DNA from: Bacillota bacterium
Lineage (GTDB): Bacteria; Bacillota; Sulfobacillia; Sulfobacillales; JAIMBI01
Direction: 5' to 3'
DNA length: 45,532 nucleotides
Assembly (NCBI GenBank): GCA_021820465.1
Contig: JAKADP010000012.1
Span: 1 to 45,532 of the forward strand
The translations under genes were made by a program, and so were the position numbers. Positions within the stretch are counted from its first letter, which is position 1. Each line of letters begins with the position of its first letter. The notes under the pieces are model-generated. The model was not told the DNA's origin and ran no database searches. It saw nothing but the letters and a program-made list of their open reading frames with translations. Shown here in pieces: positions 1-45,532 of the stretch.

Positions 1-330
1 GCGGGGCGTGCTGGGGTCCGTCGGCTCGGCCGCGGCCGGGCGCTCCGCTTCGTGAGCGGCCGGGGCGGGGGGCGCGGGCGCCGGAGCGCTGGCGCCCGCC
101 TCCAGGCTGCCCAATTTGTCGCCTGGCTTGACGACGGAGCCCGCCTCCTGGTCGATGGACGCCAGCACGCCGCTGTCGTCCGCCGCCACCTCCAGGTTGA
201 CTTTGTCCGTTTCCAGTTCCAGCACCGGCTCCCCGGCCTTCACCGGGTCCCCGACTTTTTTGAGCCAGGATCCTACGGTGGCTTCCACTAGGGACTCGCC
301 TAGCGGCGGCACTACGATGTCAATGGCCAT
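1..330 (-). CDS. sucB: Dihydrolipoamide succinyltransferase (E2 of 2-oxoglutarate dehydrogenase), N-terminal part
   Basis: This is the first 110 codons of the E2 core of the 2-oxoglutarate dehydrogenase complex, which moves the succinyl group from E1 to CoA in the TCA cycle. The visible part is one biotinyl/lipoyl domain opening with a PPLGESLVEATV segment. The lipoyl lysine sits in an ETDKVNLEV motif at about residue 43, as usual for E2o. An Ala/Pro-rich linker follows from about residue 78. The E3-binding and catalytic domains lie beyond the left edge of the window. The ATG at 328-330 has an AAGGGAGG ribosome binding site and overlaps the end of the upstream E1 gene by 11 bases, so translation is probably coupled. 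E2p (pyruvate) is less likely given the E1 partner. Confidence 0.93.
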   Translation of the reverse strand, partial: MAIDIVVPPLGESLVEATVGSWLKKVGDPVKAGEPVLELETDKVNLEVAADDSGVLASIDQEAGSVVKPGDKLGSLEAGASAPAPAPPAPAAHEAERPAAAEPTDPSTPR

Positions 331-3214
331 GACGGCCTCCCTTCGCCTGAGACGCGGCTCGCGGCGCGTCGTCTGCCAACGCGAGCGCTTCGCGAAGAAT
401 GCGCCGCTGTTCGGCTTGATGCATGTCGGGGTCGCCCTCGGCCGGACTGGAGCGTGCCGGCCGGCCGATGTATGAAATCGACCGGCTGCCCACGAGCTCC
501 TGCAGCCGCGGCCGGGCGTACCACCATGCCCCCATGTTTTCCGGCTCCTCCTGGACCCAGGCGACGGGCACGGTGTCCGGGACGCCGCGGAGAGCCTGGC
601 GGAGCGCGGCGCCCGGCCACGGATACAGATCCTCCAGCGCCAGCACCAGCACGCCGTCTGCGTGGGCGTTCTGCACGGCCGCCATCAGGTCGGTCGTCAC
701 CTTGCCCGTCGCCAGCACCACCGCGCGGGTCCGCTTCGGCGTCACTTTGGCCAGCACGGGCTGGTAGCCCCCGGTGGTCAAGTCCTCGAGGCTTGAGCCC
801 GCCACCGGATTGCGCAGCAGGCTCTTGGGAGTCATGACCACCAGCGGCCGCGGAGCCGCTGCGGCACTCAGCGCCTGGCGCCGCAGCAGATGAAAGTACT
901 GCGCGGCGGTGGTGGGATACGCCACCGTCCAGTTTTCCCCCGCGGACAGCTGCAGAAATCGCTCCAGCCGCGCACTGGAATGCTCAGCCCCCTGCCCCTC
1001 GTAGGCGTGCGGCAGCAAAAGCACCAAACTGGCGGTTTGCCGCCACTTGCTTTGGCCAGCGGCGAGAAATTGGTCAAGGTGGACCTGAGCCGCGTTGACG
1101 AAGTCGCCAAATTGGGCTTCCCAGAGCGTGAGCGCCTCGGGGCGGCGCACGCTGTACCCGTACTCAAATCCCACCACTGCGGCTTCCGACAGAGGGCTGT
1201 TGTACAGCGAGAACGCCGCCCGCGCTTCTGGCAGATGCTGCAGGGGTCGGTACACGGCGCCCGTGTCGACATCGTGCCACACGCCCTGCCGGTGGCTGAA
1301 GGTGCCGCGCTCCGTGTCCTGGCCCGTCAGCCGCACCGGCACGCCGTCCGCTAAGAGGGTGGCAAAGGCCAGCCACTCGCCCAAGGCCCAGTCCACGGCG
1401 CCTGGCTTATCCAGCGCCTCACGCCAGCGATCTACGCCCCGGTCCAGCTTGGGGTACACGTGAAAGCCGTCGGGTGCGGCGAACAGATGCCCATGGATGG
1501 CTCGCAGGCGGGGCTCCGGCACCGCCGTCTCCACAGGCGGGCGTCCGGCGGCCATCACTACGGCGGGCTCGTCGCGGTCGGCCGCATCGGCCGGGGCGCC
1601 GGAGCGTGCGCGGTCATAGGCGGCCCGCACCTCCGCCGTGGCGGCCTCCATGAGCGCCGTGGCCTCGGCCGCCGTCACCACCGCGGACTGGGTCAGCCGC
1701 TCCTGCCATATTTCTCGCACGCGGGGATGCTTGGTGATGAGCTCGTAAAGTTTGGGCTGGGTGTAGACCGGGTCATCGCCCTCGTTGTGGCCATAGCGCC
1801 GGTATCCCACCAAGTCGATGAGAAAGTCGTGGTGAAACCGCTGCCGGTACGCGTGCGCCAACCGAATGGCCGCGATGCAGTCTCCGGGCTCATCGGCCGA
1901 GACATGCACCACCGGGATGTCAAATCCCTTGGCCAAGTCGCTGGCGTACCGGGTGGACCGGCCGTCGTGCGGGTCGGTGGTGAAGCCCAACGCGTTGTTG
2001 GCGATGAGGTGCAGCGTGCCCCCGGTGCTGAAGCCGGCCAGGCGCGCCAGGTTCAGCGTCTCGGCCGTCACGCCCTCCCCGGGGAAGGCCGCGTCGCCAT
2101 GCACCAATACCGCCACCGCACGGTCGGGGTGCTGCACCGGCGCTCCCGGGGCATTCACCTGCTCCTGGGCCGCCCGGGTCAAGCCTTCGACGACCGGATT
2201 GACAAACTCCAGGTGACTCGGGTTGTTGGCCAGAGTGACCCGCACGGTGGCTTGGCCGTTGCCGTTGGGAGGCAGCGTGCGCTGGCGGCCCAAATGGTAC
2301 TTTACGTCGCCCACCCACCCGGTGGACAGCGTTTCCGAGCCCTCGGTGACGCCCACGGGCGCCGCATGAAATTCCTCCAAGATGGTCCGGTATGGCTTGC
2401 CCAGGACGTGGGCCAGCACATTCAAGCGGCCGCGGTGGGCCATGCCCAGCACGACGTCTTCGGCCCCCGCTGCGGCGGCGAGCCGCACCGCTTCGTCCAG
2501 CATCGGGACCAGCATGTCGGTCCCTTCAATGGAGAAGCGCTTCTGACCCGGAAACGTCGTGTGCAGAAAGCGCTCAAACGCCTCCACCTGGATGAGGCGG
2601 TGCAGCAGGATGCGCTGCTCCGCCGGGGCGAGCGGCTGAGCATACCGGCCGGTTTCTACGGCTTCATGGAGCCAGCGGCGCTCGTCAGCGTCGTCCACGT
2701 GGCTGAATTCATAGCCCACCCGATCCATGTATATCGCGTGCAGCACGGGCCACGCCTCCGCCATGGTGCCCCCGCCGGGCAGCGGGGCATCGAGCCCCCG
2801 GTTGACGTCGTCCACGAGCACCGCGGCTTCGTCCGGCGCCAGCGCCGAGGGGCGCTCGGCGGGCGGGGTGAGGGGGTCAAAGACCGCCCGGCGATGGCCG
2901 TTGCGCCGCACGTCCAGGACTGCGCTGATGGCCGCGCCGGTGGCCGGCGACGGCCCGGCCGTGGCGGCAGGCGCGCCCGCCAGCTCGGCCGCCACGGCTG
3001 CCCCGTGCTGGTCAAACCACCGGCGGTCCTCGTCCGTCAGGGACCCCGGGTCGTCACGATACTGCTGATAGCGTTCCACCAGCCAACCCCAGTTGGCGCC
3101 GAAGCGGTCCTGGAGAGATGCCGAACCTATGTACGGAACGGGGCCGGCGTCCTTGCGTGAAGAATCCAGCGGATCCCACCTCCTAGCCCTCCTATTCTTG
3201 CGCTCTCGGCGCAC
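320..3214 (-). CDS. sucA: 2-oxoglutarate dehydrogenase E1 component
   Basis: Thiamine-diphosphate-dependent decarboxylase that starts the 2-oxoglutarate dehydrogenase complex in the cytoplasm. Counting from the GTG at 3214, the N-terminal E1o segment is near residues 36-70. A GMAHRGRLN motif is at 257-265, KYHLG at 305-309, and the ThDP/Mg core HGDAAFPGEG at 372-381 with an NN pair at 406-407. The C-terminal transketolase-like half ends in an EEPENMGAW motif. At 964 aa the length is normal for SucA/OdhA. The start is doubtful. The GTG at 3214 has no ribosome binding site, and its first 15 residues are basic and unlike the family. A perfect AGGAGG at 3179-3184 instead points to an in-frame CTG at 3167-3169. 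It overlaps sucB by 11 bases, forming an operon. Family assignment is secure; the start is not. Confidence 0.95.
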   Translation of the reverse strand: MRRERKNRRARRWDPLDSSRKDAGPVPYIGSASLQDRFGANWGWLVERYQQYRDDPGSLTDEDRRWFDQHGAAVAAELAGAPAATAGPSPATGAAISAVLDVRRNGHRRAVFDPLTPPAERPSALAPDEAAVLVDDVNRGLDAPLPGGGTMAEAWPVLHAIYMDRVGYEFSHVDDADERRWLHEAVETGRYAQPLAPAEQRILLHRLIQVEAFERFLHTTFPGQKRFSIEGTDMLVPMLDEAVRLAAAAGAEDVVLGMAHRGRLNVLAHVLGKPYRTILEEFHAAPVGVTEGSETLSTGWVGDVKYHLGRQRTLPPNGNGQATVRVTLANNPSHLEFVNPVVEGLTRAAQEQVNAPGAPVQHPDRAVAVLVHGDAAFPGEGVTAETLNLARLAGFSTGGTLHLIANNALGFTTDPHDGRSTRYASDLAKGFDIPVVHVSADEPGDCIAAIRLAHAYRQRFHHDFLIDLVGYRRYGHNEGDDPVYTQPKLYELITKHPRVREIWQERLTQSAVVTAAEATALMEAATAEVRAAYDRARSGAPADAADRDEPAVVMAAGRPPVETAVPEPRLRAIHGHLFAAPDGFHVYPKLDRGVDRWREALDKPGAVDWALGEWLAFATLLADGVPVRLTGQDTERGTFSHRQGVWHDVDTGAVYRPLQHLPEARAAFSLYNSPLSEAAVVGFEYGYSVRRPEALTLWEAQFGDFVNAAQVHLDQFLAAGQSKWRQTASLVLLLPHAYEGQGAEHSSARLERFLQLSAGENWTVAYPTTAAQYFHLLRRQALSAAAAPRPLVVMTPKSLLRNPVAGSSLEDLTTGGYQPVLAKVTPKRTRAVVLATGKVTTDLMAAVQNAHADGVLVLALEDLYPWPGAALRQALRGVPDTVPVAWVQEEPENMGAWWYARPRLQELVGSRSISYIGRPARSSPAEGDPDMHQAEQRRILREALALADDAPRAASQAKGGRHGH
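3179..3184 (-). promoter_or_regulatory. Ribosome binding site of the 2-oxoglutarate dehydrogenase E1 gene
   Basis: A perfect AGGAGG lies inside the longest E1 reading frame. The only plausible in-frame start at correct spacing (9 bases) is CTG at 3167-3169. No ATG, GTG or TTG occurs in frame nearby. This argues either for a CTG start or for a base difference at that codon. Confidence 0.5.
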
Positions 3215-3309
3215 GAGATCAACGTAGGCGGCGAGAGGGGCAGGGAATGCCCGGCACGCGTCGAATGAGGGCGGTCAGCCCGCACCGCGGAGGCAAAGGG
3301 GACAAGTCG

Positions 3310-3663
3310 GTGTCGCTGTTCGACGTGCTGGTGATGGGGCACCTGGCCGGGGACTTTCTGTTTCAGACGGCCTGGATGGCTCGCTGGAAGGCTTCCCGCT
3401 GGGATGCGCTGCTCGTGCACGCCGCGGTGTACACCGCGAGCGTCTTCCTCGCGGCCCGCTTCGACGGGGTGACTCTTGGCCTCCTCGCGGCCGCCCTGCT
3501 GCTGGTGTCGCACGCCGCGCTGGACCAGCGCCGGCTCGTGCGCTGGTGGGCGCGAACCGTGGGCGGCATCACGCGGGCGGAGGATCAGTGGCTTCTCATC
3601 GTGATTGACCAAGTGGCCCACCTGCTGATCTTAGTCGCGGTTGTCGGCCTCGCCGGCCAGTGA
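3310..3663 (+). CDS. DUF3307 family membrane protein
   Basis: Small integral membrane protein of unknown function, about 117 aa from the chosen start. The opening pattern, a hydrophobic helix with HLAGDFLFQT followed by a W-x-x-x-K stretch, is characteristic of DUF3307. Three to four hydrophobic segments are visible, with a conserved His and Asp pair in the first. A longer frame reaches ATG 3247, but its extra 21 residues are basic and non-conserved. The GTG at 3310 has a GAGGCAAAGGGG ribosome binding site and gives the usual family N-terminus. The gene diverges from the E1 gene about 100 bases away. Nothing in the neighbours indicates its role. Confidence 0.75.
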   Translation: MSLFDVLVMGHLAGDFLFQTAWMARWKASRWDALLVHAAVYTASVFLAARFDGVTLGLLAAALLLVSHAALDQRRLVRWWARTVGGITRAEDQWLLIVIDQVAHLLILVAVVGLAGQ

Positions 3664-3821
3664 TGCCGGATGCCACCTTCGTGTGATAGCGTTGGAGGAC
3701 GGGAGTGGAGCCCGAGCGAGGACGCGGCCGTGCCCGCAGATCGCGCGCGCTGGACGCGCCGACCGCGGCAGAAGCCCAGGCGTTAGTCCCTGCGGCTCGC
3801 CTCTCACCTTTGCCTCGGGAG

Positions 3822-4544
3822 ATGATGTGCGTGGCGATGCCCCAAGAACCCGAGATTCAAGTGCACGCCCACCGGCGTCGGTTTTCGACCGCCTACAAGC
3901 TCCGCATTCTGGACGAAGTGGATGGATGCACCGAGCCGGGGGCCATTGGCGCGTTGCTGCGCCGCGAAGGCTTGTACTCATCCCACCTCGCCACGTGGCG
4001 GGCCCAACGGGCGGCCGGCGTCCGCGCGGCGCTGGCGCCGCGCCCCAAGGGCGCGCCCGGGAAGCAGCCGCCCCGGACGGAAAAGGCCCGGCTCTTACGC
4101 GAAGCCGCACGGCTGCACCGGGAGTTGGCGCGGACGCGGGAGACGATCGCCCGCCAGGGAAGGGAGCTCTCTGCCTTGGCTCGCCGCTGCCGTCCGGACA
4201 AGCCGCGCGAGGTCCAGGAAATTCTTGACGCCGCGGAAGTCCTCCTCCGCGAGCGCCTTTCCATTGCGGCCACCTGCCGGGCGCTCGGGGTGCCACGGTC
4301 CACGTACTACAGCGCCCGCCGGCCGCGGCCGCATAAGCCCCGGACGCCGCCGGCGATATCGCCCGCCGCCGCTCACCGCCAAGACGTGGTGCGGGCGGCG
4401 ATCGCCAGCCCGCGGTTTGCCGGGGCGGCTCCCCGCGCGATCTTTGAAGCGCTGTCCGCCGAGGGCGCGTATGACGGCTCGCTCTCCACGTTTTATCGCA
4501 CACTCCGCCGAGAGCGGCAGACAGAGGGCGCGCTCCGCGACTAG
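3822..4544 (+). CDS. IS3-type transposase lacking its catalytic domain (insertion sequence remnant)
   Basis: About 240 aa from the ATG at 3822; an upstream extension of the frame to 3705 looks non-coding. The N-terminal third (RRRFSTAYKLRILDEVDG onward) is the HTH_Tnp/OrfA domain of IS3-family elements. A charged coiled-coil-like stretch follows. The next region, ending in a VPRSTYY motif and then FYRTLRRER, is the HTH region at the start of OrfB. The frame stops there, so the whole rve/DDE integrase domain is missing and the protein cannot transpose DNA by itself. OrfA and OrfB parts are in one frame without the usual frameshift. The stop codon falls inside a hairpin (4531-4554) just before the end of the converging MFS gene. 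I saw no terminal inverted repeats. It could be a decayed element or a retained DNA-binding protein. Confidence 0.75.
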   Translation: MMCVAMPQEPEIQVHAHRRRFSTAYKLRILDEVDGCTEPGAIGALLRREGLYSSHLATWRAQRAAGVRAALAPRPKGAPGKQPPRTEKARLLREAARLHRELARTRETIARQGRELSALARRCRPDKPREVQEILDAAEVLLRERLSIAATCRALGVPRSTYYSARRPRPHKPRTPPAISPAAAHRQDVVRAAIASPRFAGAAPRAIFEALSAEGAYDGSLSTFYRTLRRERQTEGALRD

Positions 4545-4554
4545 GCGCGGAGCG
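4531..4554. terminator. Hairpin between converging genes
   Basis: A perfect 9-bp stem (CGCTCCGCG/CGCGGAGCG) with a 6-base loop holds the transposase-remnant stop codon and lies 5 bases beyond the MFS stop. There is no T run on either side, so it may be a weak bidirectional terminator. Confidence 0.4.
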
Positions 4555-4559
4555 ACTGC

Positions 4560-6035
4560 CTAGGACGCGGCGCGCCCCGGGCGCGCATGCGCGCGCAGGA
4601 GCGGCAGCGCCAACAGGAAGGCCAGCAGGTAAAACCCGACAAACGCCCAGAACGCCGTGTTGGTGGCGTGGATGAGGGCGCCTTTTAAGGCCGGACGCAA
4701 GAGACTGGCGGTGCCCAGGTACACCTCCGACGCGATGCGGGGAGGAAGGCTCACTTCGGCCACCACCAGCGCCAGCGTCAGCGACAGCGCCATGCCCACG
4801 TTTCGAAACGTGTAAAACATGCCAGAGGCGGTGCCGGTGCGCTCGGCAGGGGCGGAGGACATCACCGCTTTGGTGAGGGCGGGCCACGCCAGCCCATTGG
4901 CGATGGACATCAGGAGCAGGGGGAACACCATGGGCAGCACCTCGAAATGGGGGCCGATGTGGCCGAGCCAAAATCCGCCCGCCGCCAGCAGCAGGACGCC
5001 CAGCGCCACGAGCCGCGCCGGGCCGTACCGGTCCGCCAGCACACCGCCCAAGGGGCCCACGACTAATTGAGGCGCGGACAGCGGCACCAGCATCAGGCCG
5101 GCGTCCAACGGCGACAAATGAGCCGCGCCCTGCAGATAGATCGTGAGCAGAAACGTGGTGGCGAAATACCCGATGGAGTAGCTGACGGTCACGCCGAGGC
5201 CCGACCGGTAGTGGGGATGCGACAGCAGACCCAGGTCAAACATGGGAGCGGGCCGGCGCTGCTCGGACCGCACGAAGAGGGCGCCCAGGACCACCGCGGC
5301 CGCAAACAGCCCGAGGGTGTTGATGCTGGACCATCCCCAGGCCTGCCCCATGGAGAGCGCCACCAAAAGGCTCGTAACGGCGAGGCCAAAGGTGATGGCG
5401 CCGGGCCAGTCGGTGGCGGCACCGCGCGACGGCACCGAGTCCCGCAGCACCCGCCAGGCGGCCACCACCCCGATGGCGGCAAACGGGATTGTGACAAAGA
5501 AGATGGACCGCCAGCCCAGCGTGGTCACCAGCACGCCGCCGGCCACCGGCCCTATGATCGATCCCGCGACCCACGAGGTGGAGTTGATGCCCAGCGCCCG
5601 CCCCAGCTGGTGAGACGGAAACGCCCGGACCAGAATCGGGGTGGCGGTGGCCAAGGCCAGCGCCGCGCCGGTGCCCTGGATGAACCGGTACACCAGAAGC
5701 CACAGGCCCGACGGGGCAATGCCGCAGAGAAACGTCGCCACGGTGAAGATGGCCAGGCCGGCCATGAAGATGCGCTTTTGCCCGATGAGCTCCGACCACC
5801 GGCCGGCCGGCAGCAGAAACACCGTGCTGGTGATGATGTACGACGTCAGCGCCCAAAGCCCCGTGGTGACGGTTGTGTGCAGCCCAGCCACCATGCGCGG
5901 CAGCCCGATGATGACGATGGTGCCGTCTAGGTTGGTCACAAACGCCACTAGGGTGACGACAGACAAAATCCACCACTTGCGGGGATCGCCGTCGGGGAGA
6001 GAATCCATTCCCGGCGCAACGGATCGAGCGTTCAT
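4560..6035 (-). CDS. MFS multidrug exporter, DHA2 (EmrB/QacA-like, 14 TM)
   Basis: A 491-aa inner-membrane proton-drug antiporter. After a short cytoplasmic N-terminus the first helix carries the NLDGTIVIIGLP pattern typical of DHA2 members (motif D1). Helices 2-3 carry the GRWSELIGQKR version of MFS motif A. Motif C is recognisable as GxxxGPVAGG in helix 5. About 14 hydrophobic segments are spread over the protein, with a short charged C-terminal tail. ATG 6035 has an AAGGGAAA ribosome binding site. It stands alone on its strand with a long non-coding region upstream, so it is probably monocistronic. Substrate cannot be read from sequence. Confidence 0.88.
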   Translation of the reverse strand: MNARSVAPGMDSLPDGDPRKWWILSVVTLVAFVTNLDGTIVIIGLPRMVAGLHTTVTTGLWALTSYIITSTVFLLPAGRWSELIGQKRIFMAGLAIFTVATFLCGIAPSGLWLLVYRFIQGTGAALALATATPILVRAFPSHQLGRALGINSTSWVAGSIIGPVAGGVLVTTLGWRSIFFVTIPFAAIGVVAAWRVLRDSVPSRGAATDWPGAITFGLAVTSLLVALSMGQAWGWSSINTLGLFAAAVVLGALFVRSEQRRPAPMFDLGLLSHPHYRSGLGVTVSYSIGYFATTFLLTIYLQGAAHLSPLDAGLMLVPLSAPQLVVGPLGGVLADRYGPARLVALGVLLLAAGGFWLGHIGPHFEVLPMVFPLLLMSIANGLAWPALTKAVMSSAPAERTGTASGMFYTFRNVGMALSLTLALVVAEVSLPPRIASEVYLGTASLLRPALKGALIHATNTAFWAFVGFYLLAFLLALPLLRAHARPGRAAS

Positions 6036-6756
6036 GGGCGTTTCCCTTCTTCACGAAAGATCAAGCGGGGTCAAGCTGGGCCGCGGGAGCGTCTCTCCCG
6101 GCCGAACCGGCCTATTGTCTCTCGCCCGTCCCCCGGCATCAAGACGCATATCTATACGATGGGTAGGGGTCAACGGACAGCCAGGGATTCTCCCCAGGTG
6201 GATGCGGCGGGTGCCATACAGGCGCTCGTGGACTGCGGTGGTGTGAGGAACAGCGCCTGGGCCCGGCGAAACTCTGGAGGCCCTCCTCGAGCGCGGCGCC
6301 GAGAAGCGGGGCAAGATTCGCTGTGCGCCCCCCGCCGCATGCCCGTCTTGCTTCATTAATGGAGAGACAATGGAGCGACGTTCAGCGACGATGCGCTGTG
6401 GCATGGGCATCGCGGAGGCGATGGCACCGGCAAGGCGGACGAGCCGCCCAGCACCACGGTGTCGCCGTCAGGACCGCAGACGGCAACGGACCACGCCACC
6501 GGATCCGACGTGTATCGACCCAGGCGAGATAGGCATCCAGCAGGAGCACTATGCAGTCCACGCCGTCCGTGGCGCCGAATCCGCAGGCGGCCGCCAGCAT
6601 GGCTTGGTGCGAGGCCCGCCGTCGGGGTGACGCCCCACTCGGCGACGTCGGCCTCCGAGCTGCTCGCGGCCAGTGTGCCAGCCTGGCCGAGGAAACGGCT
6701 CATAAGCCGCCGCAGAGGGTGTTGGAAAGCGGCCGTCAAGCGCTGTCGTCTTATTT
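6036..6756. other. Long region without an intact gene; possible decayed coding DNA
   Basis: No frame here has a ribosome binding site or recognisable domain over its length. On the minus strand between about 6380 and 6740, pieces in different frames look more protein-like than chance, including CGFGATDGVDCIVLLLDAY and SVAVCGPDGDTVVLGGSSAL. They would have to be joined by frameshifts, and I do not recognise the family. A TTGACC on the minus strand at 6168-6173 with AT-rich DNA at 6145-6157 may belong to the MFS promoter, but the spacing is poor. Confidence 0.4.
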
Positions 6757-6786
6757 ATGGACGAGACAAGACGCGAGGGCATCGTC

Positions 6787-6815
6787 TTGACACCCACGAG
6801 GGTCCAAGCGATATT
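6787..6815 (+). promoter_or_regulatory. Sigma70-type promoter of the AbrB/PIN pair
   Basis: TTGACA at 6787-6792 is a perfect -35 element. It is followed after exactly 17 bases by GATATT at 6810-6815, a 4/6 match to the -10 consensus. Transcription would begin near 6822, which makes the ATG at 6757 an unlikely start for the antitoxin gene. Confidence 0.45.
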
Positions 6816-6834
6816 GGCGGTGGAGGTGGAAGAG

Positions 6835-7167
6835 GTGGATCAGGGGCGGCGCCGCCTGGTTCTGAGGTCCGTTCGCCGGCTGGGTCGCAGAGAGGTGTCG
6901 GTTTTATCATCCCGGGGGCAACTGGTGCTGCCCAAGGCCATACGGGACGATCTGCACGCCCAGGTGGGAGATCGCGTGCAGATGACGGTGCTTGGGCGAC
7001 AGACCGTGCTCCTGCGACTGCAGAAGTCGCCCACAGTGGCCTCTTTGTACGGGGTGCTGGGAGCCAATCTCCCGGACGAGATGCGCAATCTGTCGTGGGA
7101 GGACATTCGCACACGGGCGCATCAGGCGCGGTCCTGGGGGAGCCGCGCGTCGGAACATCTTGAATAG
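6835..7167 (+). CDS. AbrB/SpoVT-fold antitoxin (VapB-like)
   Basis: Likely the DNA-binding antitoxin of a type II toxin-antitoxin pair. The central segment SSRGQLVLPKAIRDDL, followed by GDRVQMTVL, is the swapped-hairpin AbrB fold. The C-terminal 40 residues would be the toxin-neutralising tail. Start choice: ATG 6757 has no ribosome binding site and lies upstream of a good promoter, whereas GTG 6835 has GGAGG eight bases before it. GTG 6895 right at the domain is another option. The stop at 7165-7167 is 28 bases before the CTG start proposed for the PIN toxin, or overlaps a TTG at 7160. Such pairs usually repress their own promoter. The AbrB fold is clear; the partner role is inferred from position. 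Confidence 0.75.
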   Translation: MDQGRRRLVLRSVRRLGRREVSVLSSRGQLVLPKAIRDDLHAQVGDRVQMTVLGRQTVLLRLQKSPTVASLYGVLGANLPDEMRNLSWEDIRTRAHQARSWGSRASEHLE

Positions 7168-7182
7168 CCGGGCGAGCGGTGC

Positions 7183-7191
7183 GGAGGGAGG
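7183..7191 (+). promoter_or_regulatory. Ribosome binding site of the PIN toxin gene
   Basis: GGAGGGAGG lies at ideal distance (8 bases from the first GGAGG) from an in-frame CTG at 7196. No ATG, GTG or TTG is in frame between it and the conserved LWLDTN motif. Confidence 0.45.
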
Positions 7192-7195
7192 TGGC

Positions 7196-7612
7196 CTGGA
7201 GCTTTGGCTGGACACCAATGTGGTGTTCCGATTTCTCCTTGGGGATGACGATGCGCACTCGCCCGAGGCCGCGCGCCTCTTCAAACGGGCGGCGGCCGGC
7301 GAAGTCACCCTGAAGCTCTCGCTGGCGGTGGTTATGGAGTGCTGCGAGACCTTGCGGCATGTCATGAAGCTCGGCAAAGCGCCGATTGCCGAGGCGCTCT
7401 GCGGCGTGATGGCCTTAAAGGGGGTGCGCACCGAGGAGCGAGACATTTTGGAGCGCGCACTGGCCGTGTATGGGCGGCACAGTCGCGTGGACTTTGTCGA
7501 CGCCTATCTGGCCCAAGTGGCTCTCACCAAAGGACCGCCTCACGTGGCCACGTTCAACCTGCGGGACTTCAACGCCCCCGGCTTGACGGCCCGCCGGCCC
7601 GATGCCTGGTAG
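7196..7612 (+). CDS. PIN-domain ribonuclease toxin (VapC-like)
   Basis: A 138-aa probable endoribonuclease toxin partnered with the AbrB-type gene just upstream. From the CTG at 7196, the acidic Mg-binding residues of the PIN fold are all present: Asp6 in LWLDTNVV, Glu48 in VVMECC, Asp99 and Asp102 in VDFVDAYLA, and Asp124 in FNLRDF. The length is normal for the family. The strong ribosome binding site at 7183-7191 favours the CTG. TTG 7160, overlapping the antitoxin stop, is the alternative and adds a non-conserved leader. The gene looks intact. The next gene begins 57 bases later. Confidence 0.8.
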   Translation: MELWLDTNVVFRFLLGDDDAHSPEAARLFKRAAAGEVTLKLSLAVVMECCETLRHVMKLGKAPIAEALCGVMALKGVRTEERDILERALAVYGRHSRVDFVDAYLAQVALTKGPPHVATFNLRDFNAPGLTARRPDAW

Positions 7613-7668
7613 CCAGCCGGGCAGGAATTGGGGAGCCGTTCGAGAAGTCGACGGCGGGAGGTGAGCGC

Positions 7669-9558
7669 GTGAGCTTCACATTGAGCGATTTGCACCGTGT
7701 GGTGACCCTGTCCCATCCGGTCGTGCATCCCGAGGGGCGCGGAGGGGTGGTGGTCCACAAGACGGCTCTGCCCGATGGCAGCGGGTATTGCCGGCGCCTG
7801 CTGTGGGTGGCGCCTCAAGAACGCCGGTTTCTCACGGGAGGGCCCAGCGACACGGCGCCCGCGTTTGGGGCGGATGGTGCGGACTTGTGGTTCGTGCGCA
7901 CGAGGGACGAGCTGGGCCAGGTGTATCGCCTGCCCATGGCCGGCGGGGAGGCCGTACCCGTGGGATCGCGCTGGGAGGGCTTGTCCCAGGTGTTGCCGCT
8001 CCCCGATGGCCGCGTTGTGGTGGTGGCCAAGCGGCCGGTGGAGGGGTCTCGGCCCGATCCTGTGTGGCCGCGGCACTATCGGCGGTGGCAGTGGCACTAC
8101 GATGGCGCGGGATTCTTTGAGGAGCCGACGCGGCTCTACCTCATAACCGGCGACACCGCCGAGGTCCTGGAGGATAGCCCCTACGACGTGGCCAATGCCG
8201 CGCTGTCGCCCGACGGGACCTTCGTGGTGTACACACGGCTGGCGGACGAGGAGGCGGCGGCGTCGGAGCGCGCGGACCTTTTTCGCATAAACCTCACCGG
8301 TGTGCCCCACGTGGAGCGTCTCACCCACGGGCCGGTGGCGGTGGGGTCGGCCGCCCCCATGGCCGACGGGACGGTCTGGCTCTATGGCGACGACCGCAGC
8401 TTTGGGCCGGCGACGGTGGGGCAGCTGTATCGGCGCACGCCCGACGGCCAACTGGTGCGGGAGCCGTTCGGAGAAGAGTGGGCGATTGGCAGTGCGCTGT
8501 CCAGCGACACCCACGTGCCGGCGGGGCCCGGCGGCCCGCGCGTGGCGGGGCGCTTCGTGTACGGCTTGGCCACCTGGCACGGCAGGACGAACATATGGCG
8601 CCGGCCGGCGGAGGGAGGCGGAGCGCCCGAGGTGGTGGCCACCCCAGACCCCGTGGTTTATGAGCTGGGGGCGCACGCCGACGCGCTGCTGTACGTGTCC
8701 GCCAGCCTTGGGAGCCTGGACACCGTCCATTGGCGTGACGGGGCTGGCCACGACGCCCGGCTCACCGATGACAATGACTGGGCCGGCGGCGAGCTGAGCG
8801 CGACGGAGGAACTTTCGGTGGCGGCGCCGGATGGGCTGACCATCGCCGCGTATGTGACGGGGCGTGAGGCGGGCGCGAAGCGAGCCGCCATCCTGTTTGT
8901 GCATGGGGGTCCGCATGGCGCCTACGGCCGCACGGCCCGCTTTGACGCGCAGGTCATGGCGCAGGACTACACGGTCCTCCAGGTGAACCCCCGCGGCAGC
9001 ATGGGATATGGCCAGGCCTTTCAGAATGCCGTGCGCGGCGACTGGGGCGGGGCCGACATGGCCGACCTCATGGCGGTGGTGGACCAGCTGGTGGCGGCCG
9101 AGGACATTGACGGTGAGCGGCTGTACGTGACGGGCGGGTCGTACGGCGGCTTCATGACCTCGTGGATTGTGGGCCACACCAATCGGTTCAAGGCGGCGTC
9201 GGCGGTGGTGCCGGTCACCAACCTGGTGTCGTTCTACGGCACGAGCGACATCGGGTGGTGGTTTGCGCCCGGCGAGGTGGGGCCCGACTTGTGGGAAGAT
9301 CCGGAGCGCCTGTGGAAGCAGTCCCCGCTGGCGTACGCGCCCAACATACGGACGCCCACCCAGGTGATGGCGGGGGAGGACGACCAGCGGTGCCCCATTG
9401 AGCAGGCGGAGCAGCTCTACGTGGCGCTGAAGCGCTTTGGCGTCGACACCGAATTTCTGCGGTATCCGGGGTCGCACGGCTTTGGCGCGCTGTCCAAGCC
9501 CACGCTGCGGCAAGATCGGCTGCGCCACCTCCTCGAGTGGTTCCGCGCGCATCCCTGA
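7669..9558 (+). CDS. S9 family serine peptidase (acylaminoacyl-peptidase/oligopeptidase type)
   Basis: A 629-aa cytoplasmic peptidase cleaving short peptides. The N-terminal two thirds is a beta-propeller with repeated D/G-rich blades (for example LSPDGTFVVYTR). The C-terminal alpha/beta-hydrolase carries the triad Ser491 (GGSYGG), Asp572 (GEDDQRCP) and His603 (GSHGF). An oxyanion-type HGGPHGAYG segment lies about 110 residues before the serine. There is no signal peptide. A longer frame reaches back into the PIN gene, but GTG 7669 with a GGGAGG ribosome binding site is the sensible start. A strong hairpin at 9573-9605 ends the transcript. It belongs to the APEH/DPP-like subfamily of S9C; precise specificity is unknown. 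Confidence 0.9.
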   Translation: MSFTLSDLHRVVTLSHPVVHPEGRGGVVVHKTALPDGSGYCRRLLWVAPQERRFLTGGPSDTAPAFGADGADLWFVRTRDELGQVYRLPMAGGEAVPVGSRWEGLSQVLPLPDGRVVVVAKRPVEGSRPDPVWPRHYRRWQWHYDGAGFFEEPTRLYLITGDTAEVLEDSPYDVANAALSPDGTFVVYTRLADEEAAASERADLFRINLTGVPHVERLTHGPVAVGSAAPMADGTVWLYGDDRSFGPATVGQLYRRTPDGQLVREPFGEEWAIGSALSSDTHVPAGPGGPRVAGRFVYGLATWHGRTNIWRRPAEGGGAPEVVATPDPVVYELGAHADALLYVSASLGSLDTVHWRDGAGHDARLTDDNDWAGGELSATEELSVAAPDGLTIAAYVTGREAGAKRAAILFVHGGPHGAYGRTARFDAQVMAQDYTVLQVNPRGSMGYGQAFQNAVRGDWGGADMADLMAVVDQLVAAEDIDGERLYVTGGSYGGFMTSWIVGHTNRFKAASAVVPVTNLVSFYGTSDIGWWFAPGEVGPDLWEDPERLWKQSPLAYAPNIRTPTQVMAGEDDQRCPIEQAEQLYVALKRFGVDTEFLRYPGSHGFGALSKPTLRQDRLRHLLEWFRAHP

Positions 9559-9572
9559 CCGCGAGAGGCTCA

Positions 9573-9605
9573 CACCCCCCACGGGCATCCGGTTCGTGGG
9601 GGGTG
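9573..9605 (+). terminator. Terminator-like hairpin after the S9 peptidase
   Basis: A perfect 11-bp stem, CACCCCCCACG with CGTGGGGGGTG, and an 11-base loop lie 14 bases beyond the stop codon. There is no T tract, so termination may be Rho-assisted or the hairpin may protect the 3' end. Confidence 0.55.
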
Positions 9606-9732
9606 CTCATGCGTGCCGCCGGGCCATCGGGTCCGCGACTCTCGGGAGCCACGTTGGCGGGCGAACCCCGCGGGAGTAAGGTAGAGCCAGAGGGCTGGCC
9701 ACCTCACGTGTGGTCGGGAGGAGGGGACCCAC

Positions 9733-10761
9733 ATGCAGGATTCGCGCCCGCGCATCGGGGTGACGTTGGGAGATCCGTCGGGCATCGGACCAGAAATTGT
9801 GGTGCGTGCGCTGCAAGATCGCGAGACGCGAGATCAGCTGATTCCGGTGCTGTTTGGCAATGCGGCCGTCTTGGCCCGCGCTCAGCGGGTGGTGGGCAGT
9901 GACCTGCGCATCGTAGAGCGGGCCCGCGCCGAAGACGCGGTGGGCGCCCCGGGGACACTGGACTTGGTGGTGACGTCGCCGCGCGCCGATCCCCCGCCCT
10001 TTGGTCTGGTGTCGGCGGCGGGCGGGGAGGAGGCGGGCCGGGCGATTGCGGCCGCAGTGCGCGCAGCCCAGGCCGGGGCCATTCAGGCGATGACCACGGC
10101 GCCGCTGAGCAAAGAAGCCCTCAAACTGGGTGGCTACGCGTATCCGGGCCACACGGAGATGCTGACGGAGCTGTTTGGCAGCACGGGCGTCTACACGATG
10201 TTTGTCACCAGGACGCTGTACATATTCTTTCTCACCCGACATCACCCGCTCCGCGCCGTGCCCGATCTCATGACCGAGGACCGCGTGTACGACGGACTGG
10301 TCCAGTGCGTGGCGTTCTTGAAGGACCTGGGCTTTGTGCACCCGACCCTGGCGCTGGCAGCCCTGAACCCGCACGGCGGAGAAAATGGCCTGTTGGGTCA
10401 CGAAGAAGCGGAGGTCCTTCGGCCGGCCGTGGACCGCGCAAGGGCAGAGGGCCTGCCCGTCGCGGGGCCGGTGCCCGCCGACGCCGTGTTTTTCCAGGCA
10501 CAGGCCGGGCGCTATACGGGTGTCCTCTCGCTGTATCACGACCAGGGGCACATTGCGGCCAAAACGCTGGACTTCTACGGCACGGTGAGCGTCACCCTGG
10601 GACTGCCGATCATTCGCACGTCGGTGGACCACGGCACGGCCTTTGACATCGCGGGCCAGGGCGTGGCGGAGGCGCGGGGCCAGGTGGCCGCTCTGCAGAC
10701 CGCCGCGCGGCTGACGCGGCAGCGCCAGGACCGCGGGCTTCCTCGGGGGAGTGAAGCATGA
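9733..10761 (+). CDS. pdxA: 4-hydroxythreonine-4-phosphate dehydrogenase
   Basis: A 342-aa NAD-dependent oxidative decarboxylase of the DXP-dependent pyridoxal phosphate pathway. It makes 3-amino-2-oxopropyl phosphate, which PdxJ condenses with deoxyxylulose phosphate. The GVTLGDPSGIGPEI opening is diagnostic. The metal-binding histidines are in YPGHTEM and YHDQGHI, and the substrate-binding SVDHGTAFDIAG segment is near the C-terminus. ATG 9733 has a GGGAGGAGGGG ribosome binding site. Its stop overlaps the acetyltransferase start (ATGA), so the two are cotranslated. Some PdxA relatives (PdxA2) act on other hydroxy-acid phosphates, and no other vitamin B6 gene is visible here. Confidence 0.93.
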   Translation: MQDSRPRIGVTLGDPSGIGPEIVVRALQDRETRDQLIPVLFGNAAVLARAQRVVGSDLRIVERARAEDAVGAPGTLDLVVTSPRADPPPFGLVSAAGGEEAGRAIAAAVRAAQAGAIQAMTTAPLSKEALKLGGYAYPGHTEMLTELFGSTGVYTMFVTRTLYIFFLTRHHPLRAVPDLMTEDRVYDGLVQCVAFLKDLGFVHPTLALAALNPHGGENGLLGHEEAEVLRPAVDRARAEGLPVAGPVPADAVFFQAQAGRYTGVLSLYHDQGHIAAKTLDFYGTVSVTLGLPIIRTSVDHGTAFDIAGQGVAEARGQVAALQTAARLTRQRQDRGLPRGSEA

Positions 10762-11234
10762 CCGACGAGCCGTACCAGGTGGCGTTGGCCGAGGGATACC
10801 AGATCAGCACCGAGCGCAGCCGCCTGGAGCCGCTGGCCATTTGGGCCTTTCTGCATCGCCAGTCGGAGTGGGCGCACGGCATTCCCTACGATGTGGTGGT
10901 GCGGACGCTGGAGGCGTCGCTGAACTTTGGCCTATTTTCGCCGGACGACGAGCAGGTGGGCCTCGCGCGGGTCGTCACGGACTACGGGCAGTTTGCCTAT
11001 CTGTGCGATGTGTACGTGCTGCCCGAGCACCGGGGGCGGGGACTGGGGCGCGCGCTGGTGGCGGCGGTGCTGGCGCACCCGTCCCTCGTGTCGCTGCGCC
11101 GTGTGGCGCTTGACACCGCCATCCCCGGCTTTTACGAGCCGTTTGGCTTTCGTCCATTGGACACGCCTGCCCAGCACCTGGAGCGCCTGCGCTTGGCCGA
11201 GAGCCTCTGGCCCGCACCGCCCGGCGACGGATAA
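10758..11234 (+). CDS. GNAT family N-acetyltransferase
   Basis: A 158-aa acetyl-CoA-dependent acyltransferase of unknown substrate. The acetyl-CoA-binding motif A is clear (VLPEHRGRGLGRALV, near residues 87-101). It is followed by the FYEPFGFRPL strand-loop typical of the GNAT C-terminus. The pattern resembles the small YesJ/Acg-like acetyltransferases. ATG 10758 overlaps the pdxA stop by four bases. The only functional hint is this coupling to pdxA. Confidence 0.85.
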   Translation: MTDEPYQVALAEGYQISTERSRLEPLAIWAFLHRQSEWAHGIPYDVVVRTLEASLNFGLFSPDDEQVGLARVVTDYGQFAYLCDVYVLPEHRGRGLGRALVAAVLAHPSLVSLRRVALDTAIPGFYEPFGFRPLDTPAQHLERLRLAESLWPAPPGDG

Positions 11235-11415
11235 ACGACGCTGCGAACCGTTGGGGAAACCATTGGGCGTGGGATCGCGGGAGCGGGATTGGGCCGCGGT
11301 GGAGGCCGCACTTGTGCGCTTGTGTGGCGCCGCACGACGGGATACTAGGCGTCGGTGTGGCGGTGATGAACGGCGACGGAGACGTCCGACAAACGTCGCA
11401 CCGGAGGGGAACACT

Positions 11416-11775
11416 ATGGAGCAGTGGAGACAAGGCGCCCGCGCCGTCCTGCGGGGGATGGGTTTCTCCGTGCTGTTCGGGCTGGCCACGCTGGGGGCCA
11501 GCTCGCTGGTGCCCCGGGTTCTACCCCAGCCGTGGGGCATGTTGGCATTCCTTGCGTTTGTGCCGGCGGCTGTGCGGGCTTGGCCTCTCGTGCCGAAGGG
11601 AAGCTGGTGGGAAGAGGCGTGGGCGTACGGCGTGGTTCTTCTGGCGTTGCTGACCGTTGGCCTTGTGCTCAATCAGGGGGTGCTGGCTGTTGGGGCGACG
11701 GTGGCGGGAATCGCAGTCCTGGCTAGCCACCTGGCTGCCCGTCGACGCTTGGGGTCCAAACCGGTAGGCGCCTGA
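11416..11775 (+). CDS. Small membrane protein of unknown function
   Basis: About 119 aa with four hydrophobic segments (roughly residues 16-35, 40-56, 68-85 and 88-104) and a basic C-terminal tail. No family is recognised. The hydrophobic layout resembles generic four-helix membrane proteins. ATG 11416 has a GGAGGGGA ribosome binding site. The longer open frame upstream overlaps the acetyltransferase out of frame and is not real. The 181-base gap before it suggests its own promoter, but none is obvious. Confidence 0.6.
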   Translation: MEQWRQGARAVLRGMGFSVLFGLATLGASSLVPRVLPQPWGMLAFLAFVPAAVRAWPLVPKGSWWEEAWAYGVVLLALLTVGLVLNQGVLAVGATVAGIAVLASHLAARRRLGSKPVGA

Positions 11776-12031
11776 CGTGTTGGCCGTCGATCGGACCCGC
11801 CGACGGGGAGCCCGGTACCTTTGGCCGTGTTCCCGCCCGGAAGCTAGGCGGTTCTCCTCTGACCGGCAGCTGGCCGCAGCCAACCTTGGTGTCAGCGACG
11901 GGAACAGCCGCCCGCCCGGGCCCCGTCCGGCGGACGGCAGCCAGCACTCGACGAACACCCACCGAGGTCCAGGCGTGTGGCGCTCCATGGTGCCGCGCGC
12001 GGATCTGCGGCCGGTTGGCGGACATGAAAAC

Positions 12032-12052
12032 GCCCCGCCACTCCAGCGGGGC
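12032..12052 (-). terminator. Intrinsic terminator of the tRNA operon
   Basis: A 7-bp GC stem (GCCCCGC/GCGGGGC) with a 7-base loop is followed on the minus strand by GTTTTC. It lies 12 bases beyond the tRNA-Arg 3' end. The stretch 11776-12031 between the small membrane protein and this terminator shows no gene. Confidence 0.65.
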
Positions 12053-12064
12053 TTCAATCTTAAC

Positions 12065-12140
12065 TGGTGCGCCCGGTAGGATTTGAACCCACGGCCTCCT
12101 GATCCGTAGTCAGGCGCTCTGTCCCCTGAGCTACGGGCGC
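12065..12140 (-). tRNA. tRNA-Arg (anticodon ACG)
   Basis: A full cloverleaf can be drawn. The acceptor stem is GCGCCCG/CGGGCGC with an encoded CCA at 12065-12067. The anticodon arm is CTGAC-TACGGAT-like with ACG at the centre, and the T arm is GTGGGTTCAAATCC-type. The A at position 34 is normally edited to inosine by TadA. It is the last gene of the three-tRNA cluster. Confidence 0.95.
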
Positions 12141-12220
12141 ATCTGCCGACTCATTATACTCGACCGACGGGCTACGGCCAACGTGCGGATTTTGGCAAGC
12201 ATGCTCCGACGTTATGCTAA

Positions 12221-12312
12221 TGGCGGAGGGGGTGGGATTCGAACCCACGCTAGGCTTTTGACCTACTAACGGTTTAGCAAACCGCCCTCTTCGACCTCTT
12301 GAGTACCCCTCC
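12221..12312 (-). tRNA. tRNA-Ser (anticodon GCU)
   Basis: A class II tRNA with a long variable arm. The acceptor stem is GGAGGGG/CCCCTCC with an encoded CCA. The anticodon stem-loop CGGTTTGCTAAACCG places GCT at the anticodon. The T loop contains GGTTCGAATCC. It reads AGC/AGU codons. Confidence 0.95.
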
Positions 12313-12387
12313 GAGGCCAAAGGGCAGTGTAGCACGCGCGGCGCCCCTGCTCAAGGTAAGTCGCGCCGTGCCGACAGCGCGCAAGAG

Positions 12388-12474
12388 TGGCGGAGGGGAC
12401 AGGACTCGAACCTGCAAGCCCTCATCGGGCGGTGGTTTTCAAGACCACTGCGTTACCAGTTACGCTACCCCTCC
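12388..12474 (-). tRNA. tRNA-Ser (anticodon UGA)
   Basis: A class II tRNA with acceptor GGAGGGG/CCCCTCC, encoded CCA, and anticodon arm GTGGT-CTTGAAA-ACCAC, giving UGA. The variable arm is stem-forming (GCCC/GGGC) and the T loop is GGTTCGAGTCC. It is first in the cluster and has the same acceptor stem as the other serine tRNA, as expected for one synthetase. The anticodon is not UCA, so this is not a selenocysteine tRNA. Confidence 0.93.
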
Positions 12475-12496
12475 AACCGGTCGAACGCTCAAATAA

Positions 12497-12525
12497 AGTA
12501 TAAGGCCCGGCACCCGCGGCGTAAA
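12497..12525 (-). promoter_or_regulatory. Probable promoter of the tRNA cluster
   Basis: On the minus strand TTTACG (12520-12525, 4/6 match) is followed after 17 bases by TATACT (12497-12502, 5/6 match). Transcription would start about 15 bases before the first tRNA. The -35 lies inside the loop of the terminator hairpin of the upstream lipoprotein gene, and the -10 lies in its T-rich tail. Confidence 0.5.
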
Positions 12526-12540
12526 GGCGCGGCTGCCGGG
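12506..12540 (-). terminator. Terminator of the lipoprotein gene
   Basis: An inverted repeat of 7 bp (CCCGGCA/TGCCGGG) plus 5 bp (CCGCG/CGCGG) is separated by one mismatch. On the minus strand it is followed by the T-rich CCTTATACTTTATTT. It lies about 20 bases past the lipoprotein stop codon. Confidence 0.65.
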
Positions 12541-12560
12541 ATGGGTCGCCTCGCCACGCG

Positions 12561-13562
12561 CTACGTGGTGCCGTTGGCGGTCGCCTTGGTTTTGTTGACC
12601 ACTTGGTTGGCGCCGCGCTTGGTGTCGTGGACCGCGGTCTTCGTGCTTTTCTTGGCCTTGTGCACCAAGATTTTGCCATCGTGCTTGACGGTGTGGCCCG
12701 CCCGCTTCACGGCCGCGCGGGCCATGGTGCCCGCTTTGCGGTGAGCCACCTTGTTGGGCAGCAGCCACAGCACGCTGTGGTACGCCCGGCCGTACTGCGC
12801 CGATGTGGCGGGCTTGCCCTTGGCCTCGGCATAGCCGTGGTGCCAGCCCCACTTGGCCGGCTCAGACACCATGAAGCCGGCAATTTTGCCGGACGCGGCC
12901 ACCAGCACCTTGATGGCAGGCCCCGACTTGGGTCCGTACACGGCGTCGCCCATGTAGGAGGTGGGGGATTTCGCATACGTCGCCGTCAGGCGTGGATTGG
13001 CCATCTCGAATGACGCCCAGCTGCCGAGATTGGTCGGGAGGGTCGCGGACATCGTGGGCGTGATGGACGCCGGGGGGACGAAGTACAAGTGCTCGCTGTT
13101 GAATGCCACGCCGCCATTGGGGGCCGTGTCCGGCGGGTCATACCACGGGTAGGTGCCCAGCTTTTGGGGGAAGTCCGCTTCTACCGCGGTCACCTGATCC
13201 ACGTTGTTGGCCATGAGGACCAAGCCCGGGAAGGGAGCCGCCCAGTGATACCCCATGCCCGGGATGAAGCTGGAAATTTCGTGGGTGTGCTTCAGCCACG
13301 GGTTCAACTTCTTTTCGTAGGAGAGCGGCGGCAGGGTGGTGAGCGACAGCGCCTTGACGCTCGCGCCTGACTTTTTCCCCTTGGTGCCCGCCTTGGCTGT
13401 GCCCGTCTTGCCGCCACTGCTGTGATGGGCCGGCGGACGGGACGTGGGGCTTTTCTGCGGCGCAGGATTGGTGGCCCCGCAGGCCGCAGCGGTCAGAGGC
13501 ACTGCGAGGGCCAAGGCCGCACCCATAAGGCGCGGCCAGCGGGATCGGCTCATGCTTGCCAT
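12561..13562 (-). CDS. Secreted lipoprotein with a lysine/histidine-rich tail, function unknown
   Basis: 333 aa. The N-terminus is a lipoprotein signal: basic start, hydrophobic core and lipobox LTAAAC with Cys28. A low-complexity Pro/Ser/Lys/Gly linker runs to about residue 70. The middle part (about 75-265) is a globular domain rich in Trp, Tyr, Pro and His, for example GMGYHWAAPFPGLVL, and has the feel of a DUF5602-like or substrate-binding surface domain, but I cannot name it. The last 60 residues are lysine-rich with repeated AxKKA/HDxK spacing, similar to histone H1-like tails. ATG 13562 has a GAGAAGGTG ribosome binding site. It diverges from a secreted beta-helix gene 245 bases away, so the two could share regulation at the cell surface. 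It ends at a good terminator. Confidence 0.7.
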   Translation of the reverse strand: MASMSRSRWPRLMGAALALAVPLTAAACGATNPAPQKSPTSRPPAHHSSGGKTGTAKAGTKGKKSGASVKALSLTTLPPLSYEKKLNPWLKHTHEISSFIPGMGYHWAAPFPGLVLMANNVDQVTAVEADFPQKLGTYPWYDPPDTAPNGGVAFNSEHLYFVPPASITPTMSATLPTNLGSWASFEMANPRLTATYAKSPTSYMGDAVYGPKSGPAIKVLVAASGKIAGFMVSEPAKWGWHHGYAEAKGKPATSAQYGRAYHSVLWLLPNKVAHRKAGTMARAAVKRAGHTVKHDGKILVHKAKKSTKTAVHDTKRGANQVVNKTKATANGTT

Positions 13563-13807
13563 GGTGGCACCTTCTCGCTCCAGAATAGTGAGGGCGGCCC
13601 GGCCGCCTCGCTAATTCCTAAGCTGGCCGCGCGGCCAAGGGCGCATACCGGCAAAGTTTGGCCGAGGGACCCAATGCCGCCCACACCGTTGACGGTGGCT
13701 GGAGCGGCCATTAACCTTTTAACGGGAAAGTACGCTTGACCACCCTTGTGCAAACAAAGATTGTCCGGCGTACGCCCGTCACTAATACTAAAAGGACGTG
13801 AAGACCC

Positions 13808-15220
13808 ATGGCACAGGATGGCAATCCGACGGCGGCGGCGCGCCCAGTCACATGGCGCGGCCTATGGGCAGGCACGTTGCTGTCGGGGGCACTCTTGCTG
13901 AGCCTGTCGCTCCCGCTGATGGCGGCGAGCAGCCCCACGACGCTGTATGTGGCGACGACCGGCAGCAACACCACGGGCACGGGCACCAGCGCCAGTCCCT
14001 ATGCGACCATCCAGAAGGCGGTGGCCGTGGCCACGGCCGGCGACGTCATCATCGTGGAGCCGGGAACCTACACCGGCTCGGTGACCATCACGACCCAGGT
14101 GACGCTGGAGGCGGACCCCGCGACGGGTACGGCCGCCAACACGATCCTGAACGCGGCGGGGCAAACCAACGGGATTCTCTTGGTGGGCAACGGCGCCTCT
14201 GGCACCGAGATCAAGGGGCTCACCATTGAGAACGCGCAGCAGGCCGGCCTCTTGGCCAAGGGACCCATCAGCCGACTGCAGATCCGCGACAACATCCTGA
14301 CGCAAAACGACCAGGAAAAGCCGCCTGCCGGCGTTGACTACGAGACGCTGCACCTCATGAGCTCGACCGACTCGGTGGTCGAGGGCAACCAGGTGATCAA
14401 CAACAAGGACGGCGGCATCTATCTGACGGATGAGTTTGGCCCAAGCTCGGGCAACAAAATCATCGGCAACACCGTCGAAGGCAACGCGGTGGACTGCGGC
14501 ATCACGCTGGCGAGCCACGTGGCCCACTCGGGCGTCTACAACAACCTCGTGGCCGACAACCTGAGCAAGGGCAACGGCGCCGCTGGCATCATCTTGGCCA
14601 CGCCGGTTCCCGGCGGCCGCATGTCTGGGAACGTCGTCACGGGCAACACCGTGGAAGACAACGGCCTGGGTGGCATCGACATTCACACCCATGCCCCGGG
14701 GTCACTGGTCTACGGCAACGTCATCACGTACAACACCGTAAGCGGCAACGCCCCGGACTTTGGCGTGACCACCAAGCCCACCGGCATCGACGTGGGGGCG
14801 GCGGGGTCGCCCATTATCGGGACGATCATCAGCTACAACACCATCTCGAGCGAGTACTACGGCATCAACGAGACGGCGCTGGCGCAGCACACGACGCTGG
14901 CGGACAACACGAACACGGCCACCGTGCCCGTGAATGTGCCCTCCGCCCCGCCGCCGGCACCCAAAAGCGCGCCCACCGGCGGCCCTTCGGTCGCGTTTGC
15001 CCTGACCCACCACCCCTTCGGGTTCTACGGCGCCAATCTCGTGGCGCTGCAGCAGGCGGCGGACGCCGCGCTTCATGGGGCCGCGGTCCCCTCGCTGTTC
15101 AACCTGACCCACCACGTCGTGGGCTTCTACGGCGCCTCGGCGGTTTCGTGGCAGCAGGCAGCCGACGTGGCCTGGTCCATGGGGATCCGGTCGTGGACAG
15201 GCAGCGGCGCGGCGCTCTAA
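13808..15220 (+). CDS. Secreted right-handed beta-helix (PbH1-repeat) protein with C-terminal duplicated motif
   Basis: 470 aa. An N-terminal Sec signal (about residues 16-40, ending near LMAASS) directs export. Residues 45-370 form a parallel beta-helix of the pectate-lyase/NosD type. It begins with the SPYATIQKAV...GDVIIVEPGTY pattern that opens such helices and has many NxIxxNxVxGN coils. The family includes polysaccharide lyases, epimerases and surface proteins; no catalytic residues can be assigned. After an Ala/Pro linker (about 377-393) come two 34-residue copies of a motif with LTHH, GFYGA and QQAAD. ATG 13808 has an AAAGGA ribosome binding site. The gene is followed by an 18-bp perfect terminator stem. 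A role at the cell surface is inferred from the signal peptide. Confidence 0.82.
   Translation: MAQDGNPTAAARPVTWRGLWAGTLLSGALLLSLSLPLMAASSPTTLYVATTGSNTTGTGTSASPYATIQKAVAVATAGDVIIVEPGTYTGSVTITTQVTLEADPATGTAANTILNAAGQTNGILLVGNGASGTEIKGLTIENAQQAGLLAKGPISRLQIRDNILTQNDQEKPPAGVDYETLHLMSSTDSVVEGNQVINNKDGGIYLTDEFGPSSGNKIIGNTVEGNAVDCGITLASHVAHSGVYNNLVADNLSKGNGAAGIILATPVPGGRMSGNVVTGNTVEDNGLGGIDIHTHAPGSLVYGNVITYNTVSGNAPDFGVTTKPTGIDVGAAGSPIIGTIISYNTISSEYYGINETALAQHTTLADNTNTATVPVNVPSAPPPAPKSAPTGGPSVAFALTHHPFGFYGANLVALQQAADAALHGAAVPSLFNLTHHVVGFYGASAVSWQQAADVAWSMGIRSWTGSGAAL
14987..15190 (+). repeat. Two tandem 34-codon repeats at the end of the beta-helix gene
   Basis: Copies at about 14987-15088 and 15089-15190 encode the shared pattern [AN]LTHHxxGFYGAxxVxxQQAADxA. 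The protein similarity is strong while the DNA has diverged, so the duplication is old and kept under selection. Possibly a wall- or surface-binding module. Confidence 0.75.
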
Positions 15221-15280
15221 GAATTCGACACCGATTTGTGTCGAACGGCGCCGCAGCGCGCCACTCCCGTTATAGACTTC

Positions 15281-15321
15281 AAGAGCGCGGAGCCCGGGCC
15301 AGCCCCGGGCTCCGCGCTCTT
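15281..15321. terminator. Bidirectional terminator
   Basis: A perfect 18-bp stem (AAGAGCGCGGAGCCCGGG with its exact complement) and a 5-base loop lie between the converging beta-helix and molybdoenzyme genes. AA and TT at the ends give a short A/T pair on each strand. Confidence 0.8.
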
Positions 15322-15332
15322 GCCACCGGCCG

Positions 15333-17339
15333 TCAGCCCAAGCTGGTGATCGACACGCGGGTGGTGTAAAACGTGGCGCCCCCGCCGTAGTCAGACAGGC
15401 GCTGGCTGGTGAGCTGGTTGATGTTGGAGCCACCAGCCTCGTCCAGCCAGCGGACGGCATAGCTCACCACCGTGCCCGCCGGGACGGCGGCGCTCTCCCG
15501 GACGGTCAGCACGGTCGCGCCCTGCGCATTGTGCACGCGCACGGAGTCCCCGCCCTGCACTCCCAGTGACCGCATGTCGACGGCGGCCATCAGCAGGGTG
15601 GGAGGCTCGTGGGGCCGGACCCGGGCCACGTTGCCAAATGACGACTTAATGGTCTCGCGCCGCGACGGCGTCAGCAGGTGAAACGGCCGCTCCGCATCGG
15701 GATCGGAGGCGGGCGGGTCGGCCAGTGGCGGCGGATTCAAGCGGATGCGGCCACTCGGCGTCCGCACCGGGGTGTCTATGAAGGGGCGAGAGGCTTGGGG
15801 CAGCCGGATCTTCTGAGCGGGCGACTCCATGAGCCGGGAGCGGGTGATGCCCTGAAGCCACGGGTGATCGGCGCTGTTGGCCAGCAGTTCATCCAGCAGC
15901 GCCTCGTCACTGGCAAACAGGGCAGGATCCGACAGCCCCGTGGCCCGCGCCAAGCGGCGAAACAGCTCCGGGTTCGACACCGCCTCACCGGGGGGCGGCA
16001 CGGCCGGCCGGTTCAACTGGATGTACCGGTGCCAGTAGGAGGTGTGAAGGTCCAGCACCTCGAGGCTCATCGCCGCTGGGAGCACCCAGTCGGCGTAACG
16101 CGTCGTGTCGGTCGGCATTTGCTCATGCACGACGGTGAACAAGTCCTCGCGCTGGAGCCCCCGCAGCACGGCGGCCTGGTCCGGGGCCGTGGCAGCCGGG
16201 TTGCTGTTGTACACGATGAGCGCTGCGACCGGCGGATCCGTGAGCGTGGTGAGCGCGTCACCCAGCTGAATCATATTGATGGACCGCGGCGGCGGACTGG
16301 CGGTCCCGCGCACGGCCAGCGGCGCCAGCGGAAACGCATCGCCGTTGCCGTGCAGGAACCCGCCGCCCACGTCCGCCAGTGCGCCCGTGATCACGGCCAG
16401 CGCGGCGATGGCCCAGGTGGCTTCGGCACTGCGGGCCTGTCGCTGCACCCCATAGCCCGCCCGAATCAGCAGGGGGCGCGTCGAGGCGAGGCGGTCCGCC
16501 AGGGCGGCGATGGTCTCCGGCGCAAGACCGGTAGCCGCCGCCGTGCGAGCCAGCGGCCACTCTAGCGCCGCCTGGCGATAGGCGGCGAAGCCCTCGGTCC
16601 GCTCGGCAATGAAGGCGTTATCAAGGCGGCCAGTTTGGATGAGCTGATGGCCCAGGCCCAGCGCCAGCGCCACGTCGCTGTTGGGCGCCGGCGCCACATG
16701 CTGGTCAAATCGCCTGGCCGTGGCGGTGGCCAGCGGGTCCACCGTCACGATCCAGGCACCCCGCCGCCGCGCCTCGTCCAAGAGAGGGATGGCGTGGACG
16801 CTGGTGGCCGCCGGGTTCGCTCCCCAAAGGAGGATGAGCCGCACGTCGGGCAAGGTTTCGGGGTCTGGGCCCAAGCTTTGGCCAAACATCCAGCGAGCCG
16901 TGGCCCCGGCGCTGGCCGTGCAGATGGTCCGGTCCAGGCGGCTGGCGCCCAGCGCCGCGAAAAAGCGCCGGTCCAGCGAGTCAGACGCCAACAGGCCCAT
17001 GTTGCCGGCAAAGCTATACGGGAGAATCGCTTCGCCACCGAAGCGGGTGCGGATAGCCTGCAGGCGCGGGCCAATGTCCGCCAGCGCCTCGTCCCAGCTG
17101 GACCGCACAAACTGCCCGGCGCCCTTCGGACCCACGCGCCGAAGTGGATAAAGCAGGCGCTCCGGATGGTAGAGCCGGTCCAAATAGTGGTTGACCTTAA
17201 AGCACAAGAATCCCTGGGTGATGGGGTGGCTCGGGTCTCCAGCTATGCGGGTGACTCGGCCGTCGTCCACGGTGACCCGAAGTCCGCACGTGTCGTAGCA
17301 GTCGTGCGGGCACACGCCAAACGTGGTGGTGCTCTCCAT
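15333..17339 (-). CDS. Molybdopterin-dependent oxidoreductase (BisC/formate dehydrogenase-like catalytic subunit)
   Basis: 668 aa, cytoplasmic (no Tat signal). The N-terminus binds one 4Fe-4S cluster through Cys10, Cys14, Cys18 and Cys46 (pattern CPHDCYDTC...LCFK). The molybdopterin dinucleotide regions follow, including a VRLILLWGANPAATSV segment and an ALIVYNSNPAAT segment. The C-terminal molydop-binding barrel contains LTPSRRETIKSSFGN and an NINQLTSQR region near the end. The Mo ligand cannot be fixed by eye. ATG 17339 has a GAGGAGAG ribosome binding site; the longer open frame upstream is basic junk. The gene is the last of a three-gene operon with the TPR protein (65 bases upstream) and the FAH-fold enzyme. 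No electron-transfer subunit is nearby. Substrate unknown. Confidence 0.87.
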   Translation of the reverse strand: MESTTTFGVCPHDCYDTCGLRVTVDDGRVTRIAGDPSHPITQGFLCFKVNHYLDRLYHPERLLYPLRRVGPKGAGQFVRSSWDEALADIGPRLQAIRTRFGGEAILPYSFAGNMGLLASDSLDRRFFAALGASRLDRTICTASAGATARWMFGQSLGPDPETLPDVRLILLWGANPAATSVHAIPLLDEARRRGAWIVTVDPLATATARRFDQHVAPAPNSDVALALGLGHQLIQTGRLDNAFIAERTEGFAAYRQAALEWPLARTAAATGLAPETIAALADRLASTRPLLIRAGYGVQRQARSAEATWAIAALAVITGALADVGGGFLHGNGDAFPLAPLAVRGTASPPPRSINMIQLGDALTTLTDPPVAALIVYNSNPAATAPDQAAVLRGLQREDLFTVVHEQMPTDTTRYADWVLPAAMSLEVLDLHTSYWHRYIQLNRPAVPPPGEAVSNPELFRRLARATGLSDPALFASDEALLDELLANSADHPWLQGITRSRLMESPAQKIRLPQASRPFIDTPVRTPSGRIRLNPPPLADPPASDPDAERPFHLLTPSRRETIKSSFGNVARVRPHEPPTLLMAAVDMRSLGVQGGDSVRVHNAQGATVLTVRESAAVPAGTVVSYAVRWLDEAGGSNINQLTSQRLSDYGGGATFYTTRVSITSLG

Positions 17340-17404
17340 CACAGCTCTCCTCCCCAGGGTCTCCTCCCAAGCCTCTCCGCCTGCTGCGCCGCTGGCCTTC
17401 GCAC

Positions 17405-17932
17405 CTACCCCCGGTACCCCAGATCCCACGCCCGGTCGAAGGCCGCGGACGCCTCGTCCCAGTGGCCGTTGGCCCCGAGCCACTGCGCCCAGTGGTGCCA
17501 GGCCAGGCCCACCGGGGGATCGGCCGCCGCGGCCCTGCGGTAGGCGTCCCAGGCGCGCTCGCGGTGGCCCAGCGCGGCGGCCACGTTGCCCATGATGGTC
17601 AGGAACAGGGCGTCGTCCGGGCGGCTCGCGAGGGCGCGCTCAATGTGGGACAGCGCCTCTTGGGGCCGCCACGTCTTTTCCAGGGAGCTGGCCAGAAAGG
17701 CATGAGCCTCGACGTCGTGGGTCGTTCCCAACCTCAGCGCCTCCCGATACGCGGGGATGGCCGTCGCCTCGCGGCCCAACGTATCCTGCGCGGCCGCCCA
17801 CCAGTACCAGGCCTCTCCGTCCGCCGGGGCTTCGGCCACCAACGTGGCCAGCTGGCGCCGGGCGGCCTCCGCCTCTCCGACCTGCAGGGCGGCGGCGGCC
17901 GCCGCCACCGCCGCGCCGTGGTCGCCAGTCAT
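17405..17932 (-). CDS. Tetratricopeptide-repeat protein
   Basis: 175 aa composed of about four to five TPR units, recognisable from W/A/G/Y/A/P spacing. Examples are EAWYWWAAAQDTLGR, ALSHIERALASRPDD and AWDAYRRAAAADPP. There is no signal peptide or membrane segment. It would act as a protein-protein scaffold. Its ATG overlaps the stop of the FAH-fold gene (ATGA), so the two are translationally coupled. The molybdoenzyme follows after 65 bases. A role as assembly factor for that enzyme is a guess from position. Confidence 0.82.
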   Translation of the reverse strand: MTGDHGAAVAAAAAALQVGEAEAARRQLATLVAEAPADGEAWYWWAAAQDTLGREATAIPAYREALRLGTTHDVEAHAFLASSLEKTWRPQEALSHIERALASRPDDALFLTIMGNVAAALGHRERAWDAYRRAAAADPPVGLAWHHWAQWLGANGHWDEASAAFDRAWDLGYRG

Positions 17933-18825
17933 GCGCGCGGCGTGCTGGCGATGAAGCGGTTGGTCAGGGTCCCCAGCTTTTCGATGGTGACCGCGATCTC
18001 ATCGCCCGGAGCGAGCCAGTGCTGCTCCTCGGGGGGCATCCCGGCGATGACCCCGTTGGGCGTACCCGTGAAGATGATGTCCCCCGGCTCGAGGGTAAAC
18101 AGCGTGGAGCAGTACGCCACAATCTCCGCGCACGAGAAAATCATGTCCGACGTGTTGGCCTCCTGACACGTGTGGCCGTTGCGCGTCAGCGCAATGCGGA
18201 GGCGCTGGGGGTCGCCCACTTCCTCGGCGGTCGTGCAGAACGGGCCCACCGGAGCAAACCCATCCAGTGACTTGCCAATGAGCCACTGGCCGGAGCGGTG
18301 CTGGAGGTCCCGGGCCGACACGTCGTTGCCCGTGGTGTAGCCCAGGACAGATGCGAGCGCACGGGCGGCGTTCACCTCGTGGCACCGCTGCCCCATGACG
18401 ATGACCAACTCCGCCTCGTAGTCGAGGCGCCGGGTGGCCGTCGGGATGGGGATGTCCTGCTCAGCCGCCGCCAGCGCATTAGAAAACTTGCTGAACAGGA
18501 CGGGCTGTTCCGACGCGTGGCTCTTGGTCTCCGCGACGTGGGCTCCGTAGTTGAGTCCGACGCAGATGATTTTCTGCGGCCGCTCAACGATCGGGCGCCA
18601 GGCAAAGGTTCCCGGCTCGGCGACCGAGAACGTCTGGGCGTCGCGGGACAGGAGAGCCGAAACCTCCTCCCATCCGGATCCCAAGGGGTGGCGGTGCAGC
18701 ACGTCCTCCAGGGAGGTCACGGGGCGACCGGCGCCCTCGTAGTCCCTTGGAACCTGGACCAGGTCCTGCCCTCGCTGAATCGCCAGCGTGGGCTCTCCAT
18801 TCACGACGATGTTTGCCAGCTTCAC
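17929..18825 (-). CDS. Fumarylacetoacetate hydrolase (FAH) family enzyme
   Basis: 298 aa. The short N-terminal domain is followed by the FAH catalytic fold with its metal and acid residues in ICVGLNYGAHVAE, DYEAELVIVMG and GNDVSARDLQ. The GKSLDGFAPVGP and FTGTPNGV motifs follow. The family includes 2-hydroxyhepta-2,4-diene-1,7-dioate isomerase, ureidoglycolate lyase-like and acylpyruvase/oxaloacetate tautomerase activities, and sequence alone does not separate these. GTG 18825 with AAGGGGG seven bases before it is the right start; the longer frame upstream is not conserved. It is the first gene of the operon with the TPR protein and the molybdoenzyme. An 11-bp tandem repeat sits 15 bases upstream of the start. 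Confidence 0.88.
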   Translation of the reverse strand: MKLANIVVNGEPTLAIQRGQDLVQVPRDYEGAGRPVTSLEDVLHRHPLGSGWEEVSALLSRDAQTFSVAEPGTFAWRPIVERPQKIICVGLNYGAHVAETKSHASEQPVLFSKFSNALAAAEQDIPIPTATRRLDYEAELVIVMGQRCHEVNAARALASVLGYTTGNDVSARDLQHRSGQWLIGKSLDGFAPVGPFCTTAEEVGDPQRLRIALTRNGHTCQEANTSDMIFSCAEIVAYCSTLFTLEPGDIIFTGTPNGVIAGMPPEEQHWLAPGDEIAVTIEKLGTLTNRFIASTPRA

Positions 18826-18839
18826 ACTCAAACCCCCTT

Positions 18840-18861
18840 GATACCTTGACGATAGCTTGAC
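18840..18861 (-). repeat. 11-bp tandem repeat upstream of the FAH operon
   Basis: GATACCTTGAC and GATAGCTTGAC stand back to back (10 of 11 bases equal) just before the ribosome binding site. One-helical-turn spacing would suit a regulator binding site. Confidence 0.45.
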
Positions 18862-19060
18862 GGGATTCCGTGGGCGGCGGGGCGGCGCACGGACAGACTC
18901 TAGGACCGCGCGCCCCGCCGGCCCCCCGATTCTCTCACGATACACGACGGGATGCGCCAAGTCGCGGGAGCCAGATTCCGCCGGGGCTGATGGGCGTCCA
19001 CGCGAAGGGCCTGGCCGATGGGGCCCCTCGGCTCCATCCAGGATGGCAGCGGCCATTGCA

Positions 19061-19081
19061 AAAGCCGACTTTTATAGTCGG
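19061..19081 (-). terminator. Terminator of the MFS gene
   Basis: On the minus strand CCGACT-ATAAA-AGTCGG forms a 6-bp stem followed by CTTTTGC. It lies 48 bases past the MFS stop codon. Confidence 0.5.
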
Positions 19082-19128
19082 AAATAGGTCAGGGCGTGCC
19101 GCCTGCCATGGCGGCGTCCCCTCGTGCC

Positions 19129-20433
19129 TCACCCCGCCGCAGGCGGAGAGGGCCTAGGGGAAAGGGACGCCGCGCGGATCGTGGGGTGCGCCAGCATCGC
19201 CAGCGCTGTCGCAAGGCATCCCGCCCCGATCACCACGTAGAGCGGGCCCGCGCCCATCTGGTTGGCGAGCCAGCCGCCCATCAGGGACCCGATCGGCATA
19301 GCGACCATGCCCACCGAGGACATCAGGGCCAGCACGCGCGCCAAGGAGGCGCGCGGAATCAGTGCCTGATGCAGTGACTGCTCGACGACGCCCACCATCG
19401 ATAGGGAAAACCCCCAAGCGGCCCACAGCACGAGCGCGAGGGGCAAGAACGCCAGCACGCCGCAGGCGGCCACGAAAAGGCCGGCCGCCGCGGCGCCGAT
19501 AGCGAGCATCGGGCCCGCCCGGAAGCGTGCAGCCACGCCGCCGGCCACCAGTCCCCCCAGGAGTCCGCCGGCAAACTGCAGCGCGCCCACCAAGCCATAC
19601 GCCCACGCGCCCGCGTGCAGCGTGGTGTGCACATACGCCGGCATGGCCGGCTCAATCATGGCGAAGAACGCGTTGAAAACCACGCCAAACAGCAGCAGGG
19701 CGCGCAGCACCGGGATTCCCACCAAGAGCCGATACCCGTCGGCCAGCTCACGCCAGAATCGGTGGCGCGGCTTGGGCCGTGCCGGGGACGCCTCTCGCGC
19801 GGGCGGGCCAGGCGGTCCCGGAGGCGGATCCGTTCGGATGAATGCCAGGGACAGCGCCGACAGCGCAAAGGATAGGGCGTCGATGAGAAAGCCGGCCACC
19901 GCGCCCAGCACCGTGATGGCAACACCCGCGGCAGCCTGGCCCCCGAGGCCAGCTGCCTGAGTCGTTCCGCTCATGAGGCCATTGGCGGTGACGAGGCTCT
20001 CGGGCTCCACCAGCATCGTCAGGTAGGCGGTGCGCGACGGGCCAAAGAAGCGGCCCGTCGCCTCCACCACGAGCGTGGTCCCCAGCGCCAGCGGGAACGA
20101 GAAGCCCTCTCGCCACGTAGTGAGCACGAACACGCCCAGCACGGCCGCCCGTATTAAATCGCACAGGATAAGCGTGCGGCGCCGGTCCCACCGATCGGCC
20201 CACACGCCTGCGGCAGGTCCCACCCCGACGTAGGTCACCTGCGAGACGACGGCAATGGCGGCCACCTCCAGCGACGAGCCGGTGGCCGCGAACGCAAACC
20301 ACATCAGCGCAATCGAGAAGAAGTGGTCACCCAGCGACGACACGCCCCCGGCGCCCCACAGCAGCAGAAACGGCCGACGGCGCAAGAGCGCCCGGTACCG
20401 CGCCCACATGGCCAGCGGCGGTGCCGCCTTCAT
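19129..20433 (-). CDS. MFS transporter (MFS_3, enterobactin-exporter-like)
   Basis: 434 aa with about 12 hydrophobic segments split by a Pro-rich cytoplasmic loop near the middle (PPPGPPGPPARE). The start (FLLLWGAGGVSSLGDHFF) and the motif A loop (GVWADRWDRRR) are typical of the MFS_3/EntS group, which exports siderophores or drugs. A GGLLGGLVAGG helix is in the second half. ATG 20433 has a GAGGGGG ribosome binding site; a GTG two codons upstream is possible. The gene is 87 bases downstream of the RraA-like gene on the same strand, and may be cotranscribed with it. The substrate is unknown. Confidence 0.85.
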   Translation of the reverse strand: MKAAPPLAMWARYRALLRRRPFLLLWGAGGVSSLGDHFFSIALMWFAFAATGSSLEVAAIAVVSQVTYVGVGPAAGVWADRWDRRRTLILCDLIRAAVLGVFVLTTWREGFSFPLALGTTLVVEATGRFFGPSRTAYLTMLVEPESLVTANGLMSGTTQAAGLGGQAAAGVAITVLGAVAGFLIDALSFALSALSLAFIRTDPPPGPPGPPAREASPARPKPRHRFWRELADGYRLLVGIPVLRALLLFGVVFNAFFAMIEPAMPAYVHTTLHAGAWAYGLVGALQFAGGLLGGLVAGGVAARFRAGPMLAIGAAAAGLFVAACGVLAFLPLALVLWAAWGFSLSMVGVVEQSLHQALIPRASLARVLALMSSVGMVAMPIGSLMGGWLANQMGAGPLYVVIGAGCLATALAMLAHPTIRAASLSPRPSPPAAG

Positions 20434-20520
20434 GGCCACGCCCCCTCGCAGGACCGGTTCGACGATTCGGGGTGGATGATCATGGGCCTGGCGGCCCCTC
20501 GCGGCGCGCGCCGACGGGCC

Positions 20521-21159
20521 CTAGTCCTGGAAGCCGCCCTGGCGCAGCGCCTCCTCCACCCGGGCGCGATGCGCCTGCTCCCAGCTGTCGAGGGACAGAT
20601 CGGCTTCTTCCACCATCTTGTCTTGGGCGGCCCGGCGCACCGCATCAAGATCTCGGTGCGGCACCACCACGATGCCCTCTTCGTCCGCGACGATGATGTC
20701 GCCCGGCTCGACGCGCACGCCCCCACAGTGCACCGTGGCATTGAGCGGGGCCACGGCGTCTTTGGCGGCGGCACACGGAATCACCCCGCGGGCAAACACC
20801 GGAAAGCCCAGCGCCCGCACTTCCGCCAGGTCGCGGATCAGGCCATCCAGCACGAAGGCGGCGATGCCCCGGCGCTCGGCAATCGCGCACACGTTGCCTC
20901 CGGCGAGGGCCAGGTGGCGGTCCCCGGACTCCACGACAATGACGGACCCGGGTTCAGCCCGGTAGATGGCCGCGTGCAGCATGAGGTTGTCGCCCGGCGG
21001 GCACCGCACCGTGAAGGCCGGCCCCACCACCCGCTCCATCTGCTGCAAGGATCCCACCGGTCGAATGCCACTGTCCATCACCTGGCCACCGCCCAGCACA
21101 TCCGCGAGGAGGGTGGGAGAGAAATTTCGAAAGGCCACGGCATTGTTTATAGCGCTCAC
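20521..21159 (-). CDS. RraA-like/4-hydroxy-4-methyl-2-oxoglutarate aldolase family protein
   Basis: 212 aa, matching the HMG/CHA aldolase and RraA fold. TLLADVLGGG at the N-terminus, a VRCPPGDNLMLH segment, and GGNVCAIAERRG followed by VLDGLIRD are the conserved elements. The latter DG..RD motif carries the metal and substrate residues of the aldolases. The family splits into true aldolases and RNase E regulators. In an organism with no visible RNase E context, a class II-like pyruvate aldolase or oxaloacetate decarboxylase is more likely. GTG 21159 has AAAGGAG upstream. It is 116 bases downstream of the beta-helix gene. Confidence 0.85.
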   Translation of the reverse strand: MSAINNAVAFRNFSPTLLADVLGGGQVMDSGIRPVGSLQQMERVVGPAFTVRCPPGDNLMLHAAIYRAEPGSVIVVESGDRHLALAGGNVCAIAERRGIAAFVLDGLIRDLAEVRALGFPVFARGVIPCAAAKDAVAPLNATVHCGGVRVEPGDIIVADEEGIVVVPHRDLDAVRRAAQDKMVEEADLSLDSWEQAHRARVEEALRQGGFQD

Positions 21160-21275
21160 TTGGCAGCTCCTTTCCCTTCAAGCCAGGATGGCCGCTTTGG
21201 GCCGCCAGGGCAACCCTGGGAGGGTGCCCGTGCCAGCATACCGGTCTCGAGGGCGGGCCGCCTCCCCTGCGGGCC

Positions 21276-22901
21276 TCAGCGCCCGGAGTGGCGCTGGCCT
21301 GGCGGAGGGGTCGCGCTGGCACCGGGGGCGCTGGCCGCCGACGGGGCGGGTCCCGAGACCACGTTGGCCTCCAGCACCATGGACGATCCCGGGTGAATGG
21401 CCATGGCCGACTGGCCCGGGCTCCGGACGACGGTGCGCGACACCCGTCCGCGGGACCCCGGCGCGGCGTCCACCGCCGGCCCAACGTTATCCTCCAGCAC
21501 ACACGCCAGCAGCGCCGCCTGGGCGCCGCCCAGAACAGCGACGCCCACGCCGCGGCTGCCCCGTACGGTGCTGTCTTGCAGGGTACACCGGGTGGTGTCC
21601 TCCACTTGGATGGCCGGTCCCCCGCTGTCGGTGAACAGGCACCGCTCCACCACGGCCTCGGTGCCGCTCCCGCTCACCAGCCGAAGCGCGGACTGCCCGC
21701 CGGCCACGCAACCGTCGGCGACGCGAAGCTGTCCGCCGGCGCCGACCATCGGCGCGTCAAAGCCACTCAATCGGATGTGCGACGCGTCCAGCACCCCGCT
21801 GCCCTGGGTGGCCAATCCCACGCCGCCACGGCCTGCCACCGTCAAGCGCTCCAGGCTGAGGCGGCCCCAGCCCGAAACCGCCGCCGCGCCGGCCGCCACC
21901 TCGTAGCGGCCGCCGGCCACCGCCACGACGGCGTGGTCGCCCACGTCAAGCCACGGGCCACCCGGGCCGCCCGGGGTGTGTGCCGTGGCCGAGCACTCGG
22001 CCAGGGTCACGCGACTGGCTCCCCTGGCGGAGAGTCCCCGCCGAGCGCTCGCAAACGTGCAGGCGCGCGCCGTCAGCTGGGCCCCGGCCACCGTGGAGAG
22101 CAGCGCAGACGGCGCCCCCAGCCCCAGGGGCTCGCCGTCGCCCACCTGACAGGTGGACAGGGCAAGCAGGGAGCTGTCCTCCGCCTGCGCGACGGGACCA
22201 CTCGCGGCGCCAACCCAGAACCGGGAATCGGACACCTCGGCGTAAGCTTGGCCCGTGAGGTGCAGCAGGGTGGCGTCGGCAGCGGCCAGCTGACAGTGCT
22301 GCACGGTGAGGTGCGCGCCATGTCCCAGCCAGATGGCCGGCGGGAGGCTCGACACGTCGCCCCCCGCCACCTCGTCTTCCCCCGGTGTGCGCCGGCCGGC
22401 GGGTGCACGGCCTGCGGTGAACGTGGTGCGCAGGATGGCCGCCGACGTGGCGGCACCCAACTCCAAGCGCCCGCTCCACCGCAGGTCGATGAAGGTCGCG
22501 TGGCCAGACAGCACCTGGATGTTGGCCGCCAGCACGGCGCCGGGCTCGCCTCGGATTGCGACAGACCGGGTGAGGCGCAAGGTTTCCGCGCGGTGAATGC
22601 CGGGAGACAAGACGATGCTGGTCACGGTTGGCCGCTGCAGCGCTTCCTGAACCGTCGCGGCCGCGTACCGGAGGCCTCGGCCCACCTTGAGTTCCACTCT
22701 GTTCACGCCCCGTGGGGCACGCCCCAGCCCGGTTGGGCTGTCCGGGGAGCGCCGCTGTGAGAATTGTGGGAAGGTTCGCTGCCGGGCCGCGGTTTCCTGC
22801 CGAATCACGGTGGCCGATCCGCAATCGCCCAGTTCAGGGGGAGTCAAGGGGTCCTGGGCCGCCAAGCGGCAGGGGCTAGGACGAGAGATCGATGACGTCA
22901 T
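21276..22901 (-). CDS. Right-handed beta-helix protein coupled to an ABC exporter
   Basis: 541 aa. After a doubtful N-terminal 65 residues, the protein becomes a regular pectate-lyase-like beta-helix. It opens with VELKVGRGLRYAAATVQEAL and IVLSPGIHRAE, then shows about 18 coils with a recurring LxxxxCxVxxxxGxAxxV pattern up to about residue 515. A Pro/Ala-rich tail ends it. There is no signal peptide and no membrane segment. ATG 22901 lies 26 bases inside the end of the ABC gene, so translation is coupled. If a GTG near 22710 were used instead, the junk-like N-terminus would be dropped. Cysteine-rich Ala/Gly coils of this kind occur in FHA/secretion-associated beta-helix proteins. The function is not known; position suggests it works with the exporter or is its cargo. 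Confidence 0.72.
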   Translation of the reverse strand: MTSSISRPSPCRLAAQDPLTPPELGDCGSATVIRQETAARQRTFPQFSQRRSPDSPTGLGRAPRGVNRVELKVGRGLRYAAATVQEALQRPTVTSIVLSPGIHRAETLRLTRSVAIRGEPGAVLAANIQVLSGHATFIDLRWSGRLELGAATSAAILRTTFTAGRAPAGRRTPGEDEVAGGDVSSLPPAIWLGHGAHLTVQHCQLAAADATLLHLTGQAYAEVSDSRFWVGAASGPVAQAEDSSLLALSTCQVGDGEPLGLGAPSALLSTVAGAQLTARACTFASARRGLSARGASRVTLAECSATAHTPGGPGGPWLDVGDHAVVAVAGGRYEVAAGAAAVSGWGRLSLERLTVAGRGGVGLATQGSGVLDASHIRLSGFDAPMVGAGGQLRVADGCVAGGQSALRLVSGSGTEAVVERCLFTDSGGPAIQVEDTTRCTLQDSTVRGSRGVGVAVLGGAQAALLACVLEDNVGPAVDAAPGSRGRVSRTVVRSPGQSAMAIHPGSSMVLEANVVSGPAPSAASAPGASATPPPGQRHSGR

Positions 22902-24522
22902 CTGCGAGGGCGAGCATCGCTGGCCGGGTGGACACCGCGATGATGGCCATCCCCTGGGCCAGCAGGCTGTGCCACAGGCGCGCCTCTGTGTCCGCGTCCA
23001 GCGCGTGCGTCAGGCTGTCGGCCACCAGGAGGCCCGGCGCGTGCACTAATGCCCGGGCCAGCGCGAGGCGGGTGGCCTGGCCGCCCGACAGCGCTTGGCC
23101 CCCCACCCCGACGGGGGTGTCGAGCCCCTCGGGAAACCGGCGGATCTCCTCGTCCAGCGCGGCCCGTGCCAGTGCGGCGTCCAATGCCTGAGCGGACGGC
23201 TCGGCGGCCCACGTGAGATTGTCCCGGAGGCTTCCCGACAGAAACCGGGGATGCTCGGGCACATACGCCGCGTGAGGAGGGCGCAGTTGGCGCGGATCGA
23301 CGGCGATCCCATTCCAGGTGACCGCCGCCGCGCGCTCGAGTCCCAATCCCATTAGGTGGCGCAGCAAGGTCGTCTTGCCGGAGCCAACGCCGCCCGTGAT
23401 GGCGGTGAGGCGGCCGGGGGTGAGGCGGATCGTGACGGGAGGCGCCGGGGAGCCCATGGGCACGGTGGCCGCGAACTCCACGAGCGGCGGGAGCGCCGTG
23501 GCGGGTGCCGTCGCGCAGGAGGTTCCTTGGCCCAGGCTTTGGGCTGATCCGGGCGGTCCGGCGTCCGCCAGCCGCTGGACGGCGACGCCGGCATCCCGTG
23601 CGGAGTCCATGAGGTAGCCCACAAACCCGAGGTACTGCGCCACCTGGACCAGGTACGTGGCAAACAGCGCGAAGGCGCCGACGGAGAACCGGCCGTCCTG
23701 CATCGCGGCCGCGGCGGCCAGCAGCACCAGCGCGACCCCCAGCTGGGCCGTGCCAGAAAAACAAGCCTCCAGCGCGAGGAGGCCGCGGCGGTCCCGCAGC
23801 TCGGCCGTGCGGCGCTGGACATTCAGGCGGGCAAGGTGCCCAACCGCCCGCGCCTCGGCTCCGGCCGCGGCCAACGTGTCGCGCCCGACCCACAGATCCC
23901 AGAGAAACCCGGTAACCTGCGTGGTGGCCGCACGCCGGCCGGCTAGAAGGCGCGTGAGGCGCGTGCGCGCCGCGCTCGCCACGCTCACCACCGTGACCAC
24001 GGGGAGAAACACCAGCAGGGTGAGCTGCGGGCTGACCCTCCACAAAATTGCGATGCCCCCGACCCAAAACACCAGGCCCGCCAACGCGTCAAACGGCCAG
24101 TCGATGGCCAGGGCCAGGCGCTCGGCATCGTCTCGGAATGTGGACAGCAGGCCTCCCGACGACCGGGACGCCCGAGATCCCGGGTGCTGGAGCACCAACC
24201 CCAAGAGCTCCCATTGGATTCGCGCCCGTGTCCGGAAGTGCAGCGGAACCCCGGTGCGGACCGCCATGAGGAGGAGGGCCGCCCGCAGCAGGCCGGCGGC
24301 CGCCGCTGCGGCGGCCACGGCGTGCAGGCCCCACCCGAAGGGACCCCGGTGCTGCAGCGTGTCGAAGAATGCGGCGGCCAGCAGGCCAGGCAAGAGCGCC
24401 CAGGCGTGCCAGAGCATCCAGAAGGTGGCGGTGGCGGCATAGCGCCAGGGATCACGGCGGATGAGCCGCGAGATCACGGCCCACAGAGCGGCGCCAGGCG
24501 GCGCGTCGGGCATGTTCATCAC
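22876..24522 (-). CDS. ABC exporter half-transporter with degenerate ATPase site
   Basis: 548 aa: an N-terminal six-helix ABC transmembrane domain (about residues 25-300) fused to a nucleotide-binding domain. Walker A GGVGSGKTT and signature LSGGQ are intact. Walker B reads LLVADSLTHALD, so the catalytic Glu after the Asp is Ser. The switch-loop position reads AVSTRP, with Thr where His is expected. In heterodimeric exporters (TM287/288, CydCD, BmrCD) one half carries such a degenerate site, which fits pairing with the next gene upstream. The start is GTG 24522 (GTGA overlap with the partner stop) or ATG 24519; neither has a strong ribosome binding site, consistent with coupling. The TM region recalls CydC/CydD-type members, but no cyd oxidase genes are seen. 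Confidence 0.85.
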   Translation of the reverse strand: MMNMPDAPPGAALWAVISRLIRRDPWRYAATATFWMLWHAWALLPGLLAAAFFDTLQHRGPFGWGLHAVAAAAAAAGLLRAALLLMAVRTGVPLHFRTRARIQWELLGLVLQHPGSRASRSSGGLLSTFRDDAERLALAIDWPFDALAGLVFWVGGIAILWRVSPQLTLLVFLPVVTVVSVASAARTRLTRLLAGRRAATTQVTGFLWDLWVGRDTLAAAGAEARAVGHLARLNVQRRTAELRDRRGLLALEACFSGTAQLGVALVLLAAAAAMQDGRFSVGAFALFATYLVQVAQYLGFVGYLMDSARDAGVAVQRLADAGPPGSAQSLGQGTSCATAPATALPPLVEFAATVPMGSPAPPVTIRLTPGRLTAITGGVGSGKTTLLRHLMGLGLERAAAVTWNGIAVDPRQLRPPHAAYVPEHPRFLSGSLRDNLTWAAEPSAQALDAALARAALDEEIRRFPEGLDTPVGVGGQALSGGQATRLALARALVHAPGLLVADSLTHALDADTEARLWHSLLAQGMAIIAVSTRPAMLALADDVIDLSS

Positions 24523-26288
24523 GGGCGCATCCCGTCCGCCGCTCGCTCCGCGGCCAGCAGTTGGCCAAAGCGGCTCGCGGGCTCCTGCACCATGGCGGCC
24601 AAGGGTCCGAGCGCTCCGTGCTCCACCACCTGGCCCTCGTCCAGCACCAGCACCTCATCCACGAGGCCCGTCGGCCCTTCACCGGGGTCCCCGCTCCAGC
24701 CGTCCACCAGCATGGTCAGCCGGTGCGTGATGATGACCGCTGTGCGCCCTGTGAGGAGCCTGCGCCACGCGGCGGCCGCCTGGGCACGGTGGGCGCGGTC
24801 GAGACGGGAGAGGGGCTCGTCTAAGATCACCAGCCCGGGGTCGCTCAGCCAGATCCGAGCCAGCGCCACCAGCTCCTGCTCGCCACCCGACAGCATCGAC
24901 GGGTCAAGCGGGAGGGTCAGGCGGCTTGTCCATGCCTCAAGTCCCACCGTGGCCAACGCGTCGGCCACCCGGGTCGGCGGGATGGTGGGGTCAAACAGCG
25001 TCACGTTGTCCAGCAGCGTTGCGGCAAACAGGGCGGGGGTCTGGGGCAGGTAGGCCACCCGCCGCCTCAGCTCCACCGGGTCCACCTCGCGGAGCGCGAT
25101 GCCTCCCAGATGAATCGTGCCGGCATCCGGCTCCGCCAAGGCGGCCAGCAGAGTAGCCAGCGTCGACTTGCCGGCGCCGCTGGGGCCCACCACCGCCAGG
25201 TGCTGGCCGGGCGCCAGCGTGAACGAGACGTCGGAGACGCCGCGGGCACCGCCCTGGCGCCTGCTGACGCGCGACACCGCCAGCGCCAGCGGACCTGCGG
25301 GCAGCCCGCAGCGGCCCACGGGCTGTGCCGTGGGCCGCTGGTCCCACGCCATCACGCGGAGGAGGCTGCCCTGGCCGCGCTGCAGCTCGGCAATCTGCTC
25401 TCGCAGCGAGGAGAGCGGTGCGGCCAGCAGGCCGACGTATGCCACGGCGGCGTACACCGTCCCGAGCGCCAGGTGCGCGCCGAAGTAAAGGTGCCCGGAC
25501 ACCAGGTACACTAGGCCATCGGCCAAGCCCAGCGCCCCCAGCAGAAAGGCCCAGGCCGCGTAGGCCGACAGCTCGGCGCGCACGTAGTGCGGCTGCCAGC
25601 GACCTGCGGCGTGGGCCAGCCGACGCTCCGCATAGGGCGCCGCACCCCCGGCGTCCAGATCGTCTCGGGCGGCCAGCAGCTCGCCCAACAAGCCGTAGGC
25701 GTCCGCGTTGGCCTGGCGCTCCGCCTCTGCCAGGGGGACCGTCGCCCGCCGAAACCGCTCCAAAACCCAGGCAGTCAGGGTCACCAGCCCGGCCAGCATG
25801 AGCCCCAGGCTCGAGTTCACCAGCCAGAGGCCTCCCAGCGCGGCCAGCGCCTGGCCGGCGCTCCCCAGCACCTGGAGGCCCAGGTTGGACAGCAGCGCGC
25901 CGAGGGCGGCCACATCCCCGTCGACCCGCTCCACCAGCGCACCCGGTGTCATGGAGCGGTGCCGGTGCACCGGAAGGGCGAGGGCGGCGGTGGCCAGCCG
26001 CTCTCGCAGCCGGTTGGCGACCGCCCACTCCACGGCCGACGCCAGGCTGCCCGCCACGTAGGCCGCGGCGGGCGTTAGCAGCGCCGCCGCCAGCAGCAAG
26101 ACGGCCCACGGCTCCACGCGCGACAGGGGCTCGTGCCGCTCGACGCCATCCAAAAAGCGGCCCACGAGCCAGGGTGAGGCGAGCGTGAGTCCCATGCGTG
26201 CAGCCAGGGCACCACCCATCGCGGCCACGGGTGCCCGCGCCCCGCGCATCTGCTGCCAGAGATAGGTGGCGACACCATCCGCGCCCAT
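24519..26288 (-). CDS. ABC exporter half-transporter with consensus ATPase site
   Basis: 589 aa from ATG 26288, which has AAGGGGG upstream; the frame extends 18 codons further without support. It has six transmembrane helices and then a nucleotide-binding domain with Walker A GPSGAGKST, signature LSGGE, Walker B LVILDEPLSRLD with the catalytic Glu, and the switch His in IITHR. It is the active partner of the downstream half-transporter. It overlaps its start by four bases. An oddity is an insertion of about 18 residues (WSGDPGEGPTGL) between the His switch and the last strand. The operon diverges from a WYL regulator 128 bases away. Substrate unknown. Confidence 0.88.
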   Translation of the reverse strand: MGADGVATYLWQQMRGARAPVAAMGGALAARMGLTLASPWLVGRFLDGVERHEPLSRVEPWAVLLLAAALLTPAAAYVAGSLASAVEWAVANRLRERLATAALALPVHRHRSMTPGALVERVDGDVAALGALLSNLGLQVLGSAGQALAALGGLWLVNSSLGLMLAGLVTLTAWVLERFRRATVPLAEAERQANADAYGLLGELLAARDDLDAGGAAPYAERRLAHAAGRWQPHYVRAELSAYAAWAFLLGALGLADGLVYLVSGHLYFGAHLALGTVYAAVAYVGLLAAPLSSLREQIAELQRGQGSLLRVMAWDQRPTAQPVGRCGLPAGPLALAVSRVSRRQGGARGVSDVSFTLAPGQHLAVVGPSGAGKSTLATLLAALAEPDAGTIHLGGIALREVDPVELRRRVAYLPQTPALFAATLLDNVTLFDPTIPPTRVADALATVGLEAWTSRLTLPLDPSMLSGGEQELVALARIWLSDPGLVILDEPLSRLDRAHRAQAAAAWRRLLTGRTAVIITHRLTMLVDGWSGDPGEGPTGLVDEVLVLDEGQVVEHGALGPLAAMVQEPASRFGQLLAAERAADGMRP

Positions 26289-26416
26289 CGGGGGCCCCCT
26301 TTCACGCGGCTCGCTGCGGCGTTGGAACGACCGTAGCAGCAAATGGTGACAGAGCCGGGCACCAATTGTGACGGCCGTCCAGAGGGGATTTGGTATTCTG
26401 CGGGCGGAGGGATGTG
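26289..26416. promoter_or_regulatory. Shared regulatory region between the ABC operon and the WYL regulator
   Basis: The 128 bases separate the two divergent starts. They contain the 10-bp palindrome GACGGCCGTC at 26370-26379 and a loose inverted pair ATGGTG/CACCAA around 26343-26365. These are candidate binding sites for the WYL protein. No clear -35/-10 pair could be set with correct spacing. Confidence 0.4.
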
Positions 26417-27409
26417 GTGCGGCGGTCCGAGCGCCTCATGGCGCTGGTGCTGGAGTTGGAGGGGCGCCCTCAAGCAACGGTGGGCGAGCTGGCGTGCACC
26501 TTCGAGGTATCCCGGCGCACCATGCTGCGCGACCTGGCGGCCCTGTCGGCTGTGGGCGTGCCGCTGGCCAGCCGCCCAGGCCCGCACGGAGGCTACCAGC
26601 TCGTGCGAGACCGGGTGCTGCCGCCGGTGTCGTTCACCGTGGACGAAGCCACCGCCTTGTTTTTTGCCCAGCAGGCGCTCGAAAATTACGGCACCCTGCC
26701 GGTGGCGGCCGAGGCCCGCGTGGCGCTCCACAAGCTGTACCGGGCGATGGCGCCGGCGGCGCGGACGCGCGTGGACCGGCTGGCCGGCCGCCTCGCGTTT
26801 GTGGCCGAGCGGCGCAGCGCCAGCCATCCGCACCTGGAGGCGCTCTTGGCGGCGGCTTTGGAGGGGCGCGTGGTGGCGGTGGCGTACCGGGGCCCCGGCG
26901 GGCTCGCCACGCGCGCCATTCAACCCGTGGGGGTGTTTGCCGAGCACGGGTACTGGTACGTGCCCGCCTACTGCTTTTTGCGGGAGGGCATGCGGGTGTT
27001 TCGGGTGGACCGCGTGGACGCGGTCCAGGCCGTCGACGACCCGCCGCCCCGACAGGACGTGGCGGCCCTGACGCTGGAAGACTACTATGAGCGCTTCGTT
27101 AAGCCCCATGCCGCGTGGCGGCCGCTCAGGGTGCGGCTCACGGCCGAGGGCGTTCGGCAGCATGCGGGCAATCCGGACCTCCACGTGAACCCGGACGGCT
27201 CGGGCTGGCTCGACGGCCGCTTGGAAAGTGCCGACTTGGACCTGTTTGCCGAGCGGTTTGCCCGATGGGGCGCGGATGCCGTGGTGGAGCAGCCGCCGGA
27301 GCTGCGCCAACGCATTCACGAGCGCGCGGCGGCGCTGGCTGCCCTGTACGCCCCGGAGGGGGCATGCGCCCGCCGCGGGCAGGACACGAGGGAAGGGGGA
27401 GGCCATTGA
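26417..27409 (+). CDS. WYL-domain transcriptional regulator
   Basis: 330 aa. Residues 1-65 form a winged helix of the HTH_11/DeoR type (TVGELACTFEVSRRTMLRDL). The centre is the WYL sensor domain (AVAYRGPGG...AIQPVGVFAEHGYWYV) with the signature Trp-Tyr kept but Leu replaced by Val. A C-terminal WCX extension follows. WYL proteins bind nucleic acid or nucleotide ligands and are frequent controllers of defence and stress loci. GTG 26417 has GGAGGG five bases upstream; GTG 26414 and a TTG at 26390 are less likely. It diverges from the ABC operon, which it probably regulates, and its stop overlaps the rsm22 start (TTGA). Confidence 0.87.
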   Translation: MRRSERLMALVLELEGRPQATVGELACTFEVSRRTMLRDLAALSAVGVPLASRPGPHGGYQLVRDRVLPPVSFTVDEATALFFAQQALENYGTLPVAAEARVALHKLYRAMAPAARTRVDRLAGRLAFVAERRSASHPHLEALLAAALEGRVVAVAYRGPGGLATRAIQPVGVFAEHGYWYVPAYCFLREGMRVFRVDRVDAVQAVDDPPPRQDVAALTLEDYYERFVKPHAAWRPLRVRLTAEGVRQHAGNPDLHVNPDGSGWLDGRLESADLDLFAERFARWGADAVVEQPPELRQRIHERAAALAALYAPEGACARRGQDTREGGGH

Positions 27410-28383
27410 ACCTGACGGACGACCTGCAGAGCGCCATCGCGGACGAAGTGGCGGCCTTGGCGGTGGAGCACCGGGAGCTGGCCGCCGCTGCCACGCGGCT
27501 GTCCCGCCGGTACCGAGAGGGCGGGCCGGCCACCGGCCTCGATGGGTCCCCTGCCGCTATCGCCGCCTACCTGGTGACCCGCCTGCCCGCGACGTGGGCG
27601 GCCACCGTGGCCGCCCTCTCGGCGGTGGCGGATGCCCGCCCCGCCTGGCACCCCCGCACCTTGCTGGATGTGGGTGGGGGTCCCGGCACCGTGCTCTGGG
27701 CGACCACCAGCGTGTGGGGAAGCCTGGAGCGGGCGGCGGTGGTGGAGCAGGATCCCCGCATGCTGGCCGTGGGGCGCCGGATGGCCCAGCGTGCCCAGCC
27801 GCCGGCGGTGCGCGGCGCGCGCTGGCTGGCGTCAGACGTCACCCGGGGCGATTGGCAGCAGCCCGCGGACCTTGTGGTGGCGGCGTATGTTTTGGGAGAG
27901 CTGCCCCCGGCCGCGCGCGCTCGGTTCATTGAGCGCCTGGTCACCATGGCCACGGTAGCGGTGGTCGTGGAGCCCGGCACCCCCGAGGGGTCCGCCAGGG
28001 TGCTGGCGGCGCGGGAAGTGGCCCTCGCGGCCGGCGGCCGCACGGTGGCGCCGTGCCCGCATGACGAAGCGTGCCCCTTGGCCCGTCCGGACTGGTGCCA
28101 CTTCGCCGCGCGGGTGAACCGCACGAAGCTGCACCGCCAAATCAAGGGGGCCCAGGCCCCGTACGAAGATGAGAAATTCAGCTACGGGGCGTGGACCCGC
28201 GAGCCGGTGGACCGGCCGGGGCCGGCCCGCGTACTTCGGCACCCGCGCATCGACCCTGGGCGAATCACGCTCTCGCTGTGCACAATGGATGGGACGGCCC
28301 TGGAGACCGTGACAGCCCGAGACCGGTTGCCGTTCAAGGCTGCGCGGAAGGTGTCGTGGGGCCAAACCTGGCCGCCCGCCTAA
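27406..28383 (+). CDS. Rsm22-type methyltransferase (small-subunit ribosomal family)
   Basis: 325 aa. SAM motif I LDVGGGPGT is at residues 87-95 and motif II near VVVEPGTPEG. Cys217, Cys223, Cys231 (CPHDEACP...WC) and Cys292 have the spacing of the Fe-S cluster ligands in mitochondrial Rsm22/METTL17. The FKAARKVSWGQ tail is also typical. The family associates with small-subunit assembly; methyl transfer has not been proven for all members. TTG 27406 overlaps the WYL stop and has a GGAAGGGGGAGG ribosome binding site, so it is translated with the regulator. Its 3' two thirds, plus 44 bases beyond the stop, is duplicated at 29346-30050. Confidence 0.88.
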   Translation: MNLTDDLQSAIADEVAALAVEHRELAAAATRLSRRYREGGPATGLDGSPAAIAAYLVTRLPATWAATVAALSAVADARPAWHPRTLLDVGGGPGTVLWATTSVWGSLERAAVVEQDPRMLAVGRRMAQRAQPPAVRGARWLASDVTRGDWQQPADLVVAAYVLGELPPAARARFIERLVTMATVAVVVEPGTPEGSARVLAAREVALAAGGRTVAPCPHDEACPLARPDWCHFAARVNRTKLHRQIKGAQAPYEDEKFSYGAWTREPVDRPGPARVLRHPRIDPGRITLSLCTMDGTALETVTARDRLPFKAARKVSWGQTWPPA

Positions 28384-28427
28384 CAGAACCGCTGCAGCGC
28401 GGGCGCAGGATGGGGCGTTTATCCACA
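27691..28427 (+). repeat. Direct repeat, copy 1 (3' part of rsm22)
   Basis: Starting at GTGCTCTGGG and ending at TTTATCCACA, this 0.74-kb stretch recurs downstream with long identical runs and a few small deletions. It covers codons from about 96 to the stop of the intact gene and 44 bases beyond. Confidence 0.92.
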
Positions 28428-28640
28428 TGCGTGGCGGCGTTGGAGGCCGTCTTGGCCGCCATCGACCGCTGCGGCGCCGATGCCCTCGTTGTCTTCAGCG
28501 ACGTGGCGTGGGGACCCCAGCCTGCGGAGAGCGGGGAGCGCCTCATAGCCTTGCCGGGTCCCGCATGCTTTGTACAAGCCACGCCGACCGCAAGGTGGGC
28601 GCGCGGTGGGGGTGGAGCAAGCTCGGACCGCTGCGGACCA
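28428..28640 (+). pseudogene. Metallophosphoesterase remnant
   Basis: Directly after the repeat boundary, a fragment reads ALEAVLAAIDRCGADALVVF, then DVAWGPQPAESGERLIALPG. This is the second and third motif region of YfcE-like calcineurin phosphoesterases (normally NLxALEAVL...GGDVVWGP...RGNADR). The preceding SDxHGN metal motif is missing. After CFVQ the reading continues in another frame as HADRKVG, the NADR motif. The fragment is therefore both truncated and frameshifted. It marks the junction of the duplication. Confidence 0.65.
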
Positions 28641-28697
28641 TCGCATTAGACACTACGGAGTTGGTTTGCGAAAATTAAAGGTAGGGAGGGATTTGGC

Positions 28698-28946
28698 ATG
28701 GCCCTCGAACGGCTGGTGTTGTCTTTGCCGGAAGAACTCGTTCAAGAAATGCGCGCGGCGGGTCCCGACATGGACCGGCTTGTGCTGGACGCGGTCACGC
28801 GAGAACTTACGCGGAGGCGTCAAGTTGATGCCCTGCGGCAAGCCGCCGGCCTGTGGTCGCACTATGCGGACATGCCCGATACCCCCGAAGGAATTGTTGA
28901 CTTTGTGAGAAAGTCGCGGCTAGATGCGGAGCGGCCCGTTCCGTGA
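28698..28946 (+). CDS. VapB-like antitoxin (ribbon-helix-helix type)
   Basis: 82 aa. The opening ERLVLSLPEELVQEM and the AVTRELTRRR helix resemble small ribbon-helix-helix antitoxins. The C-terminal half, with WSHYADMPDTPEGIVDFVRKSR, would wrap the toxin. ATG 28698 has a GGGAGGG ribosome binding site. The stop overlaps the PIN toxin start (GTGA). It lies between the two rsm22 repeats. Base composition is visibly lower in GC than the flanking genes, suggesting transfer. It remains intact although its toxin is broken. Confidence 0.72.
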   Translation: MALERLVLSLPEELVQEMRAAGPDMDRLVLDAVTRELTRRRQVDALRQAAGLWSHYADMPDTPEGIVDFVRKSRLDAERPVP

Positions 28947-29319
28947 CCTTTATGATTGACACGGATGTGCTGATTTGGGTGCTCAGGCGCAATCAGCCTC
29001 CCTCGAGTGGCTGGAAGCACTGGCCGCCCAAGGCGGTCTCGCGTGCTCCGTCTTAACAGTGTCGGAGATTCTCCGCGCAGCCAAGGAGCAGGAACTGTCC
29101 CGGACGCATGCCATCTTGCAGGCCTTCGATATGGTACCGGTCACCTACGAGGATGCGATCCTCGCTGCCGACATTATGCGGCAGCGGGGCCCGGGGCTGG
29201 TCGACTCTCACATCGCAGCAGCTGCCATTCGTTTGCAGGCGCACGTCGTGACGTATAAGCGGCGTGATTTCGAACGCACGCCCGTCTCCCTTGTGCCCAT
29301 TCCGTCGGCCACCCCCTAG
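28943..29319 (+). pseudogene. PIN-domain toxin (VapC-like) split by a frameshift
   Basis: The frame from GTG 28943 or ATG 28952 begins MIDTDVLIWVLRRN, the first PIN motif, and runs to a stop near 29058. The rest of the domain (SLEWLEALAAQGG, the Glu motif TVSEILR, and LVDSHIAAAAIRL with VTYKRRDF) is in the next frame and ends at 29319. One base missing near 28991-29005, around CAGCCTCCCTCG, explains it. All acidic PIN residues survive across the two frames. It could be a recent inactivation, a sequencing error or a recoding site. Confidence 0.75.
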
Positions 29320-29345
29320 CGGGACTTTAACACGTACGCGGTAGT

Positions 29346-30006
29346 GTGCTCTGGGCGTCCTCCTGCGTGTGGGGAAACGTGGAGCGGGCGGCGGTGGTGG
29401 AGCACGATCCCCGCATGCTGGCCGTGGGGGCGCCGGCTGGCCCAGCGCGAGCTGGGTGGTGTCAGACGTCACCCGGGGCGATTGGCAGCAGCCCGCGGAC
29501 CTTGTGGTGGCGGCGTATGTTTTGGGAGAGCTGCCCCCGGCCGCACGCGCTCGGTTCATTGAGCGCCTGGTCACCATGGCCACGGTAGCGGTGGTCGTGG
29601 AGCCTGGCACCCCCGAGGGGTTCGCCAGGGTGCTGGCGGCGCGGGAGGTGGCCCTCGCGGCCGGCGGCCGCACGGTGGCGCCGTGCCCGCATGACGAAGC
29701 GTGCCCCCTGGCCCGTCCGGACTGGTGCCACTTCGCCGCCCGGGTGAACCGCACGAAGTTGCACCGCCAAATCAAGGGGCCCCGTACGAAGATGAAAAAT
29801 TCAGCTACGGGGCGTGGACCCGCGAGCCGGTGGACCGGCCGGGGCCGGCCCGCGTACTTCGGCACCCGCGCATCGATCCTGGGCGCATCACGCTTTCGCT
29901 GTGCACGATGGACGGGACGGCCCTGGAGACCGTGACAGCCCGAGACCGGGTGCCGTTCAAGGCTGCGCGGAAGGTGTCGTGGGGCCAAACCTGGCCGCCC
30001 ACCTAA
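29346..30006 (+). pseudogene. Truncated, frameshifted copy of the rsm22-like gene
   Basis: The product matches residues from about 96 to the end of the intact gene at 27406. It has no start region. Near 29390-29460 it carries an extra G and a deletion of about 25 bases. At 29775-29783 seven bases are missing relative to copy 1 (GGGGCCCC instead of a longer run), which shifts the frame into the one ending at 30006. Cys motif and SAM motif II are still readable. It is not expected to make a working protein. Confidence 0.88.
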
Positions 30007-30050
30007 CAGGACCGCTGCAACGCGGGCGCCGAATGGGGCGTTTATCCACA
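29346..30050 (+). repeat. Direct repeat, copy 2
   Basis: Second copy of the segment at 27691-28427, 0.7 kb long. Both copies stop at the same TTTATCCACA. The copies flank the phosphoesterase remnant and the toxin-antitoxin locus in direct orientation, so recombination between them would delete 28428-30050. Confidence 0.92.
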
Positions 30051-30075
30051 AACGGATGGCGCAGGAGGTGCCCGG

Positions 30076-31073
30076 GTGACGCAGCGAGCGGTGAGATTCC
30101 TGTGGCTGATGGCGCTGGGTGCGCTCGTGGGCTGCGGCACGGTCCCACACGGGGCTGCACAGGGCGGCGGCCACGGCCGCCGCGTCCCCTGGGCGGCTTT
30201 AGCGGGTCAGGTGCCTCAGGCAGGTATGCGGGTGGCCGCGGCTCCGACCCTGCTGAGTGCTCCCGCGTGTCAGCCGCAGAACCTGCAAGTGGTGTCGGTG
30301 GGACCGAATCAGGCCACGCAGGACGACGGCGTGGAGGTGGTGCTGAAAAACGCGGGGCCGCGGGCGTGCGTGGCGTGGGGGCCCACCTCCGTGGTGGCCA
30401 CGGGGCTGGGCTTGGCTCCGGTCACGGGGCCGGTGCGGCCGATGCCTTCATACGGGGACCGGGTGGCGACGCCCCCGGGCGGGCAGGTGGTGGAGCGCAT
30501 CGACGCTTTGGTGGCGTGTCCCAGCAATCCGGGCGGGGTCGTTCCCCCGGGGCGTGTCTATCAGGCGGTGCGGCTGACCGTGGGAACATCGGCGCACGGC
30601 CCCGCCACGGGCAGTATTACGGTGTCCGGGCTGCATCTGTCGCTGCCATGCGGCATCTCCGCCAGCCCGTTCTACACCAATAAGCCGACACCCGCATTCA
30701 ATCCCGGCCCGGTGGGGCATCTTGAGCCGTCGCTATCCGGACCGCTGACGCTCACCAGGGTGGCAGGGCAGCCGGCGCTGACTTACACGCTGACGTTGGC
30801 CAATCCCACGGCCTCGCCCATTCGCCTGGTGCCTTGTCCGTCTTATCTGGAGCGCGTGTCCACCGGAAAGTGGCGGTGTATCGCCTGAACTGTCAGGAGG
30901 CCCGCTCCGTCCCCGCCCATGGCGCCGAGCGCTTTGCCATGGTGTTGCTCGTGCCGAAGGACGCCATTGGCCAGCCGGTCGTGTCCATTGGCGAGCCGGT
31001 GGAGGTTGAGTGGATGTTGCCCCTCCCGGTCCTAGGCCCGGTTGCCCGAATCGCGGGAAGAGTGGTGGGGTAG
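30076..31073 (+). pseudogene. Lipoprotein of unknown function with a frameshift near its end
   Basis: GTG 30076 has GGAGGTG seven bases upstream. The N-terminus is a lipoprotein signal with Cys20 after ALVG. The body has an ACQPQNLQ...VVLKNAG...CVAW pattern resembling DUF4232-like domains, where paired Cys residues and an N-x-G turn are typical. The first frame stops at 30886-30888 just after YLERVSTGK. The next frame continues plausibly with VYRLNCQEA and FAMVLLVPKDAIG to a stop at 31071-31073. One A missing from the GGAAAG run at about 30868 would restore one protein of about 330 aa. If real, the truncated 270-aa form is what is made. Confidence 0.65.
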
Positions 31074-31155
31074 GCGGAGCCATCGCCAGGAACCGGGCAC
31101 CTGCGTGGAGAACCCCCTGCTTTCGGCCACATACGCTCTAATGTCGGATAGTGTA

Positions 31156-31174
31156 TGATATACTTACTCAGTAT
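31156..31174 (+). promoter_or_regulatory. Extended -10 promoter with overlapping inverted repeat
   Basis: TG-A-TATACT (31156-31164) is an extended -10 element. No good -35 is present, which is usual for this class. ATACT-TACTC-AGTAT (31160-31174) is a 5-bp inverted repeat covering the -10 and the expected start of transcription, a natural place for a repressor. It precedes the M48-nuclease-macro cluster. Confidence 0.45.
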
Positions 31175-31188
31175 GGGAGGGGATGGAC

Positions 31189-32100
31189 GTGGGGCGGGCC
31201 GTGCGCTTTGTGGGGCGGGGGCTGTGGTACACCCTGCTCGCGGCCATCTTAGCTCTGGTGTTTTGCTACAACGCGCTGCTTCTGACGTTTCTGGCCGGCT
31301 CAGTCAGTGCCGCGCCGGTGGCGGTGGGGTTTGGCGCCGAAGCCGCGCTGGTGCTGGTGGGGCTGTCCCCCCCTGGGCAGTCTGTGCTGGCGTGGCTGGC
31401 GGGGTGCCGGCCCCCGACGGCGGCCCAGCGCGCCTATTTGACGGGCGTGCTGTCCGCCGTCCGGGGGCGGACCGGCTATCAGCGGCCCGTGGTGCTGCAC
31501 GTGATTCGGGTCCGGCCGGTGAATGCGTTTGCGCTTGGCACGCGCCACGTGGCGGTCACCTTAGGCTGGTTCGGGCTGCCGCGCGATGAGCAGGAGGCTA
31601 TTTTGGCCCATGAGCTGGGTCACCTGCGCGGGGGCCACAGTGTTATGACCGGGGGCTTGTCGCTGATGAGCACGGCCGGCAACGCGCTGGGGTGGCTGGC
31701 AACGTGGATCGGGCTGGGCATCTTGGTGGGCGGTGCCCTCTCGGGGGGCCGCCGGCGCGACCAGGGTGCCGGCCTGGCGCTTCTGGTCCTGGGGTTTGCG
31801 CTGGCGGCGGCGTGCATGACGCTCACAGTGTGGGCCATGTGGGCGGTGTACTGCCGCCAGTCCGAATATGACGCCGATGCGTTTGCCAGCCGGCATGGCT
31901 ATCGGCTGGCGCTGGCGTCTGCGCTGGAGCGCATCACGCCGCCGCGCTTCACCGGCCGCAGTGTGACCAACACCGTGTGGGCATCCCATCCCGCCACTTG
32001 GCGGCGGCTGTCGCGGCTGGAGCAGCCGCACCGGCCGCCGCGGGTGCGCGCCGCGCAGCCGGTGGCGGCCGCCCCGCCGCGGCGGACCCGGCGCTTCTGA
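31189..32100 (+). CDS. M48 family membrane metalloprotease (HtpX-like)
   Basis: About 303 aa. Two N-terminal transmembrane helices precede the catalytic domain. The zinc motif HELGH is at about 141-145 and the third ligand Glu at about 226 in SEYDADAFA, with two further helices between them. This is the HtpX/Ste24-like layout. The C-terminus is basic and Pro-rich. ATG 31183 is only two bases from GGGAGG, so GTG 31189 with eight bases is preferred. It is 46 bases upstream of the nuclease/helicase gene and probably the first gene of that operon. It could act in membrane protein quality control or in the system formed with its neighbours. Confidence 0.88.
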   Translation: MGRAVRFVGRGLWYTLLAAILALVFCYNALLLTFLAGSVSAAPVAVGFGAEAALVLVGLSPPGQSVLAWLAGCRPPTAAQRAYLTGVLSAVRGRTGYQRPVVLHVIRVRPVNAFALGTRHVAVTLGWFGLPRDEQEAILAHELGHLRGGHSVMTGGLSLMSTAGNALGWLATWIGLGILVGGALSGGRRRDQGAGLALLVLGFALAAACMTLTVWAMWAVYCRQSEYDADAFASRHGYRLALASALERITPPRFTGRSVTNTVWASHPATWRRLSRLEQPHRPPRVRAAQPVAAAPPRRTRRF

Positions 32101-32146
32101 GCGGCGACCTTTCGTATCACCATGGGCAGTCAAAGGAGCGGTGGAC

Positions 32147-35100
32147 ATGGACCAGAGCGAGGATCGATTTAGCGCCAGCGACTTGGTGGATTTCATGGCG
32201 TGCCCCCGTAAGCTCCTACTCAACCGGGAATCTCGCCACGCGCTCGTGGAGCCGCCGCCGCGCGACGAGCTGGCGGAGTTTGTCGCCGAGCAGGGCCTCG
32301 CGCATGAGCAGCGGGTGCGGGAGCAGCTGGCCGAAGCGCATCCGGACCTCACAGCCATTGCGGGCACCAGCGCCGAACAGCGCCGGGCCGACACCATAGA
32401 AGCCATGCGCCAAGGCGTATCGGCGATTGACCAGGGCGATTTGTGGGCCCCGCCCTGGACGGGCCGGCCGGACTTTCTCATCCGGGTCGACGAGGGCGAG
32501 AGCCGATTTGGCGCCTATCACTACCAGCCGATTGATGCCAAGCTGGCCACCCGGCCGCGGGGCGAGGCGGTGGCCCAGCTGACGCTCTATTCCCTGATGC
32601 TGGATGACGTGCAAGGCGTGACGGCTCCGCGCTTTCACATTGCGCTGGGCAATGGGGACACCGAGCCGCTGCCCACCGAACGCTTTTCAGCCTATGTGCA
32701 GGCCGCCCAGCAGCGCCTGCTGGAGTGGATTGCTCCGGGGCCCGCCTCGGCGGCGGTGTACCCGGAGCCGGTGCCGGCGTGCCGGCACTGCGACTGGCGG
32801 CCTACCTGTGATGACATCCGGCGGCGCGATGACCATGTGGCATTTTTGGGCGGCGCCGGCCTCGGAGACGTGGCGAAGCTCCGGGCGGCCAACGTGGCGA
32901 CCATGGCGGAGCTGGCTTCGCTGGCCGAGGATCGGGTCGTGGAGGGCATGAGCCGCCCGGCGCTGCAGCGCTGGGCCCGCCAGGCGCGCCTCCAGGTGCG
33001 GCAGCGGGCCGACGGCGCGCCCCACCACGAAGTCCTGCCCGATGCCGACCGGGGCTTTCGCATCCTGCCGGATCCGACGCCGGGCGACTTGTTTCTATCG
33101 ATCCAGGAGGACCCGTGGGCGCCCGACGGTCCCCAGGCGTATCTCTGGGGGTGGATCTCGGGCCGCGACGAGGGCCAAGAGTGGAACTACGGGTGGGCCC
33201 ACGACCGCGAGAAGGAGCAGGAAGGCTTTCAAAAGGTCGTGGACGTGATTGTCGGCGAGCGGGCCAAGCACCCGGGCATGCACGTGTATCACTATGGGCC
33301 CGGCGTGCGCACCCGTCTGGAGTATCTCATGGGCGCCCGCGCGGCGCGCCAGCGCGAGCTGGACGCACTGCTGCGCGCCGGGGTGCTGGTGGACCTCCAG
33401 CGGGTGCTGCGCCGGGTGGTGCTGGTGTCGGCGGAAAGTTACGCCCTGCCCGACGTCGAGGCGTTTTACGCCCACGTGGTGCCCCCGCGCGCCCCCGACA
33501 CGATGGACGGGGCGCGGGCGCCCCTCTACTACCACAGCTGGCAGGATACTGGCGACGCGAAGTGGCTCATGGCGCTTGAGGCCTACAACCAGGCGGAGTG
33601 CCGCTCGCTCTGGGGCCTCCACCAGTGGCTCATCGATTTGAGGCGGCAGCATCGCGGGGCTCGGTATGAGCCTTGGCAGGAGGATGGCCCCGCCACGGAG
33701 CTGCTGGACGTGTCGGACTTGCTGGCCTCGCCCGAGGTGGGCCGCCAGACGCTGGGCCATCTGCTTCAGTATCACTGGCGCGAGGAGCGCAGTGCGCATG
33801 CCGCCTTGGAGCAGCGCAAGCGCGCCACGCCAGAGGAGCTGCACGACGACCCCGAAGCCATTGCCCACCTGGAGTGGGTGCGCCGGGATCCCAGGCTGGG
33901 CGACGTGTATCGGTTCGACCCCTTGCAGCCCGTCAAGGTGAACGCCGGCACCGAGGTGCTGGATGCGGAAACGCACCGGCGGCTTGGGGTGCTGACCGAG
34001 GTGGATCTGCTGGCGGGCACGGTGGCGCTGGGCCGCCCTGCAGGAGTTCCCCACCCCCAGCACCTAGTCAGCCGCACCATCGTGGAGGCTGGCGCAATTG
34101 TCGTCGCGCTTGAGCGCCTTCGGGGGGCACTGGACCGCGGGGGCACGCGGTATCGGGCGGCGTGGCAGGTGCTGAGCCGCGAGGTTCCGTCGTGGCGGTC
34201 GGCTGCCCGACAGGCCGCGGGCTTCGGCGACCCCGGGCTGCCGGAGGACATGGTTGCGCGCGCCCAAGAGCTGGCCCTCGATCTGGACAACAGCTTTCTG
34301 GCCGTCCAGGGGCCGCCCGGCACCGGGAAAACCTATCTCGGCGCCCAGGTGGTGGTCCGCCTGCTGGCCGAGGGCCACTCCGTGGGCGTGATGGGCCCCA
34401 GCCACAAAGTGGTGAGCAATCTGCTGGAGGCCATTGTGGATGCGGCGCCCCCCGGGCTGGTGCGGGGCCTTCAAAAAGTCAGCGGACCCAATCAGGCGGC
34501 CGGGCGCGGAATTCAGAGCACCAGCAACAACTACCGGGTCGAGCAGGATGTCCGCCGGGGGCAGGTGAACCTGGTGGCTGGGACCGCGTGGCTGTTTGCC
34601 CGGGAGGCGCTGGACGGCACGCTGGACTACCTGGTGGTGGACGAAGCCGGCCAAGTCCCGCTGGCCAATGCGCTGGCGGGGGCCACCGCCGCGAGGAACA
34701 TCATCCTGCTGGGGGATCCGCAGCAGCTGCAGCAGCCGCAGCTCGCGGCCCATCCCGAAGGCAGCAGCGGCTCCGCCTTGAGCCACGTGGTGGGCCCCCA
34801 GCCGGTGATTGACGGGGATCGCGGCTTGTTTCTTGAGCAGACGCGCCGCATGCATCCGACCATCACGCGGTTCATCAGCCGCCTGGCCTATGATGGGCGC
34901 CTAGTGGGTGTGGCCGGTCTGGAGCAGCAGCGCATCCACGTCGCGGGTGAGGACGCAGCCGGGCTCTGGTATGTCCCCGTGGAGGGAGCGGCTCACAACG
35001 ACTCCGCCTCCCGAGAAGAAGCGGCCGCAGTGGCCGCGCTGGTTCGGGCGCTGCGGCAGGGCACATGGACAGACGCCGCGGGGGTCACGCGGCCGCTGTC

Positions 35101-35479
35101 TGCCGACGACATCTTGGTCGTGGCGCCGTTCAATCGCCACGTGAATCTCCTGGCGGAGATGCTGCCCGACGGCAGCCGCATCGGCACCGTGGACAAATTC
35201 CAGGGCCAGGAAGCCGCCGTGGCCATCTATACCACGGCGGCCGCCGACGCGCAGCGGGTGGGGCAGGGCCCGGAGTTTCTCCTGAACCTGAACCGGCTGA
35301 ACGTCGCGGTGTCGCGGGCCCGTGCGCTGGCCGTGCTGGTGGCGCATCCGGCTCTGCTGGCCTCTCGGCCGATGGACCCGGCGCCGCTGGCCGTGGTGAA
35401 TGCCCTGTGCGCGCTGGCGGCCGACGCGAGCCCGCTGCCCGCGGCGCTGGCCCGCCAACTGCCTCGGGCGGGAGGATAG
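32147..35479 (+). CDS. TM0106-type fusion: Cas4/RecB-like Fe-S nuclease and superfamily 1 helicase
   Basis: 1110 aa. The N-terminal nuclease has Cys19 plus Cys212, Cys215, Cys221 (Cas4/AddB-type 4Fe-4S site) and acidic residues in GRPDF (Asp109) and YQPIDAKL (Asp130, Lys132). The middle region (about 305-490) corresponds to the YprB/RNase H-like domain, but its expected DxExD strand reads LSIQED, so it may be inactive. The helicase has Walker A GPPGTGKT at 722-729, DEAG at 832-835, LLGDPQQL, a DKFQGQE motif and LNVAVSRAR at the end. It resembles Dna2/Upf1-like helicases. ATG 32147 is eight bases from AAAGGAG; GTG 32141 is too close. Such fusions are linked to DNA repair or mobile-element defence; its role here is unproven. 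Confidence 0.9.
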   Translation: MDQSEDRFSASDLVDFMACPRKLLLNRESRHALVEPPPRDELAEFVAEQGLAHEQRVREQLAEAHPDLTAIAGTSAEQRRADTIEAMRQGVSAIDQGDLWAPPWTGRPDFLIRVDEGESRFGAYHYQPIDAKLATRPRGEAVAQLTLYSLMLDDVQGVTAPRFHIALGNGDTEPLPTERFSAYVQAAQQRLLEWIAPGPASAAVYPEPVPACRHCDWRPTCDDIRRRDDHVAFLGGAGLGDVAKLRAANVATMAELASLAEDRVVEGMSRPALQRWARQARLQVRQRADGAPHHEVLPDADRGFRILPDPTPGDLFLSIQEDPWAPDGPQAYLWGWISGRDEGQEWNYGWAHDREKEQEGFQKVVDVIVGERAKHPGMHVYHYGPGVRTRLEYLMGARAARQRELDALLRAGVLVDLQRVLRRVVLVSAESYALPDVEAFYAHVVPPRAPDTMDGARAPLYYHSWQDTGDAKWLMALEAYNQAECRSLWGLHQWLIDLRRQHRGARYEPWQEDGPATELLDVSDLLASPEVGRQTLGHLLQYHWREERSAHAALEQRKRATPEELHDDPEAIAHLEWVRRDPRLGDVYRFDPLQPVKVNAGTEVLDAETHRRLGVLTEVDLLAGTVALGRPAGVPHPQHLVSRTIVEAGAIVVALERLRGALDRGGTRYRAAWQVLSREVPSWRSAARQAAGFGDPGLPEDMVARAQELALDLDNSFLAVQGPPGTGKTYLGAQVVVRLLAEGHSVGVMGPSHKVVSNLLEAIVDAAPPGLVRGLQKVSGPNQAAGRGIQSTSNNYRVEQDVRRGQVNLVAGTAWLFAREALDGTLDYLVVDEAGQVPLANALAGATAARNIILLGDPQQLQQPQLAAHPEGSSGSALSHVVGPQPVIDGDRGLFLEQTRRMHPTITRFISRLAYDGRLVGVAGLEQQRIHVAGEDAAGLWYVPVEGAAHNDSASREEAAAVAALVRALRQGTWTDAAGVTRPLSADDILVVAPFNRHVNLLAEMLPDGSRIGTVDKFQGQEAAVAIYTTAAADAQRVGQGPEFLLNLNRLNVAVSRARALAVLVAHPALLASRPMDPAPLAVVNALCALAADASPLPAALARQLPRAGG

Positions 35480-35549
35480 CCCCGGTGGTGGATTGCGGGA
35501 GGGGGCCGGGACCGGAGGCCGTCAGGCCATCATGCGAGGAGGGACAGTG

Positions 35550-36149
35550 ATGAGCGGACCACTCCGCGTGGCGCTGGTGGGGCCCCAGGACCTCGCCGAC
35601 GCGTGGACGAGGGCCTTTCGAGGCACGCCCGTGTCTATCCAGGTGGGCGACATTTTGTCTGAGGCCCGCGAGCAGGCGCTGGTGTCGCCCGCCAACAGCT
35701 TTGGGTGGATGACGGGTGGGTTGGACTTGGGCATAACCTGGGCGTACGGTCGGACCCTCGACATTGGCCGCCGCGTCCGGGCGGCCATCACGCAGGACGC
35801 CGCGGGCGAGTTGCCGGTGGGTCAGGCGCTGGTGGTTTCCACGCCGGAAGGGCCGTATACGCACTTGGTGTGTGCCCCGACCATGCGCACGCCGCAGGTG
35901 GTGGCCACGTCGCTGAACGCGTACCTGGCGTTTCGGGCGGTCCTGCTGGCGGTGCGGACATGGAACGCGCGCATGCCGACCGACCCGATCCGCCAGGTGT
36001 TTTGCCCGGGCCTCGGCACCGGCGTCGGCGCCATGCCGCCCGCGCGGGCCGCGCGCCAAATGCGGGCGGCTTGGGACCAGGTGATGGCGCCGGGGCCGCT
36101 GCCCCGCCTCGACCAGGCGGCGAGGGATGAGGCACGCTGGCGAGCATGA
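35550..36149 (+). CDS. Macro-domain protein (ADP-ribose binding)
   Basis: 199 aa. A macro domain is shown by VQVGDI-like IQVGDILSE, then ALVSPANSFGWMTGGLDLGI, the ADP-ribose-binding loop, and a second loop near CPGLGTGVGAMPP. The VSPANSFG variant belongs to a bacterial group often annotated as phage tail or Appr-1''-p processing proteins. Such domains remove or read ADP-ribose on proteins, nucleic acids or metabolites. ATG 35550 has GAGGAGGG upstream. It lies 70 bases after the nuclease/helicase gene on the same strand and converges on the GT-C gene 27 bases away. Confidence 0.83.
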   Translation: MSGPLRVALVGPQDLADAWTRAFRGTPVSIQVGDILSEAREQALVSPANSFGWMTGGLDLGITWAYGRTLDIGRRVRAAITQDAAGELPVGQALVVSTPEGPYTHLVCAPTMRTPQVVATSLNAYLAFRAVLLAVRTWNARMPTDPIRQVFCPGLGTGVGAMPPARAARQMRAAWDQVMAPGPLPRLDQAARDEARWRA

Positions 36150-36176
36150 GCCGGTGCGGTGCCAGCGGGCCCGCCG

Positions 36177-37700
36177 TCAAGACGAAGAGGTGGGGACCGA
36201 CTCCGCCTGGTAGACGTAATACCCATGCGCGTGCTGCAGCAGGCTCACGTACTGGAGCGCGCCCAGCGATGCTGAGGAAAACGCGGTGGCGGTTTCCTGA
36301 TACACCGCGCTGGCGGGCTTGGCATTCAAAATCACGGGGCAGGTGCCGCGGCGCCGGCAGTACGCCGCCGCTTGGCGGGCCACGCTGGGAATGTTGAGAT
36401 TCGTGTTGGCCGCATAGGCCAGATGAGGGTAGCCCATGAGGTCCAGCATGTACACATCCCAGTAGTAGCCCCACCCGGTGGTGTCGTGGTGCGCCAGAAG
36501 CCAGCTGGCCTCAGAACGGGTGGCGCGCACCGTGGCGTCGGGTCCGGCGTGGGTCACCCCCACCACGAAGCTGTGGCCGTCGTAAAGAAGCGCCGCCAAA
36601 AGGACCAGTGCCGCCACGGGAACGGCATGCGCGGCCGTCCTGAGCCACACCTGGCTGTTTGCCGCCAGGAAGATGGCCGTGGTGATGCCCAGCGTGTAGA
36701 GGCCTGGGTACAGGTAGCGAATGCTGTACATGTCGATGGGCATGGTGCTGGCGGCATACAGCACCATGTTGACGTACAGCGGCGAGATGACCAGCACCCG
36801 CGTGCCCAGGGTGCCCCACGGCGTCCAGAACAGGAACGCCGCGGACAGCGCCAGCACCGCGAGCCCGGTGGCGATGGCCGCCGGGTGGCTGGCGTAGGGA
36901 ATCGAGAAGATGCCCCAGGCGAACGCCTGCAACATGATGCGGACGTTGGGCACGATGTGGGCCAGCGTGGTGATGCCGGCGTGGAGGACGATTTTGCCGC
37001 CCTGGAGCCGGTAGGCGATGGCGGGCAGATAGCCCACCAGGAGGCCCAGGACGCCCGCGACTGCCGCCGCCAGCCGCGGCCGCTGGAGAAAAGCCCACAC
37101 AATCATGACGGCGAAGGGAATCAGCGCCGACACGACAATTTCGTCGGAATACCAAAAGAACCCCAGCACGAGGCCAAAGCCCAGAAAGCTGGCGGCCGAT
37201 ACCGGCAGCGATGGGATGTCCCGATACTTCAGGATCCAGCGCAGCAAAATGGCGGCGCCCAACAAACCCATGACATGGCCCGATGGGCGGAGCGTGTTCA
37301 ACGGGGCCAGCGCCAGAAACATGGCCAGCAGAACGAAGACCAAGGCGGCCCTGCGGGATACATACCGATCGAGCCCATCAATGAGGATGCCAAACGCCAG
37401 CGCTCCAAACAGCGCCCATCCGAGCGTCAGGGTCCACAGGTGCGGCCCAAACAGCTTGGCCAAGCCGGCGGCCACCCACGCCGGCGCCATGCCCATGTAC
37501 GACTGATTGGCCAGGAAGATGGGAAAGTGCGACAAGCCCTGCTGGGCCAGCATGAAGGCCTGCACGCCCGCAATGGCCGCGTCGGCGTTGAACAGGTTGC
37601 CGGCCGACAAAAAGGCGGTGAGATGAGCGGCCAGCCACACGACGGCAATGGCCGCAACCGCAGCCCATGCCGGCCAGCGGGTTTTCAATAAGGCATTCAT
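36177..37700 (-). CDS. Polytopic membrane protein, GT-C glycosyltransferase-like
   Basis: 507 aa with about 10-11 hydrophobic segments and a C-terminal soluble domain of about 110 residues. An early extracytoplasmic loop contains FNADAAIAGVQ, the position where GT-C enzymes carry their catalytic Asp. The tail includes SWLLAHHDTTGWGYYWDVY and CPVILNAKP. GT-C enzymes use polyprenyl-phosphate sugars on the outer membrane face. The GT2 enzyme that makes such donors is encoded directly upstream (119 bases), which supports the role. ATG 37700 has AAGGGGG upstream. The acceptor could be a glycolipid, wall polymer or protein; this is not decided by sequence. Confidence 0.72.
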   Translation of the reverse strand: MNALLKTRWPAWAAVAAIAVVWLAAHLTAFLSAGNLFNADAAIAGVQAFMLAQQGLSHFPIFLANQSYMGMAPAWVAAGLAKLFGPHLWTLTLGWALFGALAFGILIDGLDRYVSRRAALVFVLLAMFLALAPLNTLRPSGHVMGLLGAAILLRWILKYRDIPSLPVSAASFLGFGLVLGFFWYSDEIVVSALIPFAVMIVWAFLQRPRLAAAVAGVLGLLVGYLPAIAYRLQGGKIVLHAGITTLAHIVPNVRIMLQAFAWGIFSIPYASHPAAIATGLAVLALSAAFLFWTPWGTLGTRVLVISPLYVNMVLYAASTMPIDMYSIRYLYPGLYTLGITTAIFLAANSQVWLRTAAHAVPVAALVLLAALLYDGHSFVVGVTHAGPDATVRATRSEASWLLAHHDTTGWGYYWDVYMLDLMGYPHLAYAANTNLNIPSVARQAAAYCRRRGTCPVILNAKPASAVYQETATAFSSASLGALQYVSLLQHAHGYYVYQAESVPTSSS

Positions 37701-37744
37701 GTAGAGCCCCCTTGGGTTGAAGCACGACAGGTGATGTCAAAGGG

Positions 37745-37758
37745 TTGCTGCGCAGCAA
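37745..37758. repeat. 14-bp perfect palindrome between the two glycosyl genes
   Basis: TTGCTGCGCAGCAA, flanked by GGG/CCC, lies 44 bases upstream of the GT-C start and 62 bases past the GT2 stop. With no loop it fits a protein-binding site better than a terminator. TTGACA follows on the minus strand but has no good -10. Confidence 0.45.
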
Positions 37759-37819
37759 TCCCTGTCACACCTAACGCTTGGCGACGCGCGCCGGTTGTGC
37801 GGTCGTGAGCCTGTTGCTT

Positions 37820-38584
37820 TTACTGGGGGAGGCGGGGCCACAGGACCTCCACCTCTGCGGCGGTTTCTCCCTTGGTGGACACACGGTAGCGCACCAGCGC
37901 GGCCACGGCGAGGAGCCCGTCGCGCCAGCCAATCTTCTTGCCCTCCTCTTTGGTGCGGCTATCGTAGCTGATGGGCACCTCCAGGATGGACACGCCGCGG
38001 CGCAGGATTTTGGCGGTAATTTCAGGCTCAAAGTCAAACCGACGCGCGTGGAGCGGGATCGATCGCACCAAATCCGCGCGAAACACCTTGTAGCATGTTT
38101 CCATGTCGGAGAGCCGCGTCCCGTACAGCAGGTTGGTGAGGCCCGTCAGCGCCAGGTTCGCGAGCCGGCTGAGCGGGCGCATGCGGACGGATTTCCCCAA
38201 GAAGCGCGACCCATAAACCACGGACGCCTCGCCCGCCAGCACGGGCGCCACCAGCCGAGGGTAGTCGGCCGGGTCGTACTCCAAGTCCGCGTCCTGGATC
38301 AAAATGATGTCCCCGGTGGCGTACTTCAAGCCTTCCTGGATGGCTCTGCCCTTGCCGCGGTTCACGCGCTTCAGCACCACCAGCATGTCGCGGTGGGCCT
38401 GGGCCTGCTCGCGCAGGATGGTGGGGCTGTCGTCCACAGACATATCGTCCACCGCAATGATCTCAAACGCGTCGATGCCCTCAATGGTGCGTGCCGCCGC
38501 CCGCACACGCGCCAGCAGCGTCTCCAGCGTGGCCGCTTCATTGAAGATCGGAATGATTACCGATAGCTTGGCCGTCTTCGCCAT
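37820..38584 (-). CDS. GT2 glycosyltransferase (dolichol/polyprenyl-phosphate sugar synthase type)
   Basis: 254 aa GT-A enzyme. The nucleotide-sugar site shows SVIIPIFNEAATLETLL, then IIAVDDMSVDDSP and the metal-binding IQDADLEYDPADYP. RFDFEPEITAKILRRG and the VPISYDSRTKEEGKKI tail are typical of DPM1-like synthases. There are no C-terminal membrane helices, so it is the soluble class. It transfers a sugar from a nucleotide donor to polyprenyl phosphate. ATG 38584 with AGGGGGG upstream is the start. The GT-C-like gene follows and would use the product. Confidence 0.88.
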   Translation of the reverse strand: MAKTAKLSVIIPIFNEAATLETLLARVRAAARTIEGIDAFEIIAVDDMSVDDSPTILREQAQAHRDMLVVLKRVNRGKGRAIQEGLKYATGDIILIQDADLEYDPADYPRLVAPVLAGEASVVYGSRFLGKSVRMRPLSRLANLALTGLTNLLYGTRLSDMETCYKVFRADLVRSIPLHARRFDFEPEITAKILRRGVSILEVPISYDSRTKEEGKKIGWRDGLLAVAALVRYRVSTKGETAAEVEVLWPRLPQ

Positions 38585-38917
38585 GCCGTCGCCCCCCTGG
38601 TGCATCGACTATGTGGTGGCCGCCGTGGTGCACGCCACGGATGCTACGAATCGCTGGACGAGGACGGCAACACTCGCTGCCACCCCAGAGGTCACGCGGG
38701 TCTGCATAAAAATCTGATGAAAGCGATGATACACCACTTCGCTGGGGCCGTGGCGCGGCGCCCGTCCCTAATCGCGCGGCCCGCGTGCAATTTTCGGGGC
38801 CACCGGTTAAACTCAGGCAACGCCAGCCAACGACAACCAACGGCAGCCAACGGGAGCCAAGGACTTGATGCCGTACGGCTGCTGGTGGTGGCGTCGACCC
38901 ATAACTGTGAGGTGGCC
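38585..38917. other. Divergent intergenic region between GT2 and the diguanylate cyclase
   Basis: It has an AT-rich patch at about 38705-38735 (CATAAAAATCTGATG) suitable for promoters on either strand. The run of 10-bp repeats at 38811-38860 lies nearer the cyclase. The longer open frame across the region is not conserved-looking coding DNA. Confidence 0.5.
38811..38860 (+). repeat. Tandem 10-bp repeats upstream of the diguanylate cyclase
   Basis: Four units fit CGNNARCCAA (CGCCAGCCAA, CGACAACCAA, CGGCAGCCAA, CGGGAGCCAA), and a weaker fifth (ACTCAGGCAA) comes first. They end 57 bases before the ATG. The period is close to one DNA turn. Confidence 0.7.
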
Positions 38918-40072
38918 ATGCCAACTGTCTTGTCCACGGTCGCTATCCCCATCATCGCCATGCCGTCGCTGGTGCTGGCGCTCGCCAGCGCGATGCTGGC
39001 AGGCCTGGGTCTTGTGTACTGGACGGGCCACTGGGGCCCAGCGGGTCGTCTGTTCCTGCGGGCGGCCGTGGCGCGGACCGCCTTCTGGACGGTGGCCAGC
39101 TTGTGGATGGCCAGCCCGTCCGAGGCTGCGGCGGCTGTCTGGTGGCACCTGTATCTCCCAGCGGCGCTGCTCATGGTGGTGTCGCTGCTGGAGCGGACGC
39201 TGGACCGATCGGGGCTGGCCCTGGGGCGGTGGCTGGTGGTGCCGTGGGGGGCGGCAGCCGCGTGGCTGGTGGCCAGCGCTCTTCCCGGGCTCGCGTCCTG
39301 GTATCCGGGCCTGGTTCAGCTCCCGGATGGACTGTGGCTCGGGGTGGCGGCCCTGCCCGCTTGGCTGGCGCTGGCGGTGGGGATAGGCTTTGGCGGCCTC
39401 TGGCTGGCCCTGGCGGCCAGCGCGGTGTGGGGCGCGGTGAAGCAGCGGCGCGTGCACTTCGCGCTGTACCTGGTGCTGTGGACGCTGGTGCTGGTGGTCT
39501 TTGTGCGCGCAGGCGCGGCTTCCACCCCACATGTCCTTCTGCCCCCCTATCTGTGGGTCGGCGGCTATGCGCTGGGCGCGGTGCTTTGGTACGACCTGCG
39601 GACCTTGTCGCTGGGGAACCACACCCGCTTGAACCGGGACGCGCTGACCGGTGCGGCCAGCCGTGGCTATGGCGAGCACTTCGGCAGGGATCGCCTGGGC
39701 CATGGCCCCATGGGGGCCGTGTATGTCGATCTCGACCACTTCAAGGCCATCAACGACCGGCTCGGGCATGACGCCGGAGACCGTCTGCTGCGGGAGACGG
39801 CCGCCCGGCTGCAGTCCGTATGCCGGGCTGGAGATCTCGTGGTGCGGCTGGGGGGCGACGAGCTGGCGCTCTTGTTCCCAGGCGCGCAGCCGGAAGACGG
39901 CGCGCTCCTCCTGCAGCGCATCCGGGCCGCCATTGCGGGCCCGCCGCCTACTGTCGAGATGTCGCTCGGGTGGGGCTGGGCGCCCCAGGGGGCGCGGCTG
40001 TCGGACCTGTTGGCCGCCGCCGATGGCGCGATGTACGCGGAGAAGCGTGAACGCCAGGAGCTGCGGGGATAG
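38918..40072 (+). CDS. Membrane-bound diguanylate cyclase (GGDEL variant)
   Basis: 384 aa. About seven hydrophobic segments occupy residues 5-215 and form a membrane sensor. The C-terminal GGDEF domain starts with RDALTGAASR and VYVDLDHFKAINDRLGHDAGD. The active-site loop is RLGGDELALLF, with Leu for Phe at the last signature position, which is tolerated in some active enzymes. RAGD five residues before it is an inhibitory I-site (RxxD), so product feedback is likely. It makes cyclic di-GMP. ATG 38918 has GAGGTGG upstream. The acetyltransferase starts two bases after its stop. Confidence 0.9.
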   Translation: MPTVLSTVAIPIIAMPSLVLALASAMLAGLGLVYWTGHWGPAGRLFLRAAVARTAFWTVASLWMASPSEAAAAVWWHLYLPAALLMVVSLLERTLDRSGLALGRWLVVPWGAAAAWLVASALPGLASWYPGLVQLPDGLWLGVAALPAWLALAVGIGFGGLWLALAASAVWGAVKQRRVHFALYLVLWTLVLVVFVRAGAASTPHVLLPPYLWVGGYALGAVLWYDLRTLSLGNHTRLNRDALTGAASRGYGEHFGRDRLGHGPMGAVYVDLDHFKAINDRLGHDAGDRLLRETAARLQSVCRAGDLVVRLGGDELALLFPGAQPEDGALLLQRIRAAIAGPPPTVEMSLGWGWAPQGARLSDLLAAADGAMYAEKRERQELRG

Positions 40073-40074
40073 CC

Positions 40075-40665
40075 GTGAGCAGCACCGGCGTGGCTGCCGA
40101 CACCCCGCGTCTGCGGCTGGTGCCCCTGAACCTGACGGACGTGGACGCTGCCTGCGCGGCGCTGTCCGATCCGGCGGTCTATGCATTCATCCCGGAGGAC
40201 CCGCCGTGTGATGCCGCGGCCTTGGGGCGGCGATGGGCTCGGTATCTGAGGGGCCCCGCCGATGAGTCGGCGGATGAGCAGTGGTTGAACGCCACCGTCT
40301 GGACCCGAAGCCCCTCCCAGGTCATCGGGACGGTACAGGCGACGGTCCATCCTGCACGCCGCACCGCTGATATCGCGTACCTGCTGGGGTCCGCGTTCTG
40401 GGGATGCGGTTATGGCACCGAGGCGGTGGCCGCCCTGGTGGCCTGGCTCTGGCATCACACCGAGGTGGCCCGCATCGAAGCCACGCTCGACGTCCGCAAC
40501 GTGCCGTCGCGGCGGCTTCTGGAGCGCCTCGGGTTTGCCCGCGTCGCCTTCCTCCCGCAAGCCGATTTCTTCAAAGGCGCGGCGAGTCACGAATACCGGT
40601 ACGCACTCACGCGGGTGTCCGACGGCCCGCGTCGGGCGGTGCCGCTGGCAGAAGAGGACGACTGA
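40075..40665 (+). CDS. GNAT acetyltransferase of the RimJ/RimL type
   Basis: 196 aa. The RLRLVPLNLTDVDAA start, the IAYLLGSAFWGCGYGTEAV motif A and the VARIEATLDVRNVPSRRLLERLGF segment are typical of the Acetyltransf_3 group, which acetylates protein N-termini or small molecules. GTG 40075 overlaps no gene but is two bases after the cyclase stop, so they are cotranscribed. A long bidirectional hairpin follows. Confidence 0.87.
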   Translation: MSSTGVAADTPRLRLVPLNLTDVDAACAALSDPAVYAFIPEDPPCDAAALGRRWARYLRGPADESADEQWLNATVWTRSPSQVIGTVQATVHPARRTADIAYLLGSAFWGCGYGTEAVAALVAWLWHHTEVARIEATLDVRNVPSRRLLERLGFARVAFLPQADFFKGAASHEYRYALTRVSDGPRRAVPLAEEDD

Positions 40666-40710
40666 GCGGGGCGACTCACGCATGCTGGGCCGCCCCAGAG
40701 CGGTGAGACG

Positions 40711-40749
40711 CGTTACCGCCCCGCGCACCAGACGCGCGGGGCGCTAACG
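40711..40749. terminator. Bidirectional terminator hairpin
   Basis: A 16-bp stem with one mismatch (CGTTACCGCCCCGCGC pairing with GCGCGGGGCGCTAACG) and a 7-base loop lies between the converging acetyltransferase and S9 peptidase genes. Confidence 0.7.
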
Positions 40750-40762
40750 GGTTGGGGCTCCC

Positions 40763-42901
40763 TCAGACGTGTTGCGTCAGATACTCGAGGGTGCGCCGCG
40801 CGCGGTAGCGGTTGACGGCCTCGCCGCGTGCGGAGTGCCGGGACGAAGGCAGGGCCACCAGATCAAAGTCCTTGTCGGCGGCAATCAGGGCCTCGATGAG
40901 GCGGGCCGTGTGCCGGAAGTGCACGTTTTCGTCAATCATGCCGTGCACGATCAGGACGTCACCCTGCAAGTGGGCCACGTGCTCCATCACGGTGGCGTGC
41001 CGGTAGCCGTCCGGATTGTCTTGGGGCGTGTCCATGTACCGCTCGGTGTAGGCCGTGTCATACCCGCGGAAGTCGGTCACCGGCGCGCCTGCGACCCCAG
41101 CCCGGTACACGTCCGGGGCCTGCATCATCAGCATCAGGGTCATGTAGCCTCCGTAGCTCCACCCGGTGACGCCCACGCGCTCGGGATCCGCCCCATGGTG
41201 CTCCACGAGCCAGCGGACGCCGGCCACTTGGTCGGCCACTTCCACCGTGGCGAACCGCCGATGCAGGGCGCCCTCGAACCGGCTGCCCCGGTTGTACATC
41301 CCGCGGTTGTCCAGCTTGAACACCAGATAGCCGTGCTGGGCGAGATACTGCGCCTGGAGGTCCATCGTCAGCATCCAGCTGTCGGTCACGGTCTGGGCAT
41401 GCGTGCCGCCATACACCGACACGACGACGGGCGCCTTCTGTCCGGCTGGGCGGTCCTTGGGATGATACACCGCCCCGTAGAGCGTGGTTTCGCCATCGGC
41501 GGCCTTGAGGGTCACTAACTCGGGCGGCGTGAGCCCCAGCGCTGCTGCCGTGGCGCCGACGTCTTGGTGCAGGAGGCGGCGGTCGCCAGGCTGCTGCAGA
41601 TTCACGAGATGCGTTTGGGGCCCATGCTGGCGCGTGGACACCTGGTCCACGAGCCAGCGGCCATCCGGGCTCACCACCGCCACGTGGATGCCGGCCTCGG
41701 TGGTGACGCGCTCCATCTCGCCTCCGTCAAGGCTCACCCGGTAAACCTGGCGCTCGGTCGGGCTGGCTTCGGTGGCGGTGCAATACACCACACGGCGAGC
41801 CTCGTCGACCCGATGGAGCTCCGTGACCACAAAGGAACCACTGGTCAGGGCCGTGACCTGCCCGTCGGGCGCCCGGTGGTACAAGTGGCGAAACCCCGTC
41901 TCCTCGCTGTCGTACACGACGCCCCCATCATCTAGGAACACCAGTCCGTGCGGCAGGTTGACCCATGGGTCGCCGGATTCGCGCCACCAGAGCTGGCCCT
42001 GGCCGGTGGCCGGGTCTATGCGCCACCACTCGAATGACCGGTTGTCCCGCGCCAGAAACAGCACGGCCAGCTCCCCGGCGGGTGTCCACTGGACGCGGCC
42101 GATGTACCCATCGGGCCAGTCCACCTCAACCCAGTGGGGCGCGGGTGTGCTGTCGCCGTCCATGCGGACCAGCCCCAGGCGCCAGCGCACGTTGGCCCGT
42201 CCCGCAAAGGGGTACGCCACTTGCTCCAGCCACACCTCGTCGCCGCCTTGGTGGGTAATGGGATATAAGGGCACCTCGCTGCTGTCAACTTCCTCGAACG
42301 CGAGCCAAGCGCCGTCGGGGCGGGGCCAGTAGCCATGGTGCCTTCCCAGCTCCTCCTCGGCGGCAAACTCCGCCACCCCGTGGGTGATGGCGCCGCCGCC
42401 GCCCGTGGTGAGTGGCCGGTAGGTGCCGGTGTCCAGATCCAACAGCTCGACGTCGCTGCCGCGGACAAAGACGACCCGGTGGCCGTCCGGCAGCAGCTCC
42501 GGGTCCCGTGCGCCGTCCGAGCCCTCCACCCGGGTGACGGGCCCCGCGCCCCGCTTTATCCAGAGGGCTCCCTGATGCCGCAGCAGCCAGGTGTCGCCCA
42601 CGTGCTGGTAGCCCGTGAATCCCTCCCACATCATGCGGGCGCGCTCGCGCTGCAGTTCTTCTTCCAACGAATACTGACCCGGTGACGGCGGCGCCGCCTC
42701 GATGCGGCTCTCGCCCCGGGTGAGGTCGTACACCCACAGCTGCAGGGCGGGAGAGTCCTCTTGGGGCAGCAGGTACGACACACTTTGGCCATCGGGGGCA
42801 AACTGGATCTGCGTCGGCACCACGAATCCGGGCTTGGGAAACTGGGCAATGTGGTCAAACGTGATGTCCTGGTATCGCGGGGCAGGGCTTTTGGGATCCA
42901 T
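40763..42901 (-). CDS. S9 family dipeptidyl peptidase IV-type peptidase
   Basis: 712 aa from ATG 42901. The beta-propeller contains a Glu-rich FAAEEELGRHHGYWPRPDG segment, where DPP IV enzymes bind the free N-terminus of peptides. The catalytic triad is Ser582 (GWSYGGYM), Asp657 (HGMIDENVHF) and His689 (SSRHS). The KLDNRGMYNRG segment is also typical. There is no signal peptide, so it is probably cytosolic. ATG 42901 is 12 bases after GAGAGG; ATG 42913 touches that site and is less likely. It is a second S9 enzyme in the window, of a different subfamily from the one at 7669. It likely releases N-terminal dipeptides. Confidence 0.9.
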   Translation of the reverse strand: MDPKSPAPRYQDITFDHIAQFPKPGFVVPTQIQFAPDGQSVSYLLPQEDSPALQLWVYDLTRGESRIEAAPPSPGQYSLEEELQRERARMMWEGFTGYQHVGDTWLLRHQGALWIKRGAGPVTRVEGSDGARDPELLPDGHRVVFVRGSDVELLDLDTGTYRPLTTGGGGAITHGVAEFAAEEELGRHHGYWPRPDGAWLAFEEVDSSEVPLYPITHQGGDEVWLEQVAYPFAGRANVRWRLGLVRMDGDSTPAPHWVEVDWPDGYIGRVQWTPAGELAVLFLARDNRSFEWWRIDPATGQGQLWWRESGDPWVNLPHGLVFLDDGGVVYDSEETGFRHLYHRAPDGQVTALTSGSFVVTELHRVDEARRVVYCTATEASPTERQVYRVSLDGGEMERVTTEAGIHVAVVSPDGRWLVDQVSTRQHGPQTHLVNLQQPGDRRLLHQDVGATAAALGLTPPELVTLKAADGETTLYGAVYHPKDRPAGQKAPVVVSVYGGTHAQTVTDSWMLTMDLQAQYLAQHGYLVFKLDNRGMYNRGSRFEGALHRRFATVEVADQVAGVRWLVEHHGADPERVGVTGWSYGGYMTLMLMMQAPDVYRAGVAGAPVTDFRGYDTAYTERYMDTPQDNPDGYRHATVMEHVAHLQGDVLIVHGMIDENVHFRHTARLIEALIAADKDFDLVALPSSRHSARGEAVNRYRARRTLEYLTQHV

Positions 42902-43102
42902 CGCAGGCAACATCCTCTCGCGGGGGATTCGGATTGTCCCCGAGTTACCGGAGCGCGTGGCAGCTATGTTCATGACGTGGCCGAGCGCTGGCGGGCCCGA
43001 CCGCTCTCTCGCCATGATAGCGCACCGCCACGCCAGCTCATATGGGCCGAGACCGCGCGGCGCCTCGTGCCCGGTCGCGGGTCCCCATCGCGGTGCTGGC
43101 CG

Positions 43103-43699
43103 CTACCCCTCGGCGGGCGACAGCGCCGCGTGGCGGAAGCATCCCACCAAATGGTCCTGGACCATGCCCGTGGCCTGCATGAAGGCATAGCAGATCGTCG
43201 GGCCGACAAACTGAAACCCGCGCTGCTTCAAGTCCCGGCTCATGGCGATGGAGCGGTCGGTTTGGCTGGGGACGTCGGTGGCGCGCTCCCACCGGTTGAT
43301 GAGCGGGGCCCCGCCCGCCAAATCCCAGAGATGTGCGCTGAGCGAGTGGGTGCGCGCCACCAGCTCCAGCGTGCGCTGGGCATTGTGGACGGCGGAGGCG
43401 AGCTTCGCCCGGTTGCGGATAATCCCCGGGTTGGCCAGCAGGCGGTTGACGTCCGCCGGGCCCCATCGGGCAATGCGCTCCACGTCGAAGCCCAAAAACG
43501 CCTCCCGATAAGCCTCCCGCTTGGCCAGCACCGTGCGCCAACTTAAGCCCGCCTGCGCGCCCTCCAGCACCAGGAACTCAAACAGGCGTCGGTCATCGGT
43601 CACCGGCACCCCCCACTCCTCGTCGTGATACGCCAGCGACAGCGGGTCGCTCCACGCCCAGTCGCAGCGGGGCGGGCCGTCACGACCGTTCGGTGTCAT
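43103..43699 (-). CDS. tag: DNA-3-methyladenine glycosylase I
   Basis: 198 aa base-excision repair enzyme removing 3-methyladenine. The N-terminus RCDWAWSDPLSLAYHDEEWG, followed by LEGAQAGLSWRTVLAKR, is diagnostic. The zinc ligands are the early Cys and His and the C-terminal HLVGCFRH. The middle VGPTICYAFMQATGMV is also conserved. Length is normal. Its ATG at 43699 lies 20 bases inside the end of the M61 gene, so the two are coupled. The DPP IV-type gene follows 201 bases later. Confidence 0.95.
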   Translation of the reverse strand: MTPNGRDGPPRCDWAWSDPLSLAYHDEEWGVPVTDDRRLFEFLVLEGAQAGLSWRTVLAKREAYREAFLGFDVERIARWGPADVNRLLANPGIIRNRAKLASAVHNAQRTLELVARTHSLSAHLWDLAGGAPLINRWERATDVPSQTDRSIAMSRDLKQRGFQFVGPTICYAFMQATGMVQDHLVGCFRHAALSPAEG

Positions 43700-45494
43700 C
43701 GCGCGCCCACTCCGATCCCAACCATGCCTCGTAGGTTGCCCGCTGCGCCGGGGTGGGATGCGCCACGCGCTCCACCCGATACTGGTTGGGTGGGGCTGTT
43801 CCCAGGGCGAGCCTGCGCGGGATGAGGCGGTCGCGGCGAAATAGGGTCAGCTCGATCTGGTCCCCCGGCCGATGGTCAGCGCGCACGCGCTCGGCCAGCG
43901 CCTCGGCACTGGGAATCCGCCAGCCGTTGAGGGCCACCAACTGGTCGCCCGGGTCCAGCACGCCTGCGGCGGGGCCGGGGTCGTAGGCGGTGCGGACGAC
44001 GGCGCGGCCGCCCTCGGTGCCGCTGATGATACCCAGCCACGCGTCAGGGCGCCGGGCGCGTCTGCTGGAGCCGTCCGGATCTGCGGTCTGCCGGGTGAGG
44101 GTGAGCCCGGCCGTGGCCAGGAGCGCGTCCAGCGGCAGGGGATCCACCCCGTTGATGTAGCGGCCAAAAAACTGCGCCAGGGAGCCACCCGCCACTTCTT
44201 CGGCCGCCTCTTGATACACGGGCTCGGGAAAGCCCCGGCCGTATTGGCCATAGCGCTGAAACAGCAGGCGCAGCACATCGTCGAGGGACTTTTGGCCGCC
44301 GGTGCGCCCTCGAATCTCCAGATCGAGGGCCAGCCCCACCAGGCTGCCTTTCAGGTAGTAGGACATCGCTCGGTTGGGGGTGTCGGCATTCGGATGGTAT
44401 TCCCCGAGCCACGTGTCAAACGACGACCGCGCCAAATCCATGACGAACCGGCCGGGTTGGCTTTCGTAGCGCTTCACGTCCTCCGCCAGCGCCTCCAGAT
44501 AGTCCGCGGCGGAATAGAGACCCGAGCGCTTGAGCAGCAGCGCGGCATAGTAGCTGGTAAAGCCCTCAAGGGCCCAGAGGAGATGCGTGTGCACTTCCTG
44601 GGTGTAGTCGAAGGGGCCCAGCATGTCCGGGTGGATGCGCTTGACGTTCCACAGGTGAAAAAACTCATGGGCGATGAGCGAGAGGGCCCGCCGGTAGCGT
44701 GCGGCTGGCTGAAACGAAAACCGCTCAAATCCGCAGGTGGTGGAGTTTTTGTGTTCCAGGCCCCCCGTAGCCCGCTCCGCCAGGTGAAAGATAAAGGTGT
44801 AGTGGGGATACGGCAGTCCGCCAAACAGGTGGGCCTCCGCCTCGACGATGCGGCGGGTGTCGCGCACCAGCCGGGCGTCATCCTGATTGCCCTCGCCCCA
44901 CATCGCGATGGTGTGGCGCTTGCCATCCACCGTGAACGTGTACCGGCGGTGCGTGCCCACCTCCACCGGGGAGTCCACCAGCTCGTCGTAGTTCGCCGCA
45001 TGGAACTGCATGGGGTCGTCGGGGTTGCCCGCCAGCGCGGTGGAGGCATACCAGCCGTCCGGCGCCCGCACGCGCACACGAACCGGCCGCTCTTTGCCGC
45101 CGTCACCGTCGTCGAGGTAGAAAAACAGCGTGCCGCCGTTCCAGTAGGCGTGGGTGTCATCCAGGTGGCTCCGGCTGGTCCCCAGGTCAAACGCATACAC
45201 GGCGTACGTCACGGTGGCCGTGCCGGCCGCCTCGAAGACCCAGGTGTTTTTGGACACCTTGTCCACCGCGACCGTGTTGCCTGACGGCCCCCGAACGGCC
45301 AGGTCAAACACATGGCGCGAGAAATCCTCAATCTCATAGTACCCCGCCCACACCGGCAGTGTGAGGCGGTGGGGACCTGGGGCCAGGTCCGACAGGGCCA
45401 GCGATATCCGGTAGACATGCCGGGACGGTTCCGTGCAGTCCACCGTGTACACCAAGGGAGCGGCTCCGGGGGATTCCGAGCGAGCGTGGGGCAC
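43680..45494 (-). CDS. M61 family peptidase (glycyl aminopeptidase type) with PDZ domain
   Basis: 604 aa. The N-terminal beta domain (about 1-200) is followed by the catalytic part with GGLEHKNS at 244-251, the zinc motif HEFFH at 276-280, and the third ligand Glu310 in LLWALEGFTSYY. A PDZ domain lies at about 480-570 (AWLGI, GLLDPGDQLVALNG-like segment). There is no signal peptide. The family releases Gly or Ala from peptide N-termini. GTG 45494 has GAGGTG seven bases upstream. It overlaps tag by 20 bases and is the first visible gene of the group. Confidence 0.92.
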   Translation of the reverse strand: MPHARSESPGAAPLVYTVDCTEPSRHVYRISLALSDLAPGPHRLTLPVWAGYYEIEDFSRHVFDLAVRGPSGNTVAVDKVSKNTWVFEAAGTATVTYAVYAFDLGTSRSHLDDTHAYWNGGTLFFYLDDGDGGKERPVRVRVRAPDGWYASTALAGNPDDPMQFHAANYDELVDSPVEVGTHRRYTFTVDGKRHTIAMWGEGNQDDARLVRDTRRIVEAEAHLFGGLPYPHYTFIFHLAERATGGLEHKNSTTCGFERFSFQPAARYRRALSLIAHEFFHLWNVKRIHPDMLGPFDYTQEVHTHLLWALEGFTSYYAALLLKRSGLYSAADYLEALAEDVKRYESQPGRFVMDLARSSFDTWLGEYHPNADTPNRAMSYYLKGSLVGLALDLEIRGRTGGQKSLDDVLRLLFQRYGQYGRGFPEPVYQEAAEEVAGGSLAQFFGRYINGVDPLPLDALLATAGLTLTRQTADPDGSSRRARRPDAWLGIISGTEGGRAVVRTAYDPGPAAGVLDPGDQLVALNGWRIPSAEALAERVRADHRPGDQIELTLFRRDRLIPRRLALGTAPPNQYRVERVAHPTPAQRATYEAWLGSEWARDDTERS

Positions 45495-45532
45495 AACATC
45501 ACCTCGATGGGGTAGATGGCAGGACCCAGTCG

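Follow-up and report, generated by a model that had tools for sequence, protein, structure and literature searches.

The window analysed here, a stretch of 45,532 nucleotides from a Bacillota genome of the order Sulfobacillales, contains an accessory, variable segment (28381-36180) set between an Rsm22-like methyltransferase gene on its left and a gene for a 507-residue membrane protein on its right. The segment includes a plus-strand directon of three genes, specifically a gene for an HtpX/Ste24-like integral membrane zinc metalloprotease of the M48 family (31183-32100, with GTG at 31189 as a possible alternative start), a gene for a TM0106-type, DNA2-like helicase-nuclease (32147-35479, starting at ATG 32147, with GTG at 32141 as the alternative), and a facultative third gene that encodes a macro-domain protein of the phrog_2613 family (35550-36149, starting at ATG 35550). 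The gaps between them are 46 and 70 bases, and the gene downstream of the macro gene (36177-37700) is on the opposite strand. Gene calls and profile matches confirm the adjacency, order, strand, spacing and domain types given for these genes in an earlier note made from the DNA sequence, although that description lacked an RNase H-like domain that lies inside the helicase-nuclease. All three have dN/dS of about 0.2 between congeners, and this purifying selection indicates that they are genuine genes.

A promoter-like region precedes the directon (31136-31169, plus strand), with a -10-like TATACT at 31159-31164 and a weak -35 element. Upstream of the M48 gene an AT-rich box, GATATAC-TA, is conserved in all four congeners aligned, even though G002 is not syntenic there; the TATACT itself is kept, as TATACG in G002, and G001 and G003 have a perfect TTGACA-16-TATACT. 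In the window the -35 element is poor and a scan for consensus promoters returned none. A promoter common to the directon is plausible, and to this extent the earlier proposal of a single promoter with an overlapping operator-like repeat stands; a search of this region gave neither an inverted nor a direct repeat, which leaves the operator unsupported.

Protein families and catalytic residues

The M48 gene product matches PF01435 (E 4.9e-17; 62.8 bits against a cut-off of 20.3), and has an intact protease motif, with HELGH at residues 143-147 and a downstream glutamate, E228, as well as hydrophobic segments at approximately 9-59, 168-186 and 198-216. In its M48 domain, its HExxH motif with downstream glutamate and its membrane segments it is like the HtpX and Ste24 metalloproteases, but it falls far below the equivalog cut-off for HtpX (M48B; 35.9 bits at best against 275) and its orthologues are confined to the genus. 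By these profile scores it is classed as a Pfam M48 member and not as HtpX.

The helicase-nuclease matches the whole of TIGR03491, the TM0106 RecB-like nuclease family (E 1.2e-64; 218.9 bits against a cut-off of 97.45; model positions 2-462 of 462, residues 11-497), with the same domain order. It begins with an Fe-S RecB/Cas4-like nuclease domain (32165-32827), in which the family's Fe-S cysteines (C21, C214, C217 and C223) and PD-(D/E)xK residues (D111, D132 and K134) are intact. It ends with an SF1 helicase core of the IGHMBP2/Upf1/DNA2 type (34238-35365, residues ~700-1075; AAA_12, E 2.4e-20), where the Walker A and B motifs are preserved as GPPGTGKT at residue 724 and VDEAGQ at 833. The structural model (pLDDT 88.5) has mouse Dna2 as its best full-length fold match and, together with the domain calls, places the protein among DNA2-like enzymes, with an Fe-S nuclease N-terminal to an SF1B helicase. 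The same arrangement is found in eukaryotic DNA2 (5ean) and in the bacterial DNA2-like protein Bad of Geobacillus, which has an Fe-S nuclease and a 5'-3' helicase (PMC7430649). By analogy only, the activities of Bad support the prediction of nuclease and 5'-3' helicase activity for the window enzyme. A search of the genome for AddA, as a sign of a RecBCD-type enzyme, gave only UvrD/AddA-like matches below the cut-off.

What separates the window enzyme from DNA2 and Bad is the RNase H-like domain between its nuclease and helicase parts (33068-33640; RNase_H_2, E 4e-13, residues 324-497); the central domain of Bad is reported to have no known homology (PMC7430649), a comparison made from the description of Bad and not its sequence. 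Intact DEDD residues are common in the TIGR03491 family, although they are not part of its formal definition, and D-x-E is intact in nearly all of the 99 aligned family sequences that have data at this motif. In the window protein these acids are lost, with S320-x-Q322 in place of D-x-E, V389 in place of E and A485-E486 in place of D-D, and all four congeners have equivalent losses (S-x-Q, V/A and A/T-E). Among the 99 sequences, departures from the first motif like those of the genus occur only in three Chloroflexota loci (L141, L144 and L156) and in the partly changed L081. The three Chloroflexota proteins have H-x-E in motif I and no DEDD residues, form a separate branch adjoining the clade of the Sulfobacillus order, and perhaps lack the Fe-S cysteines as well. 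Within the TIGR03491 family, only this genus combines a lost RNase H-like site with an M48 gene directly upstream. The RNase H-like domain is still under purifying selection, which suggests that it has a structural role here. Our literature search found no paper that names TIGR03491, and none of relevance that names TM0106.

The macro protein matches PF01661 (E 2e-7; 31.4 bits against a cut-off of 22) and phrog_2613 (E 2.9e-44), and its model (pLDDT 92) has as its top fold match yeast Ymx7 (YMR087W, 1njr), an ADP-ribose-1''-monophosphatase. N49 and D59 are invariant in 39 macro sequences and align with N80 and D90 of 1njr, which we take to be catalytic together with H145; at the position of H145, however, the window protein has C108. 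The protein likely binds ADP-ribose; its hydrolysis of ADP-ribose is uncertain. Its profile also matches the macrodomain of DarG, with which it shares the macro fold, but no DarT was found in the genome or in 12 relatives, and a role as a DarG-like antitoxin was rejected on this basis.

Occurrence and relocation of the genes

We surveyed 101 genomes, the window's own (G000) included. Seventeen of them have the helicase-nuclease, and about 11 have close macro homologues, at 50-77% identity. The M48 orthologue, at 66-84% identity, occurs in only four, which are all the species examined of the genus. The full trio occurs in the same order in three of these congeners, G000, G001 and G003, and in no genome outside the genus, while G002 has the M48 and helicase-nuclease genes and lacks the macro gene. 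Outside the genus the M48 orthologue is missing, the helicase gene is solitary, with neighbours shared only between two closely related genomes, and helicase and macro genes lie on different contigs or far apart; their co-occurrence at the level of genomes is weak there (3/13 against 5/84; Fisher p 0.07). Around 80 named helicase homologues, taken with up to 10 kb on either side (1.1 Mb of flank), no macro gene was found, nor was one found in the helicase neighbourhoods of the other relatives examined, and a single locus had an M48 gene, unrelated, on the opposite strand and more than 4 kb away. The scattering across the relatives and the 80 loci, which the earlier note had itself named as speaking against its three-gene system, refutes that system as a general module. 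What survives of it is a conserved two-gene unit of M48 and helicase-nuclease, present in all four congeners and absent from the other relatives searched.

In G000, G001 and G003 the trio lies between the same two flanking genes, but in G002 this site is empty: the two flanking genes are 18 bases apart (positions 7973 and 7991 of contig C16), and the contig aligns to window positions 26422-28380 and 36181-37679 with nothing between. The M48-helicase pair of G002 lies instead on another contig, C69; apart from the pair this contig has no alignment to the window, and the neighbours there include pieces of an IS21 IstB/integrase and a resolvase. The pair has thus been held together at two sites. 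Amino-acid identity for the G002 copy is 62-66%, close to the 65% seen for the Rsm22-like gene in the same comparison. With only four genomes and one relocation, the conservation of the pair could also be due to linked DNA having moved once. In our tree the helicases of the order fall together in one clade (support 0.999), which makes it probable that the M48 gene joined a resident helicase in this genus.

The absence of the segment from the same site in G002 bears out the view that this is an accessory locus, and the degraded, rearranged region that had been noted upstream is also real: the 3' part of the Rsm22-like gene (27691-28427) has a second copy (29346-30050), 91% identical over 738 alignment columns, and between the copies (28698-29319) are a VapC-like PIN gene and, with it, a small gene presumed to encode an antitoxin. 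The whole stretch is unaligned at the site in G001, G002 and G003. The cargo of the site varies, with vapC and the duplicated Rsm22 fragment in G000 and, in G001 and G003, a different stretch together with the next gene there, c11, for which no PDB relative was found. Between G001 (L065:8840-17082) and G003 (L067:1-8245), identity is 91.7% over the trio and right flank and 80.6% over the left flank, which suggests that the accessory locus has recombined between lineages. In G003 the helicase and macro genes (L067:3106-7182) are each broken by a frame change, and helicase copies are split or interrupted also in G005, G007, G025 and G028, so that decay or assembly error is common in the order.

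The relatives of the macro gene are found in phages, on plasmids and in 98 viral contigs, and within the order and class they are either on contigs that also carry plasmid partition genes and the like, or next to genes of metabolism. In the macro tree the window gene groups with the copies of G005, G057 and G010. Three of the macro-gene contigs (L068, L069 and L071) share a large gene family (550-1221 residues; the single member scanned has a GGDEF domain), two of them have an actin-like ParM-type gene, and all three are probably plasmids. In a further genome, G012, insertion sequences are 90-92% identical to Sulfobacillus plasmids. The macro gene looks like an optional passenger from a phage and plasmid family. 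No M48 relative was found in viral contigs, and the pair was accordingly rejected as viral cargo.

Neighbourhoods of the helicase-nuclease family

A link with defence, as the earlier note had proposed, can be seen for the helicase family in other genomes. Neighbours of the named homologues match PADLOC models for Shango, BREX-like, Wadjet, Zorya, Septu and type I restriction-modification systems, and include methyltransferase genes. In eight loci, from Proteobacteria and one viral contig (L087, L094, L119, L123, L130, L152, L155 and the viral L250), an McrB-like AAA gene and McrC abut the helicase gene on the same strand, at spacings from overlap to approximately 560 bases and often with an overlap or a few bases; in three more loci McrB/McrC are near without abutting. 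In a Mucilaginibacter (L090, Bacteroidota; 9974-18949) SngA-like and SngB genes lie directly 3' of the helicase gene, and in an Erythrobacter (L110, Alphaproteobacteria; 6502-13378) SngB and SngC lie directly 5' of it; in both the helicase is in an apparent operon with Shango genes. Homologues of SngB and SngC were found only in these two loci, and the SngA query matched L090 only.

The abutting arrangement recalls CoCoNuT, in which the Upf1-like SF1 helicase CnuH is coupled to McrBC (PMC11090510), but CnuH contains OB-fold, RTL and coiled-coil elements, the main text of that paper does not mention RecB or Cas4 nucleases (PMC11090510), and the window locus has no McrBC. The McrBC-abutting helicase-nuclease is a candidate for a helicase-assisted type IV restriction system distinct from that of CnuH.

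Beside the window copy no such company was found. Its ten neighbours gave only two partial mad3 matches of about 70 residues each in PADLOC, and a local defence island was rejected on this result; no SngA, SngB or SngC lies near it, and no McrC was found in the genome or in 12 relatives, McrBC being found only beside relatives in other phyla. It should also be considered that our comparison of near and far genes is crude, since genes more than five positions from the helicases match many defence models too, and the neighbourhoods therefore show defence islands and not a measured enrichment.

Possible functions of the pair

A defence role for the helicase-nuclease is likely, since the family abuts McrB/McrC in eight loci and adjoins Shango, Zorya, Wadjet and restriction genes. 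Judged by this company, defence is the most probable role and DNA repair its main rival. Our preferred reading, which we hold tentatively and at somewhat below an even chance, is that the locus is built on a unit of M48 protease and DNA2-like nuclease-helicase that acts on invading or damaged DNA, and that the macro gene is a later arrival at this site, drawn from the phage and plasmid pool. By analogy with DNA2 and Bad, the helicase-nuclease would most likely recognise DNA ends or single-strand/duplex junctions, translocate on the bound DNA and cut it with its Cas4-like domain. The RNase H-like domain, whose exonuclease-type residues are kept in relatives, would here be only a scaffold or a DNA-binding module. 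The protease would probably limit or trigger the helicase-nuclease, or clear damaged membrane proteins under the same stress. The action of ClpXP on the HsdR subunit is a precedent for protease control of a restriction motor (PMC4231737), and motivates the proposed role of M48 without showing it. A more specific version, in which perturbation of the membrane by phage infection leads M48 to cleave or release the helicase-nuclease, or an inhibitor of it, and the dead RNase H-like domain has turned into a regulatory or docking element, is in our judgement improbable. Against the preferred reading, M48 proteases have housekeeping roles, defence genes are missing beside the window copy and McrC from the genus, and the conservation of the pair is seen in only four genomes with one relocation.

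One possibility, which we consider unlikely though it is the most serious of the alternatives, is that the helicase-nuclease is a solitary enzyme of DNA repair or end processing, and that M48 and macro have no relation to it beyond hitch-hiking in the same accessory hot spot. This would be consistent with its standing alone and without shared neighbours in most of the order, with a patchy distribution that includes the split or interrupted copies, with the biochemistry of Bad, which fits repair (PMC7430649), and with the other cargo of the hot spot; however, it does not readily explain why an M48 gene immediately precedes the helicase gene in all congeners, at two loci that are unrelated, nor the defence neighbours in other phyla. 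A true three-gene system, in which the macro protein takes ADP-ribose off target DNA or proteins, either for self-protection or to read a signal, would agree with the ordered trio of three congeners, the purifying selection on the macro gene and the match to the DarG macrodomain, but is quite improbable given the lack of macro in G002 and near any of the 80 helicase loci, the lack of DarT in the genus, the plasmid-like and phage setting of macro relatives, and the weak co-occurrence outside the genus. Least probable is that the locus is what remains of a mobile element in decay and has no joint function at present. The frameshifts of G003, the rearranged flank with vapC and gene duplication and the IS21-type remnants of G002 might point to this, but in G000 and G001 all three genes have open frames and evolve under purifying selection, the pair is intact in G002, and the nuclease, helicase and protease motifs are preserved.

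Co-occurrence is the usual means of finding anti-phage systems. In this case, testing it divides what looked like a three-gene system into a passenger and a candidate core pair, and brings to light a little-studied family of helicase-nucleases that is repeatedly seen next to McrBC, Shango and other defence genes. Moreover, a lineage in which the central exonuclease site is lost provides a natural test of the role of the RNase H-like domain.
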